Counted from the stretch's first letter, positions 1 to 64,000 are shown. The stretch: DNA of 64,000 nucleotides from Halanaerobium salsuginis (GCF_900114545.1 NZ_FOTI01000013.1:1-64000); one strand, 5' to 3'. A program made the numbers and translations. The notes: a model not told the origin generated them from the letters alone.

Positions 1-24
1 AATTCTTCAAAGGGAAAGAGACAC

Positions 25-115
25 TCTTGTCGAATATTATTAATAGGGCTTCACCTTCTTTCGGGTTTTATGGGTGCTACTATTTAATTCGACAAGATGG
101 GGTGAAGCCCTTTTT
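25..115. other. Interleaved inverted repeats, possible insertion-sequence end
   Basis: Two perfect inverted repeats are interleaved: 25-35 matches 87-97 (11 bp) and 46-55 matches 101-110 (10 bp, GGGCTTCACC). The second is followed by five T on the plus strand. Because the pairs cross, they would form either alternative hairpins or a pseudoknot. Compact crossing repeats of this type are seen at insertion-sequence ends, and the rest of such an element could lie left of the window. The alternative is a terminator of a plus-strand gene outside the window. No transposase fragment is readable here. Confidence 0.3.
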
Positions 116-138
116 ATATCATTAAAATCTTTGTTATA

Positions 139-822
139 TCAAGGCTTATTTTTATGAAATTCGCTTAAATAAATAGTTCTATCTCTAATATTAAATATTT
201 TAGCTAATATTTTATCTAAAATACTTTGATAACTACTCTGATAACCACCTGAGCCAATAAATAAATCAGTATCTCCAATTTGCTGGACATAACTATACTT
301 TTGTTCCCATTTCCCATTATTAGGATTAAGATAAGGGTAGGCTAGTCTACCTCCCCCAGTAGCTTTAATTATCTTTATCATTTCAACTAAAATTTTAACA
401 TTATCTACCTGTAAACTCATCCTATTTTGCCCTTCAAGCCCCGGGCTTGGCGGAAGAGAAACAGTATTTCCATCTAGATCATAAATATAAAAATAAAGAT
501 TATTTAAAGTTGATTTTTTATTCAAATTTGAGACCAATTCCCTTAGATCTGCTTCAGTAAATTGCTGATTATTTTTTTCTGCTGTCAGGAGATGTTTTTG
601 ATAAATTTCAGCTAAGATGCTTGCTCTTGTTTTTACCAAGGACTCATATTTATCATACTTTCTTTCAAGTAGTTCCTGCTTTATTAAGCTCTGATTCTCA
701 GCTGATAAATCATTAAATTGATAAATTACTATTATCAATAATAAAATCATAGCTAAAATAAAGCTGAGCCCAATCCCAAGCAGTATCTTATTCTGAATAG
801 ATAAGTTACTGAATTTTTTCAT
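139..822 (-). CDS. Membrane-anchored single-cache sensor protein without output domain
   Basis: About 227 residues. An N-terminal membrane helix (roughly residues 12-35) is followed by a helical stretch and a single cache-like fold with IYDLDGN and a terminal DLFIGSGGY strand, as in the sCache_2 sensors of chemoreceptors and kinases. Such domains bind small extracellular ligands. The protein stops about 30 residues after the cache domain, with no second membrane helix, HAMP, methyl-accepting or kinase module. It is either a stand-alone periplasmic sensor subunit or the remnant of a truncated chemoreceptor. The ATG at 822 is chosen because AGGAG lies six bases before it; an ATG two codons earlier overlaps that site. 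Confidence 0.7.
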   Translation of the reverse strand: MKKFSNLSIQNKILLGIGLSFILAMILLLIIVIYQFNDLSAENQSLIKQELLERKYDKYESLVKTRASILAEIYQKHLLTAEKNNQQFTEADLRELVSNLNKKSTLNNLYFYIYDLDGNTVSLPPSPGLEGQNRMSLQVDNVKILVEMIKIIKATGGGRLAYPYLNPNNGKWEQKYSYVQQIGDTDLFIGSGGYQSSYQSILDKILAKIFNIRDRTIYLSEFHKNKP

Positions 823-956
823 AGTCATCTCCTATCAATAAGTATTGTGTAAAATTCATCTTTAAATAATTAATTATTTAGAGTCTAGGTATGTCTAACA
901 TTATATCAAAAATAATTTTTAATATCTATCTGAAAACATTTAAAAGTCATTTAATT

Positions 957-1014
957 AAAAAAATCCCCTTTAGGTAGCTAGAATCAAATTACAAATTCTG
1001 CTATTTAAAGGGGA
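957..1014 (-). terminator. Intrinsic terminator of the small membrane-protein gene
   Basis: Arms 964-972 and 1006-1014 (TCCCCTTTA / TAAAGGGGA) are perfect and the inner bases can extend the stem imperfectly. On the minus strand the stem is followed by seven T (957-963). It lies downstream of the gene ending at 1038. Confidence 0.8.
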
Positions 1015-1037
1015 TATTAATTAGTATTTTCCTTAAA

Positions 1038-1367
1038 TTAACTATTATGATCATTTTCATTATTATTTTTTTCTTTAACAGCTTTATTAATTGATTTTTT
1101 TAGTGTCCGCATAATATCTTCTTCACTATCCACTCCCATCACAATAATATCAGGAGTACTCCCAAAAAAGTAATTAAAGACTTCAAATAACCCAAAACAA
1201 ATCAACAGAAAAAGTAGCGCTATCTCCAAACTAAAATTATAATATATTAAAACAAAAGTTAAGGCAGATATAAAACCTGCTAAATATGAAATTTGATTTT
1301 TATGCTGATTAATTAATAAGGAGAAAAGATCTTTTAAAACTACTAGTTTTTGCTTAATTAAGATCAC
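1038..1367 (-). CDS. Small two-helix membrane protein, unknown function
   Basis: 109 residues that I do not recognise. Two closely spaced hydrophobic helices (about residues 26-45 and 47-68) are followed by a charged, asparagine-rich cytoplasmic tail (KKSINKAVKEKNNNEND). Between them lies FGSTPDIIVMG, with no known motif. The start is GTG, with GAGAAGG immediately before it, so initiation may be weak or the start misplaced. It has its own terminator at 957-1014 and lies 54 bp downstream of the heme operon, so it could be read through from that operon or stand alone. Confidence 0.55.
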   Translation of the reverse strand: MILIKQKLVVLKDLFSLLINQHKNQISYLAGFISALTFVLIYYNFSLEIALLFLLICFGLFEVFNYFFGSTPDIIVMGVDSEEDIMRTLKKSINKAVKEKNNNENDHNS

Positions 1368-1420
1368 CTTCTCAATTTCTAATATTTAAAAACATTATTT
1401 ATATAATATCAAGCCTTATT

Positions 1421-1969
1421 TTAAATGTCAAAATCATTTGTAAAGTACTTTAAACTGCTCTTTTTTAATTCCTCCGTTGAATAAAGTATCTGATAGTCAT
1501 TTATCTGATGTTTAGCAGCAGTCTCAACAACCAGATCTTCTAAAACTGATTTGTTTTTTGCATGAAACATAGCATAAAAATTATAAGGCCATTCAGGATA
1601 TGTCTTCCGCTGATAACAGTGGCTGACTTCTTTTAAAGAGGAAATTTTATTGGCGATAGCTGTCAGCTTTACATCTGGCAAAAAACAAACGAACATTCCA
1701 TTAGCTTGATAACCTGACTGCCGATGATACAAAATAGCAGCAACTCTTTTTAAAATTTTTTGCTGTTTCAATTTTTTAAGCCGGTCTAATAATTCTACCA
1801 ACTCTATATTAAGCTGATCTGCAATTTTCTGATAAGGATTAATGGTTAAAGGAATGTTTTTTTCCATACTTTTAATAATTGCTTTATCTACTTTATCTAA
1901 TTTAAATTTATTCATCTTTTTAAGTCGAGCTGTTTCAGCCTTCTTGTTAGTCATTCTATTTAATCCCAT
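1421..1969 (-). CDS. ahbB: Siroheme decarboxylase subunit, AhbB type
   Basis: 182 residues. An AsnC/Lrp-like winged helix (about residues 25-80: DKAIIKSMEKNIPL, LDRLKKLKQQKIL) is followed by a ferredoxin-like half carrying VSHCYQRKTYPEWPYNFYAMFH, close to the siroheme-contacting region of AhbB/NirH-type proteins. With its partner it should remove two acetate carboxyls of siroheme to give 12,18-didecarboxysiroheme. It overlaps the upstream subunit gene by 14 bp, implying translational coupling. The start is uncertain: AGGAGG touches the ATG at 1969 and lies 15 bases before the ATG at 1954, which directly follows the upstream stop. The AhbA/AhbB assignment within the pair is by motif resemblance and could be reversed. 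Confidence 0.78.
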   Translation of the reverse strand: MGLNRMTNKKAETARLKKMNKFKLDKVDKAIIKSMEKNIPLTINPYQKIADQLNIELVELLDRLKKLKQQKILKRVAAILYHRQSGYQANGMFVCFLPDVKLTAIANKISSLKEVSHCYQRKTYPEWPYNFYAMFHAKNKSVLEDLVVETAAKHQINDYQILYSTEELKKSSLKYFTNDFDI

Positions 1970-2444
1970 CCTCCTGTAAATTAATCTCTGAATCTGACTT
2001 CATATCAAAAAATACATTTAACTTAAAAAATTTTTCCTTAGGTAATTGATAAAGGTTTTTAACACCTGGTTGGTTAACTACTTTAGCCAAAAAAGCTTCT
2101 CTAGCAACAGCAGTTTCTGTAGTTAATGTAAACCAGAGATTAAGCCGATTTGTCCTGCGATAGTTATGAGTAACTCCTGGATGTTGATTTATAAATTTAG
2201 CAATTTGATAAAAATTATTTTCTTCAGCTTCTAAAGCTACTAAAGTACTTTGATATCCCAATTCCTTTGAATTAAAAACTCCTCCCAGCCGTCTAATATA
2301 ATTGGCTGACTTTAGTTTTTTTATTCTTTCAAGTAATTGTTCTACATCAATTTCTAGTTCAGCTGCTAAATGTTTAAATGGGCTAGCTTCCAGGCTTAAC
2401 CCCTGCTGTAATTTATTTAATATTTGCTGATCAAGTTGATCCAC
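1956..2444 (-). CDS. ahbA: Siroheme decarboxylase subunit, AhbA type
   Basis: 162 residues with GTG start and AAGGAG upstream. It has the same fold order as its partner: an N-terminal AsnC-like helix-turn-helix (LDQQILNKLQQGL, ERIKKLKSANYIRRLGGVF) and a C-terminal domain with PGVTHNYRR and LNLWFTL, the pattern of AhbA/NirD-type decarboxylase subunits. In this family the helix-turn-helix is structural; the proteins are enzymes, not DNA-binding regulators, although a heme-sensing role has been discussed. It sits third in the ahb operon and overlaps the next gene. Confidence 0.78.
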   Translation of the reverse strand: MDQLDQQILNKLQQGLSLEASPFKHLAAELEIDVEQLLERIKKLKSANYIRRLGGVFNSKELGYQSTLVALEAEENNFYQIAKFINQHPGVTHNYRRTNRLNLWFTLTTETAVAREAFLAKVVNQPGVKNLYQLPKEKFFKLNVFFDMKSDSEINLQEDGIK

Positions 2445-2529
2445 AATCTCAACTCCTTAACTTTAAATTAATTTACTATATTTTCCGCCCAATAATTAAT
2501 ATTTATTTATTAAAAGCCAGCTAAATAAA

Positions 2530-3507
2530 TTAAACCAGGCAAAAAGGATCAGCAGCAAGATAATTATTAGTGGCATAATATGCTTTTGCCCGGCAGCCGC
2601 GACAGCTGTTTTTGTATTGACAAGTCCCACATTTACCCTGCCAATTTTGCTGCCGCAATTGTTTAAAAACTTTACTATTTCGCCAAATAGAAGTAAAGCT
2701 CTCTTCTCGAATATTGCCAACTTTTAAATCAAGATAAGCACACGGCTGGACATCGCCAACTGGATTAACAATACAATAGTTAATTCCAGCTAGACAGCCA
2801 CTTTTAAATCTTGTAGAAATATTTAACTGATCTGCAGCTGCAATAAACTGCGGAGCACAAACTGGTTTAACTTCAATTTCGACTTGGGCAGATTTTTTCA
2901 TTATCCGTTCAACTGCTTTTTTATACTGAATCTTATCTACTGAATTTTTTTCAATATAGGCTGCTCTCCCCGTAGGAACTAGAAAAAAAATATGAGCTGC
3001 TCGAGCTCCAACTGAAGCTGTATAATCAATAAAAGCTTCTATTTCAGTCACATTCCAATCCATAACTGTCATGTGGGTTTGAAATGGTATTGCAACTTTT
3101 TTTAAAGCCCGAAAAGCATCTTCTACCAACTCAAAAAGTCCCGGCTGTCCTCTAAATTTATCATGTTTAACAGGATCAATGCTATCCAGACTAATTCCAG
3201 CTGCCATTAGACCAGCATCTTTTAGCTTTTGAGCAGTTTTAAAATCTAGTAATCCCCCAGCAGTTCCTAAAACTGGCCGCAAGCCAATTCGAGCTGCATA
3301 AGCAATTAACTCAAAGATATCTTCTCTCAGTAAAGGTTCTCCCCCCGAAAATATCATTAAATTAAAGTCAGCTGCTTTAATTTCTCGCAGCATCTTTTTA
3401 GCTTCTGCAGTATTTAATTCAGCAGCCATATTTTCTCCTGCATCGCGATAACAGTGTGGGCAATTAAGATTACATTTATTAGTAGAATTCCAGGAAACTA
3501 TCTTCAC
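2530..3507 (-). CDS. ahbD: Radical SAM heme synthase-like protein (AhbD/NirJ2 type)
   Basis: 325 residues. The radical SAM cluster motif is at the extreme N-terminus (C12-x3-C16-x2-C19, CNLNCPHC), followed by GGEPLLR. A SPASM-type cysteine array lies at the C-terminus (CVRP-like CAYL, then CGTCQYKNSCRGC and a final PFC). Length and order match the NirJ2/AhbD group, which converts Fe-coproporphyrin III to heme by oxidative decarboxylation of two propionates. The start is GTG with AAGGAGG eight bases upstream. It is second in the operon, 77 bp after ahbC. NirJ-type proteins are hard to tell apart by sequence, so the exact step is inferred from having two different radical SAM genes next to both decarboxylase subunits. 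Confidence 0.78.
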   Translation of the reverse strand: MKIVSWNSTNKCNLNCPHCYRDAGENMAAELNTAEAKKMLREIKAADFNLMIFSGGEPLLREDIFELIAYAARIGLRPVLGTAGGLLDFKTAQKLKDAGLMAAGISLDSIDPVKHDKFRGQPGLFELVEDAFRALKKVAIPFQTHMTVMDWNVTEIEAFIDYTASVGARAAHIFFLVPTGRAAYIEKNSVDKIQYKKAVERIMKKSAQVEIEVKPVCAPQFIAAADQLNISTRFKSGCLAGINYCIVNPVGDVQPCAYLDLKVGNIREESFTSIWRNSKVFKQLRQQNWQGKCGTCQYKNSCRGCRAKAYYATNNYLAADPFCLV

Positions 3508-3584
3508 AAAAAGTCCTCCTTGATATAGAAATAAGCTCTTATAATATAAATCATTAAAAATTTAAATCCTTCATTTGTTTAGGT

Positions 3585-4766
3585 TTAATTAAATATTTTG
3601 GTTTTAATTTCAGCTTCACTTAAATAACAGCCTGGGTCTTCACCCCAGAGATCTCCAGCTGCATAGGCCCGGGCCCGTAAATTACCATTGCAGACCGCCA
3701 GAAAATTACAATTTTCACATTTGCCCTGCAGATATTGTTGGCGATGCCGTAGTTTATTTAAAAAATTATTATCCTGATCTGTCCAAATTTCAGCAAAATT
3801 TTTATCTCTTATATTACCCAGAACAATAAACCTACTAAATTGATCAGCATAAACATTACCCTGATGATCAATATTAGCAATTGCGCTGCCACTTCTATTC
3901 CCACCACTAAGTAAAAGCTGCTGATAGACATAAGCGGCTTGTGAAGGAAATTGATCTTTTAGTTTTAAATAAAGATATGGGCCATCAGCATGGTTATCAA
4001 CAGTTAAAATTTCCTTTGGGTTATCATGATTAATAAAATATTTAGTCCAGGCAATTATTTGGTCAATAACCTGCTTTTTTTGCACTGAACTCAATTCAGC
4101 ACTTTTAATATTTTTGCCACGGCCTGAATATACTAGATGATAAAAACAAATCCTGGGGATTTCTTCTTGTTCTATAAGCTTAAACAATTCGTCTAACTGT
4201 TGATAATTAGACTTAGTTATAGTAAAACGCAAACCAACTTTCTGGCCAACTTTCTGGCAGTTACGAATACCATTTAAAGCTGCTTTAAAAGCTCCCTTTT
4301 TACCTCGAAAATCATCATTAACTTCTGGCAGGCCATCAAGACTAATCCCGACATAACTAACTCCCAGCTTTTTTAACTTAACTGCTACTTGAGGAGTTAT
4401 TTGGGTACCATTACTTGAAATAACAACCCTTAATCCTAATTTTTTTGCTTTTGCTATCAATAAATAAAGATCATCTCTTAATAAAGGTTCTCCACCACTC
4501 ATTAATAAAACAGGTACTTTAAAATCTGCTAGCTGTTCAATTAAATTAAATGCTGCCTCAGTAGTTAATGTCTCTTTCTTCTCTTCTGCCGCAGAATTAG
4601 AGTAGCAATGTTTACACCTTAAGTTACATTGAGAATTAATATTCCAGGCAACAACTGGACCAATACCTTCGCGAGCACCCGTAATTGAATTCTGGCATTT
4701 TTTATGATAACGAAGTTGGTCCCCATATGTATTAAAATTTGTTAACATTTTAGTTAAGTTAAACAT
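3585..4766 (-). CDS. ahbC: Radical SAM Fe-coproporphyrin III synthase-like protein (AhbC/NirJ1 type)
   Basis: 393 residues. The cluster motif C47-x3-C51-x2-C54 (CNLRCKHC) is followed by MSGGEPLLRDD, SSNGT and GISLDG, the usual radical SAM landmarks. The C-terminal SPASM region has GKCENCNFLAVC and a final PGC, able to bind an auxiliary 4Fe-4S cluster. The roughly 45-residue N-terminal extension and the length fit NirJ1/AhbC, which removes the acetate groups of 12,18-didecarboxysiroheme. First gene of the ahb operon; GAGGTG lies just before the ATG and an extended -10 (TGTTATAAT) lies at 4812-4820. Confidence 0.8.
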   Translation of the reverse strand: MFNLTKMLTNFNTYGDQLRYHKKCQNSITGAREGIGPVVAWNINSQCNLRCKHCYSNSAAEEKKETLTTEAAFNLIEQLADFKVPVLLMSGGEPLLRDDLYLLIAKAKKLGLRVVISSNGTQITPQVAVKLKKLGVSYVGISLDGLPEVNDDFRGKKGAFKAALNGIRNCQKVGQKVGLRFTITKSNYQQLDELFKLIEQEEIPRICFYHLVYSGRGKNIKSAELSSVQKKQVIDQIIAWTKYFINHDNPKEILTVDNHADGPYLYLKLKDQFPSQAAYVYQQLLLSGGNRSGSAIANIDHQGNVYADQFSRFIVLGNIRDKNFAEIWTDQDNNFLNKLRHRQQYLQGKCENCNFLAVCNGNLRARAYAAGDLWGEDPGCYLSEAEIKTKIFN

Positions 4767-4930
4767 ATTTCACCTCAAACTTTATAATAATAAATAATAA
4801 TCATTACTTATATTATAACATATTAAGGATTAAAACAATATTTCCTCTATTTTATTCAGGACAGCTTCCAATTTATAATGGGAGTTGCAAAGTTTTTCTT
4901 CTAGCTCAATATAATTTAGCTAATTCTATA

Positions 4931-4944
4931 TAAAAACGTTTTTA
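4931..4944. promoter_or_regulatory. Palindromic operator candidate TAAAAACGTTTTTA
   Basis: A perfect 14-bp palindrome with the AAANCGNTTT core typical of LacI/CcpA-family operators. It lies six bases upstream of the -35 of the transporter promoter. Similar cores occur at 10081-10090 and 14109-14118. Confidence 0.45.
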
Positions 4945-4949
4945 GTTAT

Positions 4950-4978
4950 TTGCAGGATATCTGAATAGCTGATAAAAT
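4950..4978 (+). promoter_or_regulatory. Sigma-A promoter of the plus-strand Opp-type operon
   Basis: TTGCAG at 4950-4955, a 17-base spacer, then TAAAAT at 4973-4978. The start codon at 5098 would leave a leader of about 115 bases with GAAAGGAG before the ATG. Confidence 0.5.
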
Positions 4979-5097
4979 ATAGTTTAATATAATGTTTTTA
5001 AATAATTAATCTAACGGGTACTTAGGTGGTTAATTTTTAATAAGTTAAAAAGTTAATTAATAAACTTTACCTGGATTAAAGAAAGGAGTATTGAAAA

Positions 5098-6822
5098 ATG
5101 AAGAAAAGAATATTTATCTATTTAATTTTATTTATGCTAATCTTTGCTACTTTAGCTGCAGCTCAAAATATTTCTTTACAGGATCCCTGGTATTCTAAAA
5201 AAGAGCAGGGCAAATATGGAGGCACATTAATTTCTACTTTAACTGGTGATCCGAAGACTTTTAACATTTTAATTGCTAAAGAAACTTCTTCAACTGATGT
5301 TTTAGCAGGTTATATTTTTGAAGGCTTATTAACTAGAAATGGGGTTACTACTGAACTAGAACCAGAACTAGCTAAAGAATGGTCAATTAGTGAAGATGGT
5401 AAAGTATATACATTAAAATTACGCCGTGGAGTTCAGTGGAGTGATGGAGTTGAATTTACCGCCGATGATGTTATATTTACCTTTGATCTAATCAGTGATC
5501 AGCAAATTCCAACTAGCAGTAGAGATGTTATGTTGATTGATGCTGAATTTCCTGAATATAAAAAATTAGATAAATATACAGTTCAATTTAAACTTGCAAA
5601 ATCTTTTGCTCCTTTTTTAAATAATTTAACTGCTCCTATCCTCCCAAAACATAAATTATATTCTATCTGGCAGGCAGGTGATTTTAATAAGGTCTGGGGA
5701 ATTAATACTGAGCCAGCTGAAATTGTAGGTACTGGTCCTTTTAAGTTAAAAGAATATAAACCTGGTGAGAGAATAATAATGGTAAAAAATAATCTTTATT
5801 GGCGTAAAGATCCAGCTGGTAAAACTTTACCTTATCTTGAAAACTGGGTTAGAATCATTGCTGATAATCAAGAAACTAAAAGTCTCTTGTTTGAAAAAGG
5901 TCAAACCCATTTTCTCGCTGTACGGGGGATTGATTACAAACGTTTTGCTAGTAAAGCAGATCAAAATGATTTTACCTTAGTTAATGCTGGTCCTAATTTT
6001 GGAACTGACTTTTTGATTTTCAATCTTAATCCCCGCAATCCCAAACTAAAAGAACAGCCCTGGAAACTAGAGTGGTTTAATAACATTCACTTTAGAAAAG
6101 CAATTGCTTATGCATTTGACAAACAAACAATGATCAGCCAGGCCATGGCTGGTCAAGGTACTCCTCAATGGAGTCCAGTCAGCAGCCCTAATAAAGTATA
6201 CCTTAATCAAGATGTTAAAAAGTATCCTTTTAATTTAGAAAAAGCTCGTCAAGAATTAAAAGCAGCTAAATTTTACTGGGATGACAGCGGTAAGCTTTAT
6301 GACCAAAATGATCGAAGAGTAGAATTCAATATCTTAACTTATGCTGAAAATAATACAATTATTTCTTTAATGAATATTATCGCTTCTGATTTACGAAATT
6401 TGGGTATGAAAATTAATGCAAGTCCAATTGAATTTAACAAATTAGTTAGTAAACTAGATAATGAGTGGGATTTTGATACAATTATTATTGGTTTAACTGG
6501 TGGAGTAGAGCCTCATTCAGGCTCCAATGTCTGGCCATCAAATGGACATTTGCATATGTGGAACCCTCGTCAAAAAAATCCAGCTACCGAGTGGGAAGCC
6601 AGAATTGACGAGTTATTCCGCCTAGGTGCAGCCGCTACTTCTATTAAGCAGCGCCAAAAATATTATGATGAATTTCAGGAAATCATTGCTGAAAAATTAC
6701 CAGTTATTTATACAGTAGTTCCTAATTCAATTTATGCTGTTCGTAATAATCTCAAAAATACTGATATAACTGCGTATGGTGGCGTGATCTGGAATATTTA
6801 TGAATTATACCTGGAGGATTGA
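5098..6822 (+). CDS. Family 5 ABC transporter substrate-binding protein
   Basis: 574 residues. The leader (MKKRIFIYLILFMLIFATLAAA) ends at an AxA signal-peptidase site with no lipobox cysteine, so the protein should be free in the periplasm. The body is a SBP_bac_5 fold: LTGDPKTFN, LEPELAKEWSISEDGKVYTLKLRRGVQWSDG and IVGTGPFKL are classical family landmarks. The family binds peptides, but in saccharolytic thermophiles and anaerobes many members bind oligosaccharides. The downstream neighbours are two permeases, and a cellobiose phosphorylase lies 3.4 kb away, so a beta-glucoside oligomer is a reasonable but unproven ligand. ATG is preceded by GAAAGGAG. Confidence 0.85.
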   Translation: MKKRIFIYLILFMLIFATLAAAQNISLQDPWYSKKEQGKYGGTLISTLTGDPKTFNILIAKETSSTDVLAGYIFEGLLTRNGVTTELEPELAKEWSISEDGKVYTLKLRRGVQWSDGVEFTADDVIFTFDLISDQQIPTSSRDVMLIDAEFPEYKKLDKYTVQFKLAKSFAPFLNNLTAPILPKHKLYSIWQAGDFNKVWGINTEPAEIVGTGPFKLKEYKPGERIIMVKNNLYWRKDPAGKTLPYLENWVRIIADNQETKSLLFEKGQTHFLAVRGIDYKRFASKADQNDFTLVNAGPNFGTDFLIFNLNPRNPKLKEQPWKLEWFNNIHFRKAIAYAFDKQTMISQAMAGQGTPQWSPVSSPNKVYLNQDVKKYPFNLEKARQELKAAKFYWDDSGKLYDQNDRRVEFNILTYAENNTIISLMNIIASDLRNLGMKINASPIEFNKLVSKLDNEWDFDTIIIGLTGGVEPHSGSNVWPSNGHLHMWNPRQKNPATEWEARIDELFRLGAAATSIKQRQKYYDEFQEIIAEKLPVIYTVVPNSIYAVRNNLKNTDITAYGGVIWNIYELYLED

Positions 6823-6824
6823 AG

Positions 6825-7793
6825 ATGAAAACTTACTTAATTAGAAGAGTTTTAGTTTTAATTCCACTTTTATTGGCTATCTCTCTTCTTTCCTTCTTCA
6901 TAATGCAATTATCACCTGGAAATTATCTTGATCAATTACGGTTAAATCCAGATATTTCAAGTGATTTAATTAATCGACTGGAAAGTGAATATGGACTTAA
7001 TCAAAATATTTTCCACCAATATTTACACTGGCTCTGGCAGCTTTTGCATGGTAATTTAGGAGAATCATTTAGCTATAGAATTCCAGTTACAGAAGTTATT
7101 GGCAGCCGTATTGCTAATACTTTTATTTTATCTTTAGCTGCAATGATTATTGCCTGGGGCCTTGCTATTCCACTTGGAATTTATTCTGCAACACATCGTT
7201 ATTCAATTACTGATAATTTTTTAAGTAGCTTTGCTTTTATTGGACTATCAATTCCTAATTTCTTTTTTGCTTTAATTTTACTTTTTTTAATTGTAAAATA
7301 TAGTCTTCCATTACCAGTCAGTGGCATGACAGATATTATGCATGATTTTATGAGCCCAACTGAACAATTACTTGACATTTTAAGGCATCTTTTGGTACCA
7401 GCAGTAGTTTTAGGTACAGCAAGTACTGCTTCTCTAATGAGACAGATGAGAGGTCAAATGCTTGATGTAATTAATTCTGATTATATTCGTACAGCGCGGG
7501 CCAAAGGGCTGAAAGAAAGAACAATTATTTATCATCATGCTCTGCGTAATGCTTTAAATCCAATGATAACTCTCTTTGGTTATCAGCTAAGCTCTCTTTT
7601 AAGTGGTGCTGCACTAACAGAGACTGTTACTGGATGGCCTGGATTAGGTAAAATGATGCTGACAGCAGTACGGGGCAAAGATATTTATCTTGCTATGGCT
7701 GGAATGATGATGGGGAGTTTTATGTTAGTTATTGGTAATTTAATTTCTGACTTACTATTAGCACTTAATGACCCCCGGATTAAGTATGATTGA
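6825..7793 (+). CDS. Opp/Dpp-type ABC permease, first subunit (DppB family)
   Basis: About 322 residues with six predicted helices and the BPD_transp_1 signature, including the EAA-like loop IRTARAKGLKERTIIYHHALRNAL. The N-terminus TYLIRRVLVLIPLL and MQLSPGN are typical of the B subunit. GGAGG lies seven bases before the ATG at 6825; a TTG at 6819 is too close to it to be used. The gene starts three bases after the stop of the binding protein, so the two are coupled. Confidence 0.88.
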   Translation: MKTYLIRRVLVLIPLLLAISLLSFFIMQLSPGNYLDQLRLNPDISSDLINRLESEYGLNQNIFHQYLHWLWQLLHGNLGESFSYRIPVTEVIGSRIANTFILSLAAMIIAWGLAIPLGIYSATHRYSITDNFLSSFAFIGLSIPNFFFALILLFLIVKYSLPLPVSGMTDIMHDFMSPTEQLLDILRHLLVPAVVLGTASTASLMRQMRGQMLDVINSDYIRTARAKGLKERTIIYHHALRNALNPMITLFGYQLSSLLSGAALTETVTGWPGLGKMMLTAVRGKDIYLAMAGMMMGSFMLVIGNLISDLLLALNDPRIKYD

Positions 7794-7802
7794 GGTGTTT
7801 AA

Positions 7803-8882
7803 ATGCAAAATTCAATTTTAAAAAATGAGTTATTAATTAAAAGAATTAAAAGTTTTCGCCGCAATAAAATTGCTGTAACTGCAGGTATAATTTTAATTAT
7901 TCTTTATTTATTGGCTATCTTTGCTCCTTTTGTTGCTCCTTATAGTTCAAATCAAAATTTTAAACAGTATTTTTTTCATCCTCCTACTAAAATTCATTTT
8001 AGTGATGAGAATGGTTTAAGCTGGCCCTATATTTATCAAACTAAAAGTATTGGCTGGGCCGAATATAAATCTAATCAACAGCGAAAGCAGCCTCTAAAAT
8101 TTTTAGTAACAGGTAGTGAATATAAGTTTTTAGGAATCTTTAAAAGTAATCTGCACTTATTTGGTGTCCAGGGTAATATGCCCATATTTTTACTTGGCTC
8201 TGATAACTATGGTAGAGACATCTTTAGTAGATTACTTTTTGGCAGTAGAGTATCGCTATTTATTGCCTTTGTAGCAATTTTAATTAGTACTACAATTGCT
8301 TTATTGATGGGAGGAATTGCAGGGTACTATGGAGGTTTAGTTGACAATATTATTATGCGGCTGGCTGAAATAGTAATGTCAATTCCTAGTTTTTATCTTT
8401 TACTGGCTCTGGCAGCAGTTTTGCCGCTCGATATTTCTTCGGCCTTTCGTTTTTTTTTAATAGTTACTATTCTGGCTTTTCAGGGCTGGGCAGGCATGGC
8501 TAGAGTCATTCGTGGAATGGTTTTAGCAGTTAAAAATGAAGATTATGTGCTTGCTGCCAGGGCAATTGGAGCAGCAGATAAAAAAATAATAATTAAACAT
8601 ATTTTACCTTCAACTTCAACTTTCGTTATTATTAGGGCTACTGTTGCTATTCCCTCTTATATTATTATGGAAAGTGGACTCAGTTTTTTAGGACTTGGTA
8701 TTCAGGAGCCAGCAGCCAGCTGGGGAAACATGTTAAGCTCAGCTCAAAATATAACCAAAATAACTGATTTCCCCTGGCTTTTAATTCCTGGTTTCTTAAT
8801 TTTTATAACTGTACTTAATTATAATTTATTGGGAGATGGTCTACGCGATGCTCTAGATCCCAAAAATACTTATTCAGTTTAA
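7803..8882 (+). CDS. Opp/Dpp-type ABC permease, second subunit (DppC family)
   Basis: 359 residues, six predicted helices, with ARVIRGMVLAVKNEDYVLAARAIGAADKKII as the ATPase-contact loop region and NYNLLGDGLRDALDPK at the end. It is longer than usual C subunits because about 100 extra residues (HPPTKIHF to NLHLFGV) sit outside the membrane between helices 1 and 2. The same insert is present in the permease at 25281-26402, suggesting both systems belong to one subgroup. A terminator follows at 8907-8945 with no ATPase gene, so the energising subunits must come from elsewhere. Confidence 0.87.
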   Translation: MQNSILKNELLIKRIKSFRRNKIAVTAGIILIILYLLAIFAPFVAPYSSNQNFKQYFFHPPTKIHFSDENGLSWPYIYQTKSIGWAEYKSNQQRKQPLKFLVTGSEYKFLGIFKSNLHLFGVQGNMPIFLLGSDNYGRDIFSRLLFGSRVSLFIAFVAILISTTIALLMGGIAGYYGGLVDNIIMRLAEIVMSIPSFYLLLALAAVLPLDISSAFRFFLIVTILAFQGWAGMARVIRGMVLAVKNEDYVLAARAIGAADKKIIIKHILPSTSTFVIIRATVAIPSYIIMESGLSFLGLGIQEPAASWGNMLSSAQNITKITDFPWLLIPGFLIFITVLNYNLLGDGLRDALDPKNTYSV

Positions 8883-8906
8883 ATTTTCTAGTAATTAAGT
8901 CTAACC

Positions 8907-8945
8907 AAAACTAATCCGGCATTAAGCATTAGCCGGATTAGTTTT
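8907..8945. terminator. Bidirectional intrinsic terminator
   Basis: Fourteen-base perfect arms (8907-8920 and 8932-8945) with CCGG in the stem and T runs on both strands. It serves the convergent transporter operon (plus) and the aldose epimerase gene (minus). Confidence 0.85.
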
Positions 8946-8959
8946 TAAATATTTTTTAG

Positions 8960-9832
8960 TTATTTAATGCTAATTGTATAACCTGTTTTAAAAGTCTCTC
9001 CAACTGCTAAAGACTTAATCCCAATTTTTTCTGTTAAATTACCACTGCTTTTTTGAATGTCCGCAACACCATGCCATGGTTCTAAGCAAATAAAAGGTGC
9101 TTTTATTGACTGAGACCAGATACCAAGATAAGGAAAACCTGCAAATTCTATTTTTACTTCCCGCTCTGTAGATCTACTTCTAAAAGTTATTATTTCTGAC
9201 TTAAGATTTTTAAAAACTAAAGCATCATTTTCAAAAAGATCTGCTTTTAATTTAATAGTTTTACTATCCACAAGCATTGGCTTAGTTGATCCAGTTAGAA
9301 GACCATCTGCCAATAAATATCTTGCAGCATTCTCGGGATACTCAAATTCAAGTACATAATCACTTTTTGTTTCATCTTCACTTAAAGGCCAGTTAAAAGC
9401 AGGATGAGCCCCTATAGAAAAATACATCTCTTTTTGATCTTGATTATTAACTTGATATGAAATTTTTAATTTGTTTTTTTCTAATTGATACTTAATCAAT
9501 AACTCAAATTGAAATGGATAAATTTGCAGTGTTTCAGCAGTTGCTGTTAAGGAATAGGTTAAAGCCTGGGCAGAATGTTCAATTAGCTCAAATTCCATAT
9601 CTCTCGCAAAACCGTGCTGACTCATTTCATATTCTTTGCCTGCATAATTATAAGTATTATTTTTTAAGCGACCAACAATTGGAAATAATACGGGCGCTTT
9701 CCTTTTCCAATATTTAGCATCTCCGCTCCAGAGATAATCTTTATTATCTGCTTTTAAAATAAATGACTGCAGTTGAGCTCCAGCAGTATCTACTTCAATT
9801 TTAGTTACTTCATTTTCAAGCTCTGTAATCAT
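8960..9832 (-). CDS. Aldose 1-epimerase family protein (LacX-like)
   Basis: About 290 residues, all beta-rich. Landmarks are QLQSFILK, KRKAPVLFPIVGRLKNN, QHGFARDMEF, SIGAHPAFNWP and CLEPWHG, the layout of the LacX/YphB-like branch of the mutarotase superfamily. The histidines in QHGFARD and GAHPAF and the glutamate in CLEPWHG are the expected active-site residues. Members interconvert anomers of hexoses or hexose-6-phosphates, so the substrate is open. It is distinct from the GalM-type protein at 61304-62377. The ATG at 9832 is chosen because GGGGGAG lies seven bases before it. Confidence 0.8.
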   Translation of the reverse strand: MITELENEVTKIEVDTAGAQLQSFILKADNKDYLWSGDAKYWKRKAPVLFPIVGRLKNNTYNYAGKEYEMSQHGFARDMEFELIEHSAQALTYSLTATAETLQIYPFQFELLIKYQLEKNKLKISYQVNNQDQKEMYFSIGAHPAFNWPLSEDETKSDYVLEFEYPENAARYLLADGLLTGSTKPMLVDSKTIKLKADLFENDALVFKNLKSEIITFRSRSTEREVKIEFAGFPYLGIWSQSIKAPFICLEPWHGVADIQKSSGNLTEKIGIKSLAVGETFKTGYTISIK

Positions 9833-10185
9833 AAAATTTCTCCCCCACAATAATTTTTTATTTGCTTTAATAAATTAAATTTATTTACTTAATTAAGCTT
9901 TTCATAATAAATTATATACTACTAAAGTTATTTTTAAAAGTATATTATCTATTAGCTTTGCTAACTAAAATTATTATTAATCTTGAACAAATAAAATTAG
10001 CATTAGAGTAAAATTTAATTTTTTCATTAAAAAAGCAGGAATTTAAATAAGTTACTAGAAGTATATGATTAGTAAGTACTAAAACGATTTCGAAATTTAT
10101 GCTGACATTTTATAACCTTAGATAAAGATTAATATAACCCGTCAGCAGCTTATCCATTATTCTATCACACGAAAGGAGATTTATT
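9833..10185. other. Divergent intergenic region before cellobiose phosphorylase
   Basis: A 353-bp AT-rich gap. The minus-strand epimerase ribosome site is at its left end. Toward the right lie an AAANCGNTTT palindrome core and a promoter for the phosphorylase gene. The middle (9860-10060) shows no open frame or stable hairpin that I can support. Confidence 0.55.
10081..10116 (+). promoter_or_regulatory. Promoter of the cellobiose phosphorylase gene with overlapping operator-like core
   Basis: AAAACGATTT (10081-10090) matches AAANCGNTTT and overlaps a weak -35 (TTTCGA, 10088-10093). A 17-base spacer leads to TATAAC at 10111-10116. The overlap would let a LacI-family protein block the polymerase. 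The -35 is poor, so the promoter call is moderate. Confidence 0.4.
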
Positions 10186-12615
10186 GTGAAATATGGTCAT
10201 TTTGATGATTTAAAAAATGAATATGTAATTGAAAGACCAGATACTCCCTATCCCTGGATTAATTATCTCGGGTCAAAGAATTTCTTTAGCCTAATTTCAA
10301 ATACAGCTGGAGGATATAATTTTTATAAAGATGCCAGTAAACGTCGTTTAACACGCTATCGTTACAACAATGTTCCAGTTGATAATGGAGGCCGCTACTA
10401 TTATATTTACGAAGATGGAAAGTTTTTTTCACCTACCTGGGCCCCTACCTATAGTAATTTAGATGATTATAAGTGCAGGCATGGGCTTGGTTATACTATA
10501 ATTGAAAGTAATAATAATAATTTAAAAACTGAACTGAAATTTTTTGTACCAGAAAACGATAATACTGAATTACATCACTTTAAAATAAAAAATTTAGCTG
10601 ATAAAACAAGAAATTTAAAATTGTTTTCTCTATTGGAGTTTTGTCTTTACGATGCTTTAGATGATATGACTAACTTTCAACGTAATTTCAACACAGCAGA
10701 AGTTGAAATTGATGGTGCAACTATTTATCATAAAACTGAGTATCGCGAACGTCGAAATCATTATACATTCTTTACGGTTAATCAGGATATAGCTGGTTTT
10801 GATACAGATAGAGAGAGCTTTTTAGGACTTTACAATAGTTTTGCAAATCCAGCAGCAGTAGAAGATGGTCAACTGCATAATTCTGTTGCTCACGGTTGGT
10901 CACCGATTGCAGCTCATCAGCTTGATTTTAGCCTATCACCTGGCGAAGAAAAGGAATTTATTTTTCAATTTGGTTATGTAGAAATTGAAAGCAAAGCTGA
11001 TAAATGGTCAGGACCAAATTCTATTAATAAACAGCCTGCTGAAGCTTTAATTGAAAAATATAATACACCTACTAAAGTAAATAATGCTTTTACTGAACTT
11101 GAAGATTATTGGCAGGATCTATTATCTGGCTTTAAATTAGAGCATGCCGATCCTAGATTAGAACGCATGGTTAATACCTGGAACCAATATCAATGTATGG
11201 TAACTTATAATTTGGCTCGTAGTGCCTCATATTTTGAATCGGGAATCAGCCGTGGAATTGGTTTTAGAGATTCTAATCAGGATTTACTTGGTTCAGCTCA
11301 TTTAATTCCCAAAAGAGTTAAAACACGTCTGCTAGATCTAGCTGCTACTCAATTTGAAGATGGCAGTGCATATCACCAATATCAGCCTTTAACTAAAAAA
11401 GGAAACGATAAAATTGGCAGTGGTTTTAATGACGATCCTCTCTGGCTGATTTTTGCTACTGCTGCTTATCTTAAAGAAACTGGTGATTACTCGATCTTAA
11501 CTGAAGAGGTTCCATTTAATAGTGGCAAAAAGGCTTCTCTTTTTGATCATTTAGTGGCTTCTTTTGAACATGTTATTAATAATCTAGGTCCACATGATTT
11601 ACCACTAATTGGTCATGCAGATTGGAATGATTGCCTTAATTTAAGTGCTTTTTCTGAAAAACCAGGTGAATCTTTTCAAACTGTAAGCAATAAAAGTGAT
11701 AGCCCTGCTGAATCTATTATGATTGCTGGTATGTTTTTAACAGTGGGTCCTGATTATATAAAAATCTGTCAGCAGCAAAATAAACAAGACCTAGCAGAAA
11801 AAGCCAAAAAAGCAATCTCTACTATGAAGCAAGCAGTTAATAAATATGGTCGTGACCAAGAGTGGTTTTTACGTGCTTATGACTATTTTGGAGACAAAAT
11901 TGGTGCAAAAGGTAATCAATATGCAGAAATATTTATTGAACCACAGGGATTTTGTATTATGGGGGGACTTGGTCTTGATGATGGCTTTGCCAGTAAAACG
12001 CTGGCAGCAGTTAATCAACATTTAAATTCTGAGCATGGATTAATGATTCTTAATCCAACAATTAAAGAATATCAGCTCAATTTAGGAGAAATTAGTTCTT
12101 ATCCTCCTGGCTATAAAGAAAATGGAGCTATTTTCTGCCATAATAATCCCTGGATAATTATTGCTGAAACTATAGTTGGAAATGGAGAACGTGCTTTTGA
12201 GTATTATAGCAAAATTGCTCCGGCTTATCGTGAAGAAATTAGTGATCTGCATCGAACTGAACCCTATGTTTATTCTCAAATGATAGCTGGCCAGGATGCA
12301 GCTGATTTTGGAGAAGCCAAGAATTCCTGGTTAACTGGAACAGCTGCCTGGAACTTTGTTGCAATATCTCAGTGGATTTTAGGAATCAGACCAGAATTTG
12401 AAGGTTTAAAAATTGATCCAGTAATTCCTGCTAGCTGGGATGGATTTAAAGTCAAACGTAAATTTAGAGATACAGATTTTGAAATTACAGTTAAAAATCC
12501 TGATCATGTAAGTCAGGGAATTAAAAAAATATTAGTTAATGGGCAAAAAATTAAGGGACAAGTTATAAAAGACTTTAAGCAAAAGAAAGTTGAAGTAGAA
12601 GTTATTATGGGATAA
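10186..12615 (+). CDS. Cellobiose phosphorylase-like GH94 enzyme
   Basis: 809 residues, the usual length of cellobiose phosphorylase. The N-terminus [14 protein letters not shown] and [11 protein letters not shown], then GGYNFYKDA, are characteristic of GH94 cellobiose phosphorylases. The alpha/alpha-barrel carries [11 protein letters not shown] and [10 protein letters not shown]482 in WNDC is the expected general acid. These enzymes split cellobiose with phosphate to glucose-1-phosphate and glucose in the cytoplasm, and there is no signal peptide here. GTG start with GAAAGGAG seven bases upstream. Single-gene unit between its own promoter and the terminator at 12681-12718. Confidence 0.88.
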
Positions 12616-12680
12616 ATAAAGCTAAATCAGAAAAAATATTAAATCAAAATAGTTTAATTTATAAACAACTATATTTAATT

Positions 12681-12718
12681 AAAAAGAACGGTCCAGTTTA
12701 AACTGGACCGTTCTTTTT
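12681..12718. terminator. Strong bidirectional terminator
   Basis: A perfect 38-bp palindrome with a GC-rich centre (GGTCCAGTTT) and flanking A5/T5 runs on both strands. It ends the convergent phosphorylase (plus) and sugar-binding protein (minus) genes. Confidence 0.9.
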
Positions 12719-12780
12719 ATGTTTAGCAAATCTATCTTTTATTTTTTAATTAACTTAATTCTACTTTATTTAGCTAATAA

Positions 12781-14046
12781 TTAATTAAGAATTTTAACTG
12801 CTTGATCTCTAAAATAACCAGCTGCTTGTTCAGCAGACATCTGTCCATATAGAATACGTAGAACTGTTTCTGTCAAAAGATCTCTAATTTGGGGATGATT
12901 TTCTGGCGGTGGAGCATAAATAGCACTACTATGTTCAGTTGCTAGATTAATATATTCAAATTGCTCTTTATTAACTTCATCTAAAGTAGCAGCCATTTCT
13001 TCCCTAATTTTAGCTGAAACGGGAACCCCTCTTCCAGCAGCTATAATCTTATTTGCTTCCAGGTTATTGATAAAGAAATTAATAAATTTTGCTGCTGCTT
13101 CCGGATGGTCACTATTTTTCGAAACTGTAAAATACATGCCAGGTTTAATAAACATACCTGATTGAACCTGATCTTCTGCATTAGGCATTAATGCCAGGTC
13201 AACTTTTTTGCCAGCAGCAGAACTTGCTGCTACAACCTGATTACTCCACATACTAGACATAGCAGCTTCTCCTTTAACAAAAGGATCCATTTCAATATTA
13301 TGGCCTGCTTCTTCAGTTACAGCAGCAGGAGCGGCTATTCCTTCGTCTTTTAAGTCTTCATACATCGAAAAAAAATCAGTAAATAGTTGATCATCATCAT
13401 AACCCAGCCCATCTGCAGCTTCATTATAAAGGGACTTACCATGCTGTCTTAACCAGATTCTAAAACCAAAAACATCACGGTGTGCACCAGGTAAAATAGT
13501 GCTGCCATATTTAATTGGCAGCTTTTCTTTTAATTCACGTGCAGTTGCCATGAAATCCTGCCAGGTCCAATCTGGTGATGGTTCTGCTATACCAGCTTCA
13601 TCAAACATTTCTTTATTATAAGCTACTGCAAAAGCATTTACTCCAAGAGTAACTCCATACAACTGATCATCAACAATTTCCATTGGCTGATCAACATTAC
13701 TGATATCAAGAATTCCACTCTCTACATAAGAATTAAGAGATAAAATTCTATCATTATCAATATATTGAGTTAAATACATTCTATCATGCTGCATAACATC
13801 TGGTAAATTACCACCGGCAGCCTGAGCTGACATTTGCTCCCAATAACCACTCCAACCTGTATATTGAGGTTCAATATTAATTTCAGGATGCTGCTTCTCA
13901 AACAAATCAATTACTTTTAAAGTTTTATTATGTCTACTTTGCGATCCCCACCAGGAAACTCTAATTGTAACTGGTTCAGCGGCAGAAACTGATATTACAC
14001 AGAGAATTAAGATCAGCCCTAAAAAGATAATTGTCTTTTTTTTCAT
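12781..14046 (-). CDS. Orphan family 1 sugar-binding protein
   Basis: 421 residues. The signal peptide ends near VSAAEP with no lipobox. The mature protein begins with VTIRVSWWGSQSRH and continues with YTGWSGYW, AQAAGGNLPDVMQHD and FKLP-like family 1 features. It is a close paralogue of the binding protein at 52974-54266: WWGSQSRH, TGWSGYW, GYDDDQLF and WSNQ are shared in order. Unlike that gene it has no permeases beside it; the flanks are terminators and an unrelated AEC carrier. It probably feeds the same permeases with a different sugar. Its leader has a consensus promoter and the GGAAAACAGTTTCC motif, placing it in the pectin regulon. Confidence 0.85.
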   Translation of the reverse strand: MKKKTIIFLGLILILCVISVSAAEPVTIRVSWWGSQSRHNKTLKVIDLFEKQHPEINIEPQYTGWSGYWEQMSAQAAGGNLPDVMQHDRMYLTQYIDNDRILSLNSYVESGILDISNVDQPMEIVDDQLYGVTLGVNAFAVAYNKEMFDEAGIAEPSPDWTWQDFMATARELKEKLPIKYGSTILPGAHRDVFGFRIWLRQHGKSLYNEAADGLGYDDDQLFTDFFSMYEDLKDEGIAAPAAVTEEAGHNIEMDPFVKGEAAMSSMWSNQVVAASSAAGKKVDLALMPNAEDQVQSGMFIKPGMYFTVSKNSDHPEAAAKFINFFINNLEANKIIAAGRGVPVSAKIREEMAATLDEVNKEQFEYINLATEHSSAIYAPPPENHPQIRDLLTETVLRILYGQMSAEQAAGYFRDQAVKILN

Positions 14047-14108
14047 TAATAAAAACCCTCCCTGATTAGATTTACTGTTTTAATTTTTTTTATAATTAAT
14101 TTTATTTT

Positions 14109-14118
14109 AAAACGATTT
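14109..14118. promoter_or_regulatory. AAAACGATTT operator-like core
   Basis: Matches AAANCGNTTT and is identical to 10081-10090. It lies in the transcribed leader, 63 bp before the start codon at 14046, and is flanked symmetrically by T and A. Confidence 0.35.
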
Positions 14119-14170
14119 AATTATTACCTCCCTTCCTAGTAGATTATTCTTATTATTAGCTTAAATTATT

Positions 14171-14184
14171 GGAAAACAGTTTCC
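14171..14184. promoter_or_regulatory. Pectin-regulon palindrome GGAAAACAGTTTCC
   Basis: A near-perfect 14-bp palindrome about 40 bases downstream of the expected transcription start. It differs at one base from the sites at 41961 and 54568. Confidence 0.6.
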
Positions 14185-14227
14185 AAGTCATTAAAATAAT
14201 ATTTTTGAATTTGTTATTATATTGTAT

Positions 14228-14256
14228 ATTATATTTTATATATTTAGAATTGTCAA
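14228..14256 (-). promoter_or_regulatory. Consensus sigma-A promoter of the sugar-binding protein gene
   Basis: On the minus strand TTGACA (14251-14256), a 17-base spacer, then TATAAT (14228-14233): a perfect consensus. Such a strong promoter suits a gene held off by a repressor bound to the downstream palindrome. Confidence 0.7.
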
Positions 14257-14361
14257 TAAATTTATTGCATTATTTTATTTTATTTCTGTTTTGTACTTTT
14301 AAATCTTTCTTTATCTTGCTTTAGCTATAAATATAAGCTTTTTTGCTAAACTTAAAGCTAT

Positions 14362-15312
14362 TTAAACTAAAGCAAAACTTTTAAACACAAATACAAACAA
14401 AGTTAGTGAAATAACTGAAAAAAGTGTTGTCATCATTACTATTGAAGCAGCTAAATTCTCATCTCCTCCCATAGCAGAACTAATAATATAGGATGAAATC
14501 GCACTCGGAACTCCAAATAAAATATAAACTAAAAATAATTCATCAGCTGAAAAAGCCAAAAAGCTGCCAGCCAGAACTGCTAAAGTAGGTAAAATAAATA
14601 ATTTTAAAATTGTAGCTAAAACAGCTGGTAAAATATCAACAAATAATTTATCTAACTGGAAAGTAGCTCCAATTGCCAATAAAGCAAGTGGGGTTGCCAT
14701 TAAATCAAAATAACTAAATGTATTCTGAATTAGAACAGGTAGTTTAATTTTCAGTAAAGAAGCAATTATACCAAAAAAGATAGCTACAATAAAAGGATTA
14801 GTTATTATATTCTTAAGAGCATGTTTTATTTTGTTTTGTTCAGAATTTCGTTCAACATTACTTAAAATTAAAATTAATACTCCAAGTATATTATAAACTG
14901 GAACTACAAAAGCTACAATTAATGAAGCTTTTACCGGAATAGATCCCATTACATTTTCTAATAACGAAAATCCTATATAAACAAAATTCCCCCGAAAAGC
15001 TCCATGAATAAAAGAACCTGTTTTACTTTTATCTTTAACAAATAAAAGAGAAAAAATAGTTACTAAAATAACACTTAAACAAGTACCGGCTATAGTAAAA
15101 AGTATAAATTTTAGATCAAAATTATTACGTACAGAACTCTGAGAAACACTATTAAATAATTTGACTGGTAAGGCAATATAGAAAACAATAAAATTAGCAG
15201 TTTTAGTAAAACTTGCTGTAATTATTCCTTTTTCTTTTAAAATAAAACCACTTAACATAATTAAAAATATTGGTAATGCAACACTAATACTAAAAGTAAA
15301 ATTGGCTAGCAT
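14362..15312 (-). CDS. AEC-family transporter (auxin efflux carrier / malate permease type)
   Basis: 316 residues with about ten hydrophobic helices in two similar halves. GFILKEKGIITASF near the N-terminus and NPFIVAIFFGIIAS and LALLAIGATFQLD in the middle are typical of the AEC family, whose bacterial members carry malate, malonate, lactate or other small acids. Nothing in the sequence fixes the substrate; the place beside uronate genes makes an organic acid plausible. No clear operon partner: 315 bp separate it from the binding-protein gene and a terminator lies upstream. Confidence 0.8.
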   Translation of the reverse strand: MLANFTFSISVALPIFLIMLSGFILKEKGIITASFTKTANFIVFYIALPVKLFNSVSQSSVRNNFDLKFILFTIAGTCLSVILVTIFSLLFVKDKSKTGSFIHGAFRGNFVYIGFSLLENVMGSIPVKASLIVAFVVPVYNILGVLILILSNVERNSEQNKIKHALKNIITNPFIVAIFFGIIASLLKIKLPVLIQNTFSYFDLMATPLALLAIGATFQLDKLFVDILPAVLATILKLFILPTLAVLAGSFLAFSADELFLVYILFGVPSAISSYIISSAMGGDENLAASIVMMTTLFSVISLTLFVFVFKSFALV

Positions 15313-15489
15313 AGTTAAGTTATCCCCCTAGTTCATTGACTGCTTAATTGATTTAATTTAGTTATATTAGTATCTTATCTAAAAAAATGAAGATTAACAA
15401 GACAAATATTATTTTTAATAAGATTTTTTCTACTTTTTTTGATCAGTAACTTATTTTAGCTAGTTAATTTATTTAAGTTTAATTTAAAA

Positions 15490-15537
15490 TAACTGCAGAA
15501 ATAATTCAATGTTATAAAAAAATTATTTCTGCAGTTA
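15490..15537 (-). terminator. Terminator-like hairpin after the pectate lyase gene
   Basis: Perfect 17-base arms (15490-15506 and 15521-15537) containing CTGCAG. On the minus strand the stem is followed by only a mixed TTATTTTAAATT tract, so termination may be incomplete. Confidence 0.65.
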
Positions 15538-15568
15538 AAAAACTACTTCTCTAGTTTGCTTTAGCTAA

Positions 15569-18500
15569 TTATTTAATTAATCGAAAAAGTTCTTTAAATG
15601 ATAAGGCAGTACTTTTATTCTGCTGTTCAATTATTCTATCTTCTAAAACTTGAACAGAACTGCCTTTATATTGATTGTTTTGAGAATTAATACTTTCCTG
15701 ACCATTAAAAAAGAAGTTAAAAGCAGATGTTTCTGATTCCGGATAAACATCCGCAGCAATTTTACGATTAGCCAGAGAAATAAAACTTTCAATTATAAAT
15801 TCTTTTTCAATTTCGCCATAGGTATTAAAAACAATATTTCCACCTTGATTATTAAAAGCTAGATTATTAACTGCTCTAACTCCAGGATTACTATTACTGG
15901 TAAAACCAGCTGCACCATTACCAAAAGCTACACTATTAGTAATTAAATGAGCTACATTTACTCCTTCTCCGCCTAATTTAAAACCATTTTTATCTCCATT
16001 ACCAACAGTACCATCAGTTAAAAATCCATTATTATAAGCCAGGCAGTTATCAATCACAACTTTTCCAATAGCACCAGTTCCAACCTTAGTATATAAATCC
16101 CAACCATCATCAATATTATTATGGGAGATACATGATCTAAAGATATTTCCTCGACCAGAAGTTAATTTAGCAGCAAAGCCATCCGCATTATTATTAGAAG
16201 GATCTGCATTATTAAAAGAAATACAATTAAAAATCAAATTATTAGCTGGCCAATCTTCAATTCTAGTTTCACGATAATCTGTCCTACTAATTTGCAGTCC
16301 AGTATCTCCATTTTGATAAAATCTACTTTGCTGTACAATATTATTATTACCTCCAACCACCATACCAGCTTCATTAGCGGCTGAATTGGTAACATCGATA
16401 TTTTCGATTGTCCAATAGTTAGCATTCAAAATAACTCCTTTTGACTTTTTCGCAAAATCAAAAACTGCCTGACCACCATTAGTAGTTAAATAGCGGCGAG
16501 CATCTGGATGCCCATCATTATATTTTTTTATGATCAGCGCTTTACTTCTTATATAATGGCCTGGTAGAGCAACTATTTTCTGACCAGGCATTGAAAAAGC
16601 AAGAGCTGTATCAATATCTAGTGGATTTTCTTTACTTCCTGTAGCATTTTCCCTACCTGAAGGAGCAGCATAAATTATTTTTCCTGACCGATACTGCTTT
16701 TTTATAACAGTATAGTTTTTAATAATTCTGCTATAATCAGTTAGTTTTTGTCTATCATCAGGTAAAAATATAATTGTAAAATTATTTGAACCATTATTTT
16801 TAAGTTTTGTTAGCAGACCAAATTTGTGATCAGCCTTTACTATTTTTTCAGCTGCGATAATATCCTTACCTTGTTTAATTTTTACTGTGCCAGCTGTGTT
16901 GGCCCGGGCCACAAGTTGATAGCTTTTATTAGCTGTTCTGCCCAAAGAAAGAACTTCTAACTCCGGTTTAACTGCTTTAAGTGGTGGAATTATTTGAGGC
17001 GCATCAGTTGCTGCATTAGAAATATTAAGTTTTATATTACTAACTTTAATATCTGCTACTCGAGCAGCAAAAAAGCCTAAATATATTTTTTCATTTTGCA
17101 CTTCTAGTAAATCTGGTTTAAACAATAATTGCTGCTGATTATTATTTAAACTAGCTAAATAACCACTATTAGTTTTAGCAAGGCTCAAGTGATATTCTGC
17201 CTTAGGATAAGTATTTTCTGGACCTGGCTTTTCAGCTTTAAGCATCAAACTAGCAAGTCCATTACTTCCTGCTCCAGCTGGTGACTTAACGCCTGTTCGA
17301 TAAAAAAGCTGTGTTCCATTTTTAGATTTAGTTCCCCCACTAAAGCCTCCTACTCCAACAATATTAGCAGCAAATACTCCTGTATCACCTGCTTTACCAA
17401 TTGCATCTCTAGCCATGATACCAAATGATTCCTGGCCATCATGGGGCTCTTTTGCATAATTAATAACTTTAATATCTGCTTCTAGTTTAAAATTTTTATT
17501 AGCAGAAATTACAGTATAGTAATAGCTAATTCCATCATGATCTGTTGCTACTTTGCCTCCTCCATTAAGTGAAGCTATTTCGATTTGATTGGCTGTTTCT
17601 TTAATAAAATCTTTTTCATTTGAGGTGGATTGACCAAAATTAATAGATCTCCACTTTAAATCTAATTGAGGCTGAACAGTAACTGGAAAAGTTAGAGAAG
17701 CTAAATTTTTCGCTGCAGGAATAATTTTTATTTTATAAATACCAGCTTGCTGATTATTAAGAGCCGAACTATCAATTTTATATTGGTCATTAGGTAGGAT
17801 TTCCTGATCACCATTATCATACTGTTTAACTACTTTTAAACCAGAAGTTGAAAAATCTTCTGCTAATCTAATAGTTGTAGCTGGATAAGATGTTATTTTT
17901 AGTCCTGTTAACTCCCTTTCCTTTATTTTAATTGGTACTTGAGTTTTTTTATCTTGATAGCTTAAACTCAAGTGCTGCTCACCGAGTTTAGTAGTATCAA
18001 ATTCTCCAATCTGATAATCAGCAGCTGTCAATCTTTTATGAGAACCATCACTATACTCAGCATATAACCTTAAACCAGTCAAATCTATTTTTTCTCCGGG
18101 AAAATAGATTTGTTTAACTGGGTCTGATTCAACTACTAAAGCTTTTAATTTAGCTGGATTTACACTAACAGTAAAAACTTTACTCAAGGCTGGCTGTGCG
18201 GTATAAATAATTTTAATTTTCACTTGGCCTGCTTTAATAAATCTATAATTAGCTAGTGATTTTTGACTGTTAACTAACTTTAATTTATATTCATCTTTTT
18301 GCAAAATTCTATTCTGATAACCATGATTAAATTCAGCCTGAACTACTAGACCATCTGGATTAAATTTTTCACCTAAATGATAGTTAGTAAGAGCTGGAAA
18401 ATATTTTATTTTAAGCGCAGTTGCAGTCAAAGGCTTAATCCGCACTCTAAAATCAACTATCTGACCAGCATAATTAACTTTTACTGTTTCTTCACCAAGG

Positions 18501-19366
18501 GTTGAACTATCAAAGCCTGTTATAATATAATCAGTAGAGTCTAAAATTTTACTGCTACCATCTCTATAAAATGCTTTCACTTTTAAACCTGCTAAATCTA
18601 GCTTTTCTCCTGGCAGGTAGTTTCTTTTAGTTATTCCACTAATAATTTGTAATTTTTTTATCTTTTTATTCAATAGTTTCAACTGCAAATTATTAAATAA
18701 AATATCAGTATTTCTAGCCGTATAAAGACCAGCATAAAGTTTTTTACCATTAAAAGCAGTGAAGTTATTAATAATTACTGGTTCTTCCTGCCCAAATTTT
18801 AGCCAATATGTATTGCCAAATTTTTTTAATTTAAGCTGATAAGTTAAGCCGGCGCTTGGTACTACTCCCTTAACTAATTTTCCTAATTTATGCTGACCAG
18901 ATTCTGTTCTGTAAAAACCAATTTTAGGAATATCTTTCTGACTATTAAGAGGACCAAGAGCCAGAGCTGAACCAAGATCTTTTTTCTGACTTTTATTAAT
19001 TAAAACTTTATCTCTTAGCATAATTCCAAAAGAAACTTGATTATTAACTTTAAAATTTTTAACTGTCGCCTGTGCTGTCAAAATAAAATTACTGTCAGGT
19101 TTAAGTTCTTGATAATAATAAGCAATTCCTTCAGAAGAACTAGAAATCTTCCCCCGATTATTTGCACTCATTAAACGAACTTTATTAGTTCCTAATTCTT
19201 GAATAGCAAAGTTTTCAGAAGTTATTTTATTATCTCCACCAATATTACCAAATATACTAGCCTGCCAGTCACTATTTAAAGTAAAAATTTGAGCTGAAGT
19301 GGAAGCACTAACTAAAATCAATAAAAATATTAATAAACTTATAGTTATAGAATAACTTTTATTCAT
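15569..19366 (-). CDS. Secreted multidomain PL9 pectate lyase
   Basis: 1265 residues. Order: signal peptide (1-25, no lipobox); a concanavalin-like domain (about 27-230); four group-3 bacterial Ig-like repeats (about 236-570), each with a GEKLDLAGLKV-type strand; a second concanavalin-like domain (about 570-790); a linker; and a C-terminal parallel beta-helix of PL9 (about 890-1265). The calcium ligands expected from Pel9A are present with identical spacing: D1062 (ADGF), D1086 and D1087 (IDDG), D1090 (WDLY); K1130 (GFKLGG) is the expected catalytic base. It cleaves polygalacturonate to unsaturated products outside the cell. It is the only CAZyme here with a signal peptide and has a strong promoter with two regulon palindromes. 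Confidence 0.9.
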   Translation of the reverse strand: MNKSYSITISLLIFLLILVSASTSAQIFTLNSDWQASIFGNIGGDNKITSENFAIQELGTNKVRLMSANNRGKISSSSEGIAYYYQELKPDSNFILTAQATVKNFKVNNQVSFGIMLRDKVLINKSQKKDLGSALALGPLNSQKDIPKIGFYRTESGQHKLGKLVKGVVPSAGLTYQLKLKKFGNTYWLKFGQEEPVIINNFTAFNGKKLYAGLYTARNTDILFNNLQLKLLNKKIKKLQIISGITKRNYLPGEKLDLAGLKVKAFYRDGSSKILDSTDYIITGFDSSTLGEETVKVNYAGQIVDFRVRIKPLTATALKIKYFPALTNYHLGEKFNPDGLVVQAEFNHGYQNRILQKDEYKLKLVNSQKSLANYRFIKAGQVKIKIIYTAQPALSKVFTVSVNPAKLKALVVESDPVKQIYFPGEKIDLTGLRLYAEYSDGSHKRLTAADYQIGEFDTTKLGEQHLSLSYQDKKTQVPIKIKERELTGLKITSYPATTIRLAEDFSTSGLKVVKQYDNGDQEILPNDQYKIDSSALNNQQAGIYKIKIIPAAKNLASLTFPVTVQPQLDLKWRSINFGQSTSNEKDFIKETANQIEIASLNGGGKVATDHDGISYYYTVISANKNFKLEADIKVINYAKEPHDGQESFGIMARDAIGKAGDTGVFAANIVGVGGFSGGTKSKNGTQLFYRTGVKSPAGAGSNGLASLMLKAEKPGPENTYPKAEYHLSLAKTNSGYLASLNNNQQQLLFKPDLLEVQNEKIYLGFFAARVADIKVSNIKLNISNAATDAPQIIPPLKAVKPELEVLSLGRTANKSYQLVARANTAGTVKIKQGKDIIAAEKIVKADHKFGLLTKLKNNGSNNFTIIFLPDDRQKLTDYSRIIKNYTVIKKQYRSGKIIYAAPSGRENATGSKENPLDIDTALAFSMPGQKIVALPGHYIRSKALIIKKYNDGHPDARRYLTTNGGQAVFDFAKKSKGVILNANYWTIENIDVTNSAANEAGMVVGGNNNIVQQSRFYQNGDTGLQISRTDYRETRIEDWPANNLIFNCISFNNADPSNNNADGFAAKLTSGRGNIFRSCISHNNIDDGWDLYTKVGTGAIGKVVIDNCLAYNNGFLTDGTVGNGDKNGFKLGGEGVNVAHLITNSVAFGNGAAGFTSNSNPGVRAVNNLAFNNQGGNIVFNTYGEIEKEFIIESFISLANRKIAADVYPESETSAFNFFFNGQESINSQNNQYKGSSVQVLEDRIIEQQNKSTALSFKELFRLIK

Positions 19367-19501
19367 TTAAATTATCCTCCTAATTTAATTTTTAAGCAGC
19401 TTAGTTTTTTTATTTGCCACTTTAGAGTAATAAATTTTTCCATTATTTTGTTAAATGATTTATATAATCTAAATATTGCCAAAATTATTCGACTAGTTTA
19501 A

Positions 19502-19515
19502 GGAAAATATTTTCT
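19502..19515. promoter_or_regulatory. Pectin-regulon palindrome, distal copy
   Basis: GGAAAATATTTTCT, one mismatch from a perfect palindrome. It lies about 100 bases downstream of the predicted transcription start and 136 bp before the start codon. Confidence 0.55.
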
Positions 19516-19586
19516 AAATTTTATTAAAGGATTTACTTTAAATCAGATTGCTAAGTAGAGTAATATTTAAATATTAGCTTAATTTT

Positions 19587-19600
19587 AGAAAATATTTTCC
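19587..19600. promoter_or_regulatory. Pectin-regulon palindrome, promoter-proximal copy
   Basis: AGAAAATATTTTCC begins about five bases after the predicted transcription start (near 19605), a position where a bound protein would block initiation. Confidence 0.6.
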
Positions 19601-19611
19601 TATTAAAACAA

Positions 19612-19640
19612 ATTATACCAAAAATATAAAAATATATCAA
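19612..19640 (-). promoter_or_regulatory. Extended -10 promoter of the pectate lyase gene
   Basis: On the minus strand TTGATA (19635-19640), 17 bases, TATAAT (19612-19617) preceded by TGG, an extended -10. Confidence 0.65.
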
Positions 19641-19671
19641 ATGTATTTAAAAATATGAATTTATTGATCTT

Positions 19672-20481
19672 TTATAAGAATTCTGCTAACCAATTTATTG
19701 CTAACTGCTGCCACTGACTAGCCAATTTATTGTCTTTTGCTAATCCCAGACCATGACCACCATGGGGAAAAATATGGCTGGCAAACTCGATATTATAATT
19801 GCTTAAGCTACAGCAAAGTTTTAAAGTGTTTTCTACTGGAACTGACTGATCAGCTGCAGTATGCCAGACAAAAGTAGGAGCAGTATTTAAACAAATATTA
19901 GCTTCAATCGAAAAGTCAGCTAATAATCCTGGATCAGGGTTCTTGCCCAGTAAATTTTCTATTGAGCCTGAATGAGAAAACTCACCAGCTGTTATTACAG
20001 GATAGCCAAGGATTAAGGCATTAATCAATGAGTCTTCTGCTTCAATTTGATCAGCTATAAAATTATCTTCTTTTAAGCATTGGCTATAAACTTTTCGATA
20101 TTTGGAATTATTACTCCCAACTAGAGCTGCCAGATGTCCTCCTGCTGAAAATCCAACTACTGCTAAACTATTCTTTTTTAGCTGCCAGATATCTGTTTTT
20201 GCCTTAATATATTTAACAGCTCTTAAAGCATCTATTAATGGATATGGATATCGATAAGGAGCAACCCGATAATGTAAAACAAAGGCATTATAACCATGAC
20301 TATTAAAAAATTCTGCTACAGCTTGGCCTTCATGATCTGCTCTATGGGTATAACCACCACCAGGCAGGATTAAAATTGCAGGTCGATCAGATTGATTAAT
20401 TAAATATTTGGCCAGACCAGGGGCAGGATCAGTTAAATTATGTTTAAAACCAGGAACCTGATTCTGCCAGATATCAATCAT
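19672..20481 (-). CDS. Cytoplasmic alpha/beta-hydrolase, probable carbohydrate esterase
   Basis: 269 residues. The oxyanion-side LPGGGYTHRADHEG, the nucleophile elbow VGFSAGGH and the late WHTAADQSVP (acid) and FPHGGHGL (histidine) give a complete catalytic triad of the BD-FAE/acetyl-esterase type. Relatives remove acetyl groups from xylan or pectin oligomers. There is no signal peptide. As last gene of the run starting with the Opp-type transporter and GH43, it most likely deacetylates imported pectic oligosaccharides. Confidence 0.75.
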   Translation of the reverse strand: MIDIWQNQVPGFKHNLTDPAPGLAKYLINQSDRPAILILPGGGYTHRADHEGQAVAEFFNSHGYNAFVLHYRVAPYRYPYPLIDALRAVKYIKAKTDIWQLKKNSLAVVGFSAGGHLAALVGSNNSKYRKVYSQCLKEDNFIADQIEAEDSLINALILGYPVITAGEFSHSGSIENLLGKNPDPGLLADFSIEANICLNTAPTFVWHTAADQSVPVENTLKLCCSLSNYNIEFASHIFPHGGHGLGLAKDNKLASQWQQLAINWLAEFL

Positions 20482-20500
20482 TTCATCACCTCCTTTAAAT

Positions 20501-22837
20501 TTAATAATTAATTAAGTTCCAATTAGGAAATATCTTACGAAAATTATAAGCAAGTGCTTCTTGAGCTGTTAGTTGCTTTATCCAATCAAATCTTTTTTCC
20601 GGATTCGCACCTGGACCATAGTTATTATATTCAGCATAAAAAGCAGTTTTTTCTTTTGCAGAATCTCGCCAATTATTCCAGCCTTCTTGCCGAATATGCT
20701 GACCTAAATAACTATCAATAAAAACTACTTTAGCATATGGCCGCCATGGTCTTCCTAAAAAAACTGAATCCGGAGCAGCTGCTGATTCAAGTAAACACTC
20801 TTTAAATATATAACCATATTTTTTCTCTTCAGGTGTAGATGCAGCTGTTATATAGCCAGGGCCAGTACTAATAATCTCACATTCTTTAAAGTAAGCAGTT
20901 GCAGCCCCAAAAATAAAGTCAATATCACCAGCAATCAAACAATTTTTGAAAAATAATCTACCTTTTCCTTTAGTATAAAGAGTATCTTGATGACCTTTAA
21001 ATTCACAATTATAAAAGGCTATCTGATCACCAGTAATACTCACAGCAACTGCCTGTCCAACCTCTTGACGGGGAACAGCAGTATTTTCAAAACTTATATT
21101 ATAAAATTTTAACTGATTACCATTAATAAATATAGTAGCTGAGTCATCTGTACCAAGTTCAGTACCATCAGCTAAAACTTTTCTGGCAAAGTCAGCATAA
21201 CTTATGATGGTTTCTCTGGTATCTTCTCCAATAAAATCTACTGAATTAATCTGATCTGGTATTGTTACTTTTTCTTGATATTTTCCTTTTTTAAGATATA
21301 CCTTTTTAATTGAAGGTTTCTTTACTAAAATTTTTAAAGCTTTATTTAAATTACAGCAATCTCCACTGCCATCCTTTGCTACAATTAAATAGTTAGTCAG
21401 GTTAAGCTCTTTATTTTGACTAAGACATAGTTCTTTACGCTGACTTATGATATTATTTCCGGTAAAAGTTATTCCAGCTGTATAATGGAGTTCAATTCCT
21501 TCTACAGCATTAATTTGTGAATTACTGAGATAAACATTCTGGACTGGCATCTCTGGTAAACCATTAATATAAACTGCCTTACCAGCCTGCTGACATTCTA
21601 GAGAGTCAATAAAAATATCTTTAAATTGAGGCGCTGCTGAAACTGCTTTTTTAGTTATTTCTGGCTCTGCCTCAGCTTCATAAAACAAATTAATTTTAAG
21701 AACTTCCTGCTTAATATTTAGCATCCTTAACTTAGTTAAATAAATATCTTTGACAACTCCGCCCCTTCCTCTAGTGCTTTTCAGCCTAATCCCAATATCT
21801 GTTCCTATAAAGTCACAATTTTCTAGATAGATATTATTTACTCCACCTGACATTTCACTACCAACAACTATACCTCCATGTCCATGGTAAACCTGGCAAG
21901 AATTAATATAAACATTTTTAGTTGGTATATTTCGCTGCTGCCCCAATTTATCCTTACCAGATTTAAGACAGATTGCATCATCTCCAACATCAAAATTGCA
22001 ATTTTCTACTAATACATTCTGACAAGAATCAAGATCAAGTCCATCTCCATTTTGAGCAGTCCAGGGATTACGAATTGTTAAACCAAATAAAGTAATGTTT
22101 TTAGATAACAAGAGATGTATATTCCAGGCTGGAGAATTTTCTAAGGTAACTCCTTTTAATAAAATATTTTTACATTCTTTAAAATTTACCAACACAGGTC
22201 TTAAGTATTCTGCTGCCTGTCTATAAAGCAGGGGATCAATTTTTTTTGGTTGAGAATTTAATTTATGAACTAGTTTTTCGCCAGCTCGAGCTGCTTCTGA
22301 TGGCCACCAAATCTCTGTGTTTTTGTTTTTACTAACTGCTCCGCCAGATGATAAAAGGTTTTCCCACTGTCCAGCAGTTAATTTAAACTTCTTAACTGGT
22401 CGCCATTTATCACCTGAACCATCAATAATTCCCTGACCAGTAATAGCAATATTTACTGCTCCATTGGCTGAAATAGGAGCTTGAAAACGAAAACTGCTTT
22501 CTCCTTCAAACTCACTTTTAACAATTTTATAATCAGCTAGCTGAGAACTAAATTTTAAGAGAGCACCTGATTCTAAATGAAGATTTACATTATCAAGTAA
22601 AAAAATTGGGCCACTTAAATAAAAACCAGCTGGGATAATTACTTTTCCGCCACCTTGGCTGGAACAGTAAGCTATTGCCTTCTGAATTGCTGCAGTAGAA
22701 TAATTATCTATCCCCGATTTAGCTCCAAAATCACAAATAGAAAAAGTTTGATCTTTAAACACTGGCATAGCTATCTGTGGTCTGCTCTTAGTAATAATTT
22801 TTTTGATTTTTGCAGACTGATAATTATCAAACTTCAC
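20501..22837 (-). CDS. GH28 polygalacturonase / CE8 pectin methylesterase fusion
   Basis: 778 residues joining two beta-helix enzymes. Residues about 25-480 are GH28, with motifs NGDG (263-266), GDD (285-287), GHG (319-321) and RLK (351-353); the first is usually NTDG. Residues about 484-778 are CE8, with GQAVAV (Q595), GHQDTLY (Q617, D618), GDIDFIFG (D640) and LGRPW (R696, W698), the full methylesterase active site. The fusion should demethylate and hydrolyse the same oligogalacturonide. There is no signal peptide, so it acts in the cytoplasm. GTG start, overlapping the CE12 gene by 11 bp, with AGGAG 12 bases upstream. Confidence 0.9.
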   Translation of the reverse strand: MKFDNYQSAKIKKIITKSRPQIAMPVFKDQTFSICDFGAKSGIDNYSTAAIQKAIAYCSSQGGGKVIIPAGFYLSGPIFLLDNVNLHLESGALLKFSSQLADYKIVKSEFEGESSFRFQAPISANGAVNIAITGQGIIDGSGDKWRPVKKFKLTAGQWENLLSSGGAVSKNKNTEIWWPSEAARAGEKLVHKLNSQPKKIDPLLYRQAAEYLRPVLVNFKECKNILLKGVTLENSPAWNIHLLLSKNITLFGLTIRNPWTAQNGDGLDLDSCQNVLVENCNFDVGDDAICLKSGKDKLGQQRNIPTKNVYINSCQVYHGHGGIVVGSEMSGGVNNIYLENCDFIGTDIGIRLKSTRGRGGVVKDIYLTKLRMLNIKQEVLKINLFYEAEAEPEITKKAVSAAPQFKDIFIDSLECQQAGKAVYINGLPEMPVQNVYLSNSQINAVEGIELHYTAGITFTGNNIISQRKELCLSQNKELNLTNYLIVAKDGSGDCCNLNKALKILVKKPSIKKVYLKKGKYQEKVTIPDQINSVDFIGEDTRETIISYADFARKVLADGTELGTDDSATIFINGNQLKFYNISFENTAVPRQEVGQAVAVSITGDQIAFYNCEFKGHQDTLYTKGKGRLFFKNCLIAGDIDFIFGAATAYFKECEIISTGPGYITAASTPEEKKYGYIFKECLLESAAAPDSVFLGRPWRPYAKVVFIDSYLGQHIRQEGWNNWRDSAKEKTAFYAEYNNYGPGANPEKRFDWIKQLTAQEALAYNFRKIFPNWNLINY

Positions 22838-23546
22838 TCTTTAATTCCACTCCTTTTAGTATATATTTAGCTAGATCAAGTTTCTGCTTTTTAATCTCAT
22901 TTACTATTAAAGCAGCAATCATTAATGCTCCAGTAGCAGAAAAATGAGTATTATCAGTTTCTCCTGCTGGATAATTTTCACTCTCTCCTGCTGCTAACCA
23001 GAGAAATATATCTTTTGTTTTTTCTGGACCTAATTTCTCAAAATAGTTATGGCTAATAGCTGTTAAATCAAGTAGAGCCACCTGCTCTTGTTCAGCTAAC
23101 TGTCTAATAGCAGCTGGATATTTACCGTGAGTAGCAATTAATTTTCCATCAGCAGAAAAGTTTCTTCTTGCAATAGGTGTTAATAAAATTGGTACCGCTT
23201 TATTTTGCCGAGCAGTTTTAATATATTCTGTTAAATAATCTGGAAAATCTTCTGCAGCATCTGTTTTCCTTGCTGGATCATCTTTCTGATCATTATGACC
23301 AAATTGGATCATTAGATAGTCATCTTTAGAAATTAACTTCTCAATTTCGGCTAATCTATTTTCAGCAATAAAGCTTCTTGAACTTCTACCAGAAGCTGCT
23401 TTATTAATTACTTTTACTTCTTGATTAAAAAATCTATGTAAGAGTTGACCCCAACCAGCCCGGGGAGCGTTATTTTCACTATAAGTAGAAGCAGTTGAGT
23501 CTCCAGCAATAAATATCTTAATTTGTTTCTTAGCTTTGCTATCCAT
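22827..23546 (-). CDS. Rhamnogalacturonan acetylesterase, CE12 family
   Basis: 239 residues of the SGNH fold. Block I is FIAGDSTAS (catalytic Ser), block II AASGRSSRSF, block III GHNDQKDD (Asn), and the end carries DNTHFSATGA with the catalytic Asp-x-x-His. This is the pattern of the RhgT/YesT group, which deacetylates rhamnogalacturonan I fragments. No signal peptide, unlike many secreted homologues. It overlaps the downstream fusion gene and lies 36 bp after GH43. Confidence 0.88.
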   Translation of the reverse strand: MDSKAKKQIKIFIAGDSTASTYSENNAPRAGWGQLLHRFFNQEVKVINKAASGRSSRSFIAENRLAEIEKLISKDDYLMIQFGHNDQKDDPARKTDAAEDFPDYLTEYIKTARQNKAVPILLTPIARRNFSADGKLIATHGKYPAAIRQLAEQEQVALLDLTAISHNYFEKLGPEKTKDIFLWLAAGESENYPAGETDNTHFSATGALMIAALIVNEIKKQKLDLAKYILKGVELKSEV

Positions 23547-23582
23547 TATTATCTCCTCGTTAATTTATTATTATAATCAGCG

Positions 23583-25157
23583 CTATATTTCTTTTATTTT
23601 AAAATAATTATAATCAGCAAAATTATTATTTAATTTATGACCTGTATTAACAGCAAAAATACCAACCTTTGCTCCAATCCATCGACCAGGAACTGCTTTA
23701 AATCGCTTGCCAAATTGCTCAAAATCATTATTTGGGGTGGCATAGCTAAATTTGCACAGCGGCTCACCAGAGATTTCAGTTATTTCTACTCTTAATTTAA
23801 CCGTCTGCTCAGTTAATTTAAGAGATGTCATTTTAAATTCTTCTCGTCTTCTTTTTCGTTTAGTTCCCCAATACTGAACTAATTCTAATTGATTAGCTGA
23901 TTTTTCAAGGCTCAAATAACTATATTTTCCCCCCATAACAACTAACCCAGCTTTTTCGGTCTCAAGTTCAGGCTCAAAGTTTAGTTCAGTTTCAGCCACA
24001 AAGTTAGGGGCTGGAAACTTTTGTAAAAGTAGATTAGGCGCATACCAGAGCAGGGGCTTTTTTTTCAAAGCAATATTTTGAGTAAATAAACGTAATTTAT
24101 TACTATGCTTATCTAGCTGATACCAGCCAGATTCTGGGTTAGCCTGCCACTGCCATTGCAGACCAAGCTCAGTCTGGTTAAAATCATCTCCAGCAGCAGG
24201 AGTCTTTAATTTCGAATTACTGTTCACTGCTGGTTTTTTATATTCTAAAACTGGTTCGCCAATTCCATCTTGATCAAGATCAACTCCAATTAAGGGCCAA
24301 TCAGCTTGCCAATCCATTGGCTGTAAATGAACTATTCTCCCATATGCTCCTTTGTCTTGAAAATGAACAAACCATGATTCTCCAGATTCTAATTCAACAT
24401 ATCCCCCTTGATGAGGTCCATTGACTGCTGTTTTTCCCTGTTTTAGAACAACTTTTTTTTCATAAGGACCATAAATATTTTTTGATCGTAGAACTAGCTG
24501 CCAACCAGTTGCAACACCACCTGCAGGAGCAAAAATATAATAATAAGCATTTCTTTTGTACATTTTTGGTCCTTCAGTAGTGGGATGATCTGGTGCACCA
24601 TCAAAAATAAAGCTGCCTTCATCAAGTAAAGCGGTTCCATCAGACTTCATTTTACATAGGTTAAGTACATTTTTAAAGCCAGCTCTACTTCTAGCATAAG
24701 CATGGATAAGATAAGCCTTACCATCATCATCCCACAAAGGACACGGATCAATTAATCCTTTTCCCTCTTTAATAAAAATGGGTTCAGACCAGTCACCATA
24801 AATATCATCTGTTTTACACATAAAGATCCCATAATCAGGATCCCCCACAAAAACAAAATATTTTCCAGAGTGATACCTAAGAGAAGGAGCCCAGGCTCCA
24901 CAGCCAGGAGAAACTTCCTTATAATCAACTAAGGGAAATTCAGGATAAACATGATTAATTATTTCCCAATTTACTAAATCTTTTGAATGCAGAATTGGTA
25001 AACCAGGCATACAATTAAAACTTGAAGCTATCAAATAAAAATCAGAATCAACCCGGATTAGATCAGGATCAGAATAATCAGCATGAATAATTGGATTTAT
25101 GTAATTTCCATTCTGCTGATCAGCAACCCAAATTTTATTATCACTTGTATTTTCCAA
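23583..25157 (-). CDS. GH43 glycosidase with C-terminal beta-sandwich
   Basis: 524 residues. The five-bladed propeller (about 1-320) has NPIIHADYSDPDLIRV with the catalytic base Asp, GLIDPCPLWDDDGKAYL with the pKa-modulating Asp, and TTEGPKMYKRN with the acid Glu. A concanavalin-like domain (about 330-524: GDDFNQTELGLQWQWQANP) follows, as in GH43 beta-xylosidase/arabinofuranosidase subfamilies. In this setting removal of arabinose or xylose side chains from pectin oligomers is likely. No signal peptide. Downstream of the transporter genes with a 123-bp gap that holds no clear terminator. Confidence 0.85.
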   Translation of the reverse strand: MENTSDNKIWVADQQNGNYINPIIHADYSDPDLIRVDSDFYLIASSFNCMPGLPILHSKDLVNWEIINHVYPEFPLVDYKEVSPGCGAWAPSLRYHSGKYFVFVGDPDYGIFMCKTDDIYGDWSEPIFIKEGKGLIDPCPLWDDDGKAYLIHAYARSRAGFKNVLNLCKMKSDGTALLDEGSFIFDGAPDHPTTEGPKMYKRNAYYYIFAPAGGVATGWQLVLRSKNIYGPYEKKVVLKQGKTAVNGPHQGGYVELESGESWFVHFQDKGAYGRIVHLQPMDWQADWPLIGVDLDQDGIGEPVLEYKKPAVNSNSKLKTPAAGDDFNQTELGLQWQWQANPESGWYQLDKHSNKLRLFTQNIALKKKPLLWYAPNLLLQKFPAPNFVAETELNFEPELETEKAGLVVMGGKYSYLSLEKSANQLELVQYWGTKRKRRREEFKMTSLKLTEQTVKLRVEITEISGEPLCKFSYATPNNDFEQFGKRFKAVPGRWIGAKVGIFAVNTGHKLNNNFADYNYFKIKEI

Positions 25158-25280
25158 AATCTTAAAATCCCCTCTCTAATTAAAAACCCTCTCTCCCTGA
25201 ATTAAATGAAAATGGTAAATATCCAGAAAGACAGGGCATAATTTGAAATATTTAATTATTAATATAAACTAACTTAAATT

Positions 25281-26402
25281 TTAGCTTGAAAAAGGATCAG
25301 CTGCATCTCTTAATCCATCCCCCAGAAAGTTGAAAACTAAAATTGCTACAATTATAAATAATGCTGGGGTAAATAACCAGGGATGTAGGGCAATTGATCT
25401 AACATTTTGAGCTTCTTGAAGTAATACTCCCCAACTTGTCATGGGAGCTCTAATACCAAGACCAAGGAAGCTAAGTGAAGCTTCTCCTAAAATCATTGAT
25501 GGAATCGATAAAGTAGCTGAAACTATTAACTGACTCATTGCATTAGGAATTAAATGTTTACGCACAATCCACCAGCCTGTAGAACCGGAAGCAACTGCTG
25601 CAGCAACAAAATCTTCTTCTCTTAGTGACATTATTTTCCCTCTTACCATTCGCGCTAAACCAGTCCAGCCTAGAAATGCTAGAATAACAACTATTCCAAT
25701 ATAAATGCGCAGCGAAGACCAGTGAGCTGGTAAAGCTGCTGCTAGAGTCAACCAGAGTGGAATTCTGGGAAAAGATTTAAAAAATTCAATTACTCGCTGG
25801 ATAATATTATCAACAACTCCACCTACGTAACCAGAGACTGTTCCTAAAATAGACCCAATAATTAAACTAATCAGGGGCCCCAACAGACTAATTGATAATG
25901 ACACTCTTCCCCCTAAAATAATATGTGTTAAGAGGTCTCCTCCATTTTCATCTGTACCTAAGAGATATATTTGACCTTCATTTACTCCAAATAGATGCAG
26001 ATTTGTTTTAAATAAACCCATAAATTTATACTCTTCACCTTTATGTAAGAAGTCGATATAACATTTTTGATTCTTATCTAATTCATACATTCTCTGTAAA
26101 GTTTCTGGATCCATCGATGCTTTGTAACCATATACAAAAGGAGCTGTAAGACCATCTTCATCAAAAATATGAATCATTCTTGGAGGAGCTGTAATATGCG
26201 AATAATCTTTTTGCTCTAAAGTATATGGGCTAATAAACCCACCAAATATTACCATTAGATAAAATAAAATTACAACTATACCGCCGATAACACCTAATTT
26301 ATTTCTCTTAAATTTTCTCCACATTAACTGCCTTCTGCTCAGAATTTGGGGAGATTCTTCTATTTCATCAATAACATTATAATTAGTTGTTTCTGTTTTC
26401 AT
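25281..26402 (-). CDS. Opp/Dpp-type ABC permease, second subunit (DppC family)
   Basis: 373 residues. A long cytoplasmic N-terminus leads into helix 1, then an extended external insert (SHITAPPRMIHIF to LHLFGVNEGQ), and GTDENGGD before helix 2. The contact loop is ARMVRGKIMSLREEDFVAAAVASG. The insert matches that in 7803-8882 in position and motifs (YKFMGLFKTNLHLFGV). Last transporter gene of the five-gene set, 30 bp after the DppB-type gene. Confidence 0.88.
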   Translation of the reverse strand: MKTETTNYNVIDEIEESPQILSRRQLMWRKFKRNKLGVIGGIVVILFYLMVIFGGFISPYTLEQKDYSHITAPPRMIHIFDEDGLTAPFVYGYKASMDPETLQRMYELDKNQKCYIDFLHKGEEYKFMGLFKTNLHLFGVNEGQIYLLGTDENGGDLLTHIILGGRVSLSISLLGPLISLIIGSILGTVSGYVGGVVDNIIQRVIEFFKSFPRIPLWLTLAAALPAHWSSLRIYIGIVVILAFLGWTGLARMVRGKIMSLREEDFVAAAVASGSTGWWIVRKHLIPNAMSQLIVSATLSIPSMILGEASLSFLGLGIRAPMTSWGVLLQEAQNVRSIALHPWLFTPALFIIVAILVFNFLGDGLRDAADPFSS

Positions 26403-26432
26403 TACTATCCTCCCTCACCTTAAAAATAAATT

Positions 26433-27422
26433 TTAATTATACTGTATTCTAGGATCAACAAACCCCAGAACTATATCAGCAATCAAATTACCTACTAATA
26501 ACAAAATACACTGAAACAGTAAAACTGTCCCTGCTAAATACATATCCTGAGATTTCAACGCACTATAAATTATTGGCCCTAATGTGGGGAGGGATAATAC
26601 TATCGAAACAACAGTAGATCCAGAGATTAGCTGAGGCAATCTCATTCCAGCCCACATTATAATAACATGTAAAGCATTACGAACAGCATGTTTATAAATT
26701 ACAACATTCTCTTTTAATCCTTTAGCACGAGCTGTACTAATATACTGCATATTTAACACATCAAGTAAATTAGCCCGCATTGTTCTAATTACACTAGCAG
26801 TTCCGGAAGTTCCTAAAACTACTACTGGAATCCAGAGATGTTCTAATAAATCAATAAATTTTGCTATACTCCAGGGTGCTGTTACATACTGCTCGGAAAA
26901 TAAGCCTCCCAGGGAAGGTAATCCAAATACAAAATAACCGACATACATTAAAATAAGTGCTAACATAAAGTTAGGAATAGATAAACCAATAAAACCAAGC
27001 ACAGTCCAGAAGTAATCACCAAATGAATATTGATGAGTTGCCGAATAAATACCAATCGGTATCCCAACTACTATCATAAAAATCTGAGTTGAACCAGCAA
27101 TTAAAATTGAAAATCCAATATATTCTTTAATAATAGACCAAACACTTGCATTATCATATTGAAATGAATTACCAAAATCTAGAAAGATAAATCCTTTGAC
27201 CCATTTCCAATACTTAACATAAACTGGCTGGTTTAAGCCATAACGTTTTTCGAGTTTAGCAACTCTTTCTCCACTAATAGTTTCTCCCTGGCTGGATACC
27301 AGAGCTACATATGAATCAAGATAGTTACCAGGTGGTAACTGAATAATAAAAAATATAAACATAGAAATAAAAATTAGAACTGGTATCATAACTACAATTC
27401 TTCTAAGAATATAATTAAACAT
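26433..27422 (-). CDS. Opp/Dpp-type ABC permease, first subunit (DppB family)
   Basis: 329 residues, six predicted helices. N-terminus YILRRIVVMIPVL, IIQLPPGNYLDSY, and the loop ISTARAKGLKENVVIYKHAVRNAL define the subunit. It follows both ATPase genes, and the order SBP-D-F-B-C is unusual compared with the classical A-B-C-D-F order of opp operons. Confidence 0.88.
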   Translation of the reverse strand: MFNYILRRIVVMIPVLIFISMFIFFIIQLPPGNYLDSYVALVSSQGETISGERVAKLEKRYGLNQPVYVKYWKWVKGFIFLDFGNSFQYDNASVWSIIKEYIGFSILIAGSTQIFMIVVGIPIGIYSATHQYSFGDYFWTVLGFIGLSIPNFMLALILMYVGYFVFGLPSLGGLFSEQYVTAPWSIAKFIDLLEHLWIPVVVLGTSGTASVIRTMRANLLDVLNMQYISTARAKGLKENVVIYKHAVRNALHVIIMWAGMRLPQLISGSTVVSIVLSLPTLGPIIYSALKSQDMYLAGTVLLFQCILLLVGNLIADIVLGFVDPRIQYN

Positions 27423-27446
27423 ATTTAACTCCCTTCATTATAGAAA

Positions 27447-28472
27447 TTAGTAACGGCTTTTTACTGATTCAAGCTCTAACTCGTCTCTAAAGTGGCAGGC
27501 AACATAAGATCCTGTTTCAGTAGTTGGCACTAATTCTGGTTCTTCCTGATGACAAACTTCTTTGCTATATGGACATCTAGTGTTAAATTTACATCCCAGC
27601 GGTGGATTTGCTGGATCAGGTACTGTTCCTTCTAAAGCTACTCTTTTTTTATCTGAAAAAGGATCTCCAATTGCAATTGATTTTAATAATGCTTCTGTAT
27701 AGGGATGACCTGGATTCTCATATAATACTTCCGAATCAGCTACTTCTACAATTTTACCTAAATACATTACCATTATCCGATCACTTATGTATTCAACTAC
27801 TCCAAGATCGTGAGCAATAAAAAGATAAGTAAGACCTAATTCTTTTTGTAAATCAGCCAACAAATTTAATACCTGGGCCTGAACTGAAACATCAAGTGCT
27901 GAAACTGGTTCATCACAGATTATTAATTCAGGATTTAAAGCAAGTGCTCTTGCTATACCAATTCTCTGGCGCTGACCTCCACTAAATTCGTGCGGATAAC
28001 GATTCATTTGATAACTATTTAAACCAACCTGTTCTAATAGTTCTTTGACAATTTCTGTTCTTGCTTCTCTATTTTTTCCTATTTTTTGGACTGTTAAAGG
28101 TTCAGCTACAATATCTCTAACTGAAAGACGGGAATCGAGGGAAGAAAATGGATCTTGAAAAATCATCTGAATGTTACGACGCAGTTTACGCAGTTCATCA
28201 CCTTTTATTTCAGCAAGATTCTTTTTTATTCCTTGATCATTATAAACTACTCTACCTGCTGTAGGCTCTAATAGCTGTAATAGAGTTCTTCCTAAAGTAG
28301 ATTTTCCACAGCCACTTTCACCAACTAAACCTAGTGTTTCACCTTTATTGATAAAAAAGCTAACATCATCAACAGCTTTAACATGATTAACAACTTTTTT
28401 GAAAAACCCTTTTTTAATTGGAAAGTATTTTTTTAAATTATTAACTTCTAAAATTTTTTCTTGTTTAGTCAA
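27447..28472 (-). CDS. Opp/Dpp-type ABC ATPase, F subunit
   Basis: 341 residues. Walker [10 protein letters not shown]-loop FQDPFSSLD, signature [15 protein letters not shown] and Walker [13 protein letters not shown] are intact, and the C-terminal oligopeptide-type extension carries the cysteine set [14 protein letters not shown] found in this subfamily, where it may hold an iron-sulfur cluster. Start is 2 bp from the stop of the preceding ATPase gene. Likely also serves the ATPase-less transporter at 5098-8882. Confidence 0.9.
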
Positions 28473-28474
28473 AA

Positions 28475-29479
28475 CTATTGTTCCTCCTTCCTATAAAGCC
28501 AGCACTTAACTTTACAATCAGCTACTTCAAATACAGGTGGTTCTTCTGTTTTACAAATTTCCATGGCCCGGGGACACCTATTATAAAAATCACAGCCCAC
28601 TGGTAAATGAAGTAAATCCGGAACAGATCCCTCAATTGGTTCTAATCTCTGATTACGGCCAATAACTGGTCTTGATTTCAATAATCCTTTTGTATAAGGA
28701 TGTTTTGGTTCTTTAAATAAACTTTTAGTATCTGATTTTTCAACAACCTTCCCAGTATACATTACCATTACTTCGTCAGCTACATCTCCAATAACTCCCA
28801 AATCATGGGTTATAAACATAATTGACATATTCATATCTTGTTGCAGCTGGTCCATTAATTCTATTATCTGAGCTTCAACGGTTACATCAAGAGCAGTTGT
28901 TGGTTCATCTGCAATTAATAAGCGAGGATTACAAGATAATGCCATTGCTATCATTGCTCGCTGCCTCATCCCTCCACTAAATTCGTGGGGGTATTCGTCA
29001 ACTCTATTTTGTGGTGCTGAAATACCAACTTTAGCTAACATATCAATTGCTCTTTCTCTTAATTCTGCTTTACTCGAATAATCTTGATGTAATTTAATAG
29101 CTTCAATGATTTGATCACCTACCGTATAAACTGGATTTAAAGATGTCATAGGTTCTTGAAAAATCATTGCTATTTCATTACCTCTTATTTTTCGCATTGT
29201 TTCACTATCATGATCAAATTTAGTAAGATCAATTTTACTACCATCTTGATAATAGTAATTTATTTCTCCTTCGGCAATATATCCTTTTGGCCGGGGCACT
29301 AAATTCATAACTGACATTGAAGTCATACTTTTGCCACAGCCGCTTTCACCAACAATTCCTAACGTTTTACCCTTTTCAATGGAAAAGCTAACACCATTAA
29401 CGGCTTTTACTATACCATTTTCTGTGTTAAAAAATGTATGCAAATTATTTACATTTATAACACAATTAGTAGAACTCAT
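28475..29479 (-). CDS. Opp/Dpp-type ABC ATPase, D subunit
   Basis: About 334 residues. Walker [10 protein letters not shown]-loop [10 protein letters not shown], signature [15 protein letters not shown], Walker [13 protein letters not shown] and a C-terminal [14 protein letters not shown] cluster motif. GGAGG sits nine bases before the ATG at 29479; an in-frame TTG at 29488 is adjacent to it and unlikely to be used. It pairs with the F subunit to energise the permeases. Confidence 0.9.
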
Positions 29480-29548
29480 AAAATTCAACCTCCAAATTTC
29501 TCATTAAAAATTAAATCTCTTTCAGGTAAAGCAATTTAATCTCGAATT

Positions 29549-29580
29549 TAATTGGCCTCCCCATAAAGAGAGACCAATTA
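29549..29580 (-). other. Hairpin between binding-protein and ATPase genes
   Basis: Eleven-base arms 29549-29559 and 29570-29580 pair with one G-U on the transcript. There is no following T run, so this is more likely an mRNA-stabilising or partial-termination element that raises binding-protein output over the membrane subunits. Confidence 0.5.
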
Positions 29581-29598
29581 ATTTTATGATTAATATGC

Positions 29599-31509
29599 TT
29601 AATTTTGAGCAGACTTATCAATAAAGAACTGATAAAATTCACTAGGTCCAAAATAAGCTCCATAATCCCAACTTGCAAGTGCAGTTTCGGGAACATTATG
29701 CACATAATTTTTCTTAATTACAAATTGAGGAGGTAGCCCATTTGTTCCTATCATCCAGACATTTTCAGCGTGAATATCAAATACCTGCTGCCAGAGTTTA
29801 ATTCGCTTATCCTGATCTTTAGTAACCTGAATCTCATCATAAAGATTCATTAACTTTTTAACAACTGGGGTAGGTTCTTCTCCCTGTTTACCATTAGATT
29901 CGTACCATCTAGCATATAGGGGAGCCCACCAATTACCAAAAGAATATGAATTACTTACAGGTACATAGTTATAAGGGAAAGTAGGCGACCATGAAGCACC
30001 ACCAATATATGCCCAGGGTAATTTATTTGCATCTCTCCGGGTATATTGCAAGGTTTTTTCGAGAGATTTATAATCCATATCTATTCCAATATCTTTCCAG
30101 TAATCCTTTATCATATTCATTGTCCTTGGTAAATTAGGATCTTCTCCAATATAAATAGTAATGTGGATTGGTTTGCCATCTTTTAATCTAATTCCATCTG
30201 AATCACGTTCTGTAAAGCCAGCCTCATCTAATAATTTATTTGCTCTATCAGGATCATAATCAGCATAGGCTCTAGCCCATTCCTCTTTAAATCCTTCCCA
30301 CTGGGGATAGACAGTTGCCTGACGAGAAACTGATAAACCTTTCATAGCCACTTGATTAAGTTCGGGTCTGTTAATTGCAAGTGATAAAGCTTGCCGGAAT
30401 TTTTTGTTATTATTCAACTCTCTTAACCAGTCATCACCTTCATAAGTAATGTTTGGAGCAAAAGTTGGTAAAGAAGGAGTATTACGCTGCCATTTCAGCA
30501 CTTTATAATTACCTTTTTCTTCATTATTTTTATAAAGAGTAAAATTACCTCCCATCAACTGCCTCATCTGCAGATCAGCTGCTCCAGATATTACCTGCAT
30601 AGAAAGAACTTCTTTATCTGAAACTATTTTAAGAACAACTTCGTCAAGATATGGTAACTGATTTCCTGCTTCATCTACTTTATAAAAATAGGGATTTCTT
30701 TTATAAACAAATCTATTGGCAGGTGGTTTAGTAACAGGAATCCAGGGTTCTATTACTGGTAAGTCTGGATTTCTGAAAAATTTCTTGGAGTTTTTAGATT
30801 CAAATAGTGCAACCCAATTATCAAAATCAGAGTTTTCTATTTCTTTTTTCAAAGCTGCTGGATCAGCATAATCAGCATGAAATTTCTTTAAATAATGAGC
30901 TGCTGCATAAGGTTTACGGCCTGGAAAAGCAAGTTTTTGCAAAAAATAAGGGTTAGATGCTGCAAAAGTAAATCTAACTGTATAGTCGTCTATTTTTTCA
31001 ACTTTTGGCAGCTGATCTTTTATCTTAAGCCAGGCACTTCCAGACTCTGGTACTAACTTTTCATTTTTTACTATATCATTAAACCAGAATAAAACATCAT
31101 CTACTGTAAATGGTGCTCCATCTGACCAGCGAATTCCTTTTCTTAGATGAAAAGTATAAGTACTTAAGTCATCAGAAACATCATAACTTTCTGCCATATC
31201 TGCTTTGATAGTTAATTTTTTAGTATAACGAACAAAATTAATATTATTATAAAGGGCCATCAGTTTAGGATCATCAGTACTATTTGTGGCCAACCAGTTT
31301 AGAGTTCCCCCATAATCTCCTATCCTATCTTGAACTTTGGTTATATAGGGGTTTTCTGGTAATCTTTCATCAACTGGTGGTAATTCTCCATTCTGTACCT
31401 GCTTGTCTAAAATTGGAGCTTGATTATAAGCAAAAACAAAATTAGAGCTTAAAAGTATTATACTCATTAAAATTAATAATAAACATATATTTTGTTTTAA
31501 TAATTTCAT
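29599..31509 (-). CDS. Family 5 substrate-binding protein, probable pectic oligosaccharide binder
   Basis: 636 residues. Leader ends at VFAYNQ without a lipobox. SBP_bac_5 landmarks: ESYDVSDDLSTYTFHLRKGIRWSDGAPFTVDDVLF, KKFRQALSLAINRPELN and SGAADLQMRQ. It is clearly longer than the protein at 5098-6822 and only distantly similar. As first gene of a unit that continues through two ATPases, two permeases and pectin-processing enzymes, its ligand is probably an unsaturated or methylated oligogalacturonide or rhamnogalacturonide. AGGAGG precedes the ATG. Confidence 0.85.
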   Translation of the reverse strand: MKLLKQNICLLLILMSIILLSSNFVFAYNQAPILDKQVQNGELPPVDERLPENPYITKVQDRIGDYGGTLNWLATNSTDDPKLMALYNNINFVRYTKKLTIKADMAESYDVSDDLSTYTFHLRKGIRWSDGAPFTVDDVLFWFNDIVKNEKLVPESGSAWLKIKDQLPKVEKIDDYTVRFTFAASNPYFLQKLAFPGRKPYAAAHYLKKFHADYADPAALKKEIENSDFDNWVALFESKNSKKFFRNPDLPVIEPWIPVTKPPANRFVYKRNPYFYKVDEAGNQLPYLDEVVLKIVSDKEVLSMQVISGAADLQMRQLMGGNFTLYKNNEEKGNYKVLKWQRNTPSLPTFAPNITYEGDDWLRELNNNKKFRQALSLAINRPELNQVAMKGLSVSRQATVYPQWEGFKEEWARAYADYDPDRANKLLDEAGFTERDSDGIRLKDGKPIHITIYIGEDPNLPRTMNMIKDYWKDIGIDMDYKSLEKTLQYTRRDANKLPWAYIGGASWSPTFPYNYVPVSNSYSFGNWWAPLYARWYESNGKQGEEPTPVVKKLMNLYDEIQVTKDQDKRIKLWQQVFDIHAENVWMIGTNGLPPQFVIKKNYVHNVPETALASWDYGAYFGPSEFYQFFIDKSAQN

Positions 31510-31787
31510 TTTAAATTATCCTCCTTTTAAATTATAATTATTTTTAAATAAATTTATTAATTTGTAAAGAAGTTAAATTTTTTACTACACCTCCTTATTA
31601 AAAATACCGCTAGCTTATTTAATTATTGGCTTGTTTAGCTTGCTTATTTTTGTGATATTAATAAAACATTTCACAAACTTATTATTCTAAAATACTTTAC
31701 TATACTATGGTATCAAATCATTAATTTAGATTCTTAACAAATATTAAGTTATTTTTTATCTTTATACAATTATTTAGGTCAAAATAT

Positions 31788-33074
31788 TTATTGAGCAGTT
31801 ATTCCTAAAAATTTAGCTTTTTTGCCATTTGAAACTTCAAATTTTGCTCCAGCGACGCCTTTAATCTGTACATTATCAAAGATAATATTTTGGTAATTAT
31901 TACAATAAACTCCTTTTAATTTTTCCGGCATAAGATTACTCATCATAGCAGCTTTAAATGGTTTAGCAGCTTTACTCATTGTAATAGAAACATTATCAAA
32001 CCAAATATCCTGCAGGGGACTTTCTGGTAATCCCTGTAAAAATATTGCTCGACTTTTGACCTTGCTGGCTCGAATATTATTAAAATAGATATCTTTAAAA
32101 ACTGGTGTAAATTCAGTTAATTGCTGGTCTGCTTCTGCCTGTACAAAATCAGATTTTCCTCCTGCACCACAAAAATAATATAAATTCATAACAATAGGTA
32201 CATATACTTCAGACATGACAAGGTTGGCTGCTACAATATTTTCTACAACCCCTCCCCTGCCACGTCTAGATTTAAGTCTAATACCACGATCAGTATTATT
32301 AAAAATACAATTGCTAATTGCTACATTTCTAACAGAACCACTCATTTCACTGCCAATAACTACTCCCCCATGACCATGAACCATTGTACAATTAGTAATA
32401 GTTATATTTTTAGAAGCAATTAATTCCTGACTTTTTTCTGTACCTGACTTAATTGTAATACAATCATCACCAACATCGATATGACAATTAGCAATATGGA
32501 CATTCTGACAGGAACTAGGATTAATTCCATCTGTATTTGGAGAATCGGCTGGATTTCTAATTGAAACTTTTTCAATGGTTATATTTTTTGATTTGAGAGG
32601 ATTTATTGTCCAGGCAGGTGAATTAATTATTTTAATTCCTTCAATTAAAATATCTTCTGCATCAACAAAAGATATGGTACGAGGACGGGGATATTCTAAT
32701 TTATTATCTAGAAAATTATCCCACCATCTTTTACCTTGACCATCAATTATGCCACGACCACAAATAGTTACATTTTTAATATTTTTACCATAAATAAGAG
32801 GGCTATAAACTAAACAATCTTCTCCTTCCCAACGGTGCTTAATAATTTTATGATCAGCTGGATTATCACTAAAAATTAAGCTGGCCCCAGCTGAGATATT
32901 TAAAACTAAATTATCTTTTAATTCAACTGTACCAGTTAAATATTTACCGGCTGGAAAATATAGTTCACCTCCCCCTTCTACCTGACATTTTTCAATTAAA
33001 TGACTCAAGACTGCTGTATTTAACTTTTTCCCTGTTCGATCTGCTCCAAATTCTACTACATTATAGACTGTCAT
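31788..33074 (-). CDS. GH28 polygalacturonase, cytoplasmic
   Basis: 428 residues of parallel beta-helix with all four GH28 motifs: NTDG, GDD (VGDDCITIKSG), GHGG and RLK (RLKSRRGRGG). N-terminus VYNVVEFGADRTGKKLN lacks a signal peptide. The insert-poor architecture and RGRGG motif resemble exo-acting or rhamnogalacturonan-type GH28 enzymes of bacteria. A terminator (33238-33265) lies upstream, so it should have its own promoter, and 278 bp separate it from the next transporter gene. Confidence 0.9.
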   Translation of the reverse strand: MTVYNVVEFGADRTGKKLNTAVLSHLIEKCQVEGGGELYFPAGKYLTGTVELKDNLVLNISAGASLIFSDNPADHKIIKHRWEGEDCLVYSPLIYGKNIKNVTICGRGIIDGQGKRWWDNFLDNKLEYPRPRTISFVDAEDILIEGIKIINSPAWTINPLKSKNITIEKVSIRNPADSPNTDGINPSSCQNVHIANCHIDVGDDCITIKSGTEKSQELIASKNITITNCTMVHGHGGVVIGSEMSGSVRNVAISNCIFNNTDRGIRLKSRRGRGGVVENIVAANLVMSEVYVPIVMNLYYFCGAGGKSDFVQAEADQQLTEFTPVFKDIYFNNIRASKVKSRAIFLQGLPESPLQDIWFDNVSITMSKAAKPFKAAMMSNLMPEKLKGVYCNNYQNIIFDNVQIKGVAGAKFEVSNGKKAKFLGITAQ

Positions 33075-33231
33075 TTTTTTTACTCCTTATCATTTACTCA
33101 TAAAATTATAATCTGCTTTCTCAAAATAATTTTAACAAAATAAAACTAATTAATGCTTAACATATTTTTAGTTTTATTGATATATTTAACTTTATTTATT
33201 CTCAAATATAGCAGCTGTAAATAAAATCTAT

Positions 33232-33265
33232 AAAAAAACTAGCCAGTAAAATTTTACTGGCTAGT
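33232..33265 (-). terminator. Intrinsic terminator after the CE8 gene
   Basis: A perfect 28-bp palindrome (33238-33265, core CCAGTAAAATTTTACTGG) followed on the minus strand by seven T. It closes the operon that begins at 41933. Confidence 0.88.
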
Positions 33266-33309
33266 TTAATTTACTCTTTATTTTATTTAGTTAATTAATG
33301 AGGTGATAT

Positions 33310-34236
33310 TTATTTGATCTGTGGTTTCCAATCTTTTAATACATCTTTTATAGTAAATTCCTGTGCCTGTTTTTCAGTTAAAGTTCTCCGGGAGGAATTA
33401 GTTACTGCACCTGGCCCATAATTATTATATTCAAATAGTCTTGCTTCTGCCGGACTAAATCCTGACATCTGAGTCCAGCCTGTCTTTTTAATATGCTTTC
33501 CTAATTGAGAATCCCTAATTACTACAGCAGCAATTGCATCAGGATCACCGCCAGGGTGCCATGGTCTACCTAAATAAACTGTATCAGCAGCTGTATCAGC
33601 TGTAAATTCACAGTCAATGAAGAGAAACCCATAGGCATCATTAATTGAAGTACTGGCTGCAGTTATATAGCCATTAATATCCTTATTTCTATCTAAGGAA
33701 TGAATCTGACAATTCTCAAAAACAGCCTGAGCTGCACCAAATATAAAATCAACATCTCCTTCAATATAGCAATCACTAAAATATTGTCTTCCCTGATTAG
33801 CATAAAGAGTATCTTGATGGCCCAGAAAGCGAACGTTTTTGAAAACCATTTTGTCTCCCTGAGATTTAACTGCTACTGCTTGTGAACCATCATCTTGATA
33901 TTGATCACGCAGATGAGTATTAGCAAATGTTAAATTTTCAGCCTGAAAGTTATCAGCATATAAAAAAGCAGTAGAACTACCAGTAGTTCCATATTTAGTG
34001 CCATCTTCTTTTAATTTACCATTAAAATTATCATAACTAATTACAGTTTTAAATTTATCTTCACCTATCAGTTTAATAAATTGTTTTTCAGCTGGTATAT
34101 TAATAACTTCTCGATAAATTCCCTGCTTAATAAATATTTCAATTGGATAAATATTATTTTCTGGTATTTTATCAATTGCAGCCTGAATTGTATTAAAATC
34201 ACCTGTCTTATCTTTTGCAACAACTAACTTACTCAT
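33310..34236 (-). CDS. Pectin methylesterase, CE8, cytoplasmic
   Basis: About 308 residues. KLVVAKDKTGDFNTIQAAI begins the beta-helix; SQAVAVK (Gln), GHQDTLY (Gln-Asp), GDVDFIFGAAQ (Asp) and LGRPWHPGG (Arg, Trp) complete the active site. It releases methanol from methylated galacturonate units. No signal peptide. It is similar to the CE8 half of 20501-22837. A TTG at 34254 is in frame, but the ATG at 34236 begins the conserved domain, with a weak GGGGG site ten bases upstream. Last gene of its operon. Confidence 0.88.
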   Translation of the reverse strand: MSKLVVAKDKTGDFNTIQAAIDKIPENNIYPIEIFIKQGIYREVINIPAEKQFIKLIGEDKFKTVISYDNFNGKLKEDGTKYGTTGSSTAFLYADNFQAENLTFANTHLRDQYQDDGSQAVAVKSQGDKMVFKNVRFLGHQDTLYANQGRQYFSDCYIEGDVDFIFGAAQAVFENCQIHSLDRNKDINGYITAASTSINDAYGFLFIDCEFTADTAADTVYLGRPWHPGGDPDAIAAVVIRDSQLGKHIKKTGWTQMSGFSPAEARLFEYNNYGPGAVTNSSRRTLTEKQAQEFTIKDVLKDWKPQIK

Positions 34237-34264
34237 TAATTTTTTTGCCCCCAATTTAATTGAT

Positions 34265-35101
34265 TTAATTATATAAATAGCATTTTTTATATTCAGTTGG
34301 TGTAAAACCAGTTATTTTTTTAAAAGTTCTACCAAAGTGGACTAAATTATTATAGCCAACTTTCTCTGCAATTTGAGTAATATTTTGCTGACTATTTAAT
34401 AATAAATTTTGTGCTGCCTTTATTCTAGTATTATTAATATATTCAGTAATAGTATAATCACTTTTTTCCTTAAATAAATGACTCAAATAACTGCTGCTAT
34501 AAGAAAATTGGTCAGCTAAATTGCTTAATGATAAATTTCTATAATAATTTTGATCAATATATTTCATAATTTCAATGATTTTAATGTGATATTTATTCTC
34601 AGCTTCACTTGTTTCTTTACCACTTAAATAACGGTTAATATAAATAAGCAGCTCAATTAAAAGTGTTTTTAAATAAATATTCTGGCCCGGTTGTGCAGAA
34701 TTATTTTCCATCTCCATTTTAGCAAAAATATTTTCAATAATAATTCTTGCCTGTGAATCAAACTGGATAATGTTTATATTTTTAGTAAAAGAAGAAAGCA
34801 AATTATAATCTTCATGGACAAAACTCCCTAGAGATGATTCTTTAAATTTGATTAACATTCTATTAAAAGATTGATTTCCTTCATTAAAAGTTTTATGCTG
34901 TTTATATTTATCTATTAAAATTAAATTACCTTCTTTTACTTTAAATGTTTTATTTTTTATATCATAGACTCGATGACCTTCTTTTAAATAATATATTTCA
35001 TAAGCATTATGATAATGTACTGTTTTCATACCATTATCACTAATTAGATGTTTTTTTTCAAAGCTCAATTCTTCCTGTAGAACTTCAGCTTTACAGACCA
35101 T
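34265..35101 (-). CDS. AraC-family transcriptional regulator
   Basis: About 278 residues. The N-terminal cupin (YHNAYEIYYLKEGHRVYDI, EGNLILIDKYKQH) should bind a sugar or uronate; two C-terminal helix-turn-helix motifs follow (LSNLADQFSYSSSYLSHLFKEK and ITQIAEKVGYNNLVHFGRTFKKITGFTPTEYK). The architecture is that of AraC activators of sugar use. Embedded between flavoprotein and CE8 genes, it probably activates part of the pectin locus. The ATG at 35101 has GGAGGA nine bases upstream, whereas the in-frame TTG at 35107 is too close. Confidence 0.85.
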   Translation of the reverse strand: MVCKAEVLQEELSFEKKHLISDNGMKTVHYHNAYEIYYLKEGHRVYDIKNKTFKVKEGNLILIDKYKQHKTFNEGNQSFNRMLIKFKESSLGSFVHEDYNLLSSFTKNINIIQFDSQARIIIENIFAKMEMENNSAQPGQNIYLKTLLIELLIYINRYLSGKETSEAENKYHIKIIEIMKYIDQNYYRNLSLSNLADQFSYSSSYLSHLFKEKSDYTITEYINNTRIKAAQNLLLNSQQNITQIAEKVGYNNLVHFGRTFKKITGFTPTEYKKCYLYN

Positions 35102-35135
35102 TATCAAATCTCCTCCTCATCTCAGCGGGTTAGTC

Positions 35136-37130
35136 TTAAATAATCTGATCCGCTAAATAATCACTCCACACCTTTTCAAACCAATTATCAGCAGTTGGAA
35201 TTTCTCGAACTGGGCGCCATTTAAACTCAAATTGATCATTATTATAATTAACTTCCTGGATGAGATCTGCCATTTTATCCTCATCTAAACTAAATCTAAA
35301 TTTTTCAGCTAAATCTGCTAGAGGTAATTGACCATCTGGATCTTTAATTAAATAAGAACCACGACTTTTTCCTCCCTGTTCAATATAATTTTTAAAAGCT
35401 GTTAAGTAAACATATTGAGCCAGAAGTAGATCATAATTTTGAAAAGCAAATTTAAGGTCTTGATAAGAACTAAGTTTACTCTTTTGAGCCAAATTATCCA
35501 GATCATCTTTACAGTCTTCTAGAGCTTTTTTTAGTTCAGCTAGAGAACGAATATGTGCTCCTACCTGACTCATGCGCTGACCAATTTTCTGTCGAATTTC
35601 AATTACATTAACAGTGGTTGAATTTTTAATACTTGCAACAAAAGAATTAGCTAGCTTAAGCTTGTCTTTTAATTGCAGCTCAGTTTCAGAAATAAAATCA
35701 GCTAAAGAAAGAGGCTTTCCTTGATAACGAGCCGCAATATATTGAGCTGCTCTGGTACTGCCAACTTGACCCGAATTTAAGGCTGTTCCACCTGGTCGAT
35801 AAATTCCATGACTGCCATTTACCTCACCAACTGGGAAAAAGTGCTTTAAATTACTTTCCCACCATAAATTAGCAGCAAGTCCACCATTATTATGCTGTGC
35901 ACAAACCGCTATTTCCAGCATTTCAGTTTTTAAGTCTATATTATGCTGCTGATATAAATCAATAGCCGGTTGATTCATTTTGGCTAATCTTGTAATTGGT
36001 GTGCCAAAATCAGCTTCTGAATTAATCAGATATCTAGCTGCTTCTTCTCCCAGCAAATCAAAGTTTAGCTTACCAGACTGAGAAGCAAACTCTGCATTTT
36101 GACGATAATCAAGCCAGACGCGTCTTCCTTTAATTACTGTTTCGTGATAGACTAAGATATCAATCAATGATGAGCCATAATTTGACACTTTACGGGGATC
36201 AAAGGGCCATTGATAGCCCTTCAAAAAAATTGCATCAAGCATCTTGCCAGGATCAGAAAAATAATCTGCTAAAAATTCTCGTCTATTTTTACCTTCCTGA
36301 TCAGTTGAAATGTAAGTAGGTAACACCTGTTGATAAGTTCCTGATAAATTCCAGCGAAATTTAGTTGATGCAATTCCATACTGCCATTCAGTTAAATTTT
36401 TCCCAGAAACCCCTGCCTCAAAAGCAAGTCCAGAAGCACCTGTCTGACTACCGGGGTAAACTGAGGTTTTATAAAGCCCGGCCGGACCACCTGTTGCATA
36501 AACTATATTCTTAGTGTTAAATAATGTAAATATTTCTTGACCATCTGTTAAATTATTTTTATTAAGTGTTAATACTCCAACTGCTTTTTGCTTTTTTTGG
36601 TCAGTTAAAACTGCAATAACTTGATAATTATCAAAAATTTTAATTTCTTTATTTTTAACTTCTGCTTCTAATTTTTCTGTCATATAATGAGAAGTCAACG
36701 GCCCAGCAGAAGTTGCACGTTTTCTCGGATCATGATCAGTTTTATAACCTACATATTCTCCATAAGTATTATGCGGAAAAGGAACTCCAAGCTCAACTAG
36801 ATTATAAAAAGAACGCGCTGATAGAGCAGCTTCCACTAAAGCAAGATCTCCATCCATACTACCCCCAGCAAATAAAGTCCGGGCCATCTCTAAAACCGAA
36901 TCATTTTCTCCTCCACCAAGAGTTAATTTATAATATGTTTGTTTATCAGAACCAGTATTACGGGAAGTTCCCATTTTTAATCCTTCTGTCACAACTGCAA
37001 TATCTTGCTGACCAAAATTATGTAGGCGCAAAGCAGCATTCAAGCCTGCTGCACCAGAACCAATAATAATTGTATTTAAAGAATAAACTTCAAAAGTATT
37101 TTCTCCTATTTCTAATTTACTTTGCTTCAT
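35136..37130 (-). CDS. Fumarate reductase-like FAD oxidoreductase, unknown substrate
   Basis: 664 residues. The Rossmann motif IIIGSGAAGLNAAL (about residues 21-34) binds FAD; TGGPAGLY and the late HNNGGLAANLWWESNLKHFFPVGEVNGSHG with GTALNSGQVGS are those of the succinate dehydrogenase / fumarate reductase / aspartate oxidase flavoprotein group, and the C-terminal helical domain is also present. There are no iron-sulfur or membrane-anchor partner subunits nearby and no Tat or Sec leader, so it is not a respiratory fumarate reductase. It overlaps the MOP-type transporter gene by 14 bp and precedes araC and CE8. A role in reducing or oxidising a pectin-derived acid is inference. Confidence 0.7.
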   Translation of the reverse strand: MKQSKLEIGENTFEVYSLNTIIIGSGAAGLNAALRLHNFGQQDIAVVTEGLKMGTSRNTGSDKQTYYKLTLGGGENDSVLEMARTLFAGGSMDGDLALVEAALSARSFYNLVELGVPFPHNTYGEYVGYKTDHDPRKRATSAGPLTSHYMTEKLEAEVKNKEIKIFDNYQVIAVLTDQKKQKAVGVLTLNKNNLTDGQEIFTLFNTKNIVYATGGPAGLYKTSVYPGSQTGASGLAFEAGVSGKNLTEWQYGIASTKFRWNLSGTYQQVLPTYISTDQEGKNRREFLADYFSDPGKMLDAIFLKGYQWPFDPRKVSNYGSSLIDILVYHETVIKGRRVWLDYRQNAEFASQSGKLNFDLLGEEAARYLINSEADFGTPITRLAKMNQPAIDLYQQHNIDLKTEMLEIAVCAQHNNGGLAANLWWESNLKHFFPVGEVNGSHGIYRPGGTALNSGQVGSTRAAQYIAARYQGKPLSLADFISETELQLKDKLKLANSFVASIKNSTTVNVIEIRQKIGQRMSQVGAHIRSLAELKKALEDCKDDLDNLAQKSKLSSYQDLKFAFQNYDLLLAQYVYLTAFKNYIEQGGKSRGSYLIKDPDGQLPLADLAEKFRFSLDEDKMADLIQEVNYNNDQFEFKWRPVREIPTADNWFEKVWSDYLADQII

Positions 37131-38499
37131 CTTTTCCCTGCCTTTCTAAATTAAATTTATTTTCAGCATAAATAATTTTTAAAATCTTATTCTGTTTAAT
37201 ATGCCAGGAAATTGTAACAGCATCAGCAGTTTCTCCAATTGTAATTGCTAAAGCCGCTATTATAGCTGCATTTAAGTTTGTATTTATAGTTAATATGATG
37301 AAACTAACAACAATAAATACCAAGCCTACTGTTTTCGCAACTGCAATAATAGCAGTTTGCTGTCTTCTCATCATTATTCCCCAGAAAATTTCTCGAAAAG
37401 CTCTAATAATCGGAAAAAAAACAAAAGCAAGAATAATTTTTTTAACTAAAATAGAAATTTGGGGATTAACTGCAATCAATTTAATTAAGATAAAATCTCC
37501 AACTGGAGTTAAAGATATTATTAGAAAAATTAAACTGGCTAATCCTCCTACAATAAGGGAAAATTTTAAAATTATCTGCCAATTAAAAGCATTAAGATCT
37601 TCACTATAGACTAAAGTACATTGATGCAGCATATCAAGGGACCCGACAAAAATCATTACTAAAGTCCAGCTTACTCCATAGGCAGCCAAATTGACAGTAC
37701 TAAAACTATTTCGAATAATTCCTGCCTGAACAATTGGCTGCACGAAAGGAACTAAAAAAGCCATAATTGCTATTGGAATAAAAAATTTTAAGATTGCTAT
37801 AAAACTAATTCGATAATTATTATTAGATAAATCAGCTATTACAGATTTATAATTGCCATAACTATGCCGTAAAGCAAAAAATATAAAAATAGATTCGATT
37901 GTAATACCCAACAGCCAGACTAAGCTAGCTGCCTTTATACCAGAAATAATTGGGTTTGCTGTTACCCAAATTAAAATAAAAGCAATACAGATAATTCTAA
38001 TTGTAACTCCTGGGGTTATCAATTTTGTTTTTTTTAAACTAATAGTTAATCCCTGAAAAATATTGCGAAAAGATTCTACCAGCGGGATAAAAGCCATTAT
38101 CCGGAGAGCCTGATAAGCAAAACTAATTTCCCGAGCTGTTTTTAATCCAATTAAATCACTTAAAATTAATTTGCCTAAATTAGTATAAGATAAAATTGAA
38201 ATTAAAGAAAAAATAAAAAAACCTAGCCCAAAAAGAAAAGTACTAACTAATCTAAAACTCTGCTGATCATTAACTAAAGCTGTTACAGTCTGACGAGCCA
38301 TATGTACAGGTGATTTAATTATATTAGTTATTCCTTTAGCAACTGCATAAACTGCTATCGTTATTTCAGGATAAGGTAAACGGGCTAAACTTGCATTAAC
38401 AGCATTATGTGAAATACCAATTATAATCGGCATTATTGCTAAAGGCAGAAAAAATAGAGCCAATTCCTGATATGAAATTATTTTTTGCTGATCTGCCAT
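37117..38499 (-). CDS. MOP-superfamily (MATE-like) membrane transporter
   Basis: 460 residues with about twelve hydrophobic helices in two halves. LFFLPLAIMPIIIGISHNAVNASLARLP at the start and PIVQAGIIRNSFSTVNLAAYGVSW in the second half have the feel of MATE/MOP flippases, with some likeness to the progressive-ankylosis (ANK) branch. The substrate is unknown; drugs, organic anions or glycans are all possible. Its stop codon lies inside the flavoprotein gene (14-bp overlap), so the two are made together. The upstream hydrolase gene is 12 bp away. Confidence 0.65.
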   Translation of the reverse strand: MADQQKIISYQELALFFLPLAIMPIIIGISHNAVNASLARLPYPEITIAVYAVAKGITNIIKSPVHMARQTVTALVNDQQSFRLVSTFLFGLGFFIFSLISILSYTNLGKLILSDLIGLKTAREISFAYQALRIMAFIPLVESFRNIFQGLTISLKKTKLITPGVTIRIICIAFILIWVTANPIISGIKAASLVWLLGITIESIFIFFALRHSYGNYKSVIADLSNNNYRISFIAILKFFIPIAIMAFLVPFVQPIVQAGIIRNSFSTVNLAAYGVSWTLVMIFVGSLDMLHQCTLVYSEDLNAFNWQIILKFSLIVGGLASLIFLIISLTPVGDFILIKLIAVNPQISILVKKIILAFVFFPIIRAFREIFWGIMMRRQQTAIIAVAKTVGLVFIVVSFIILTINTNLNAAIIAALAITIGETADAVTISWHIKQNKILKIIYAENKFNLERQGKDEAK

Positions 38500-38511
38500 T
38501 AAAAATGCTCC

Positions 38512-39564
38512 TTAATTAAATTTATTAAAAAACTCTATTGCCGGGCCAGCTTGAACAGCATGAGAACCCTCAATTAAACTAAAATCTAGCTTATTACTGC
38601 TGTGAAGTAATTTATATGCTTTAGCAGCTATCTGCTCAGCTTTTTTAGCTGATTCAATTGGAAAAAGTTGATCATGAACTGCTGCCTGTAATAATAATGG
38701 CTTAGGAGCAATAGCAGCCAGAATATCTGGTAATTCAGCATAATTAAGAATACCCGGCAGATAATTATCCAGACAATGTCTTCTGGCCATAATACTATCT
38801 TTATAAAATGATGGATATCCACTAACCATAACTGCATTTATTTCTGGTAAAAAAAGAGCTGCCAAAATAGCAATTGGGGCTCCACCAGAAAAGCCTACAC
38901 AATTAATCTCAGTTAATTCAAACTCATCATTTTCAGTTAAATATTTAACAGCACTCATTAAATCCAAGAGGCGGAGCTTAGCAGTTGTCTGTCCTAAAAG
39001 CAAAAGTTGACTGCTAATTCGATAACAAGAGTTAGCTGTTCTATCTTTTTTTAATTCAGGATCAGCTAAATAATCATCTCTTAACCTGCGATCTCCAAAG
39101 CCAATCAGCTCAGGCAGAATGACAATATAGCCTGCTTTAGCAAATTCAACTGCCAGGTCATTATGACAGGTAGACTGATCTAGTTTTTCACCCCGGGCAT
39201 TTAGACCAACAGCCTCTCGAACTCCATTGCCATGACCATGTGCAATAACTACTGCTTTTTGATTAAAATTTTTTATTTTAGGAAGTAGCAAATAAGCAGG
39301 TAATTCCAGATAGTCTTTAACTTTATATGAAATTCTTAATCTTATATAGTCAGTTAAAACTTCACGGTTAAGTAAAGTAACAGCTTGATCAACTTCTACT
39401 TGATCTGGTAAACCACCAATTACTTCTGCTAATTTTGCTTTCAAGTTTTCCCGCCATAATTTCCATTCAATTAAATTGGCAGCTTTAAAAATAAATTGTC
39501 GTTCTTTTTTTTGATAAAGCTTTTCCAGATAGATATCAGGAGAGAAGTCTTTATTTTTTTTCAT
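38512..39564 (-). CDS. Alpha/beta-hydrolase, acetyl-esterase-like, cytoplasmic
   Basis: 350 residues. AVVIAHGHGNG forms the oxyanion loop, NCVGFSGGAPIA carries the nucleophile Ser, VHDQLFPI the Asp and IEGSHAVQ the His. An N-terminal helical region of about 90 residues precedes the fold. It resembles the Abhydrolase_7/acetyl xylan esterase-like group. No signal peptide. Between GH28 and the transporter in an operon, it probably removes an acyl group from a pectic oligomer. Confidence 0.7.
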   Translation of the reverse strand: MKKNKDFSPDIYLEKLYQKKERQFIFKAANLIEWKLWRENLKAKLAEVIGGLPDQVEVDQAVTLLNREVLTDYIRLRISYKVKDYLELPAYLLLPKIKNFNQKAVVIAHGHGNGVREAVGLNARGEKLDQSTCHNDLAVEFAKAGYIVILPELIGFGDRRLRDDYLADPELKKDRTANSCYRISSQLLLLGQTTAKLRLLDLMSAVKYLTENDEFELTEINCVGFSGGAPIAILAALFLPEINAVMVSGYPSFYKDSIMARRHCLDNYLPGILNYAELPDILAAIAPKPLLLQAAVHDQLFPIESAKKAEQIAAKAYKLLHSSNKLDFSLIEGSHAVQAGPAIEFFNKFN

Positions 39565-39588
39565 TATTAGCCTGACCCCTTTCGATTT

Positions 39589-40911
39589 CTATTGCTGTTG
39601 ACAGCTGCATTCGCTTACTTCTAGTTGATCAACATTGCTAAATTTAAATTGTAGCTCAGCTTTTAGCTTAAGCTTTACCTGCTTTAAATTCAATCTACTA
39701 AGATTACTTACTTGAAGACCTTTACTGCCAGATAAATCAATTTTTTCTAAAGTTATAGATTCCATTTTCTGTTCAGGTAAACCTCGTAATACTATTGGCT
39801 GTTCAATATTTTCTCCACTTATATTACGTATAGTAATATTTCTAAATAAAGGAGGCATTTCTGTCTGTGGTTCAACAGTTGTTGCATCATAATACATATT
39901 TAAAATGATCCCTTCTGCCCGTAGATCATTAATCTCTATATCTTCAAATAACAGATTCTCTACTACACCACCACGACCTCTCATTGATTTAAGTCGAATG
40001 CCACGTTCACCGCCATTAAAACTACAATTATGAACATGAATATTTTTTACTCCACCTGACATTTCACTGCCAATTACTATCCCACCGTGACCTTCTTTAG
40101 CTTTACAATTACGAATAACTAAATTCTCACAGGGTTTATTAACTCGCCGTCCATCTTCATTAATTCCTGACTTAATAGCTATACAGTCATCTCCTGTTTC
40201 AAAATCACAGTTCTCAATTAACATATTGCTACATGAGTCAGGATTTATACCATCTGTATTCGGACCATTAGTAATTATTTTTAAGTTTCTAATAATTGTA
40301 TTTTCACAATAAACGGGATGAATTGTCCACATTGGTCCATCAACTATAGTAATCCCTTCAATAAGAATATTTTTAGAATTAATTGGCTGAATAAACTGTG
40401 GTCGCAGGCCTTTTTCAATCCCAAAAATACGATCTGCAACAGCTATGTCATTATATTGAGCATCATATAATTTCTGGGCTGCCTGCTGCTGAGTTTGTTT
40501 CCAGGGCCACCATTTTTCACCATTGCCAACTAGTTTACCCTGGCCAGTAAGAGCAATATTTTCACAATTAGCAGCATAAATTAAAGGTGAATAATTATAA
40601 CATTCATTTCCTTCCCAGCGGGTAAAAACTACTGGTAAATAATCAGCAAAATTATCACTAAAATAAATGGTAGCATCTGCTTCAAGTCTTAAATTAATAT
40701 TACTTTTAAAGTGAATTGGGCCTGTAAACCAATCACCAGCTGGAACTAAAACTGTACCTCCACCTGCTTGATGGCAGCTATTTATTGCTTCTGCAAAAAC
40801 TTCACTATTATCAAATTTACCATCACCAACAGCTCCAAATTCCTTTATATTAAAAGTTTTCTCTGGAAATTCAGGCTGTCTAACCGTAACTTCAAACTCA
40901 TTTTTTAACAT
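39589..40911 (-). CDS. GH28 polygalacturonase, cytoplasmic
   Basis: About 440 residues. Motifs NTDG (PNTDGINPDSC), GDD (TGDDCIAIKSG), GHGG and RLK (RLKSMRGRGG) are complete, and NIKEFGAVGDGKFDN starts the helix. The third GH28 domain in the locus, closest in layout to 31788-33074, with an additional insert near residues 140-190 (WKQTQQQAAQKLYDAQYND). No signal peptide. The ATG at 40911 follows GGAGG; the in-frame TTG at 40923 overlaps that site. Confidence 0.9.
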   Translation of the reverse strand: MLKNEFEVTVRQPEFPEKTFNIKEFGAVGDGKFDNSEVFAEAINSCHQAGGGTVLVPAGDWFTGPIHFKSNINLRLEADATIYFSDNFADYLPVVFTRWEGNECYNYSPLIYAANCENIALTGQGKLVGNGEKWWPWKQTQQQAAQKLYDAQYNDIAVADRIFGIEKGLRPQFIQPINSKNILIEGITIVDGPMWTIHPVYCENTIIRNLKIITNGPNTDGINPDSCSNMLIENCDFETGDDCIAIKSGINEDGRRVNKPCENLVIRNCKAKEGHGGIVIGSEMSGGVKNIHVHNCSFNGGERGIRLKSMRGRGGVVENLLFEDIEINDLRAEGIILNMYYDATTVEPQTEMPPLFRNITIRNISGENIEQPIVLRGLPEQKMESITLEKIDLSGSKGLQVSNLSRLNLKQVKLKLKAELQFKFSNVDQLEVSECSCQQQ

Positions 40912-40946
40912 TTTAACCTCCAATTAACTTAAAATTTTAATACCAT

Positions 40947-41933
40947 TTAAAATTCAATTACTTTATTTTGATCTGCAGAATTTCTAGCACAGAGAGCTGC
41001 TTGAGTTACTCGAAAAGACTCTTGCGCACTGATCAAACAAGTTTTTTCACCTTTTAGATCAGCTAAAAAGTCAGCAAATATTTCTTCTGCTGCCACTAGA
41101 GGTATTTCTCTAATACCATCAATTTGATCATTAATTAAATAGACTTTTTCTTTTAGAACTTCAATTACACCAGTAGTTCCAGCAATTCTGATACGATCAT
41201 CATCATGACTGGGAGCTTTAGCTGGGCGCAGATAATCAATATTAACTGACCCAAATACATCATCTTCAAATCTAAAATGACAGAGTGCACTTGCTTCCAG
41301 TTCACCATGGTTGTGATTAGACTTTGCTGAATGAGAAGCATAAACTGATTTAAAATCTTTTCCACTCAACCACTGCATCCAGTCAATAGCATGACTGCCT
41401 ACCCAGGGAATAGTGCCGCCATAGCTAACTCTTTTTTTATAAAAATCTTCCCGCTCACCAAGCCGATAAGATTTTTGGGCATTCATTAATCTAACTTCTC
41501 CTATTGCACCTGCTTTAATCTGACGATAAGCTGTTAAAAACCACGGTTTATAGCGAATTCCAAACATAGCAGCCAGACGAGATTTGCTTGCTTGATAAGC
41601 ATTTCTTACCTTTTCTAGATCAGCTAAAGTAGTCGCTATAGGCTTTTCAACAAACAAATCAATATCTTGTTTTAAGACATCAATTGCTATACGAGCATGA
41701 TCACCAAAATGACAGGCAACAGCTGCTACATCAGGCTCTAACTCAGCTAACATTTTTTGATAGTCTTCATACTTTTTTATATCATAATCACGTTTTAACT
41801 TTTGATATAAAGGTGTTACATCTTCTCCTGCAGAACCAGGTGCGATACCAATAATTTCATCTTCATAATTATTTTTTAACCCATTAACCACATATTTAGT
41901 ATGTCCTGTTGCACCAATTAAAACTATTTTCAT
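40947..41933 (-). CDS. Gfo/Idh/MocA-family oxidoreductase
   Basis: 328 residues. VLIGATGHTKYVVNGL is an NAD(P)-binding motif, and DLFVEKPIATTL carries the EKP lysine of the family. SYGGTIPWVGSHAIDWMQWLSG contains the conserved histidine-aspartate pair of the substrate site. The family oxidises or isomerises cyclic sugars through keto intermediates; the substrate here is unknown. First gene of the run down to 33310, 28 bp downstream of a regulon palindrome. Confidence 0.8.
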   Translation of the reverse strand: MKIVLIGATGHTKYVVNGLKNNYEDEIIGIAPGSAGEDVTPLYQKLKRDYDIKKYEDYQKMLAELEPDVAAVACHFGDHARIAIDVLKQDIDLFVEKPIATTLADLEKVRNAYQASKSRLAAMFGIRYKPWFLTAYRQIKAGAIGEVRLMNAQKSYRLGEREDFYKKRVSYGGTIPWVGSHAIDWMQWLSGKDFKSVYASHSAKSNHNHGELEASALCHFRFEDDVFGSVNIDYLRPAKAPSHDDDRIRIAGTTGVIEVLKEKVYLINDQIDGIREIPLVAAEEIFADFLADLKGEKTCLISAQESFRVTQAALCARNSADQNKVIEF

Positions 41934-41960
41934 AAACTAATCACTCCCTATTAATCTTTT

Positions 41961-41974
41961 GGAAAACAATTTCC
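41961..41974. promoter_or_regulatory. Pectin-regulon palindrome GGAAAACAATTTCC
   Basis: Identical to 54568-54581. It lies 28 bp before the Gfo/Idh/MocA start codon, between the uxaA stop and the next operon. No convincing -35/-10 pair was found beside it. Confidence 0.6.
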
Positions 41975-42006
41975 TTAATTACAAAGAAGCTTAATAATTC
42001 AAACAG

Positions 42007-42034
42007 GGAAATAAAATTAATTAATTTTATTTCC
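42007..42034 (-). terminator. Hairpin downstream of uxaA
   Basis: Twelve-base perfect arms (GGAAATAAAATT and its complement) around AATT. The stem is AT-rich and is followed by CCTGTTTG on the minus strand, so termination is possible but weak. Confidence 0.45.
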
Positions 42035-42070
42035 TCTGCCCAATTTAAGTTACAGTTAAATTCACTTTAT

Positions 42071-43576
42071 TTAAAGAGTAACGCCATCTTTAAAAATAGC
42101 AATCTCGCGATAATTATGCTCTTCATTTTTAGTTTTAATATCTTTTGAAGCAACTTTAAGTAAATAATCAAAAAATTCTCCAGCAAGATCATCCATCTGC
42201 CTATCTTCTAATAGCTGACCTGCATTAAAATCAATCCAGTTTTGTTTTTTCTCATAGATTCTACTATTCGAAGAAACTTTAACTGTTGGTACAGGACCAC
42301 CAAATGGGGTACCTCTTCCAGTTGTAAATAAAACCATATGAGCACCAGAAACTGAAAGTGCTGTAGTAGCTACCAGATCATTGCCAGGGCTTTCTAATAA
42401 GTTCAAGCCCTTACCTTCAACTGGATCACCATAAAAGAAAACATCATTTACAATGCCTGTACCCCCTTTTTGAGTACAGCCCAATGATTTTTCTTCTAAA
42501 GTAGTAATTCCACCTTCTTTATTTCCTGGAGATGGATTCTCATAAATTTCCTGATCATGAGAAATAAAATAATCTTTAAAACCATTAACTAATTTAACTA
42601 CTTTATCAAAAGTAGCTTTATCTTTAGCTCGGTTCATTAAAATAGTTTCTGCTCCAAACATCTCAGGTACTTCTGTTAAAATACTAGTTCCACCATAAGC
42701 AGCTAATTTATCAGATATTTTTCCTAGAAGTGGATTGGCTGTTACACCAGAAAACCCATCTGAACCGCCACATTTTAAGCCAATTTTAAGCTCAGAGACT
42801 GGAATATCTTCTTGCTCAAATTTTTGGGCGTAATCAATTAACCCATCTAAAATTGATTCTGCAACTTTGAGATCATCTTCTACATCCTGTAAATCAATAA
42901 ATTTAACTCGATCAGAATTATATTCACCAATTATTTCTTTGAAATCAGCAATCAAATTATTTTCACAGCCTAAACCAACTACTAAAACTGCAGCTGCATT
43001 AGGATGATTTACCATCCCTGCTAGAGCTTTTTGAGTGTTTTTTAAATCACCAGCCAGCTGAGAACATCCATAAGGATGAGGAAAGGCATGAATACTATCA
43101 ATTTTACCAGCATCAATTAAGGGTTGATGTTTTATTTCTGCCTGTAAAGCCATCCTCTCTACAACTTTATTAATACAGCCAACTGTATTAATAATCCAGA
43201 TATCATTTCTAATCCCAACTTTTCCATTTTTTCTTCTATAACCACGAAAAGTTGGGATTTCTTCTGGTTTTGTGGTCTCAGGTAGATCAGGCTGATAATT
43301 ATAATTTAATTTCCCTTCTAAAGCTGTTTTTAAATTATGAGTATGAATCCATTCTCCTTTTTTTACAGCTGCAGTTGTTTTACCAATTGGAAAGCCATAA
43401 CGGATTACTTCTTCTCCAGCTTTAAAATCACGCAGAGCTACTTTATGACCAACAGGAATATCAGCTAATAGTTCTATTTTTTCAGAACCTACTGTTATAT
43501 TTTGACCAGCTTTTAACTCTTCGACAGCTATTACAATATTATCATTTTTATTTATTAAAAGTGTTTTTGTTCCCAT
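42071..43576 (-). CDS. uxaA: Altronate dehydratase
   Basis: 501 residues, the full two-part enzyme: an N-terminal SAF domain (about 1-95, VALRDFKAGEEVIRYGFPIG) and the C-terminal dehydratase (FRGYRRKNGKVGIRNDIWIINTVGCIN, FPHPYGCSQL, LKCGGSDGFSGVTANP). It dehydrates D-altronate to 2-keto-3-deoxygluconate, the last uronate-specific step, and depends on iron. It is the last gene of the operon starting at 54266, after a hairpin (43598-43629) that separates it from uxaC. Confidence 0.92.
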   Translation of the reverse strand: MGTKTLLINKNDNIVIAVEELKAGQNITVGSEKIELLADIPVGHKVALRDFKAGEEVIRYGFPIGKTTAAVKKGEWIHTHNLKTALEGKLNYNYQPDLPETTKPEEIPTFRGYRRKNGKVGIRNDIWIINTVGCINKVVERMALQAEIKHQPLIDAGKIDSIHAFPHPYGCSQLAGDLKNTQKALAGMVNHPNAAAVLVVGLGCENNLIADFKEIIGEYNSDRVKFIDLQDVEDDLKVAESILDGLIDYAQKFEQEDIPVSELKIGLKCGGSDGFSGVTANPLLGKISDKLAAYGGTSILTEVPEMFGAETILMNRAKDKATFDKVVKLVNGFKDYFISHDQEIYENPSPGNKEGGITTLEEKSLGCTQKGGTGIVNDVFFYGDPVEGKGLNLLESPGNDLVATTALSVSGAHMVLFTTGRGTPFGGPVPTVKVSSNSRIYEKKQNWIDFNAGQLLEDRQMDDLAGEFFDYLLKVASKDIKTKNEEHNYREIAIFKDGVTL

Positions 43577-43597
43577 TTGAACCTCCTAGTTATTTTA

Positions 43598-43629
43598 AAT
43601 AGCCTGGAATATAAAATCTCCAGGCTATT
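43598..43629 (-). other. Hairpin between uxaC and uxaA
   Basis: Perfect 11-base arms (AATAGCCTGGA and its complement). Followed on the minus strand by TTAAAATAACT, not a real T run. It may attenuate transcription or protect the upstream mRNA. Confidence 0.5.
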
Positions 43630-43677
43630 AAATTTCTATTTACTTAGTTTGATCTCTATTTAATTCTAATTTATTAA

Positions 43678-45048
43678 TTACTTTTCACTAAAAAATAGTT
43701 TTTTGGGACCATAATAACTAACATGAGCTACTAAATCAGCAGCTACATTATAAGGCATTCTACCTCTATCAACCTGACGGCCAACAACATTAGCTAGAGT
43801 TCTTCTAAACATTTCTGTCCGGGAAGAATAAGACATTAATTTACGGGAGTCAGTTACCATACCGGCTAAATTATAAAATAAATCAACAGTTGTTACCTGC
43901 TGCATTTGTTTTTCCATTCCATAAGGACTATCAGTTAACCACCAGGGTGCTCCCAGAGAAACATTGGGGAAAGCTCTGGAAATAGTTGAAGCTGTAAACC
44001 AGTGGGTTGGTTCCATAGTATAAAGAACAATATCCAGTTTAGAATCAAACTGGTTAACAAAGTATCTAATATTTTCAGCAATCTCAATATCACTATTTGA
44101 AATATCGCCACCTGCATCGGGTCCTAAATTATCGTATACTTTTTCTCGATAATCACGAATAGCTCCAATATGAAGTTGAGTCACCCAACCACTAGCCTGG
44201 TTTAACTTAGCAAATTCAAGCAGAATGAAAGCTTTAAAATCTCTAATTTCTTTGCTGCTCAATTCCTCTCCAGCAACTGCTTTTTTATAAATCACAGCAG
44301 CATCTCCTTCTGCTACAGCATAAGAAATAGGTTCAACAATACCATGATCACTAGCAACACAGCCTTGTTCAGCAAAATAATCATGTGATTTTTGCAGAGC
44401 AGTTAATAAACCGCTTAAATCGTCAACTTCTGTTTTGAAAGCATCTCCTAATTTAGTAACATATTCTTGCCATTTATCTGCTTCAATATTCATTATTTTA
44501 TCAGGTCGCCAGGTAGGTAAAATTTTAACTCCATCTACTTGCTGACGTGCTTTTTTATGACCTTCAAGTAAAGAATATGGTTCATCGGTAGTGCACATAA
44601 TCTCTACATTCATTTCCTTTAGAACATTTTGGGGCTTCATTGCAGAAGTAGCCAACATATTTTTAGTCTTCTGCCAGATCATTTCTGCAGTATGAGCAGA
44701 AATTGCTTCTTCAATACCAAATCTTCTTTTTAAATCAAGATGAATCCATTCATAAGTTGGATTACCGGCAATTTCTGGGAAAATACCTGCTAAAGCTAAC
44801 CATTTTTCTTTATTAGTAGCAGAACCAGTAATTTTTTCTTCAGGTACACCTCTTTTACGCATCATTTCCCAGACATAATGATCAGTTGCTGCTTCAACTT
44901 CCCAGATGTCCGACCAGCCTTCATTTTTGAGAATTTCATCAATATCACCATGATTATGAGCATCAAGAATAGGTAAATTCTCAATTTCCTGATATAATTT
45001 AGCAGCTGTTTCTCCTTCAAGTAAATAATTTTTGTCTAAAAAAGCCAT
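43678..45048 (-). CDS. uxaC: Uronate isomerase
   Basis: About 456 residues, an amidohydrolase-type barrel. LPILDAHNHGDIDEIL supplies the metal-binding His-x-His-like motif; LHIGAIRDYR, and SLGAPWWLTDSPYGM with TDSRKLMSYSSRTEMFRR at the end are diagnostic of UxaC. It isomerises D-galacturonate to D-tagaturonate and D-glucuronate to D-fructuronate. The ATG at 45048 is preceded by AAGGAGGAG; a further 16-residue extension to 45096 would overlap uxaE and has no ribosome site. Confidence 0.92.
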   Translation of the reverse strand: MAFLDKNYLLEGETAAKLYQEIENLPILDAHNHGDIDEILKNEGWSDIWEVEAATDHYVWEMMRKRGVPEEKITGSATNKEKWLALAGIFPEIAGNPTYEWIHLDLKRRFGIEEAISAHTAEMIWQKTKNMLATSAMKPQNVLKEMNVEIMCTTDEPYSLLEGHKKARQQVDGVKILPTWRPDKIMNIEADKWQEYVTKLGDAFKTEVDDLSGLLTALQKSHDYFAEQGCVASDHGIVEPISYAVAEGDAAVIYKKAVAGEELSSKEIRDFKAFILLEFAKLNQASGWVTQLHIGAIRDYREKVYDNLGPDAGGDISNSDIEIAENIRYFVNQFDSKLDIVLYTMEPTHWFTASTISRAFPNVSLGAPWWLTDSPYGMEKQMQQVTTVDLFYNLAGMVTDSRKLMSYSSRTEMFRRTLANVVGRQVDRGRMPYNVAADLVAHVSYYGPKKLFFSEK

Positions 45049-45078
45049 TTTACTCCTCCTTAAATCTATCTTTAATTT

Positions 45079-45092
45079 TGAAATTGTTTTCA
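45079..45092. promoter_or_regulatory. Degenerate pectin-regulon palindrome before uxaC
   Basis: TGAAATTGTTTTCA reads as TGAAAACAATTTCA on the minus strand, sharing twelve inner bases with 41961-41974. It lies at the end of uxaE, 31 bp before uxaC, so it would be an internal site in the operon. Confidence 0.4.
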
Positions 45093-46616
45093 TCAAGCTT
45101 GATAAAATCCTAATTCTTCGAGATGACGTCCAATATGACTGGCTAAAGCTGATCGATATTCTTTCTCATGATCAGACCAGCAGCTATAAAGCCGATCTCT
45201 AAAAATATAATTACCATCTCTTTTATCCTGCAGAATAAAACCATAGGTAATATGCAAAAGCTGTCTTACTTCATTAATTTCTAACAGCTGACCTAGTTCA
45301 GCATCACTTATTTTAGCAAGTGATGGCACTTTATCAAGATCAGTAGTTACATGATAATATTCCTTAGCAGCAGAAAATTTTTCTAAAGCATAAGCATGAA
45401 TATCACGATATAAGGCGGGATCATGCTCAGCAATCACCTTAACTGCTGCTAACCAATTTGTCCCGGCGGTTTTAACATGAACTCTTCCCCCAGTATATTT
45501 ACCGATAATTGGGAAAACACTAAATTTATCACTTCCAGAATGAATACTAAGTTTATAGCCAAATAAATCAGCAATTTCAGCATGAACTTTAAATTCTTTT
45601 TTAAACTGCTCTAAATCACCTATATAATCAATACCTTTCTGAAATTCTCCCACGAAACGAGGTGCTAAACTATTAACTTTTATTTTATTTCTTTTTAGCT
45701 CATTAGCTACAAAATAGTGAGCTTCCAGAGTAGTTGCAGTTGAAGTTTCATCAATAGAAATTTCAAAATCAACATCTCTTTCTGATTTTTTTAATAAGTG
45801 ATTTATCTCAGCAGCAAAGTCAATCATTTTATAATAAATCAAAACAATTTCTTTAAGTTTATCTACTGTATATTCCAACTCATAACCAGAATTCAAAACA
45901 AATGTTTTGTTGAGATAGGTATCTTCCCAACCATTTCTCAAATGTTCTGGAACTTCCTGATAAAGTTCATCAATTTCTGCCTCAGATAGCTGATCCAGAT
46001 CATCATTGATATATTCTGTGCAGTCAAGAGTTAACATTGTATAACCAAGATCAAGTGCATTTTCTATATCTGTTTTTTGCTTTAAATGATCAGCATCAGC
46101 AGCAAAACCAGCTTGATAACCTTCCTGAAAAACAGCCCAACTTACATCATCAAGAACTGACTTAAATGTTCTTCCAGTAAGATTTAGTTCCCTTACAGAC
46201 TGCTGTGCCAGGACAGGTAGTGCCTTACTCTCTCTAACTACAGCTATATGGCCAGGAGTTGCTATTCCAAGACGATCGCCAAGACCAATGCTGGCAGTTT
46301 GATTACCAAGAGCTTGAGGAGCTGTAAAAGAGAATAGCTCTCTCAATATCTCTGCATTATAGTGACTCAAAGGAGCCAGCTTAGCTTTAAAACCAGCCAG
46401 TTTTTCAGTCTTTCCCTGAAAACGTTCAAACTCTTTACTTTGATTTAAAATAATGAGTTTTTTACTTTGATCTACTTTAGCTAAAAAATAAAAGGACTTG
46501 CCTTTTTTAATAATAGATTTGGGATAGATTCTATAGTCATCAGCATATTCAGCAACCTTCTGGATAGCATCTTTCGAAGTACCAACTAGTTCTTCTGCAA
46601 AATCTTTCCAGGACAT
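45093..46616 (-). CDS. uxaE: Tagaturonate epimerase
   Basis: About 507 residues. The sequence runs as in UxaE of Thermotoga and relatives: IGLGDRLGIATPGHIA near the start, FAADADHLK, FEISIDETSTATT, LAPRFVGEFQKGIDY and YKLSIHSGSDKFSVFP. The family epimerises D-tagaturonate and D-fructuronate, linking galacturonate and glucuronate catabolism. The ATG at 46616 follows GGGAGG; an in-frame TTG at 46631 precedes that site. Between uxaB and uxaC. Confidence 0.9.
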   Translation of the reverse strand: MSWKDFAEELVGTSKDAIQKVAEYADDYRIYPKSIIKKGKSFYFLAKVDQSKKLIILNQSKEFERFQGKTEKLAGFKAKLAPLSHYNAEILRELFSFTAPQALGNQTASIGLGDRLGIATPGHIAVVRESKALPVLAQQSVRELNLTGRTFKSVLDDVSWAVFQEGYQAGFAADADHLKQKTDIENALDLGYTMLTLDCTEYINDDLDQLSEAEIDELYQEVPEHLRNGWEDTYLNKTFVLNSGYELEYTVDKLKEIVLIYYKMIDFAAEINHLLKKSERDVDFEISIDETSTATTLEAHYFVANELKRNKIKVNSLAPRFVGEFQKGIDYIGDLEQFKKEFKVHAEIADLFGYKLSIHSGSDKFSVFPIIGKYTGGRVHVKTAGTNWLAAVKVIAEHDPALYRDIHAYALEKFSAAKEYYHVTTDLDKVPSLAKISDAELGQLLEINEVRQLLHITYGFILQDKRDGNYIFRDRLYSCWSDHEKEYRSALASHIGRHLEELGFYQA

Positions 46617-46713
46617 AATATTACCTCCCAATTTGTTAATAAAATTTAGTTTTAATACTAATCTAAACAGCTTTATAAATTAAATTTTTCTGTTTAAAAT
46701 AAAGTATTATTCT

Positions 46714-48252
46714 CTATTTAATTAACTTCTCTAAACTGGCTTTCATTCCTGCTTTTTTTATCATTTTTAAATTGCTAACTACCGACTCAGTTAAACCAGG
46801 TAATTGATTTAAATCTCGGTCCCAAAAATCCTGATTAGCCAGTACGTCTCTTCCCAGCTCAGCCAGAGTTATTTCTGCTGCTTTAAATTCACTCCATAGT
46901 TGGGCAAAATATTCTAAGGCTGATTTATCATCCCTGATTAAATACTTATCTTCTCCTCGATATGCAACTAATTTACCATTCTCAAGCTCTGTTCCCTGAT
47001 AAAAGGTTATTAAAGCTGCTAAGGAAAAACTTAATCTGGCTGGCACTTTCGATAATTGCTCAATATGTTGAACTAGAGAAGGCAATACTCTTGTCTTGAA
47101 TTTTGAAGTTGAGTTAAGCGAAATATCAAGCCATTTATGATCTATATATGGATTTTTGAAACGTTCAAAAATCTTATGAGCAAAATCATCTAGTTCAGCT
47201 GGATCTGCTGCAAGAGTTGGTATTATATCTTCAAAAACTGCTTGTTTAATAAATTCCCCAACTAACTCATCATTAACTGCATCTCTTACCAGGTCAATAC
47301 CTGCTAAATAAGAAACTGGTACTGTTGAAGTATGAGCTCCATTTAAAATTCTAACTTTAGTTGTTCTATAAGGTGTTAAATCATCTACCCATTTGACATT
47401 TAAACCGGCTTTATGAAAAGGTAATTTTTCTTTTAAACTTTCATCACCTTCAATAACCCAGAGATGGAAGATCTCTCCTGTATCCAGATTTTGATCATGA
47501 TAAGCTAACTCTTTTTCCAATTTATCTATTTCATTAAAAGGATATCCTGTTACTATCCTGTCAACCAGAGTATTTAAAAAATGATTTGACTCTTTAATCC
47601 AGCTGCTAAATTCTGCTTCTAAATTCCAATCTTCAGCTAGCTGTAGAATAATTCTTTTGAGATTATCTCCGTTACGATCAATTAATTCAACTGGAATAAT
47701 AACCATTCCTTTTCCAGGATCTCCGTTAAAACTCTGGTAACGTCTGTATAAATAAGCTGTTAACTTACCGGGATATGATTCGGGTGGGGTATCTGTTAAT
47801 TGATCAGTCTCATTATAGCTAATCCCGGCTTCGGTTGTATTAGAAACTACAAACTCAACTGCAGGATCTTCAGCTAATTTTAAAAACTGTTCCCATTCTG
47901 TATAGGAGTTTAAGCCACGAGAAATTGCTGTCATAATTTCTTTTTTATTTACTTCTTTACCATTTTCTATTCCCCGCAAGTAAAGTGTATAGAGACCATC
48001 TTGCTGATTTAAATTAGCTACTCTACCTTCGGCAATTGGCTGTACAACAACTGCCCTACCTTTAAATATACCTTTTTTATTCATGGTATGAAACATCCAA
48101 TCAACAAAAGCTCTTAAAAAGTTACCTTCTCCAATTTGAACTACCTTTTCGGGATAATCAAGAATTTCAGCTGAAAAATCTGCCAGCTCTGTTCCCATTA
48201 ATTCTGATTCTAAATACTCTCTGTTAAGCATTGGTAAATTGTCTTCAGACAT
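46714..48252 (-). CDS. uxaB: Tagaturonate reductase (altronate oxidoreductase)
   Basis: About 512 residues of the mannitol dehydrogenase family. VVQIGEGNFLRAFVDWMFH is the nucleotide-binding start, FVVSNTTEAGI follows, and KVRILNGAHTS carries the catalytic lysine region, typical of UxaB. It reduces D-tagaturonate to D-altronate with NADH. The ATG at 48252 has AGGAGG seven bases before it; the 12 extra residues upstream (KKDSIKKRRQK) are not expected to be translated. Confidence 0.92.
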   Translation of the reverse strand: MSEDNLPMLNREYLESELMGTELADFSAEILDYPEKVVQIGEGNFLRAFVDWMFHTMNKKGIFKGRAVVVQPIAEGRVANLNQQDGLYTLYLRGIENGKEVNKKEIMTAISRGLNSYTEWEQFLKLAEDPAVEFVVSNTTEAGISYNETDQLTDTPPESYPGKLTAYLYRRYQSFNGDPGKGMVIIPVELIDRNGDNLKRIILQLAEDWNLEAEFSSWIKESNHFLNTLVDRIVTGYPFNEIDKLEKELAYHDQNLDTGEIFHLWVIEGDESLKEKLPFHKAGLNVKWVDDLTPYRTTKVRILNGAHTSTVPVSYLAGIDLVRDAVNDELVGEFIKQAVFEDIIPTLAADPAELDDFAHKIFERFKNPYIDHKWLDISLNSTSKFKTRVLPSLVQHIEQLSKVPARLSFSLAALITFYQGTELENGKLVAYRGEDKYLIRDDKSALEYFAQLWSEFKAAEITLAELGRDVLANQDFWDRDLNQLPGLTESVVSNLKMIKKAGMKASLEKLIK

Positions 48253-48370
48253 TTTTTGCCTCCTCTTTTTAATTGAATCTTTTTTCACTTTAAAATTAGC
48301 CTTCTCTTATTATGATACTAAATATAAATAATATTAACAATTAAATAATTTGTTTTTTTATTCATTAAAT

Positions 48371-48415
48371 AGCTAAACCAGCTGCTCAGCAATGATTTGC
48401 TGAGGCTGGTTAGCT
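48371..48415 (-). other. Hairpin between OYE-like gene and uxaB
   Basis: Long imperfect stem of about 19 pairs (AGCTAAACCAGC ... CTCAGCAA with its complement and a two-base bulge). Only a mixed TATTTAATG tract follows on the minus strand. It could act as a terminator for the upstream half of the operon or as an mRNA processing site. Confidence 0.5.
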
Positions 48416-48426
48416 ATAACTTATAA

Positions 48427-49734
48427 TTAATTCGATTTTTTAGCCGCCTGTTTTTCAGCTCTTAGCTGCTGATAAATTGGTAAATAGAGTTCTCTATCTC
48501 TAATTACACAACCAGCATTTTTACCCGGAGCAGCCTTTAATTCTGCACATTTACTGCAGCTGATACAAACTTTATTTTTATCCATTTTTCCTTTAGTAAA
48601 TAAATCACTTGGAAAATTAGGATAAGCAAATCCCTGCCTGCCAAAACCAGCTAGATCAATCCAATCTGCTTTGACCATTCCTGCTGCTGCTAGAGCTCCA
48701 AATTGTCTTAGCCAGCTAAATCCCGTTCCAATAACACGAGTTGTGCTGAGATTCTCTTTAGTAAATTTACTTAGACTAAGCAGTCTTTTTACTCCTAAAA
48801 GAGGATGTTCTGGTGGCTGATAAGATCCCATATCATAAGGACGATTAATATGAGGTTTCAAATAGGGCGTACTAGCTGTTACATTAATAACTTTAACTCC
48901 CCAATTTTCTAATTCTAATAATAATTTTTTTACCTCTGCTAAGTCAGGATTACCACTACTATCTGTTGCCCAACCATCAGGAATAGCATCATAGATATTT
49001 AAACGCACAGCTAAATCAATTTCTAATTCATTGCTAACTTTTTGAATAACTTCCCGCAAAAATCTAGTCCTATTTTCATAACTACCACCATATTTACCAG
49101 GTCTATCTTTAGCTGCTAGCAAAGCAGAAAGCAAATAACGATGACAGCTTTTAATATCAACAGCATCAAAACCAGCTTTTGCTGCTAATTTTGCACCTCT
49201 TAAATAATCATTTTGTAAATTATCAAGCTCAGCATCAGTTATAATATGGAAATCGTTTTCTTTAATTGAAATTGGATCTAATTCTTTACTTCTGTTAACA
49301 ATAATATTATTTTCTCCAAATCTACCAGAATGGGTTAACTGAGCAACAAGATAAGGTGGCTGTTCTGTTTCTGATCGGATAAGCTCGACTAATGCTTTAA
49401 AATCCGGTAAGGTTGTTTCATTTAAATATAGTTGGGTATTATTAGCTCTACCACCTGCCTCAACTGCAATGGCTTCTAGCCAAATTAAAGCAGCTCCACC
49501 AGCAGCAAATCTTTGATATCTTCTTTTAGTTAGTGAAGATGGTGTCCCATCTGGATTAGAATCTGAACCTTCCATAGGGTGAATAGCCAGCCTATTTTTA
49601 AGCAATTTATCACCAATTTTTATTGTCTGTGCCAGGATATCCGTGTCCTCAGATAAAGGAAGTTCAAAATTTATTTCAGTTAAATCTGCCTGTAATTCCT
49701 TTAGAGAACTATATTTGAATTTTTCCCCTTGCAT
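48427..49734 (-). CDS. Old-yellow-enzyme-like flavin oxidoreductase with Fe-S motif
   Basis: 435 residues, a single TIM barrel. KNRLAIHPMEGSD and QLTHSGRFG bind FMN; KYGGSYENRTRF is the classical OYE signature. The C-terminus has CISCSKCAELKAAPGKNAGC, four cysteines for an iron-sulfur cluster, but the FAD/NAD domain of 2,4-dienoyl-CoA reductases is absent. The usual IHGAHGYL segment reads IKSCHRYL, replacing the first substrate-side histidine by lysine. Such enzymes reduce activated C=C bonds. Within the uronate operon, an unsaturated or keto-deoxy sugar acid could be the substrate, but this is inference. Confidence 0.75.
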   Translation of the reverse strand: MQGEKFKYSSLKELQADLTEINFELPLSEDTDILAQTIKIGDKLLKNRLAIHPMEGSDSNPDGTPSSLTKRRYQRFAAGGAALIWLEAIAVEAGGRANNTQLYLNETTLPDFKALVELIRSETEQPPYLVAQLTHSGRFGENNIIVNRSKELDPISIKENDFHIITDAELDNLQNDYLRGAKLAAKAGFDAVDIKSCHRYLLSALLAAKDRPGKYGGSYENRTRFLREVIQKVSNELEIDLAVRLNIYDAIPDGWATDSSGNPDLAEVKKLLLELENWGVKVINVTASTPYLKPHINRPYDMGSYQPPEHPLLGVKRLLSLSKFTKENLSTTRVIGTGFSWLRQFGALAAAGMVKADWIDLAGFGRQGFAYPNFPSDLFTKGKMDKNKVCISCSKCAELKAAPGKNAGCVIRDRELYLPIYQQLRAEKQAAKKSN

Positions 49735-49750
49735 TTAATCAAATCCCTTC

Positions 49751-50974
49751 TTAATTAAATGGGTTAAACCCAGAATAGTTCTCAACATTAACCCATTCTG
49801 TTTTAGCAGTCCAGTCTAGATCTAAATCAGATAATAATTTTCTTTCCTTAAAAGCCTGCCCAATTAATTTATCAATACCAGGCATAATAGTCTGATATTC
49901 TCCTGCTTCATTAGTAAATTCTTTTACTTTAGCAACAGGAATAGTTCTTATTTTTTTAGCTGAATCATATGCTGCATTAATTGCAACAACAAAGTTGCGA
50001 GTATTTGTTGGAGTGCAATATAAATGTTCAATTAAGCCAAGCTGCTTATCAGCTGCTATTCTAAATACTTCTTTTTTGGGATCAAGCCCTTCATTATCAA
50101 ATTCTATTACTTGACCGTCATTTAATTCTATTTTAGTTTTCTCATTCATCTGCCAGGTTATTTTACCTTTACTTCCTACAATCTCCATAATTGGATCTTG
50201 CTTTTGCTCAGGGACATGAGTCACATAAAAATAAATTTTAGTTCCAGTTGTAGTTTCTAATTCAAGACAAGAATTATCATCTGCTTCGATATAAGTATGT
50301 GCTTTATATAACTCTGCTCTAACTTTTTTTACAGTAGCTGAACTATGTATATCTGAACCAGCTATAAAGATCATATTATTTAAATAGTGAGCAAAAGCAT
50401 TATGCATTGGTCCATCAAGTACTAATTGGCCCATAGCTACACTTTTACCAGCCCAATCATTGCGGTCATAATATGATTTAGTCCGCGGCCATAATCCTTT
50501 AGTAGCAATTTCTTTTAATTCCCCAAGTTTACCTTCTAAAATAAACTGTTTGATTTTTCTAATTGTGTGAGAATGAATATACTGAAATCCAATTGAACAA
50601 AAACGCCCAGTTTCTTTTTCAGTTTTAATCATTGCATCTACTTCCTGAACTGTTGGTGCAGGTGGTTTTTCTAACAATACATTATAACCAGCCCGCATAG
50701 CTTTAATTGCCATCTCTGAATGAGTAGGAATAGAAACTGGCAAACCAATTACATCAACACAGGGCTTGGCTTCCTTTAATAAACTTTCGTAAGAATTAAA
50801 AATAGCTATTCCTTTATGCCTTAGTTCCCTTACTTTATCAGCATTATTAACCTGATCATTAACTACTACTGCAGTAAGTTTTATCTTGCCTTCTTGCTCC
50901 AATTCTTCAATATTATTTAAATAGCTGCTGGCAAAATTACGTACCCCAACAACTGCAAAACCAACTTCTGACAT
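49751..50974 (-). CDS. Gfo/Idh/MocA-family oxidoreductase
   Basis: About 407 residues. FAVVGVRNFASSYLNNI is the dinucleotide-binding start; VLLEKPPAPTVQEV carries the EKP motif. The C-terminal sheet domain has an extra segment and the protein is longer than its relative at 40947-41933 and only distantly similar. Substrate unknown. The ATG at 50974 has AAGGAGG eight bases before it. It lies between the sugar permeases and the OYE-like gene. Confidence 0.8.
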   Translation of the reverse strand: MSEVGFAVVGVRNFASSYLNNIEELEQEGKIKLTAVVVNDQVNNADKVRELRHKGIAIFNSYESLLKEAKPCVDVIGLPVSIPTHSEMAIKAMRAGYNVLLEKPPAPTVQEVDAMIKTEKETGRFCSIGFQYIHSHTIRKIKQFILEGKLGELKEIATKGLWPRTKSYYDRNDWAGKSVAMGQLVLDGPMHNAFAHYLNNMIFIAGSDIHSSATVKKVRAELYKAHTYIEADDNSCLELETTTGTKIYFYVTHVPEQKQDPIMEIVGSKGKITWQMNEKTKIELNDGQVIEFDNEGLDPKKEVFRIAADKQLGLIEHLYCTPTNTRNFVVAINAAYDSAKKIRTIPVAKVKEFTNEAGEYQTIMPGIDKLIGQAFKERKLLSDLDLDWTAKTEWVNVENYSGFNPFN

Positions 50975-51021
50975 TAAAAATACCTCCTTGAGTTTTAACA
51001 CAATTTATAAAAATATAATTA

Positions 51022-51870
51022 TTATCCTTTTAAACCTGAAAATGAAACTCCATCGATTAAATATCTCTGGAAGAAAATAAAGATAATCATTGTTGGTAAA
51101 ATTGATAAGAATGTCATTGCAAACATTGCTCCCCAATTAGTAACTGCATTAGGATCTGAAAACATTTTTAAAGCAATTGAAACAGGATATTTAGTCACAT
51201 TTTGGAGATATAGCAAAGGTGTCATAAAGTCATTCCAGGACCAATAAAACCTAAAAATACCAGCTGTTACTAAAACAGGTTTAAGATTGGGTAAAATTAT
51301 TTTAAAAAATGTACCAAACTTGCTGCAACCATCTATTTCAGCAGCTTCGTCTAACTCAGACGGAATGCCTCGAATAAATTGAACCATTAAAAAAGTAAAG
51401 AATGGGACAGGCAGCATCTGGGGAAGAATAACTGGTAAATATGAACCTACCCAACCCCAATTATTAAACATAATATATTGCGGAATTCTTAAAATCTGCA
51501 TTGGTACTAATACAGTTGCAATCATAATTGCAAACCAAAATTTTTGACCGATAAATCTGGTTCTGGTAAATCCAAAAGCTGAAAAAGCAGCCAAAACAAT
51601 CTGACCAATTGTTGCAGAACCAGAGATAAACAGTGAATTACGGAAAAAAGTAGCAAACGAAACTCCGCCAAACCCTTTCCAACCTTCTAAATAATTTTGA
51701 AATCTAAAAGCATCAGGCAGCAAGGTAGCACTTAATGCATTCCCTGAACTCTTTAAAGATCCTGAGACCATCCATAGCAGAGGATAAAGCATAACTAAAC
51801 AAAAAAGTCCGACACAAACCTGAAATAAGATATTTTTTAATTTTTCTTTCTGGCTAAAGGTTAAATTCAT
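51022..51870 (-). CDS. CUT1-type sugar ABC permease (MalG family)
   Basis: About 282 residues with six predicted helices. The ATPase-contact loop reads IPSELDEAAEIDGCSKFGTFFKIILPNLKPV, the EAA motif of MalG/UgpE-type permeases. Pairs with 51874-52824. ATG at 51870 with GGAG eight bases upstream, immediately after the stop of the partner gene. Confidence 0.9.
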   Translation of the reverse strand: MNLTFSQKEKLKNILFQVCVGLFCLVMLYPLLWMVSGSLKSSGNALSATLLPDAFRFQNYLEGWKGFGGVSFATFFRNSLFISGSATIGQIVLAAFSAFGFTRTRFIGQKFWFAIMIATVLVPMQILRIPQYIMFNNWGWVGSYLPVILPQMLPVPFFTFLMVQFIRGIPSELDEAAEIDGCSKFGTFFKIILPNLKPVLVTAGIFRFYWSWNDFMTPLLYLQNVTKYPVSIALKMFSDPNAVTNWGAMFAMTFLSILPTMIIFIFFQRYLIDGVSFSGLKG

Positions 51871-51873
51871 CAA

Positions 51874-52824
51874 TTATTCTCCTTCCGATTGATAATATAC
51901 CCATTTATTAGATGTTTTGAAGATTATAACTGTTACAATTGTTAATAAAACAAGTATAATCCAGGCAAGAGCAGAACCATAACCTAAATGTCCAAAGCTA
52001 ATACCTTCTCTAAACAAATAAACAGCATACATTAGAGTTCTATTTAAAGGACCCCCCTGGGTAATTACATAAGCTTGAGTAAATACCATAAACATTTTAA
52101 CCATCTGCATAATTAAATTGAAAAATAATACAGGAGTTAATAATGGTAAAGTAACTTTAAAAAACTGCTGAATTTTTCCTGCTCCATCAATCTCAGCTGC
52201 TTCATAAAGCCCCTTGGGGATTTGCTTTAAACCAGCCAGGAAAATAATCATCGGAGAGCCAAACTGCCAGGCAGCAAGGATAATTAACGTCCAAATTGCA
52301 TAATTAGGATGCCCAATCCAGGAAATTCTGTTTTGCATTATTCCTAAAGCGACTAAAAGATCATTAAAAGCTCCCTGAGAAGAAAACAACTGCCGCCAGA
52401 CAACAGATATAGCTACACTACCTCCCAGAATAGATGGTACATAATAAGCTGCTCGGTAAAAATTAGTAAATGGTCTTGCTTTTCTAAATAGCAGAGCAAG
52501 TCCAAGTGCACTTATCAAACGTAAGGGAACCGCAAAAATAACATAGTAAAAAGTAACTTTAAGTGAAAGCCAAAATTTACTATCATCAGTAAATATATTA
52601 ATATAATTTTTTAAGCCAACCCAACTTGGATCACCAACAATATTATATTCTGTTAAAGAATAATAAAGTGAACTTAATAAAGGATAAGCTATAAAAGCAA
52701 GGAAACCGATTAACCATGGCAAAATAAAAGCATAACCGACTAGATTCTTTTTAAGCCATTTTTTACGATCCATTCCTTTATCCAGAGATCTAACAGTATC
52801 AAGGGCTTCAAACTTATTATTCAA
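51874..52824 (-). CDS. CUT1-type sugar ABC permease (MalF family)
   Basis: About 316 residues with six predicted helices and loop IPKGLYEAAEIDGAGKIQQFFKVTLPLLTPV. The start chosen is TTG at 52824 because GAGGAGGG lies eight bases before it; the open frame continues 18 codons further upstream but without a ribosome site. There is no ATPase gene in this operon, so a shared MsmK/UgpC-type ATPase from elsewhere is required. A hairpin (52883-52919) lies between this gene and the binding protein. Confidence 0.88.
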   Translation of the reverse strand: MNNKFEALDTVRSLDKGMDRKKWLKKNLVGYAFILPWLIGFLAFIAYPLLSSLYYSLTEYNIVGDPSWVGLKNYINIFTDDSKFWLSLKVTFYYVIFAVPLRLISALGLALLFRKARPFTNFYRAAYYVPSILGGSVAISVVWRQLFSSQGAFNDLLVALGIMQNRISWIGHPNYAIWTLIILAAWQFGSPMIIFLAGLKQIPKGLYEAAEIDGAGKIQQFFKVTLPLLTPVLFFNLIMQMVKMFMVFTQAYVITQGGPLNRTLMYAVYLFREGISFGHLGYGSALAWIILVLLTIVTVIIFKTSNKWVYYQSEGE

Positions 52825-52882
52825 AAATATTCCCTCCTCAAAATTAGGTGTTAAAACAAATAAAGTAAATAGCAACAATTTA

Positions 52883-52919
52883 TAAGCTAGTGACCAATAT
52901 TAATTTGGTCACTAGCTTA
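52883..52919 (-). other. Stable hairpin between binding-protein and permease genes
   Basis: Perfect 15-base arms (52883-52897 and 52905-52919). The T run lies on the plus side only, so on the minus-strand transcript it has no U tract after the stem. It more likely stabilises the 3' end of the binding-protein mRNA than ends transcription. Confidence 0.6.
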
Positions 52920-52973
52920 GTTTTTTTATTTTATCAGCTATTTTATTTTTCTTTAATTATTATTAGAAGTATC

Positions 52974-54266
52974 TTAATCAGCTAGAATTTTATTAGCAGC
53001 TTCTCTAAATTGTTTAGCTCCTTCTTCAGGAGAAATCATTTCATAGATTACCTGCCAGTAAGCTTCTTCATAAGCTGCAATAACTTCCTGATCTTTTGGT
53101 GGTTGAGGTGGTAAAGCTGTTCCAGAATTTTTAGATGCTTGATCTACAAAATCAAAAACGACTTTATCGTATTGATTAGCATTTTCTTTAAGTGCAGACA
53201 CAACCTTTGTATTAGTAGGAACTCCACGATCAGTTCCAATTACTTTACCAGCTTCCACATCATTAAACCAGAAGTTTAAAAATTTCATTACTTCTGCTGG
53301 ATGTTCAGTGTTTTTGCTGACAGTTAACAGCATAGCTGGTTTCATAAATCTACCTTCCTGAGTTTGATCAGCAGCTTTTGGATAGAGGAAAGGATGTAAT
53401 AATTTACCAGCACCAGTAGAAATAGCAGCTAACTGATTACTCCAATAATTAGTAGCTGTAGCAGCCTTACCGTTTGTTACTAAATCTTCTTCAACTGCTC
53501 GAGCTGATTCTTGTCTTTGCATTGCATTTTGAACAGCACCAGATTTAATTAAATCAAGATCATATTTCATAAAATCAACAAATAATTGATCATCATCATA
53601 ACCTAAAGCTGTACCATCTTCGTTATAGAAGCTTGCTCCATGCTGCCTTAACCAGACAAAAAATCCTGTTCCATCCTGTTGAGCAGTTGGAGACGAAGCA
53701 CCAAGAATACCTAATTCTTCATGAATTTTTTTAAACATTTCTGCTCTATCCTGCCAGGTATCATCAGCACTTGGATAATCTATTCCAGCAGCATCAAATA
53801 ATTCTTTGTCATAGTAACCAGCAGGAGCATTTACACCAGTTGCTAATCCCATTTGTTTTCCATAAATTTTACCCATTTCTAAGTAGGAACTATCAATATT
53901 AGTAGTATCAATACTACCATCTTCAATATATGGACTTAAATCTAATAATTGCTCATTTTGTACATAACCACTCATAAATTTACGAACATGTTGAATAATA
54001 TCAGGTAAATTATCTCCAGCAGCTTGAGCATTCATTTTATCCCAGTATCCACTCCAACCAGTATATTCAGGTTGAATCTTAATATTAGGATATTTCTCTT
54101 CAAACATTTCTATAACACGCAGAGTTTTTTCGTGTCTACTTTGAGATCCCCACCAGGAAAAGCGTAGAGTTACCTGATCATCCTGAGCCAAAGCAGCAAC
54201 ACTTAATGATAATGATAAAACAAGGGTCAAAATTAAGACTAAAGAAAAATTTCTTTTGCTAAACAT
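52974..54266 (-). CDS. Family 1 sugar-binding protein of the uronate operon
   Basis: 430 residues. Leader MFSKRNFSLVLILTLVLSLSLSVAALA ends at AxA with no lipobox. TLRFSWWGSQSRH, YTGWSGYWDKM, AQAAGDNLPDIIQH and ATNYWSNQ match its paralogue at 12781-14046 but this copy carries its permeases behind it. First gene of the run SBP-permeases-Gfo/Idh-OYE-uxaB-uxaE-uxaC-uxaA; galacturonate or a small pectin-derived sugar is the likely ligand. AAGGAGG precedes the ATG after a leader of about 350 bases. Confidence 0.87.
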   Translation of the reverse strand: MFSKRNFSLVLILTLVLSLSLSVAALAQDDQVTLRFSWWGSQSRHEKTLRVIEMFEEKYPNIKIQPEYTGWSGYWDKMNAQAAGDNLPDIIQHVRKFMSGYVQNEQLLDLSPYIEDGSIDTTNIDSSYLEMGKIYGKQMGLATGVNAPAGYYDKELFDAAGIDYPSADDTWQDRAEMFKKIHEELGILGASSPTAQQDGTGFFVWLRQHGASFYNEDGTALGYDDDQLFVDFMKYDLDLIKSGAVQNAMQRQESARAVEEDLVTNGKAATATNYWSNQLAAISTGAGKLLHPFLYPKAADQTQEGRFMKPAMLLTVSKNTEHPAEVMKFLNFWFNDVEAGKVIGTDRGVPTNTKVVSALKENANQYDKVVFDFVDQASKNSGTALPPQPPKDQEVIAAYEEAYWQVIYEMISPEEGAKQFREAANKILAD

Positions 54267-54507
54267 TTAATTTCCTCCTTGGATTAAGTAAGTTTTTATT
54301 AAGCTGTTCAATAATAAAATTATGAATTCTTATAAACTTATTAATTTTCTTAAAAAAGAACTAGAGAAAATAACTGTCCCCCTTTTATATTATAGTATAT
54401 TAAAATAACTACAGACTTATATGCTTATATTTAATCTGAACTTATTCTGCAAATTTTTTCATTTTAGCTGTAATTTAAATACATTAATAAAAAGCAATAA
54501 ATACCAG

Positions 54508-54521
54508 GAAAATGTTTTCCT
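54508..54521. promoter_or_regulatory. Pectin-regulon palindrome, distal copy
   Basis: GGAAAATGTTTTCC, palindromic except for the two central bases, about 100 bases downstream of the predicted start of transcription. Confidence 0.6.
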
Positions 54522-54567
54522 AACAATAAAGTTAAAAACCAATAAAAAAATTGCTCTCTTATTTTTG

Positions 54568-54581
54568 GGAAAACAATTTCC
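54568..54581. promoter_or_regulatory. Pectin-regulon palindrome, proximal copy
   Basis: GGAAAACAATTTCC, identical to 41961-41974, about 40 bases downstream of the predicted transcription start, the same spacing as at 14171-14184. Confidence 0.62.
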
Positions 54582-54622
54582 ATAAAAACAATATAATTAG
54601 TGAAATTTTTATCACTACTATT

Positions 54623-54651
54623 ATTATAAGCAATTGTCTGTTAATTGTCAA
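54623..54651 (-). promoter_or_regulatory. Consensus sigma-A promoter of the uronate operon
   Basis: On the minus strand TTGACA (54646-54651), 17 bases, TATAAT (54623-54628): a perfect consensus in an otherwise gene-free stretch. Confidence 0.7.
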
Positions 54652-54723
54652 ACAATTTTTAGAATATTTTAGTTAAAAAATAATAAGCCTAGCCAAAATT
54701 ATAAACCCAATTTAAATAAAAAA

Positions 54724-55755
54724 TTATTCTATATTTTTTAGAGAATCTCTTGTTAATAATTTTGGTTCAACTGGCTTAATATTAATATCATACTCTTCAT
54801 TTAATTGAGCTAATAAATATTCTCCTATATTAGTTCCCAAATTATAAATAGGTAAAGAAATTGTTGTCAATGGCGGGTAAGAGTATTTTGCTTCTGGCAA
54901 ATCATCAATTCCAAGTACAGAAATTTCTGCCGGGACTTTAACTCCCTGATTATTTAGTTCCCAGATCAGCCCCAGAGCAGTAGCATCATTTGCAGCAACA
55001 ACCGCTGTTATCTGATCAATTTTATTTAGCAGGCTTAAAGCAGCTTTTCTGCCTCCTTCAAAAGTGAAATCTCCTTCAAATAAAAGTTCCTGTTTAAACT
55101 GAAGTGAATGATTCTCCAAAGACTTAATTACTCCCTGCTTTCTTAAGTAACTTGTATAGAGATTTTGTGGACCACTAATAAAAGCAATTTTTTGATGTCC
55201 ATTTTCAATTGCATAATCTGTTATCATTTCAGCTGCCTTCTGATTAGCAAGACTAATATTTTTAATAGCAAATGGATGAGGAGTTACGCCAAGTAAAATA
55301 GTTCCCTGGCTTTTCAGCTGTTCAACTACATTATACATTTCTCTTTCATATCTTTTGTCCATTAAAGCTCCAGCTGCAAAAACAACTGCGTCAGCCCGAT
55401 TAGCCTTCAACATATTAACAGCATGTAATTCTTTATCAACATCACGGCTAGTATTATAAATATTAACTATATATTCATGTTCAGAGATAAACTCTTCCAT
55501 TCCTTTAATCATCTGGGCAAAGTAGGAGTCACAAATATCATGTACAATAACACCAATAATATTTGATTTATCATTTTTTAATCCCTGAGCAATTCTATTT
55601 GGGGAAAAATTCAGCCTTTTAATTGCAGCTTCAACCTTTTCGGCAGTATCTTTACTCACAGGATGTTCACTATTATTAATTACTCTAGAAACAGTAGTTG
55701 GTGAACATTCTGCCAGTCTTGCTACATCTTTGATAGTAATTTCTTTTCTGACCAT
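54724..55755 (-). CDS. LacI-family transcriptional regulator, candidate pectin/uronate regulator
   Basis: 343 residues. The N-terminal helix-turn-helix TIKDVARLAECSPTTVSRVINNS and hinge (RLNFSPNRIAQGL) are classical. The periplasmic-binding-like effector domain has IIGVIVHDICDSYFAQM, IAFISGPQNLYTSYLRKQG, AANDATALG and GIDDLPEAKYSYPPLTTI. The effector is unknown; a uronate pathway intermediate such as 2-keto-3-deoxygluconate is plausible by analogy with KdgR. It sits directly upstream of the uronate operon and is the best candidate to bind the GGAAAACAATTTCC palindromes. AAGGAG precedes the ATG. Confidence 0.88.
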   Translation of the reverse strand: MVRKEITIKDVARLAECSPTTVSRVINNSEHPVSKDTAEKVEAAIKRLNFSPNRIAQGLKNDKSNIIGVIVHDICDSYFAQMIKGMEEFISEHEYIVNIYNTSRDVDKELHAVNMLKANRADAVVFAAGALMDKRYEREMYNVVEQLKSQGTILLGVTPHPFAIKNISLANQKAAEMITDYAIENGHQKIAFISGPQNLYTSYLRKQGVIKSLENHSLQFKQELLFEGDFTFEGGRKAALSLLNKIDQITAVVAANDATALGLIWELNNQGVKVPAEISVLGIDDLPEAKYSYPPLTTISLPIYNLGTNIGEYLLAQLNEEYDINIKPVEPKLLTRDSLKNIE

Positions 55756-55792
55756 AAATAACTCCTTCCAGGTTTACAATAGATTCAGAAAT

Positions 55793-55821
55793 ATTTTAAC
55801 ATAATTTTTTGAAATTTTCAA
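55793..55821 (-). promoter_or_regulatory. Promoter of the LacI-family gene
   Basis: TTGAAA (55816-55821), 17 bases, TAAAAT (55793-55798) preceded by TGT, an extended -10. The -35 is part of a small palindrome TTGAAAATTTCAA, a possible autoregulatory half of the regulon motif. Confidence 0.5.
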
Positions 55822-55884
55822 TGAATATTAAAAATAGCTTAGAAAAGCTCTAACTAAAACATTGAAATTAATTAAATAATTATT

Positions 55885-55936
55885 TTGACAAAAATAATTA
55901 TTTATAATAAAATTAGATCGTAGTCATATGTCTGAC
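55885..55936 (+). promoter_or_regulatory. Promoter and inverted repeat before the XapX gene
   Basis: TTGACA (55885-55890), 17 bases, TAAAAT (55908-55913). The inverted repeat GTCA-N6-TGAC at 55923-55936 starts about three bases past the expected transcription start, a position suited to a repressor. Its half-sites differ from the GGAAAA motif, so a different regulator is implied. Confidence 0.5.
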
Positions 55937-55976
55937 GTCTAACTATAAAAAGAATATTTTAAAAGGAGAGTAAAAA

Positions 55977-56132
55977 ATGAATCAAGCATTTCTTGCTGCA
56001 TTAACCGGTTTAATTGTAGGTGGAATTTTTTCCTGGCTGAAACTTCCTATACCTGCTCCCCCCACCTTACCTGGGGTAATGGGAATTGTAGGTATTTATT
56101 TAGGCTTTATTTTAACTAAAACATTTCTCTAA
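55977..56132 (+). CDS. XapX-domain small membrane protein
   Basis: 51 residues: NQAFLAALTGLIVGGIFSWL forms a first helix, then a proline-rich turn LPIPAPPTLPG and a second helix GIVGIYLGFILTKTFL. The PxPAPPTLPGVxGIxGIxLG pattern is that of the XapX domain (DUF1427), a family of about 50-residue membrane proteins of unknown function often found near metabolic or transport genes. AAAAGGAG lies seven bases before the ATG. It is the only plus-strand gene in this part of the window and converges on the FMN-binding protein gene. Confidence 0.85.
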   Translation: MNQAFLAALTGLIVGGIFSWLKLPIPAPPTLPGVMGIVGIYLGFILTKTFL

Positions 56133-56143
56133 ACCAAAAATAA

Positions 56144-56167
56144 AAGCCCCTCTAAAATGAGGGGCTT
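56144..56167. terminator. Terminator between XapX and FMN-binding protein genes
   Basis: Nine-base arms (AAGCCCCTC / GAGGGGCTT) with a six-base loop. On the minus strand TTTTATTTTTGG follows, so it mainly ends the FMN-binding protein gene; it also closes the XapX gene. Confidence 0.8.
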
Positions 56168-56201
56168 AACTAACTACTCAATAACTAATATAATTCAATT
56201 G

Positions 56202-56750
56202 TTATTCAGCAGCAATATACTTATTATAAACTAATAAAACATTTCTCATTTCAAAGAAAAAGTTGTTAGTAGAAATGGTAGAACCAGAAATAACATCTGT
56301 TTCTGGATTAAAAGGAGTATCAAGTGTCATACCATAAAATCTACTTAAGTACTCTTCGTCTTTCATTTCTGGATGATGATCATTAGAGTCAAGTGGCTGC
56401 CATTTTAGAATACTACCATCTGGTTTAACAGCTACAATGATATCTTCAGGATGTTGATAAACAACAGTATTCACCCAGGTACCATAAGCAATAATGTCGC
56501 CATCTTTTTTCAATGGAACAAATAAATAGCGAAATTCGTTGTCATCAGGATAGATAATATCTCCAGCGGAATCTGCTTCAGTTAAAGCCATTAATGCTTC
56601 TACATAGTCACCCGCATTTCTTTCAGTACTAAAAGTTGTTGCATTCTGTCCATCCCCGATAATTTCTAAGCTTGAGTTTTCTGCCATAACAGAGCTGGCA
56701 AAACCCATAATTAAAAATGAAACAAGAGTTAAAACTAAAATCTTTTTCAC
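56202..56750 (-). CDS. Exported FMN-binding-domain-like protein
   Basis: About 182 residues. A signal peptide (KKILVLTLVSFLIMGFASSVMA) ends at AxA. The C-terminal part has DVISGSTISTNNFF, like the S-G-A-T-x-S/T flavinylation site of NqrC/RnfG/NosR-type FMN-binding domains, here SGSTIST, preceded by FYGMTLDTPFNPETD. Such proteins carry covalent FMN outside the membrane, attached by ApbE. Partner proteins are not in the window. The GTG at 56750 is chosen because AGGAGG lies nine bases before it; the in-frame ATG at 56789 would put an extra charged stretch before the leader. Confidence 0.65.
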   Translation of the reverse strand: MKKILVLTLVSFLIMGFASSVMAENSSLEIIGDGQNATTFSTERNAGDYVEALMALTEADSAGDIIYPDDNEFRYLFVPLKKDGDIIAYGTWVNTVVYQHPEDIIVAVKPDGSILKWQPLDSNDHHPEMKDEEYLSRFYGMTLDTPFNPETDVISGSTISTNNFFFEMRNVLLVYNKYIAAE

Positions 56751-56853
56751 AGAAATCTTCCTCCTTTTAATATTTGTTATAAATATCACATATCAAATAC
56801 ATTATACTAATTCAGAGTGTTTTTGTCAAGTCAGATTTTAAGATTAAATAATA

Positions 56854-56899
56854 AAAAATAGTCCTTACCAGGTAATTAAATCCAGGCAGGACTATTTTT
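56854..56899. terminator. Terminator of the first chemoreceptor gene
   Basis: Twelve-base arms AAAAATAGTCCT / AGGACTATTTTT with further partial pairing inside and T tracts on both strands. Confidence 0.8.
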
Positions 56900-56938
56900 A
56901 TAATAATTCTACTATCTTAAGCATAAAATACTATCTGT

Positions 56939-58957
56939 TTATACATCAAATTTTTCAATTAAATCTTCTAAATGAGCAGCTCTATCAGCTAATTCATCGG
57001 CAATAGAAGAAATTTCTTCTACTGAAGCTGTTTGTTCCTGACTGGCAGCTGCTACTTCTTCAGCAGAAGCAGAAGTCTCTTCAGAAATACCAGCAATATT
57101 TTGCGCTTTAGCTGAGATATCTCTACTGAATTTATTCGCATTATTTACTATATCAGTTGATTTATCAATTCCTTGATTAATTTCTTTTAAAGTATTTTCA
57201 ATCTTAATAAATGTTTTATTAGCAGAATCTAAAAGTTCTTCTCCACTAATTATTTCCTTTTCACTTGTTTTCATTTCTTGACCGACAGAATTGGTAGTAT
57301 TAATAACTTCATCAATTAATTTTTTAATCTTCTCAGCAGAGGTTGATGATTCTTCAGCTAAATCCCTAATTTCATCAGCAACTACACTAAATCCTCTGCC
57401 AGCCTCTCCTGCTCTAGCAGCCTCAATAGCTGCATTCAAAGCTAGCAAGTTTGTTTGATCAGCTATATTATCAATGATATCAATAATACTGCCAATTTCC
57501 TGTGAAATAGAATCAAGCTTGTTGATATCTGCTGCAACTTTACGTACAGCAGCAACAATTTGCTCCATTTGAGAACTTAAGTGGGCTAATTTTTCTGCAC
57601 CTTCTCCTGTAACTAAATTCATATCATGACTCATTGCTTCAACTTCTTCATTAGTTTGAGCTAAATCATTAATTCCTTGAGAAAGTTTCTGAATATTTAA
57701 AGATACATCTTCTACATATTTAGCCTGTTGATCTGCTCCAGTAGCAACATCCTGAATTGAAATTGAAACTTGTTCTGAAGTATTTCCCACCTCATGTGAA
57801 CTCTGATCAAGATGTCTGGAAGTATCAGTGACCTGATTAGAGGTAGTTTTAATATTATGAACTAAAGTATTTAAATCTTTAATCATCTCGTTAAAAACAA
57901 GCCCTAAATGTCCTAACTCATCTTTACGCTTTATATTTAAATTAACATCAAGATTACCTGCTGCCACCATTTTCATTTTTTCTCCATAATTTAAAATAGG
58001 TTTAACAACATTTTTAGTAATATAAAAAATTATCACTATTATTAAGATAATCAAAACTGAAATTGACAGTACAATTAATCTTTTTAATACATCATCAGTA
58101 GCCCGATATGCTTCTTTAAGAGGTATTTGGGCAAAAATAGCTCCTTCTATTTCAGGAATTGGCACAAAGGAAGCTAAACGCTCTTCTCCATGATAATCAT
58201 ATTCTAGATAACCTGATTCGCCATTTAAAGCTCTTGTTAAATCTAATTCTTGACTTATATCATAGCGTTCCTCGACTAATTTTTTATTAGGATGAGCTAT
58301 TAAATCTCCTGAATGATCAACTACAAAAGTATAACCAGTTTCGCCAACTTTAGTACTGCTAACTAAATTACTAATATTAGCTAAAGAAATATCTCCTGCC
58401 ATAACACCAACTAGACTACCGTTATTATCAGTCACTTTTTTAGCTACTGAGATCACCATATTACCACTATCAACATCAATATATGGATCTGTCCAGATAG
58501 CCTTATTAGCAGAAATAGCTCTTTTATACCAGGGTCTTGTAGTTGGATCAAAATCTGCTGGTAAATTTGCTTCAGGGTATGTATACATATCGCCAGTAGT
58601 GGTACCAAGATAAACCATATTAAATTGCTCATAGTTATTAGCAATAGATCTAAGTAATAAATTCAAATTATTATCTGCTAAATTTTTACTAGAACCTTGT
58701 TCAGCAGCCAGGTTAATTACTTCTTTACCTTGATTTAAAAATCCTTCAATTTCGGCCTGCAGTTTAGAAGCAATTCCATTATTTCTTGATTGCGCCAGGC
58801 TGGTAATTTCTTTACTTACTGTATTGTTAATTAAATAGCCCAGCCCCCCCATGCCAATAATGATAATTACAGAAATCATTAAAATAATTTTAGTACTCAA
58901 ACTATCCCTAAATTTTATCTTTTGCAAAAAAGATAAAATATTTGTTTTTTCTTCCAA
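56939..58957 (-). CDS. Methyl-accepting chemotaxis protein with dCache sensor, amino-acid-type pocket
   Basis: 672 residues. Helix 1 (about 23-45), double-cache domain (about 46-285), helix 2 (about 290-313), HAMP (about 314-368) and the signalling domain with the hairpin tip [36 protein letters not shown]. The membrane-distal cache pocket shows R141, W143, Y144, Y159, D161 and D189, close in spacing to the amino-acid-binding motif of dCache_1 receptors such as PctA. Amino-acid sensing is therefore plausible. TTG start with AAAAGGAG upstream; candidate promoter TTGCTT-N17-TAAAAT at 59033-59061. Confidence 0.9.
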
Positions 58958-59084
58958 TTTAAACTCACTCCTTTTGACAATTTTTTACTGTTAGCTTTAT
59001 TAACTCTGCTTTATAATATAAATACAACTTCAATTTTATAAAAAAATAACTTCAAAAGCAAGTTCTTAATAAACATTAGTCACA

Positions 59085-59113
59085 AAAAACTAGGCCAGTC
59101 TAGACTGACCTAG
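59085..59113 (-). terminator. Terminator of the second chemoreceptor gene
   Basis: Ten-base arms with one mismatch (CTAGGCCAGT / ACTGACCTAG) around CTAG, followed by six T on the minus strand. Confidence 0.82.
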
Positions 59114-59120
59114 AATTATA

Positions 59121-61112
59121 TCAATTTAGTTTGAATTGAGCCGTTGATTCTGCCAGTCTTTCTGCCATTTCTGCTAATTCGCGAGCTGCTGTTATTATCT
59201 CATCTGTAGCTGCATTCTGTTCCTGACTTGAAGCAGCCACTTCCTCTGAGTTAGCTGCCGCTGTCTCACTGGCAGCTGCTATCTGCTTAACTGCTGTTTC
59301 TACTTCTCCACTGGTAACATTCATTTCCTGAGCTTTATTATTAATGTTTTCAATAATATTACCTAAAATCTGAGCTGCATTTTCAATTTCAGTAAAAGCA
59401 GTTCCACTTGCCTCAATTGAATTAACACTGCTTTCAACTACCTGACCTGTTTCCTGCATATTCTCTACTGAACTACCAATATCAGTTTGAATACCTGTAA
59501 TTAGATCAGCAATTTCATCTGTAGCCTTATTTGACTGTTCAGCTAATTCACGGATTTCATCAGCTACTACACTAAAACCACGACCAGCTTCTCCAGCTCT
59601 AGCTGCCTCAATAGCTGCATTTAAAGCCAGCAGATTAGTCTGAGAAGAAATATCTTTAATTAAACTTACTATCTCTCCAATTCTATTTGAAGAATCAGCC
59701 AGTGATTCAATAGCCTTTCCAGCCTGTAGGGCATTAGTTTTTACTTTTCCTATTTCCTGAGCTGACTGCTCAATTGACTGATTGCCTTTTGCTATATTAG
59801 TCATAACATCATTTGACTGCCTATCCATTGCTTCTGAAGAAGTAGTAATCATTTTAATCTGTTTATCTAATTCTGTAATAGTAGCAGTTGTTTCTTCAAC
59901 TTGAGCCGATTGTTCTTCAGTATTTGAAGCTACCTCCTGAATTGCTTTACTTACTTCCTGAGCTGTTTCCCCAACCTGATTACCACTGGCAGACAGCTCT
60001 TCACTGGAAGCAGCTACTTTTTCTGAAATATTTTTTACATCTAAAATCATAATTTTTAGATTAGCTATCATTTCTTTAAAAGAATTGGCCAGTTTTCCTA
60101 CTTCATCTTGACGTTTTTGATATTTATCTTTAATCTCAACTCGAAAATCACCTGCTGCAATTTGGGCTGCTACTTCACTTACGTAGTCAAGTGGATTAGC
60201 TAGATAGCTTGCAATAATTACTGCAATAATTATCCCTAAAATTAGTGCTGCTGCTACTATAATCAAACTACTATTTTTTAAATTAAACAGATAGCTCATC
60301 ACCTTATTTTCCTGTGCTACCATAGCAATAGACCAGTTGCTAATTCCTATTGAATCATAAGCAATGAAGTTTTCTATTCCCTGGTAATTATACTGACTAA
60401 CACCATTTTTACCTGCTATCATCTGATCCGTAATTTTACTCAATTGTTCATTAGCATTAGCCAATTTAGAATTAGCTAGATATTCTGTTTGGGGATAGGC
60501 AATAGTATTTTTATTCTGATTAATTATCCAACCATAACCTTCTCCATTAATTTTCATATCAGCAACTAAATTTTGTAAATATGTAATTGAAACTACTGCA
60601 CTCAATACTCCTTTTAATTCATCATTCCGTGAATCTATAATTGGGGCAGCTATGATAAAAATGTTTTTACCAGTTGTCTGATCTTTCATAATATCTGAAA
60701 AAACAATTTCTTGCTTTTCTAGTACTAATTTAAAATATGGCTCTCCACTAATATCAGCTGTACTACCATCTGTAAGATTTGCCTTTCCATTGAGATCTGC
60801 TATCATAAATTTATCAATATTAGGGTTTTCCACCCTTTTTAAATATGGCTCCTGTTGATAACGCCAGAGCATACTCTGAATATTATCATTAACAGTTAAA
60901 TTTTTAATAAATACTTCCATACCAGAGAGCCATTCTGCTATTGTAGCTGAATTCTGTTTTGCACTATTTTTAGCATTAGTAACAATAGATTTCTCCATTA
61001 TTGAAACAGACTGCTTATATAAAGTAATAGCAGTACCACCCACAATTAGCAAGATAAGGATTGATATAGTTATAATCATTTTCCCTTTAATTGACTGCAT
61101 AAATTTGACCAT
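59121..61112 (-). CDS. Methyl-accepting chemotaxis protein with dCache sensor
   Basis: About 663 residues. Helix 1 (about 9-29), double cache (about 30-275, with [16 protein letters not shown]), helix 2 (about 280-303), HAMP and a signalling domain with [33 protein letters not shown]. The arginine-tryptophan-tyrosine pocket of the neighbouring receptor is absent, so the ligand is likely different; a pectin-derived sugar is possible given the location but nothing proves it. The ATG at 61112 has AGGAAGGG just upstream and is preferred to the one at 61136. Confidence 0.9.
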
Positions 61113-61216
61113 TGATAACCCTTCCTCTCTACTCATTTTTTATCTAAAAATTAAAAAGCTATAAAAATAATTATATCATATATTATAATCTTTGCCAAAA
61201 TAGTTAATAAAAAAAA

Positions 61217-61253
61217 CTAAATTTAACCTTGAACAAAATAAGGCTAAATTTAG
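61217..61253 (-). terminator. Terminator of the aldose 1-epimerase gene
   Basis: Fourteen-base arms 61217-61230 and 61240-61253 with one G-U pair; eight T follow on the minus strand. Confidence 0.82.
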
Positions 61254-61303
61254 CTTTGAAAAAATTATAATTTGATCTCTCATAATTATTAAATTTTGAT
61301 TAA

Positions 61304-62377
61304 TTAATTTGTTTTGAAATGAAATTCAGTAACTGTACGATATCTTTCACCTGGTCTTAAAATAGTGGAGGGAAAATGTTCATGATTAGGAGAATCAGGA
61401 TAATGCTGTGTCTCGAGACATAAAGCGCCTCTCTTTTGATAAGCCAATCCTTTTTTACCTTTGCCATTAGCAGAAATTCCATTTCCACTATAGAATTGAA
61501 CTCCCGGTTCAGTGGTCCAGACATCCATCTGACGTCCGCTAACTTCTTCTTTTACCTTAGCAGCCAGAGCCAATTCTTTATTTTCTTTATTCAAAATCCA
61601 ATTGTGGTCATATCCTCCAGCTAAGTTTAGCTGTTCTAAATCAGTATCAATTTCTTTACCAATTTGCTTAAATTCGCTAAAATCAAAAGGTGTTCCCGCA
61701 ACTTCTATTACTTCCCCGGTTGGGATCATCCCTTCATTAATTGGAGTAAACTTATCTGCATTTAAGTAAAGCTGATGATCAGCAATTGTTCCCTGACCAT
61801 GACCTTTTAAATTAAAGTAACTATGCTGAGTTAAATTAACTATTGTTGGCTGATCAGCTTCTGCTCGATATTCCACTTTTAATTTATTATCATCAGTTAG
61901 AGTATAAAGAACTTCTGTTCTTAAATTACCAGGAAAGCCAGCTTCTCCCGCTTCACTGAGATGAATCAATTTTAAGGTTGGTTGACCATCTAAAGTAATT
62001 GTTTTTGCAGACCATAGTTGAGAATTAAAACCAGCCTTTCCACCATGTAAGCAGCAAGGATAACCAGCGGGTTTTTCATTTGTATCTAGTTTAAATTCTT
62101 TGCCATCAAGTTTAAACTTTCCCCCTGCTATTCTATTTCCATAGCGACCAATTAGAGCACCAAAGTAATTAGAATCTGCAAAATATTGCTCTAATTTATC
62201 ATAACCTAAAACAATATCTGCCAGATTATTATTTTTATCTGGTACAAATAAATTAACAATTATCCCGCCATAGTTAGTTATTTTGGCTTTGAGACCATTA
62301 TTATTTTCCAGAGTATATAGATTAGCTTCTCTACCATCATCCAAAGTTCCAAATTTTACTTTTGTTATTTCCTGCAT
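61304..62377 (-). CDS. galM: Aldose 1-epimerase (galactose mutarotase)
   Basis: 357 residues. ITNYGGIIVNLFVPDKN, YGNRIAGGKFKLDG, LHGGKAGFN, LTQHSYFNLKGHG (catalytic His) and LETQHYPDSPNH (catalytic Glu) follow the GalM order closely. It interconverts alpha and beta anomers of aldohexoses, supplying the right anomer to downstream kinases or isomerases. TGGAGGAG precedes the ATG; the gene has its own terminator. Confidence 0.9.
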   Translation of the reverse strand: MQEITKVKFGTLDDGREANLYTLENNNGLKAKITNYGGIIVNLFVPDKNNNLADIVLGYDKLEQYFADSNYFGALIGRYGNRIAGGKFKLDGKEFKLDTNEKPAGYPCCLHGGKAGFNSQLWSAKTITLDGQPTLKLIHLSEAGEAGFPGNLRTEVLYTLTDDNKLKVEYRAEADQPTIVNLTQHSYFNLKGHGQGTIADHQLYLNADKFTPINEGMIPTGEVIEVAGTPFDFSEFKQIGKEIDTDLEQLNLAGGYDHNWILNKENKELALAAKVKEEVSGRQMDVWTTEPGVQFYSGNGISANGKGKKGLAYQKRGALCLETQHYPDSPNHEHFPSTILRPGERYRTVTEFHFKTN

Positions 62378-62458
62378 CTTAACTCCTCCAGTATTTATTT
62401 TAGGTAATTTACTATATTCTTTTCTCTATATTATTATAATTAGTGCTTAAAGTTAAAA

Positions 62459-62489
62459 ATCCTGCCTAAATGTAGTATTCAGACAGGAT
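62459..62489 (-). terminator. Terminator of the fructuronate reductase-like gene
   Basis: Nine-base arms (ATCCTGCCT / AGACAGGAT, one G-U on the transcript) followed by TTTTTA on the minus strand. Confidence 0.75.
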
Positions 62490-62514
62490 AAATTATAATA
62501 TTTTTGACTAATTT

Positions 62515-64000
62515 TTATTTTCTATTTAAATATTTTTCTAGAGTATTTTTAACTGCACCTGGCCCACTAATCATTTCTTTAAAATAAGCTTCTATTTTAT
62601 TCGCCAGTCCTAACTGATACAAATCTGTTCCCATTAGCTTTTCGTTAGCAAGAATATCTTTTAGATTATTATCTACAGTCTCTATTTTAGTAAATTCAAC
62701 TGCTTTAAGCTGAGCAGTTAGTTCATCTAAAAGAGGATCAGAACTTAGTTCCATTTTTTCTCCCAGATCATCTATCCCAAGTAGATAACGTAACCAACCT
62801 GCTATAGCTAGTGGAATAGCAACTAGATCTGTTGGATCAAGTTCATCTGCCTTTTGATAAGATTTAATTGTTTCTCCAAAACGAATTGCTATTTTTTGAG
62901 AAGTATCTTTAGCAATTCTCTGTGGTGTATCAGGTATATAAGGATTAGGCAGTCTTTCTTCAACTACCTCATCAATAAATTCTGCTGGATCAAGTACACC
63001 AGGGTTAACAACTACAGGTAAACCTTCTTGATAACCAATCTCTTTAATTAATTTTACAATTAAGTCATCCTTCATTTCTTGAGCAATTGAAGTATAACCT
63101 AAAAGACAGCCATAAACTGCCATTGCTGTATGGAGCGGATTTAAACAAGTTGTAACTTTCATTGTTTCTACTTTATTAACTGTTTCTCGATCTGTATAAA
63201 TTGCCCCAGCCTGATCAAGTGGTATTTTACCATTAGGAAAATTATCTTCTATAACTAGATATTCTGGTGCTTCTGCATTAACAAAAGCTGCTATTTCTGT
63301 GTTTTTAGTTGTTTTTACTATTTCTGTATTTTGAAAGCCAATTTCTTTAAGCTTCTTCTGCACATCTGGAGCAGGTCCGGGAGTTATTTTATCAATCATT
63401 GACCAGGGAAATCCTACTTTTGATTCATCACTTAAATATCCTAAAAATCCTTCTTCTACCAGATTATTTTCTACCCATTTTTCTGCTACAGTTAAAACAG
63501 CATCTTTAAGCTTCTGGCCGTTGTGAGAGCAGTTATCCATACTGGCAAAAGCAAAGGGATAGGCTCCTGCTTTATAGCGCTCATAAGCTAGAGCTGTTAC
63601 CTTGGCCATCAGGTGATTTAAATCTCCCTCTGGTCCGGCTTTAAAATCTTCCAGTACAAATGGAAAAAATTGACCATCCATATTATCTAAGGCATAACCT
63701 TTTTCAGTTACAGTAAAACTTGCCATCTTTAAGCTCGGTTTTTTAAAGATTTCTTTAAGTTCCTCCCAGTCTTTTTCAAAACTGGAGTCAGCTTTTAAAC
63801 CCTCTGTAATACTTGCTAATAGAGTTTTTTCTAAACTGCCATCAGCAGACATTTTTACAACCAGGCTCAAATTATCAGCCGGTGCATAAACTTTATCTAT
63901 AATCTCATAGTCAAAGCCCTCAGCAGCTATGATACCTGTTTCTGCTTCTCCTTCATTTAATAGTTCCTGCTGCAGACGGGCAATAAAAGCTCTGAAGATA
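62515..64000 (-). CDS. uxuB: Mannitol dehydrogenase family protein, probable fructuronate reductase (5' end outside window)
   Basis: Partial: the frame stays open to the right edge, giving about 494 residues, and the missing N-terminus should hold the first part of the nucleotide-binding site. The visible start IFRAFIARLQQELLNEGEAETGIIAAEGFDYEIIDKVYAP and FASMDNCSHNGQKL, VIEDNFPNGKIPLDQAGAIYTD and KVTTCLNPLHTAMAVYGC match fructuronate/mannitol-type long-chain dehydrogenases of Firmicutes. It would reduce D-fructuronate to D-mannonate. A TTG at 63870 is in frame but is only an internal codon. Confidence 0.78.
   Translation of the reverse strand, partial: IFRAFIARLQQELLNEGEAETGIIAAEGFDYEIIDKVYAPADNLSLVVKMSADGSLEKTLLASITEGLKADSSFEKDWEELKEIFKKPSLKMASFTVTEKGYALDNMDGQFFPFVLEDFKAGPEGDLNHLMAKVTALAYERYKAGAYPFAFASMDNCSHNGQKLKDAVLTVAEKWVENNLVEEGFLGYLSDESKVGFPWSMIDKITPGPAPDVQKKLKEIGFQNTEIVKTTKNTEIAAFVNAEAPEYLVIEDNFPNGKIPLDQAGAIYTDRETVNKVETMKVTTCLNPLHTAMAVYGCLLGYTSIAQEMKDDLIVKLIKEIGYQEGLPVVVNPGVLDPAEFIDEVVEERLPNPYIPDTPQRIAKDTSQKIAIRFGETIKSYQKADELDPTDLVAIPLAIAGWLRYLLGIDDLGEKMELSSDPLLDELTAQLKAVEFTKIETVDNNLKDILANEKLMGTDLYQLGLANKIEAYFKEMISGPGAVKNTLEKYLNRK

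Follow-up and report, generated by a model that had tools for sequence, protein, structure and literature searches.

Our results are best read as placing FLAV, a flavoprotein encoded inside a pectin operon of Halanaerobium salsuginis, in a widespread and apparently undescribed module of two flavin enzymes and a NAD-dependent dehydrogenase, which acts on a sugar acid and was recruited into this operon. Very probably, the functional context of FLAV is this combination of an Old Yellow Enzyme-family protein (OYE) and dehydrogenases, and not the transporter whose gene it overlaps.

Gene organization of the pectin operon

The window, by which we mean the whole stretch of 64,000 nucleotides that was analysed, belongs to a genome of 3.0 Mb (G000). 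It contains the following features:

51022..54266, minus strand: ABC importer, substrate-binding protein and two permeases
49751..51001, minus strand: MocA2, Gfo/Idh/MocA dehydrogenase, 16 bp upstream of OYE
48427..49734, minus strand: OYE, Old Yellow Enzyme-family FMN protein with a C-terminal CxxCxxC-x12-C [4Fe-4S] motif
42071..48288, minus strand: hexuronate pathway genes as a group, namely the next four
46714..48288, minus strand: UxaB tagaturonate reductase
45093..46631, minus strand: UxaE
43678..45096, minus strand: UxaC
42071..43576, minus strand: UxaA-like GD_AH
40947..41933, minus strand: MocA1, Gfo/Idh/MocA dehydrogenase
39589..40923, minus strand: GH28, no signal peptide seen; nearest NCBIfam model alpha-D-galacturonidase, below cut-off
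38512..39564, minus strand: esterase, alpha/beta-hydrolase (Abhydrolase_7/DLH) with a GFSGG nucleophile motif, 350 aa
37117..38499, minus strand: ANKH/MATE-type transporter (MOP fold), 460 aa
35136..37130, minus strand: FLAV, FAD flavoprotein of FrdA/SdhA fold from a widespread family without characterised member, 664 aa
34265..35107, minus strand: AraC-family regulator
33310..34254, minus strand: CE8 pectin methylesterase, no signal peptide seen
33236..33267, minus strand: strong intrinsic terminator past CE8, 14-bp stem and T tail

The genes are given in their order on the minus strand, from 54266 to 33310 (ABC importer, MocA2, OYE, UxaB, UxaE, UxaC, UxaA, MocA1, GH28, esterase, transporter, FLAV, AraC, CE8). 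The operon structure was read from the gene spacing. From MocA1 (40947) to CE8 the intergenic gaps measure 23, 24, 12, -14, 28 and 10 bp, and the terminator is likely the end of the operon. An earlier note on this DNA had described a 14-bp overlap of the transporter and FLAV genes, with an esterase before them and AraC and CE8 after them; these gene calls were correct, and the overlap lies at 37117-37130. Esterase, transporter and FLAV stand head to tail between GH28 and AraC-CE8. It did not mention the OYE and MocA homologues at 48427-51001, which belong to the same gene run, upstream of this cassette. The gene order is not a product of chance, since the transporter-FLAV pair with adjoining esterase recurs in five further Halanaerobium genomes.

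No signal peptide was seen on GH28, CE8 or the esterase in a crude hydropathy check, and oligogalacturonides are therefore probably processed inside the cell. Elsewhere in the window, a single 778-aa protein (20501-22837), also with no signal peptide seen, is a fusion of GH28 and CE8 (pectin methylesterase). Another protein of 1265 aa (15569-19366) is a probable secreted pectate lyase: a hydrophobic segment lies at its N-terminus, and it carries four Big_3 Ig-like domains together with a weak Pel9A-like beta-helix.

Fold and active site of FLAV

FLAV matches the Pfam family FAD_binding_2 (PF00890) with 64 bits against a cut-off of 20.4. Its AlphaFold model (pLDDT 91) matches FrdA, SdhA and NadB along its full length, with Z scores of 36-44 and 16-20% identity; the best structural match was 5vpn_A (Z 43.6, rmsd 3.8, 546 aligned residues, VIA-align). 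The active site was mapped with a MAFFT family alignment that included FrdA, SdhA and NadB of E. coli. In this alignment, the catalytic arginine of FrdA (R288, gene numbering) falls on S320 of FLAV, which is invariant in 52/52 sequences, a match that rests on MAFFT, as the hhalign alignment covers the whole chain and is loose in the capping domain. The histidine of the HPTG motif (FrdA H233) aligns with the equally invariant G252, and the covalent-FAD histidine (FrdA H45) with T59. The substrate-binding R391 of FrdA is retained as R445, the only one of the four compared sites that was kept. Across 52 FLAV sequences, including that of E. coli HS, no variation occurs at Ser320, Gly252, Gln412, His413 and Arg445, and S320/S321/D324, Q412/H413 and KGYQWPF are invariant in the family down to E. 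coli. Together with GSDKQT, TDHD and SSxxD, the last of these forms a set of invariant motifs specific to the family. The FLAV family retains the fold but has an altered active site. The previous description of FLAV as fumarate-reductase-like holds for its FrdA/SdhA fold and fails for the catalytic arginine and the HPTG histidine; on the same active-site mapping, we rejected fumarate reductase as its function.

Iron-sulphur or membrane subunits of a respiratory complex were absent among the ORFs scanned around FLAV (about 30 of 45), as the earlier note had stated. This absence, the FrdA fold and the retained substrate arginine would fit a soluble fumarate or enoate reductase, for which an unsaturated acid such as unsaturated galacturonate or a cinnamate-type acid serves as anaerobic electron sink. 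Pectin lyases can indeed yield unsaturated uronates. However, the proton-donor arginine of FrdA is replaced by the invariant serine, the HPTG histidine is lost, the FLAV chain has no cytochrome or Fe-S partner domain, and all NCBIfam reductase models score far below their cut-offs. An electron sink of this kind, as had been suggested for this locus, is possible but not indicated, because the active site of FLAV is unlike that of a fumarate-type enoate reductase, and we consider this explanation quite improbable.

The chance that FLAV is an L-aspartate oxidase of NAD biosynthesis is practically negligible. The PF00890 match and a remote similarity to NadB are in its favour, but the catalytic residues Arg290 and His244 of NadB align with S320 and G252, the NadB models reach only 49-78 bits against cut-offs of 450-640 (TIGR00551, 75 bits vs 453), and neither nadA nor nadC was seen beside FLAV. 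This agrees with the earlier view that FLAV is not a plain aspartate oxidase.

Genomic neighbours of FLAV

At least 556 stretches in GTDB genomes contain relatives of FLAV. The best 80 of these share 51-73% identity with it and include Clostridia, Halanaerobiales, Aminicenantes, KSB1, Planctomycetes and Acidobacteria. We counted the neighbours of FLAV in 53 non-pectin loci of at least 12 kb from many phyla and in 32 control loci, the latter from the window's relatives only: OYE and short-chain dehydrogenases (SDR) were each found in 35/53 FLAV loci vs 0/32 controls (p=7e-11 for both), and one or the other in 42/53 vs 0/32, which leaves 11/53 loci with neither within reach. TIM-barrel proteins (15/53 vs 0/32, p=0.0004) and any gene of the 2-keto-3-deoxygluconate (KDG) pathway (17/53 vs 1/32, p=0.0009) were also more frequent near FLAV than in these controls, and MocA (8/53) and Zn-alcohol dehydrogenases (11/53) were likewise enriched. 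TRAP/TTT transporters were not enriched (11/53 vs 5/32). Uroporphyrinogen-decarboxylase-like proteins, CoA transferases and enoyl-CoA hydratases were set aside as general partners, as they are limited to subclades.

The association of FLAV with OYE is also apparent at the level of genomes. Among 61 relatives, 16 have both genes, 2 FLAV alone, 2 OYE alone and 41 neither (Fisher p=1e-10, relatives not independent), so that OYE accompanies FLAV in 16 of the 18 FLAV-bearing relatives. Within Halanaerobium, a close OYE occurs in 9/9 genomes with FLAV and in 0/3 without it. Against a joint module stands the distance of 11 kb between the two genes in the window.

The OYE of the window matches PF00724 with 105 bits (cut-off 27), and its Cys390/393/396/409 are at least 98% conserved among 43 homologues. 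Its invariant Lys195 and His198 (98% conserved) presumably take the first and second positions of the canonical His-x2-His/Asn pair. At two other loci (L050:6583-9204 and L096:2-2527), OYE is fused to a module for NAD(P)H, FAD and Fe-S that by eye resembles GltD and dihydropyrimidine dehydrogenase, which suggests that OYE is fed from NAD(P)H. G032 has an open frame of 892 aa at its OYE.

The SDR and TIM-barrel enzyme of the module are absent from the window, and the best SDR elsewhere in the genome reaches 38%. Possibly, MocA1 and MocA2 stand in for the missing SDR. Homologues of MocA1 (51-53%) are found in OYE-MocA-MocA-SDR-FLAV clusters of other Halanaerobiales, and the pairing of MocA2 with OYE recurs in G008 and other Halanaerobiales.

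OYE was also met without FLAV, beside MocA, TIM-barrel proteins and glycosidases, and hence the two flavoproteins need not act on one intermediate. Pectin-type Halanaerobium carry such second OYE copies without FLAV (L175:3470-14981, L174:6736-11351, L173:542-4037), among them an OYE-TIM-MocA set by apparent GH31/GH130 genes and an OYE by a GH112 homologue; these copies suggest a wider OYE-based sugar pathway.

An alternative explanation is an oxidative deglycosylation of the 3-keto type, which would start with the oxidation of a glycoside or uronide by MocA/FLAV, continue with an elimination by a TIM-barrel enzyme, and end with the reduction of the resulting enone by OYE. MocA and AP_endonuc_2 TIM proteins recur near both OYE and FLAV, OYE-TIM-MocA sets lie by glycosidase-like genes and OYE by GH112, and the MocA proteins have a weak similarity to models of levoglucosan and glycoside 3-dehydrogenases. 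Yet, these MocA scores are far below the curated cut-offs, many loci have SDR and KDG genes in place of glycosidases, and no dedicated lyase was identified in the loci. We regard this explanation as unlikely.

Transporter and esterase

The transporter matches the ANKH family (PF07260) with 53.2 bits vs a cut-off of 22, and its model matches MATE structures (Foldseek E 6e-8). From human ANKH and the MATE exporters of the MOP superfamily, which it resembles in this way, it differs in that it is bacterial and linked with pectin only in some Halanaerobium. The esterase is, from its sequence, probably a cytoplasmic carbohydrate esterase.

GH28, transporter and esterase occur in the same six of 12 Halanaerobium genomes (6/6 vs 0/6; Fisher p=0.002, shared descent not corrected), whereas FLAV and OYE occur in these six and in three of the GH28-less genomes. 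The proposed link of the cassette with pectin is therefore sustained for the transporter and esterase, but not for FLAV. When relatives were looked at for the transporter-FLAV pair, it was not unlinked from pectin genes in all of them. Nevertheless, FLAV stands without transporter and esterase in these three GH28-less Halanaerobium and in 53/53 non-pectin loci, which speaks against the earlier proposal that transporter and FLAV form a functional unit. ANK homologues elsewhere in the order do not adjoin FLAV, esterase or GH28.

This bears on the reading that transporter and FLAV act on one pectin-derived compound, for instance an unsaturated acid that FLAV reduces and whose product the transporter exports. 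The overlap of their genes, the order conserved in six pectin-type Halanaerobium and the exact match of transporter and esterase with GH28 in the genus are all consistent with it. In contrast, FLAV regularly occurs without this transporter, the ANK homologues outside these loci do not have FLAV as a neighbour, and genes that overlap within an operon frequently serve unrelated steps, which makes a shared compound improbable. In our reading, esterase and transporter are accessory to pectin and not to FLAV.

In G057, from another family, a pectate-lyase-like gene lies between FLAV and a second esterase-transporter pair at a distance of about 11 kb; hence the link with pectin extends beyond one genus. 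This pair may have arrived by transfer. In G001, two frames share the esterase gene (L104:15756-16744), and in G003 the transporter gene is broken up and contains in-frame stops (L110:3202-4053), each by decay or assembly error.

Comparison with known systems

FLAV resembles FrdA, SdhA and NadB in whole-chain fold and substrate-binding arginine, and differs from them in its own invariant motifs, its lack of the catalytic arginine, the HPTG and covalent-FAD histidines, and its lack of B, C or D subunits. The equol-forming trio of daidzein, dihydrodaidzein and tetrahydrodaidzein reductases combines an OYE-type enzyme with [4Fe-4S], an SDR and an FAD_binding_2 protein in one cluster. Equol formation proceeds by enone reduction, ketone reduction and then hydroxyl removal (PMC12645574). 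OYE, SDR and FLAV stand together in many loci of the relatives, but the window lacks the SDR and has MocA instead. The equol trio, however, acts on an isoflavone in other organisms, whereas the context here is that of sugar acids and KDG, and we consider the likeness an analogy by enzyme class, not membership. The reductases of bile-acid 7-dehydroxylation (BaiCD/BaiH, BaiA, BaiN/BaiJ) follow a similar logic of OYE, SDR and FAD flavoprotein. Unlike BaiCD, the OYE of the window has no fused NAD(P)H domain, and it scores 76 bits with the BaiCD model (cut-off 825). The KduI/KduD and Uxa hexuronate pathways share the destination KDG, and the Uxa genes lie in the same operon as FLAV; to our knowledge, these pathways need no flavoprotein. 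We found no description of a cluster of OYE, fumarate-reductase-like protein and sugar-acid genes in the literature, of which our coverage was incomplete.

A possible flavin-dependent route to KDG

A recurring set of dehydrogenase, OYE, FLAV and TIM-barrel genes that ends at KDG kinase and KDPG aldolase, or at Uxa enzymes, suggests a route from a sugar acid to KDG. A KDG-directed mechanism of a MocA/SDR, OYE and FLAV module seems to us slightly favoured by the data. From fold, gene linkage, co-occurrence, the lost catalytic residues of fumarate reductase and the family-specific invariant site, we infer the following steps. The cytoplasmic module would consist of a MocA and/or SDR as NAD(P) dehydrogenase, OYE (FMN, [4Fe-4S]) and FLAV (FAD), often with a TIM-barrel isomerase or lyase, and would yield KDG or an intermediate of the Uxa pathway. 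Its substrate would be imported and sugar-acid-like, and probably derived from a hexuronate. The NAD enzyme would interconvert a hydroxyl and a carbonyl group, NAD(P)H-fed OYE would reduce an activated C=C bond, and FLAV may catalyse a neighbouring dehydrogenation or reduction through Arg445. The sugar acid would thus undergo an oxidation or reduction at a hydroxyl group, then a rearrangement, and reach KDG through one or two flavin-dependent hydride transfers, with a net deoxygenation or double-bond shuffle as in the OYE, SDR and FAD_binding_2 trios of equol formation. For the pectin operon, a modified galacturonate is a possible substrate; the esterase would probably deacylate imported oligogalacturonides, and the by-product that the transporter might export could be an acid. 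Gene content singled out none of ascorbate, inositol, quinate, 4-O-methylglucuronate or unsaturated uronate as substrate.

More tentatively, and with somewhat less than even confidence, we propose an undescribed catabolic route from a sugar acid to KDG that bypasses the classical isomerase-dehydratase steps. The deoxygenation or rearrangement would be the work of OYE, of a second flavoenzyme with a repurposed fumarate reductase fold, and of NAD dehydrogenases. Such a route would be widespread in Clostridia, Halanaerobiales, Aminicenantes and Planctomycetes, with a distant branch in more than half of the E. coli genomes. If real, this flavin-dependent route would offer anaerobes and gut bacteria a new way to use plant sugar acids, and would give the fumarate reductase fold a new role. 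FLAV represents a large family for which we found no function in the literature; its partners and the KDG/hexuronate end point narrow the search for its substrate.

FLAV clusters in Halanaerobium, E. coli and Rhizobium

In the FLAV tree, the proteins of the six pectin-type Halanaerobium and of G008 form one fully supported clade. G008, tentatively H. praevalens-like and GH28-less, has the cluster ABC-GH112-MocA2-OYE-TIM-FLAV-KDPG aldolase-KDG kinase, and the GH112 gene inside this KDG cluster (L107:4123-6309) is of the lacto-N-biose phosphorylase type. The other two GH28-less Halanaerobium with FLAV, G006 and G009, have LacI-OYE-SDR-FLAV-TTT; in H. congolense (G006), OYE-SDR-FLAV-TTT transporter is followed by UxaB-UxaE-UxaC-UxaA.

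The E. coli and Rhizobium branches offer genetically tractable hosts, including the commensal E. coli HS (homologue ECHS_RS21920), for finding the substrate. A FLAV homologue with 37% identity is present in 3106/5426 complete E. coli genomes (~57%), and the records inspected give it generic product names. Its locus (SDR-TIM-enoyl-CoA hydratase-CoA transferase-FLAV-TRAP) lies between ytfB and rplI, divergent from a TetR gene, and in E. coli HS corresponds to L129:1524-10447 (NC_009800.1, about 4451404-4460327). SDR and TIM are common to this locus and the Firmicutes module, but OYE is absent from it. Since FLAV of the E. coli type adjoins genes for CoA transferase and enoyl-CoA hydratase but no OYE, the family may have several substrates. 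In the Rhizobium branch, the gene order is MocA-FLAV-sugar kinase-aldolase.
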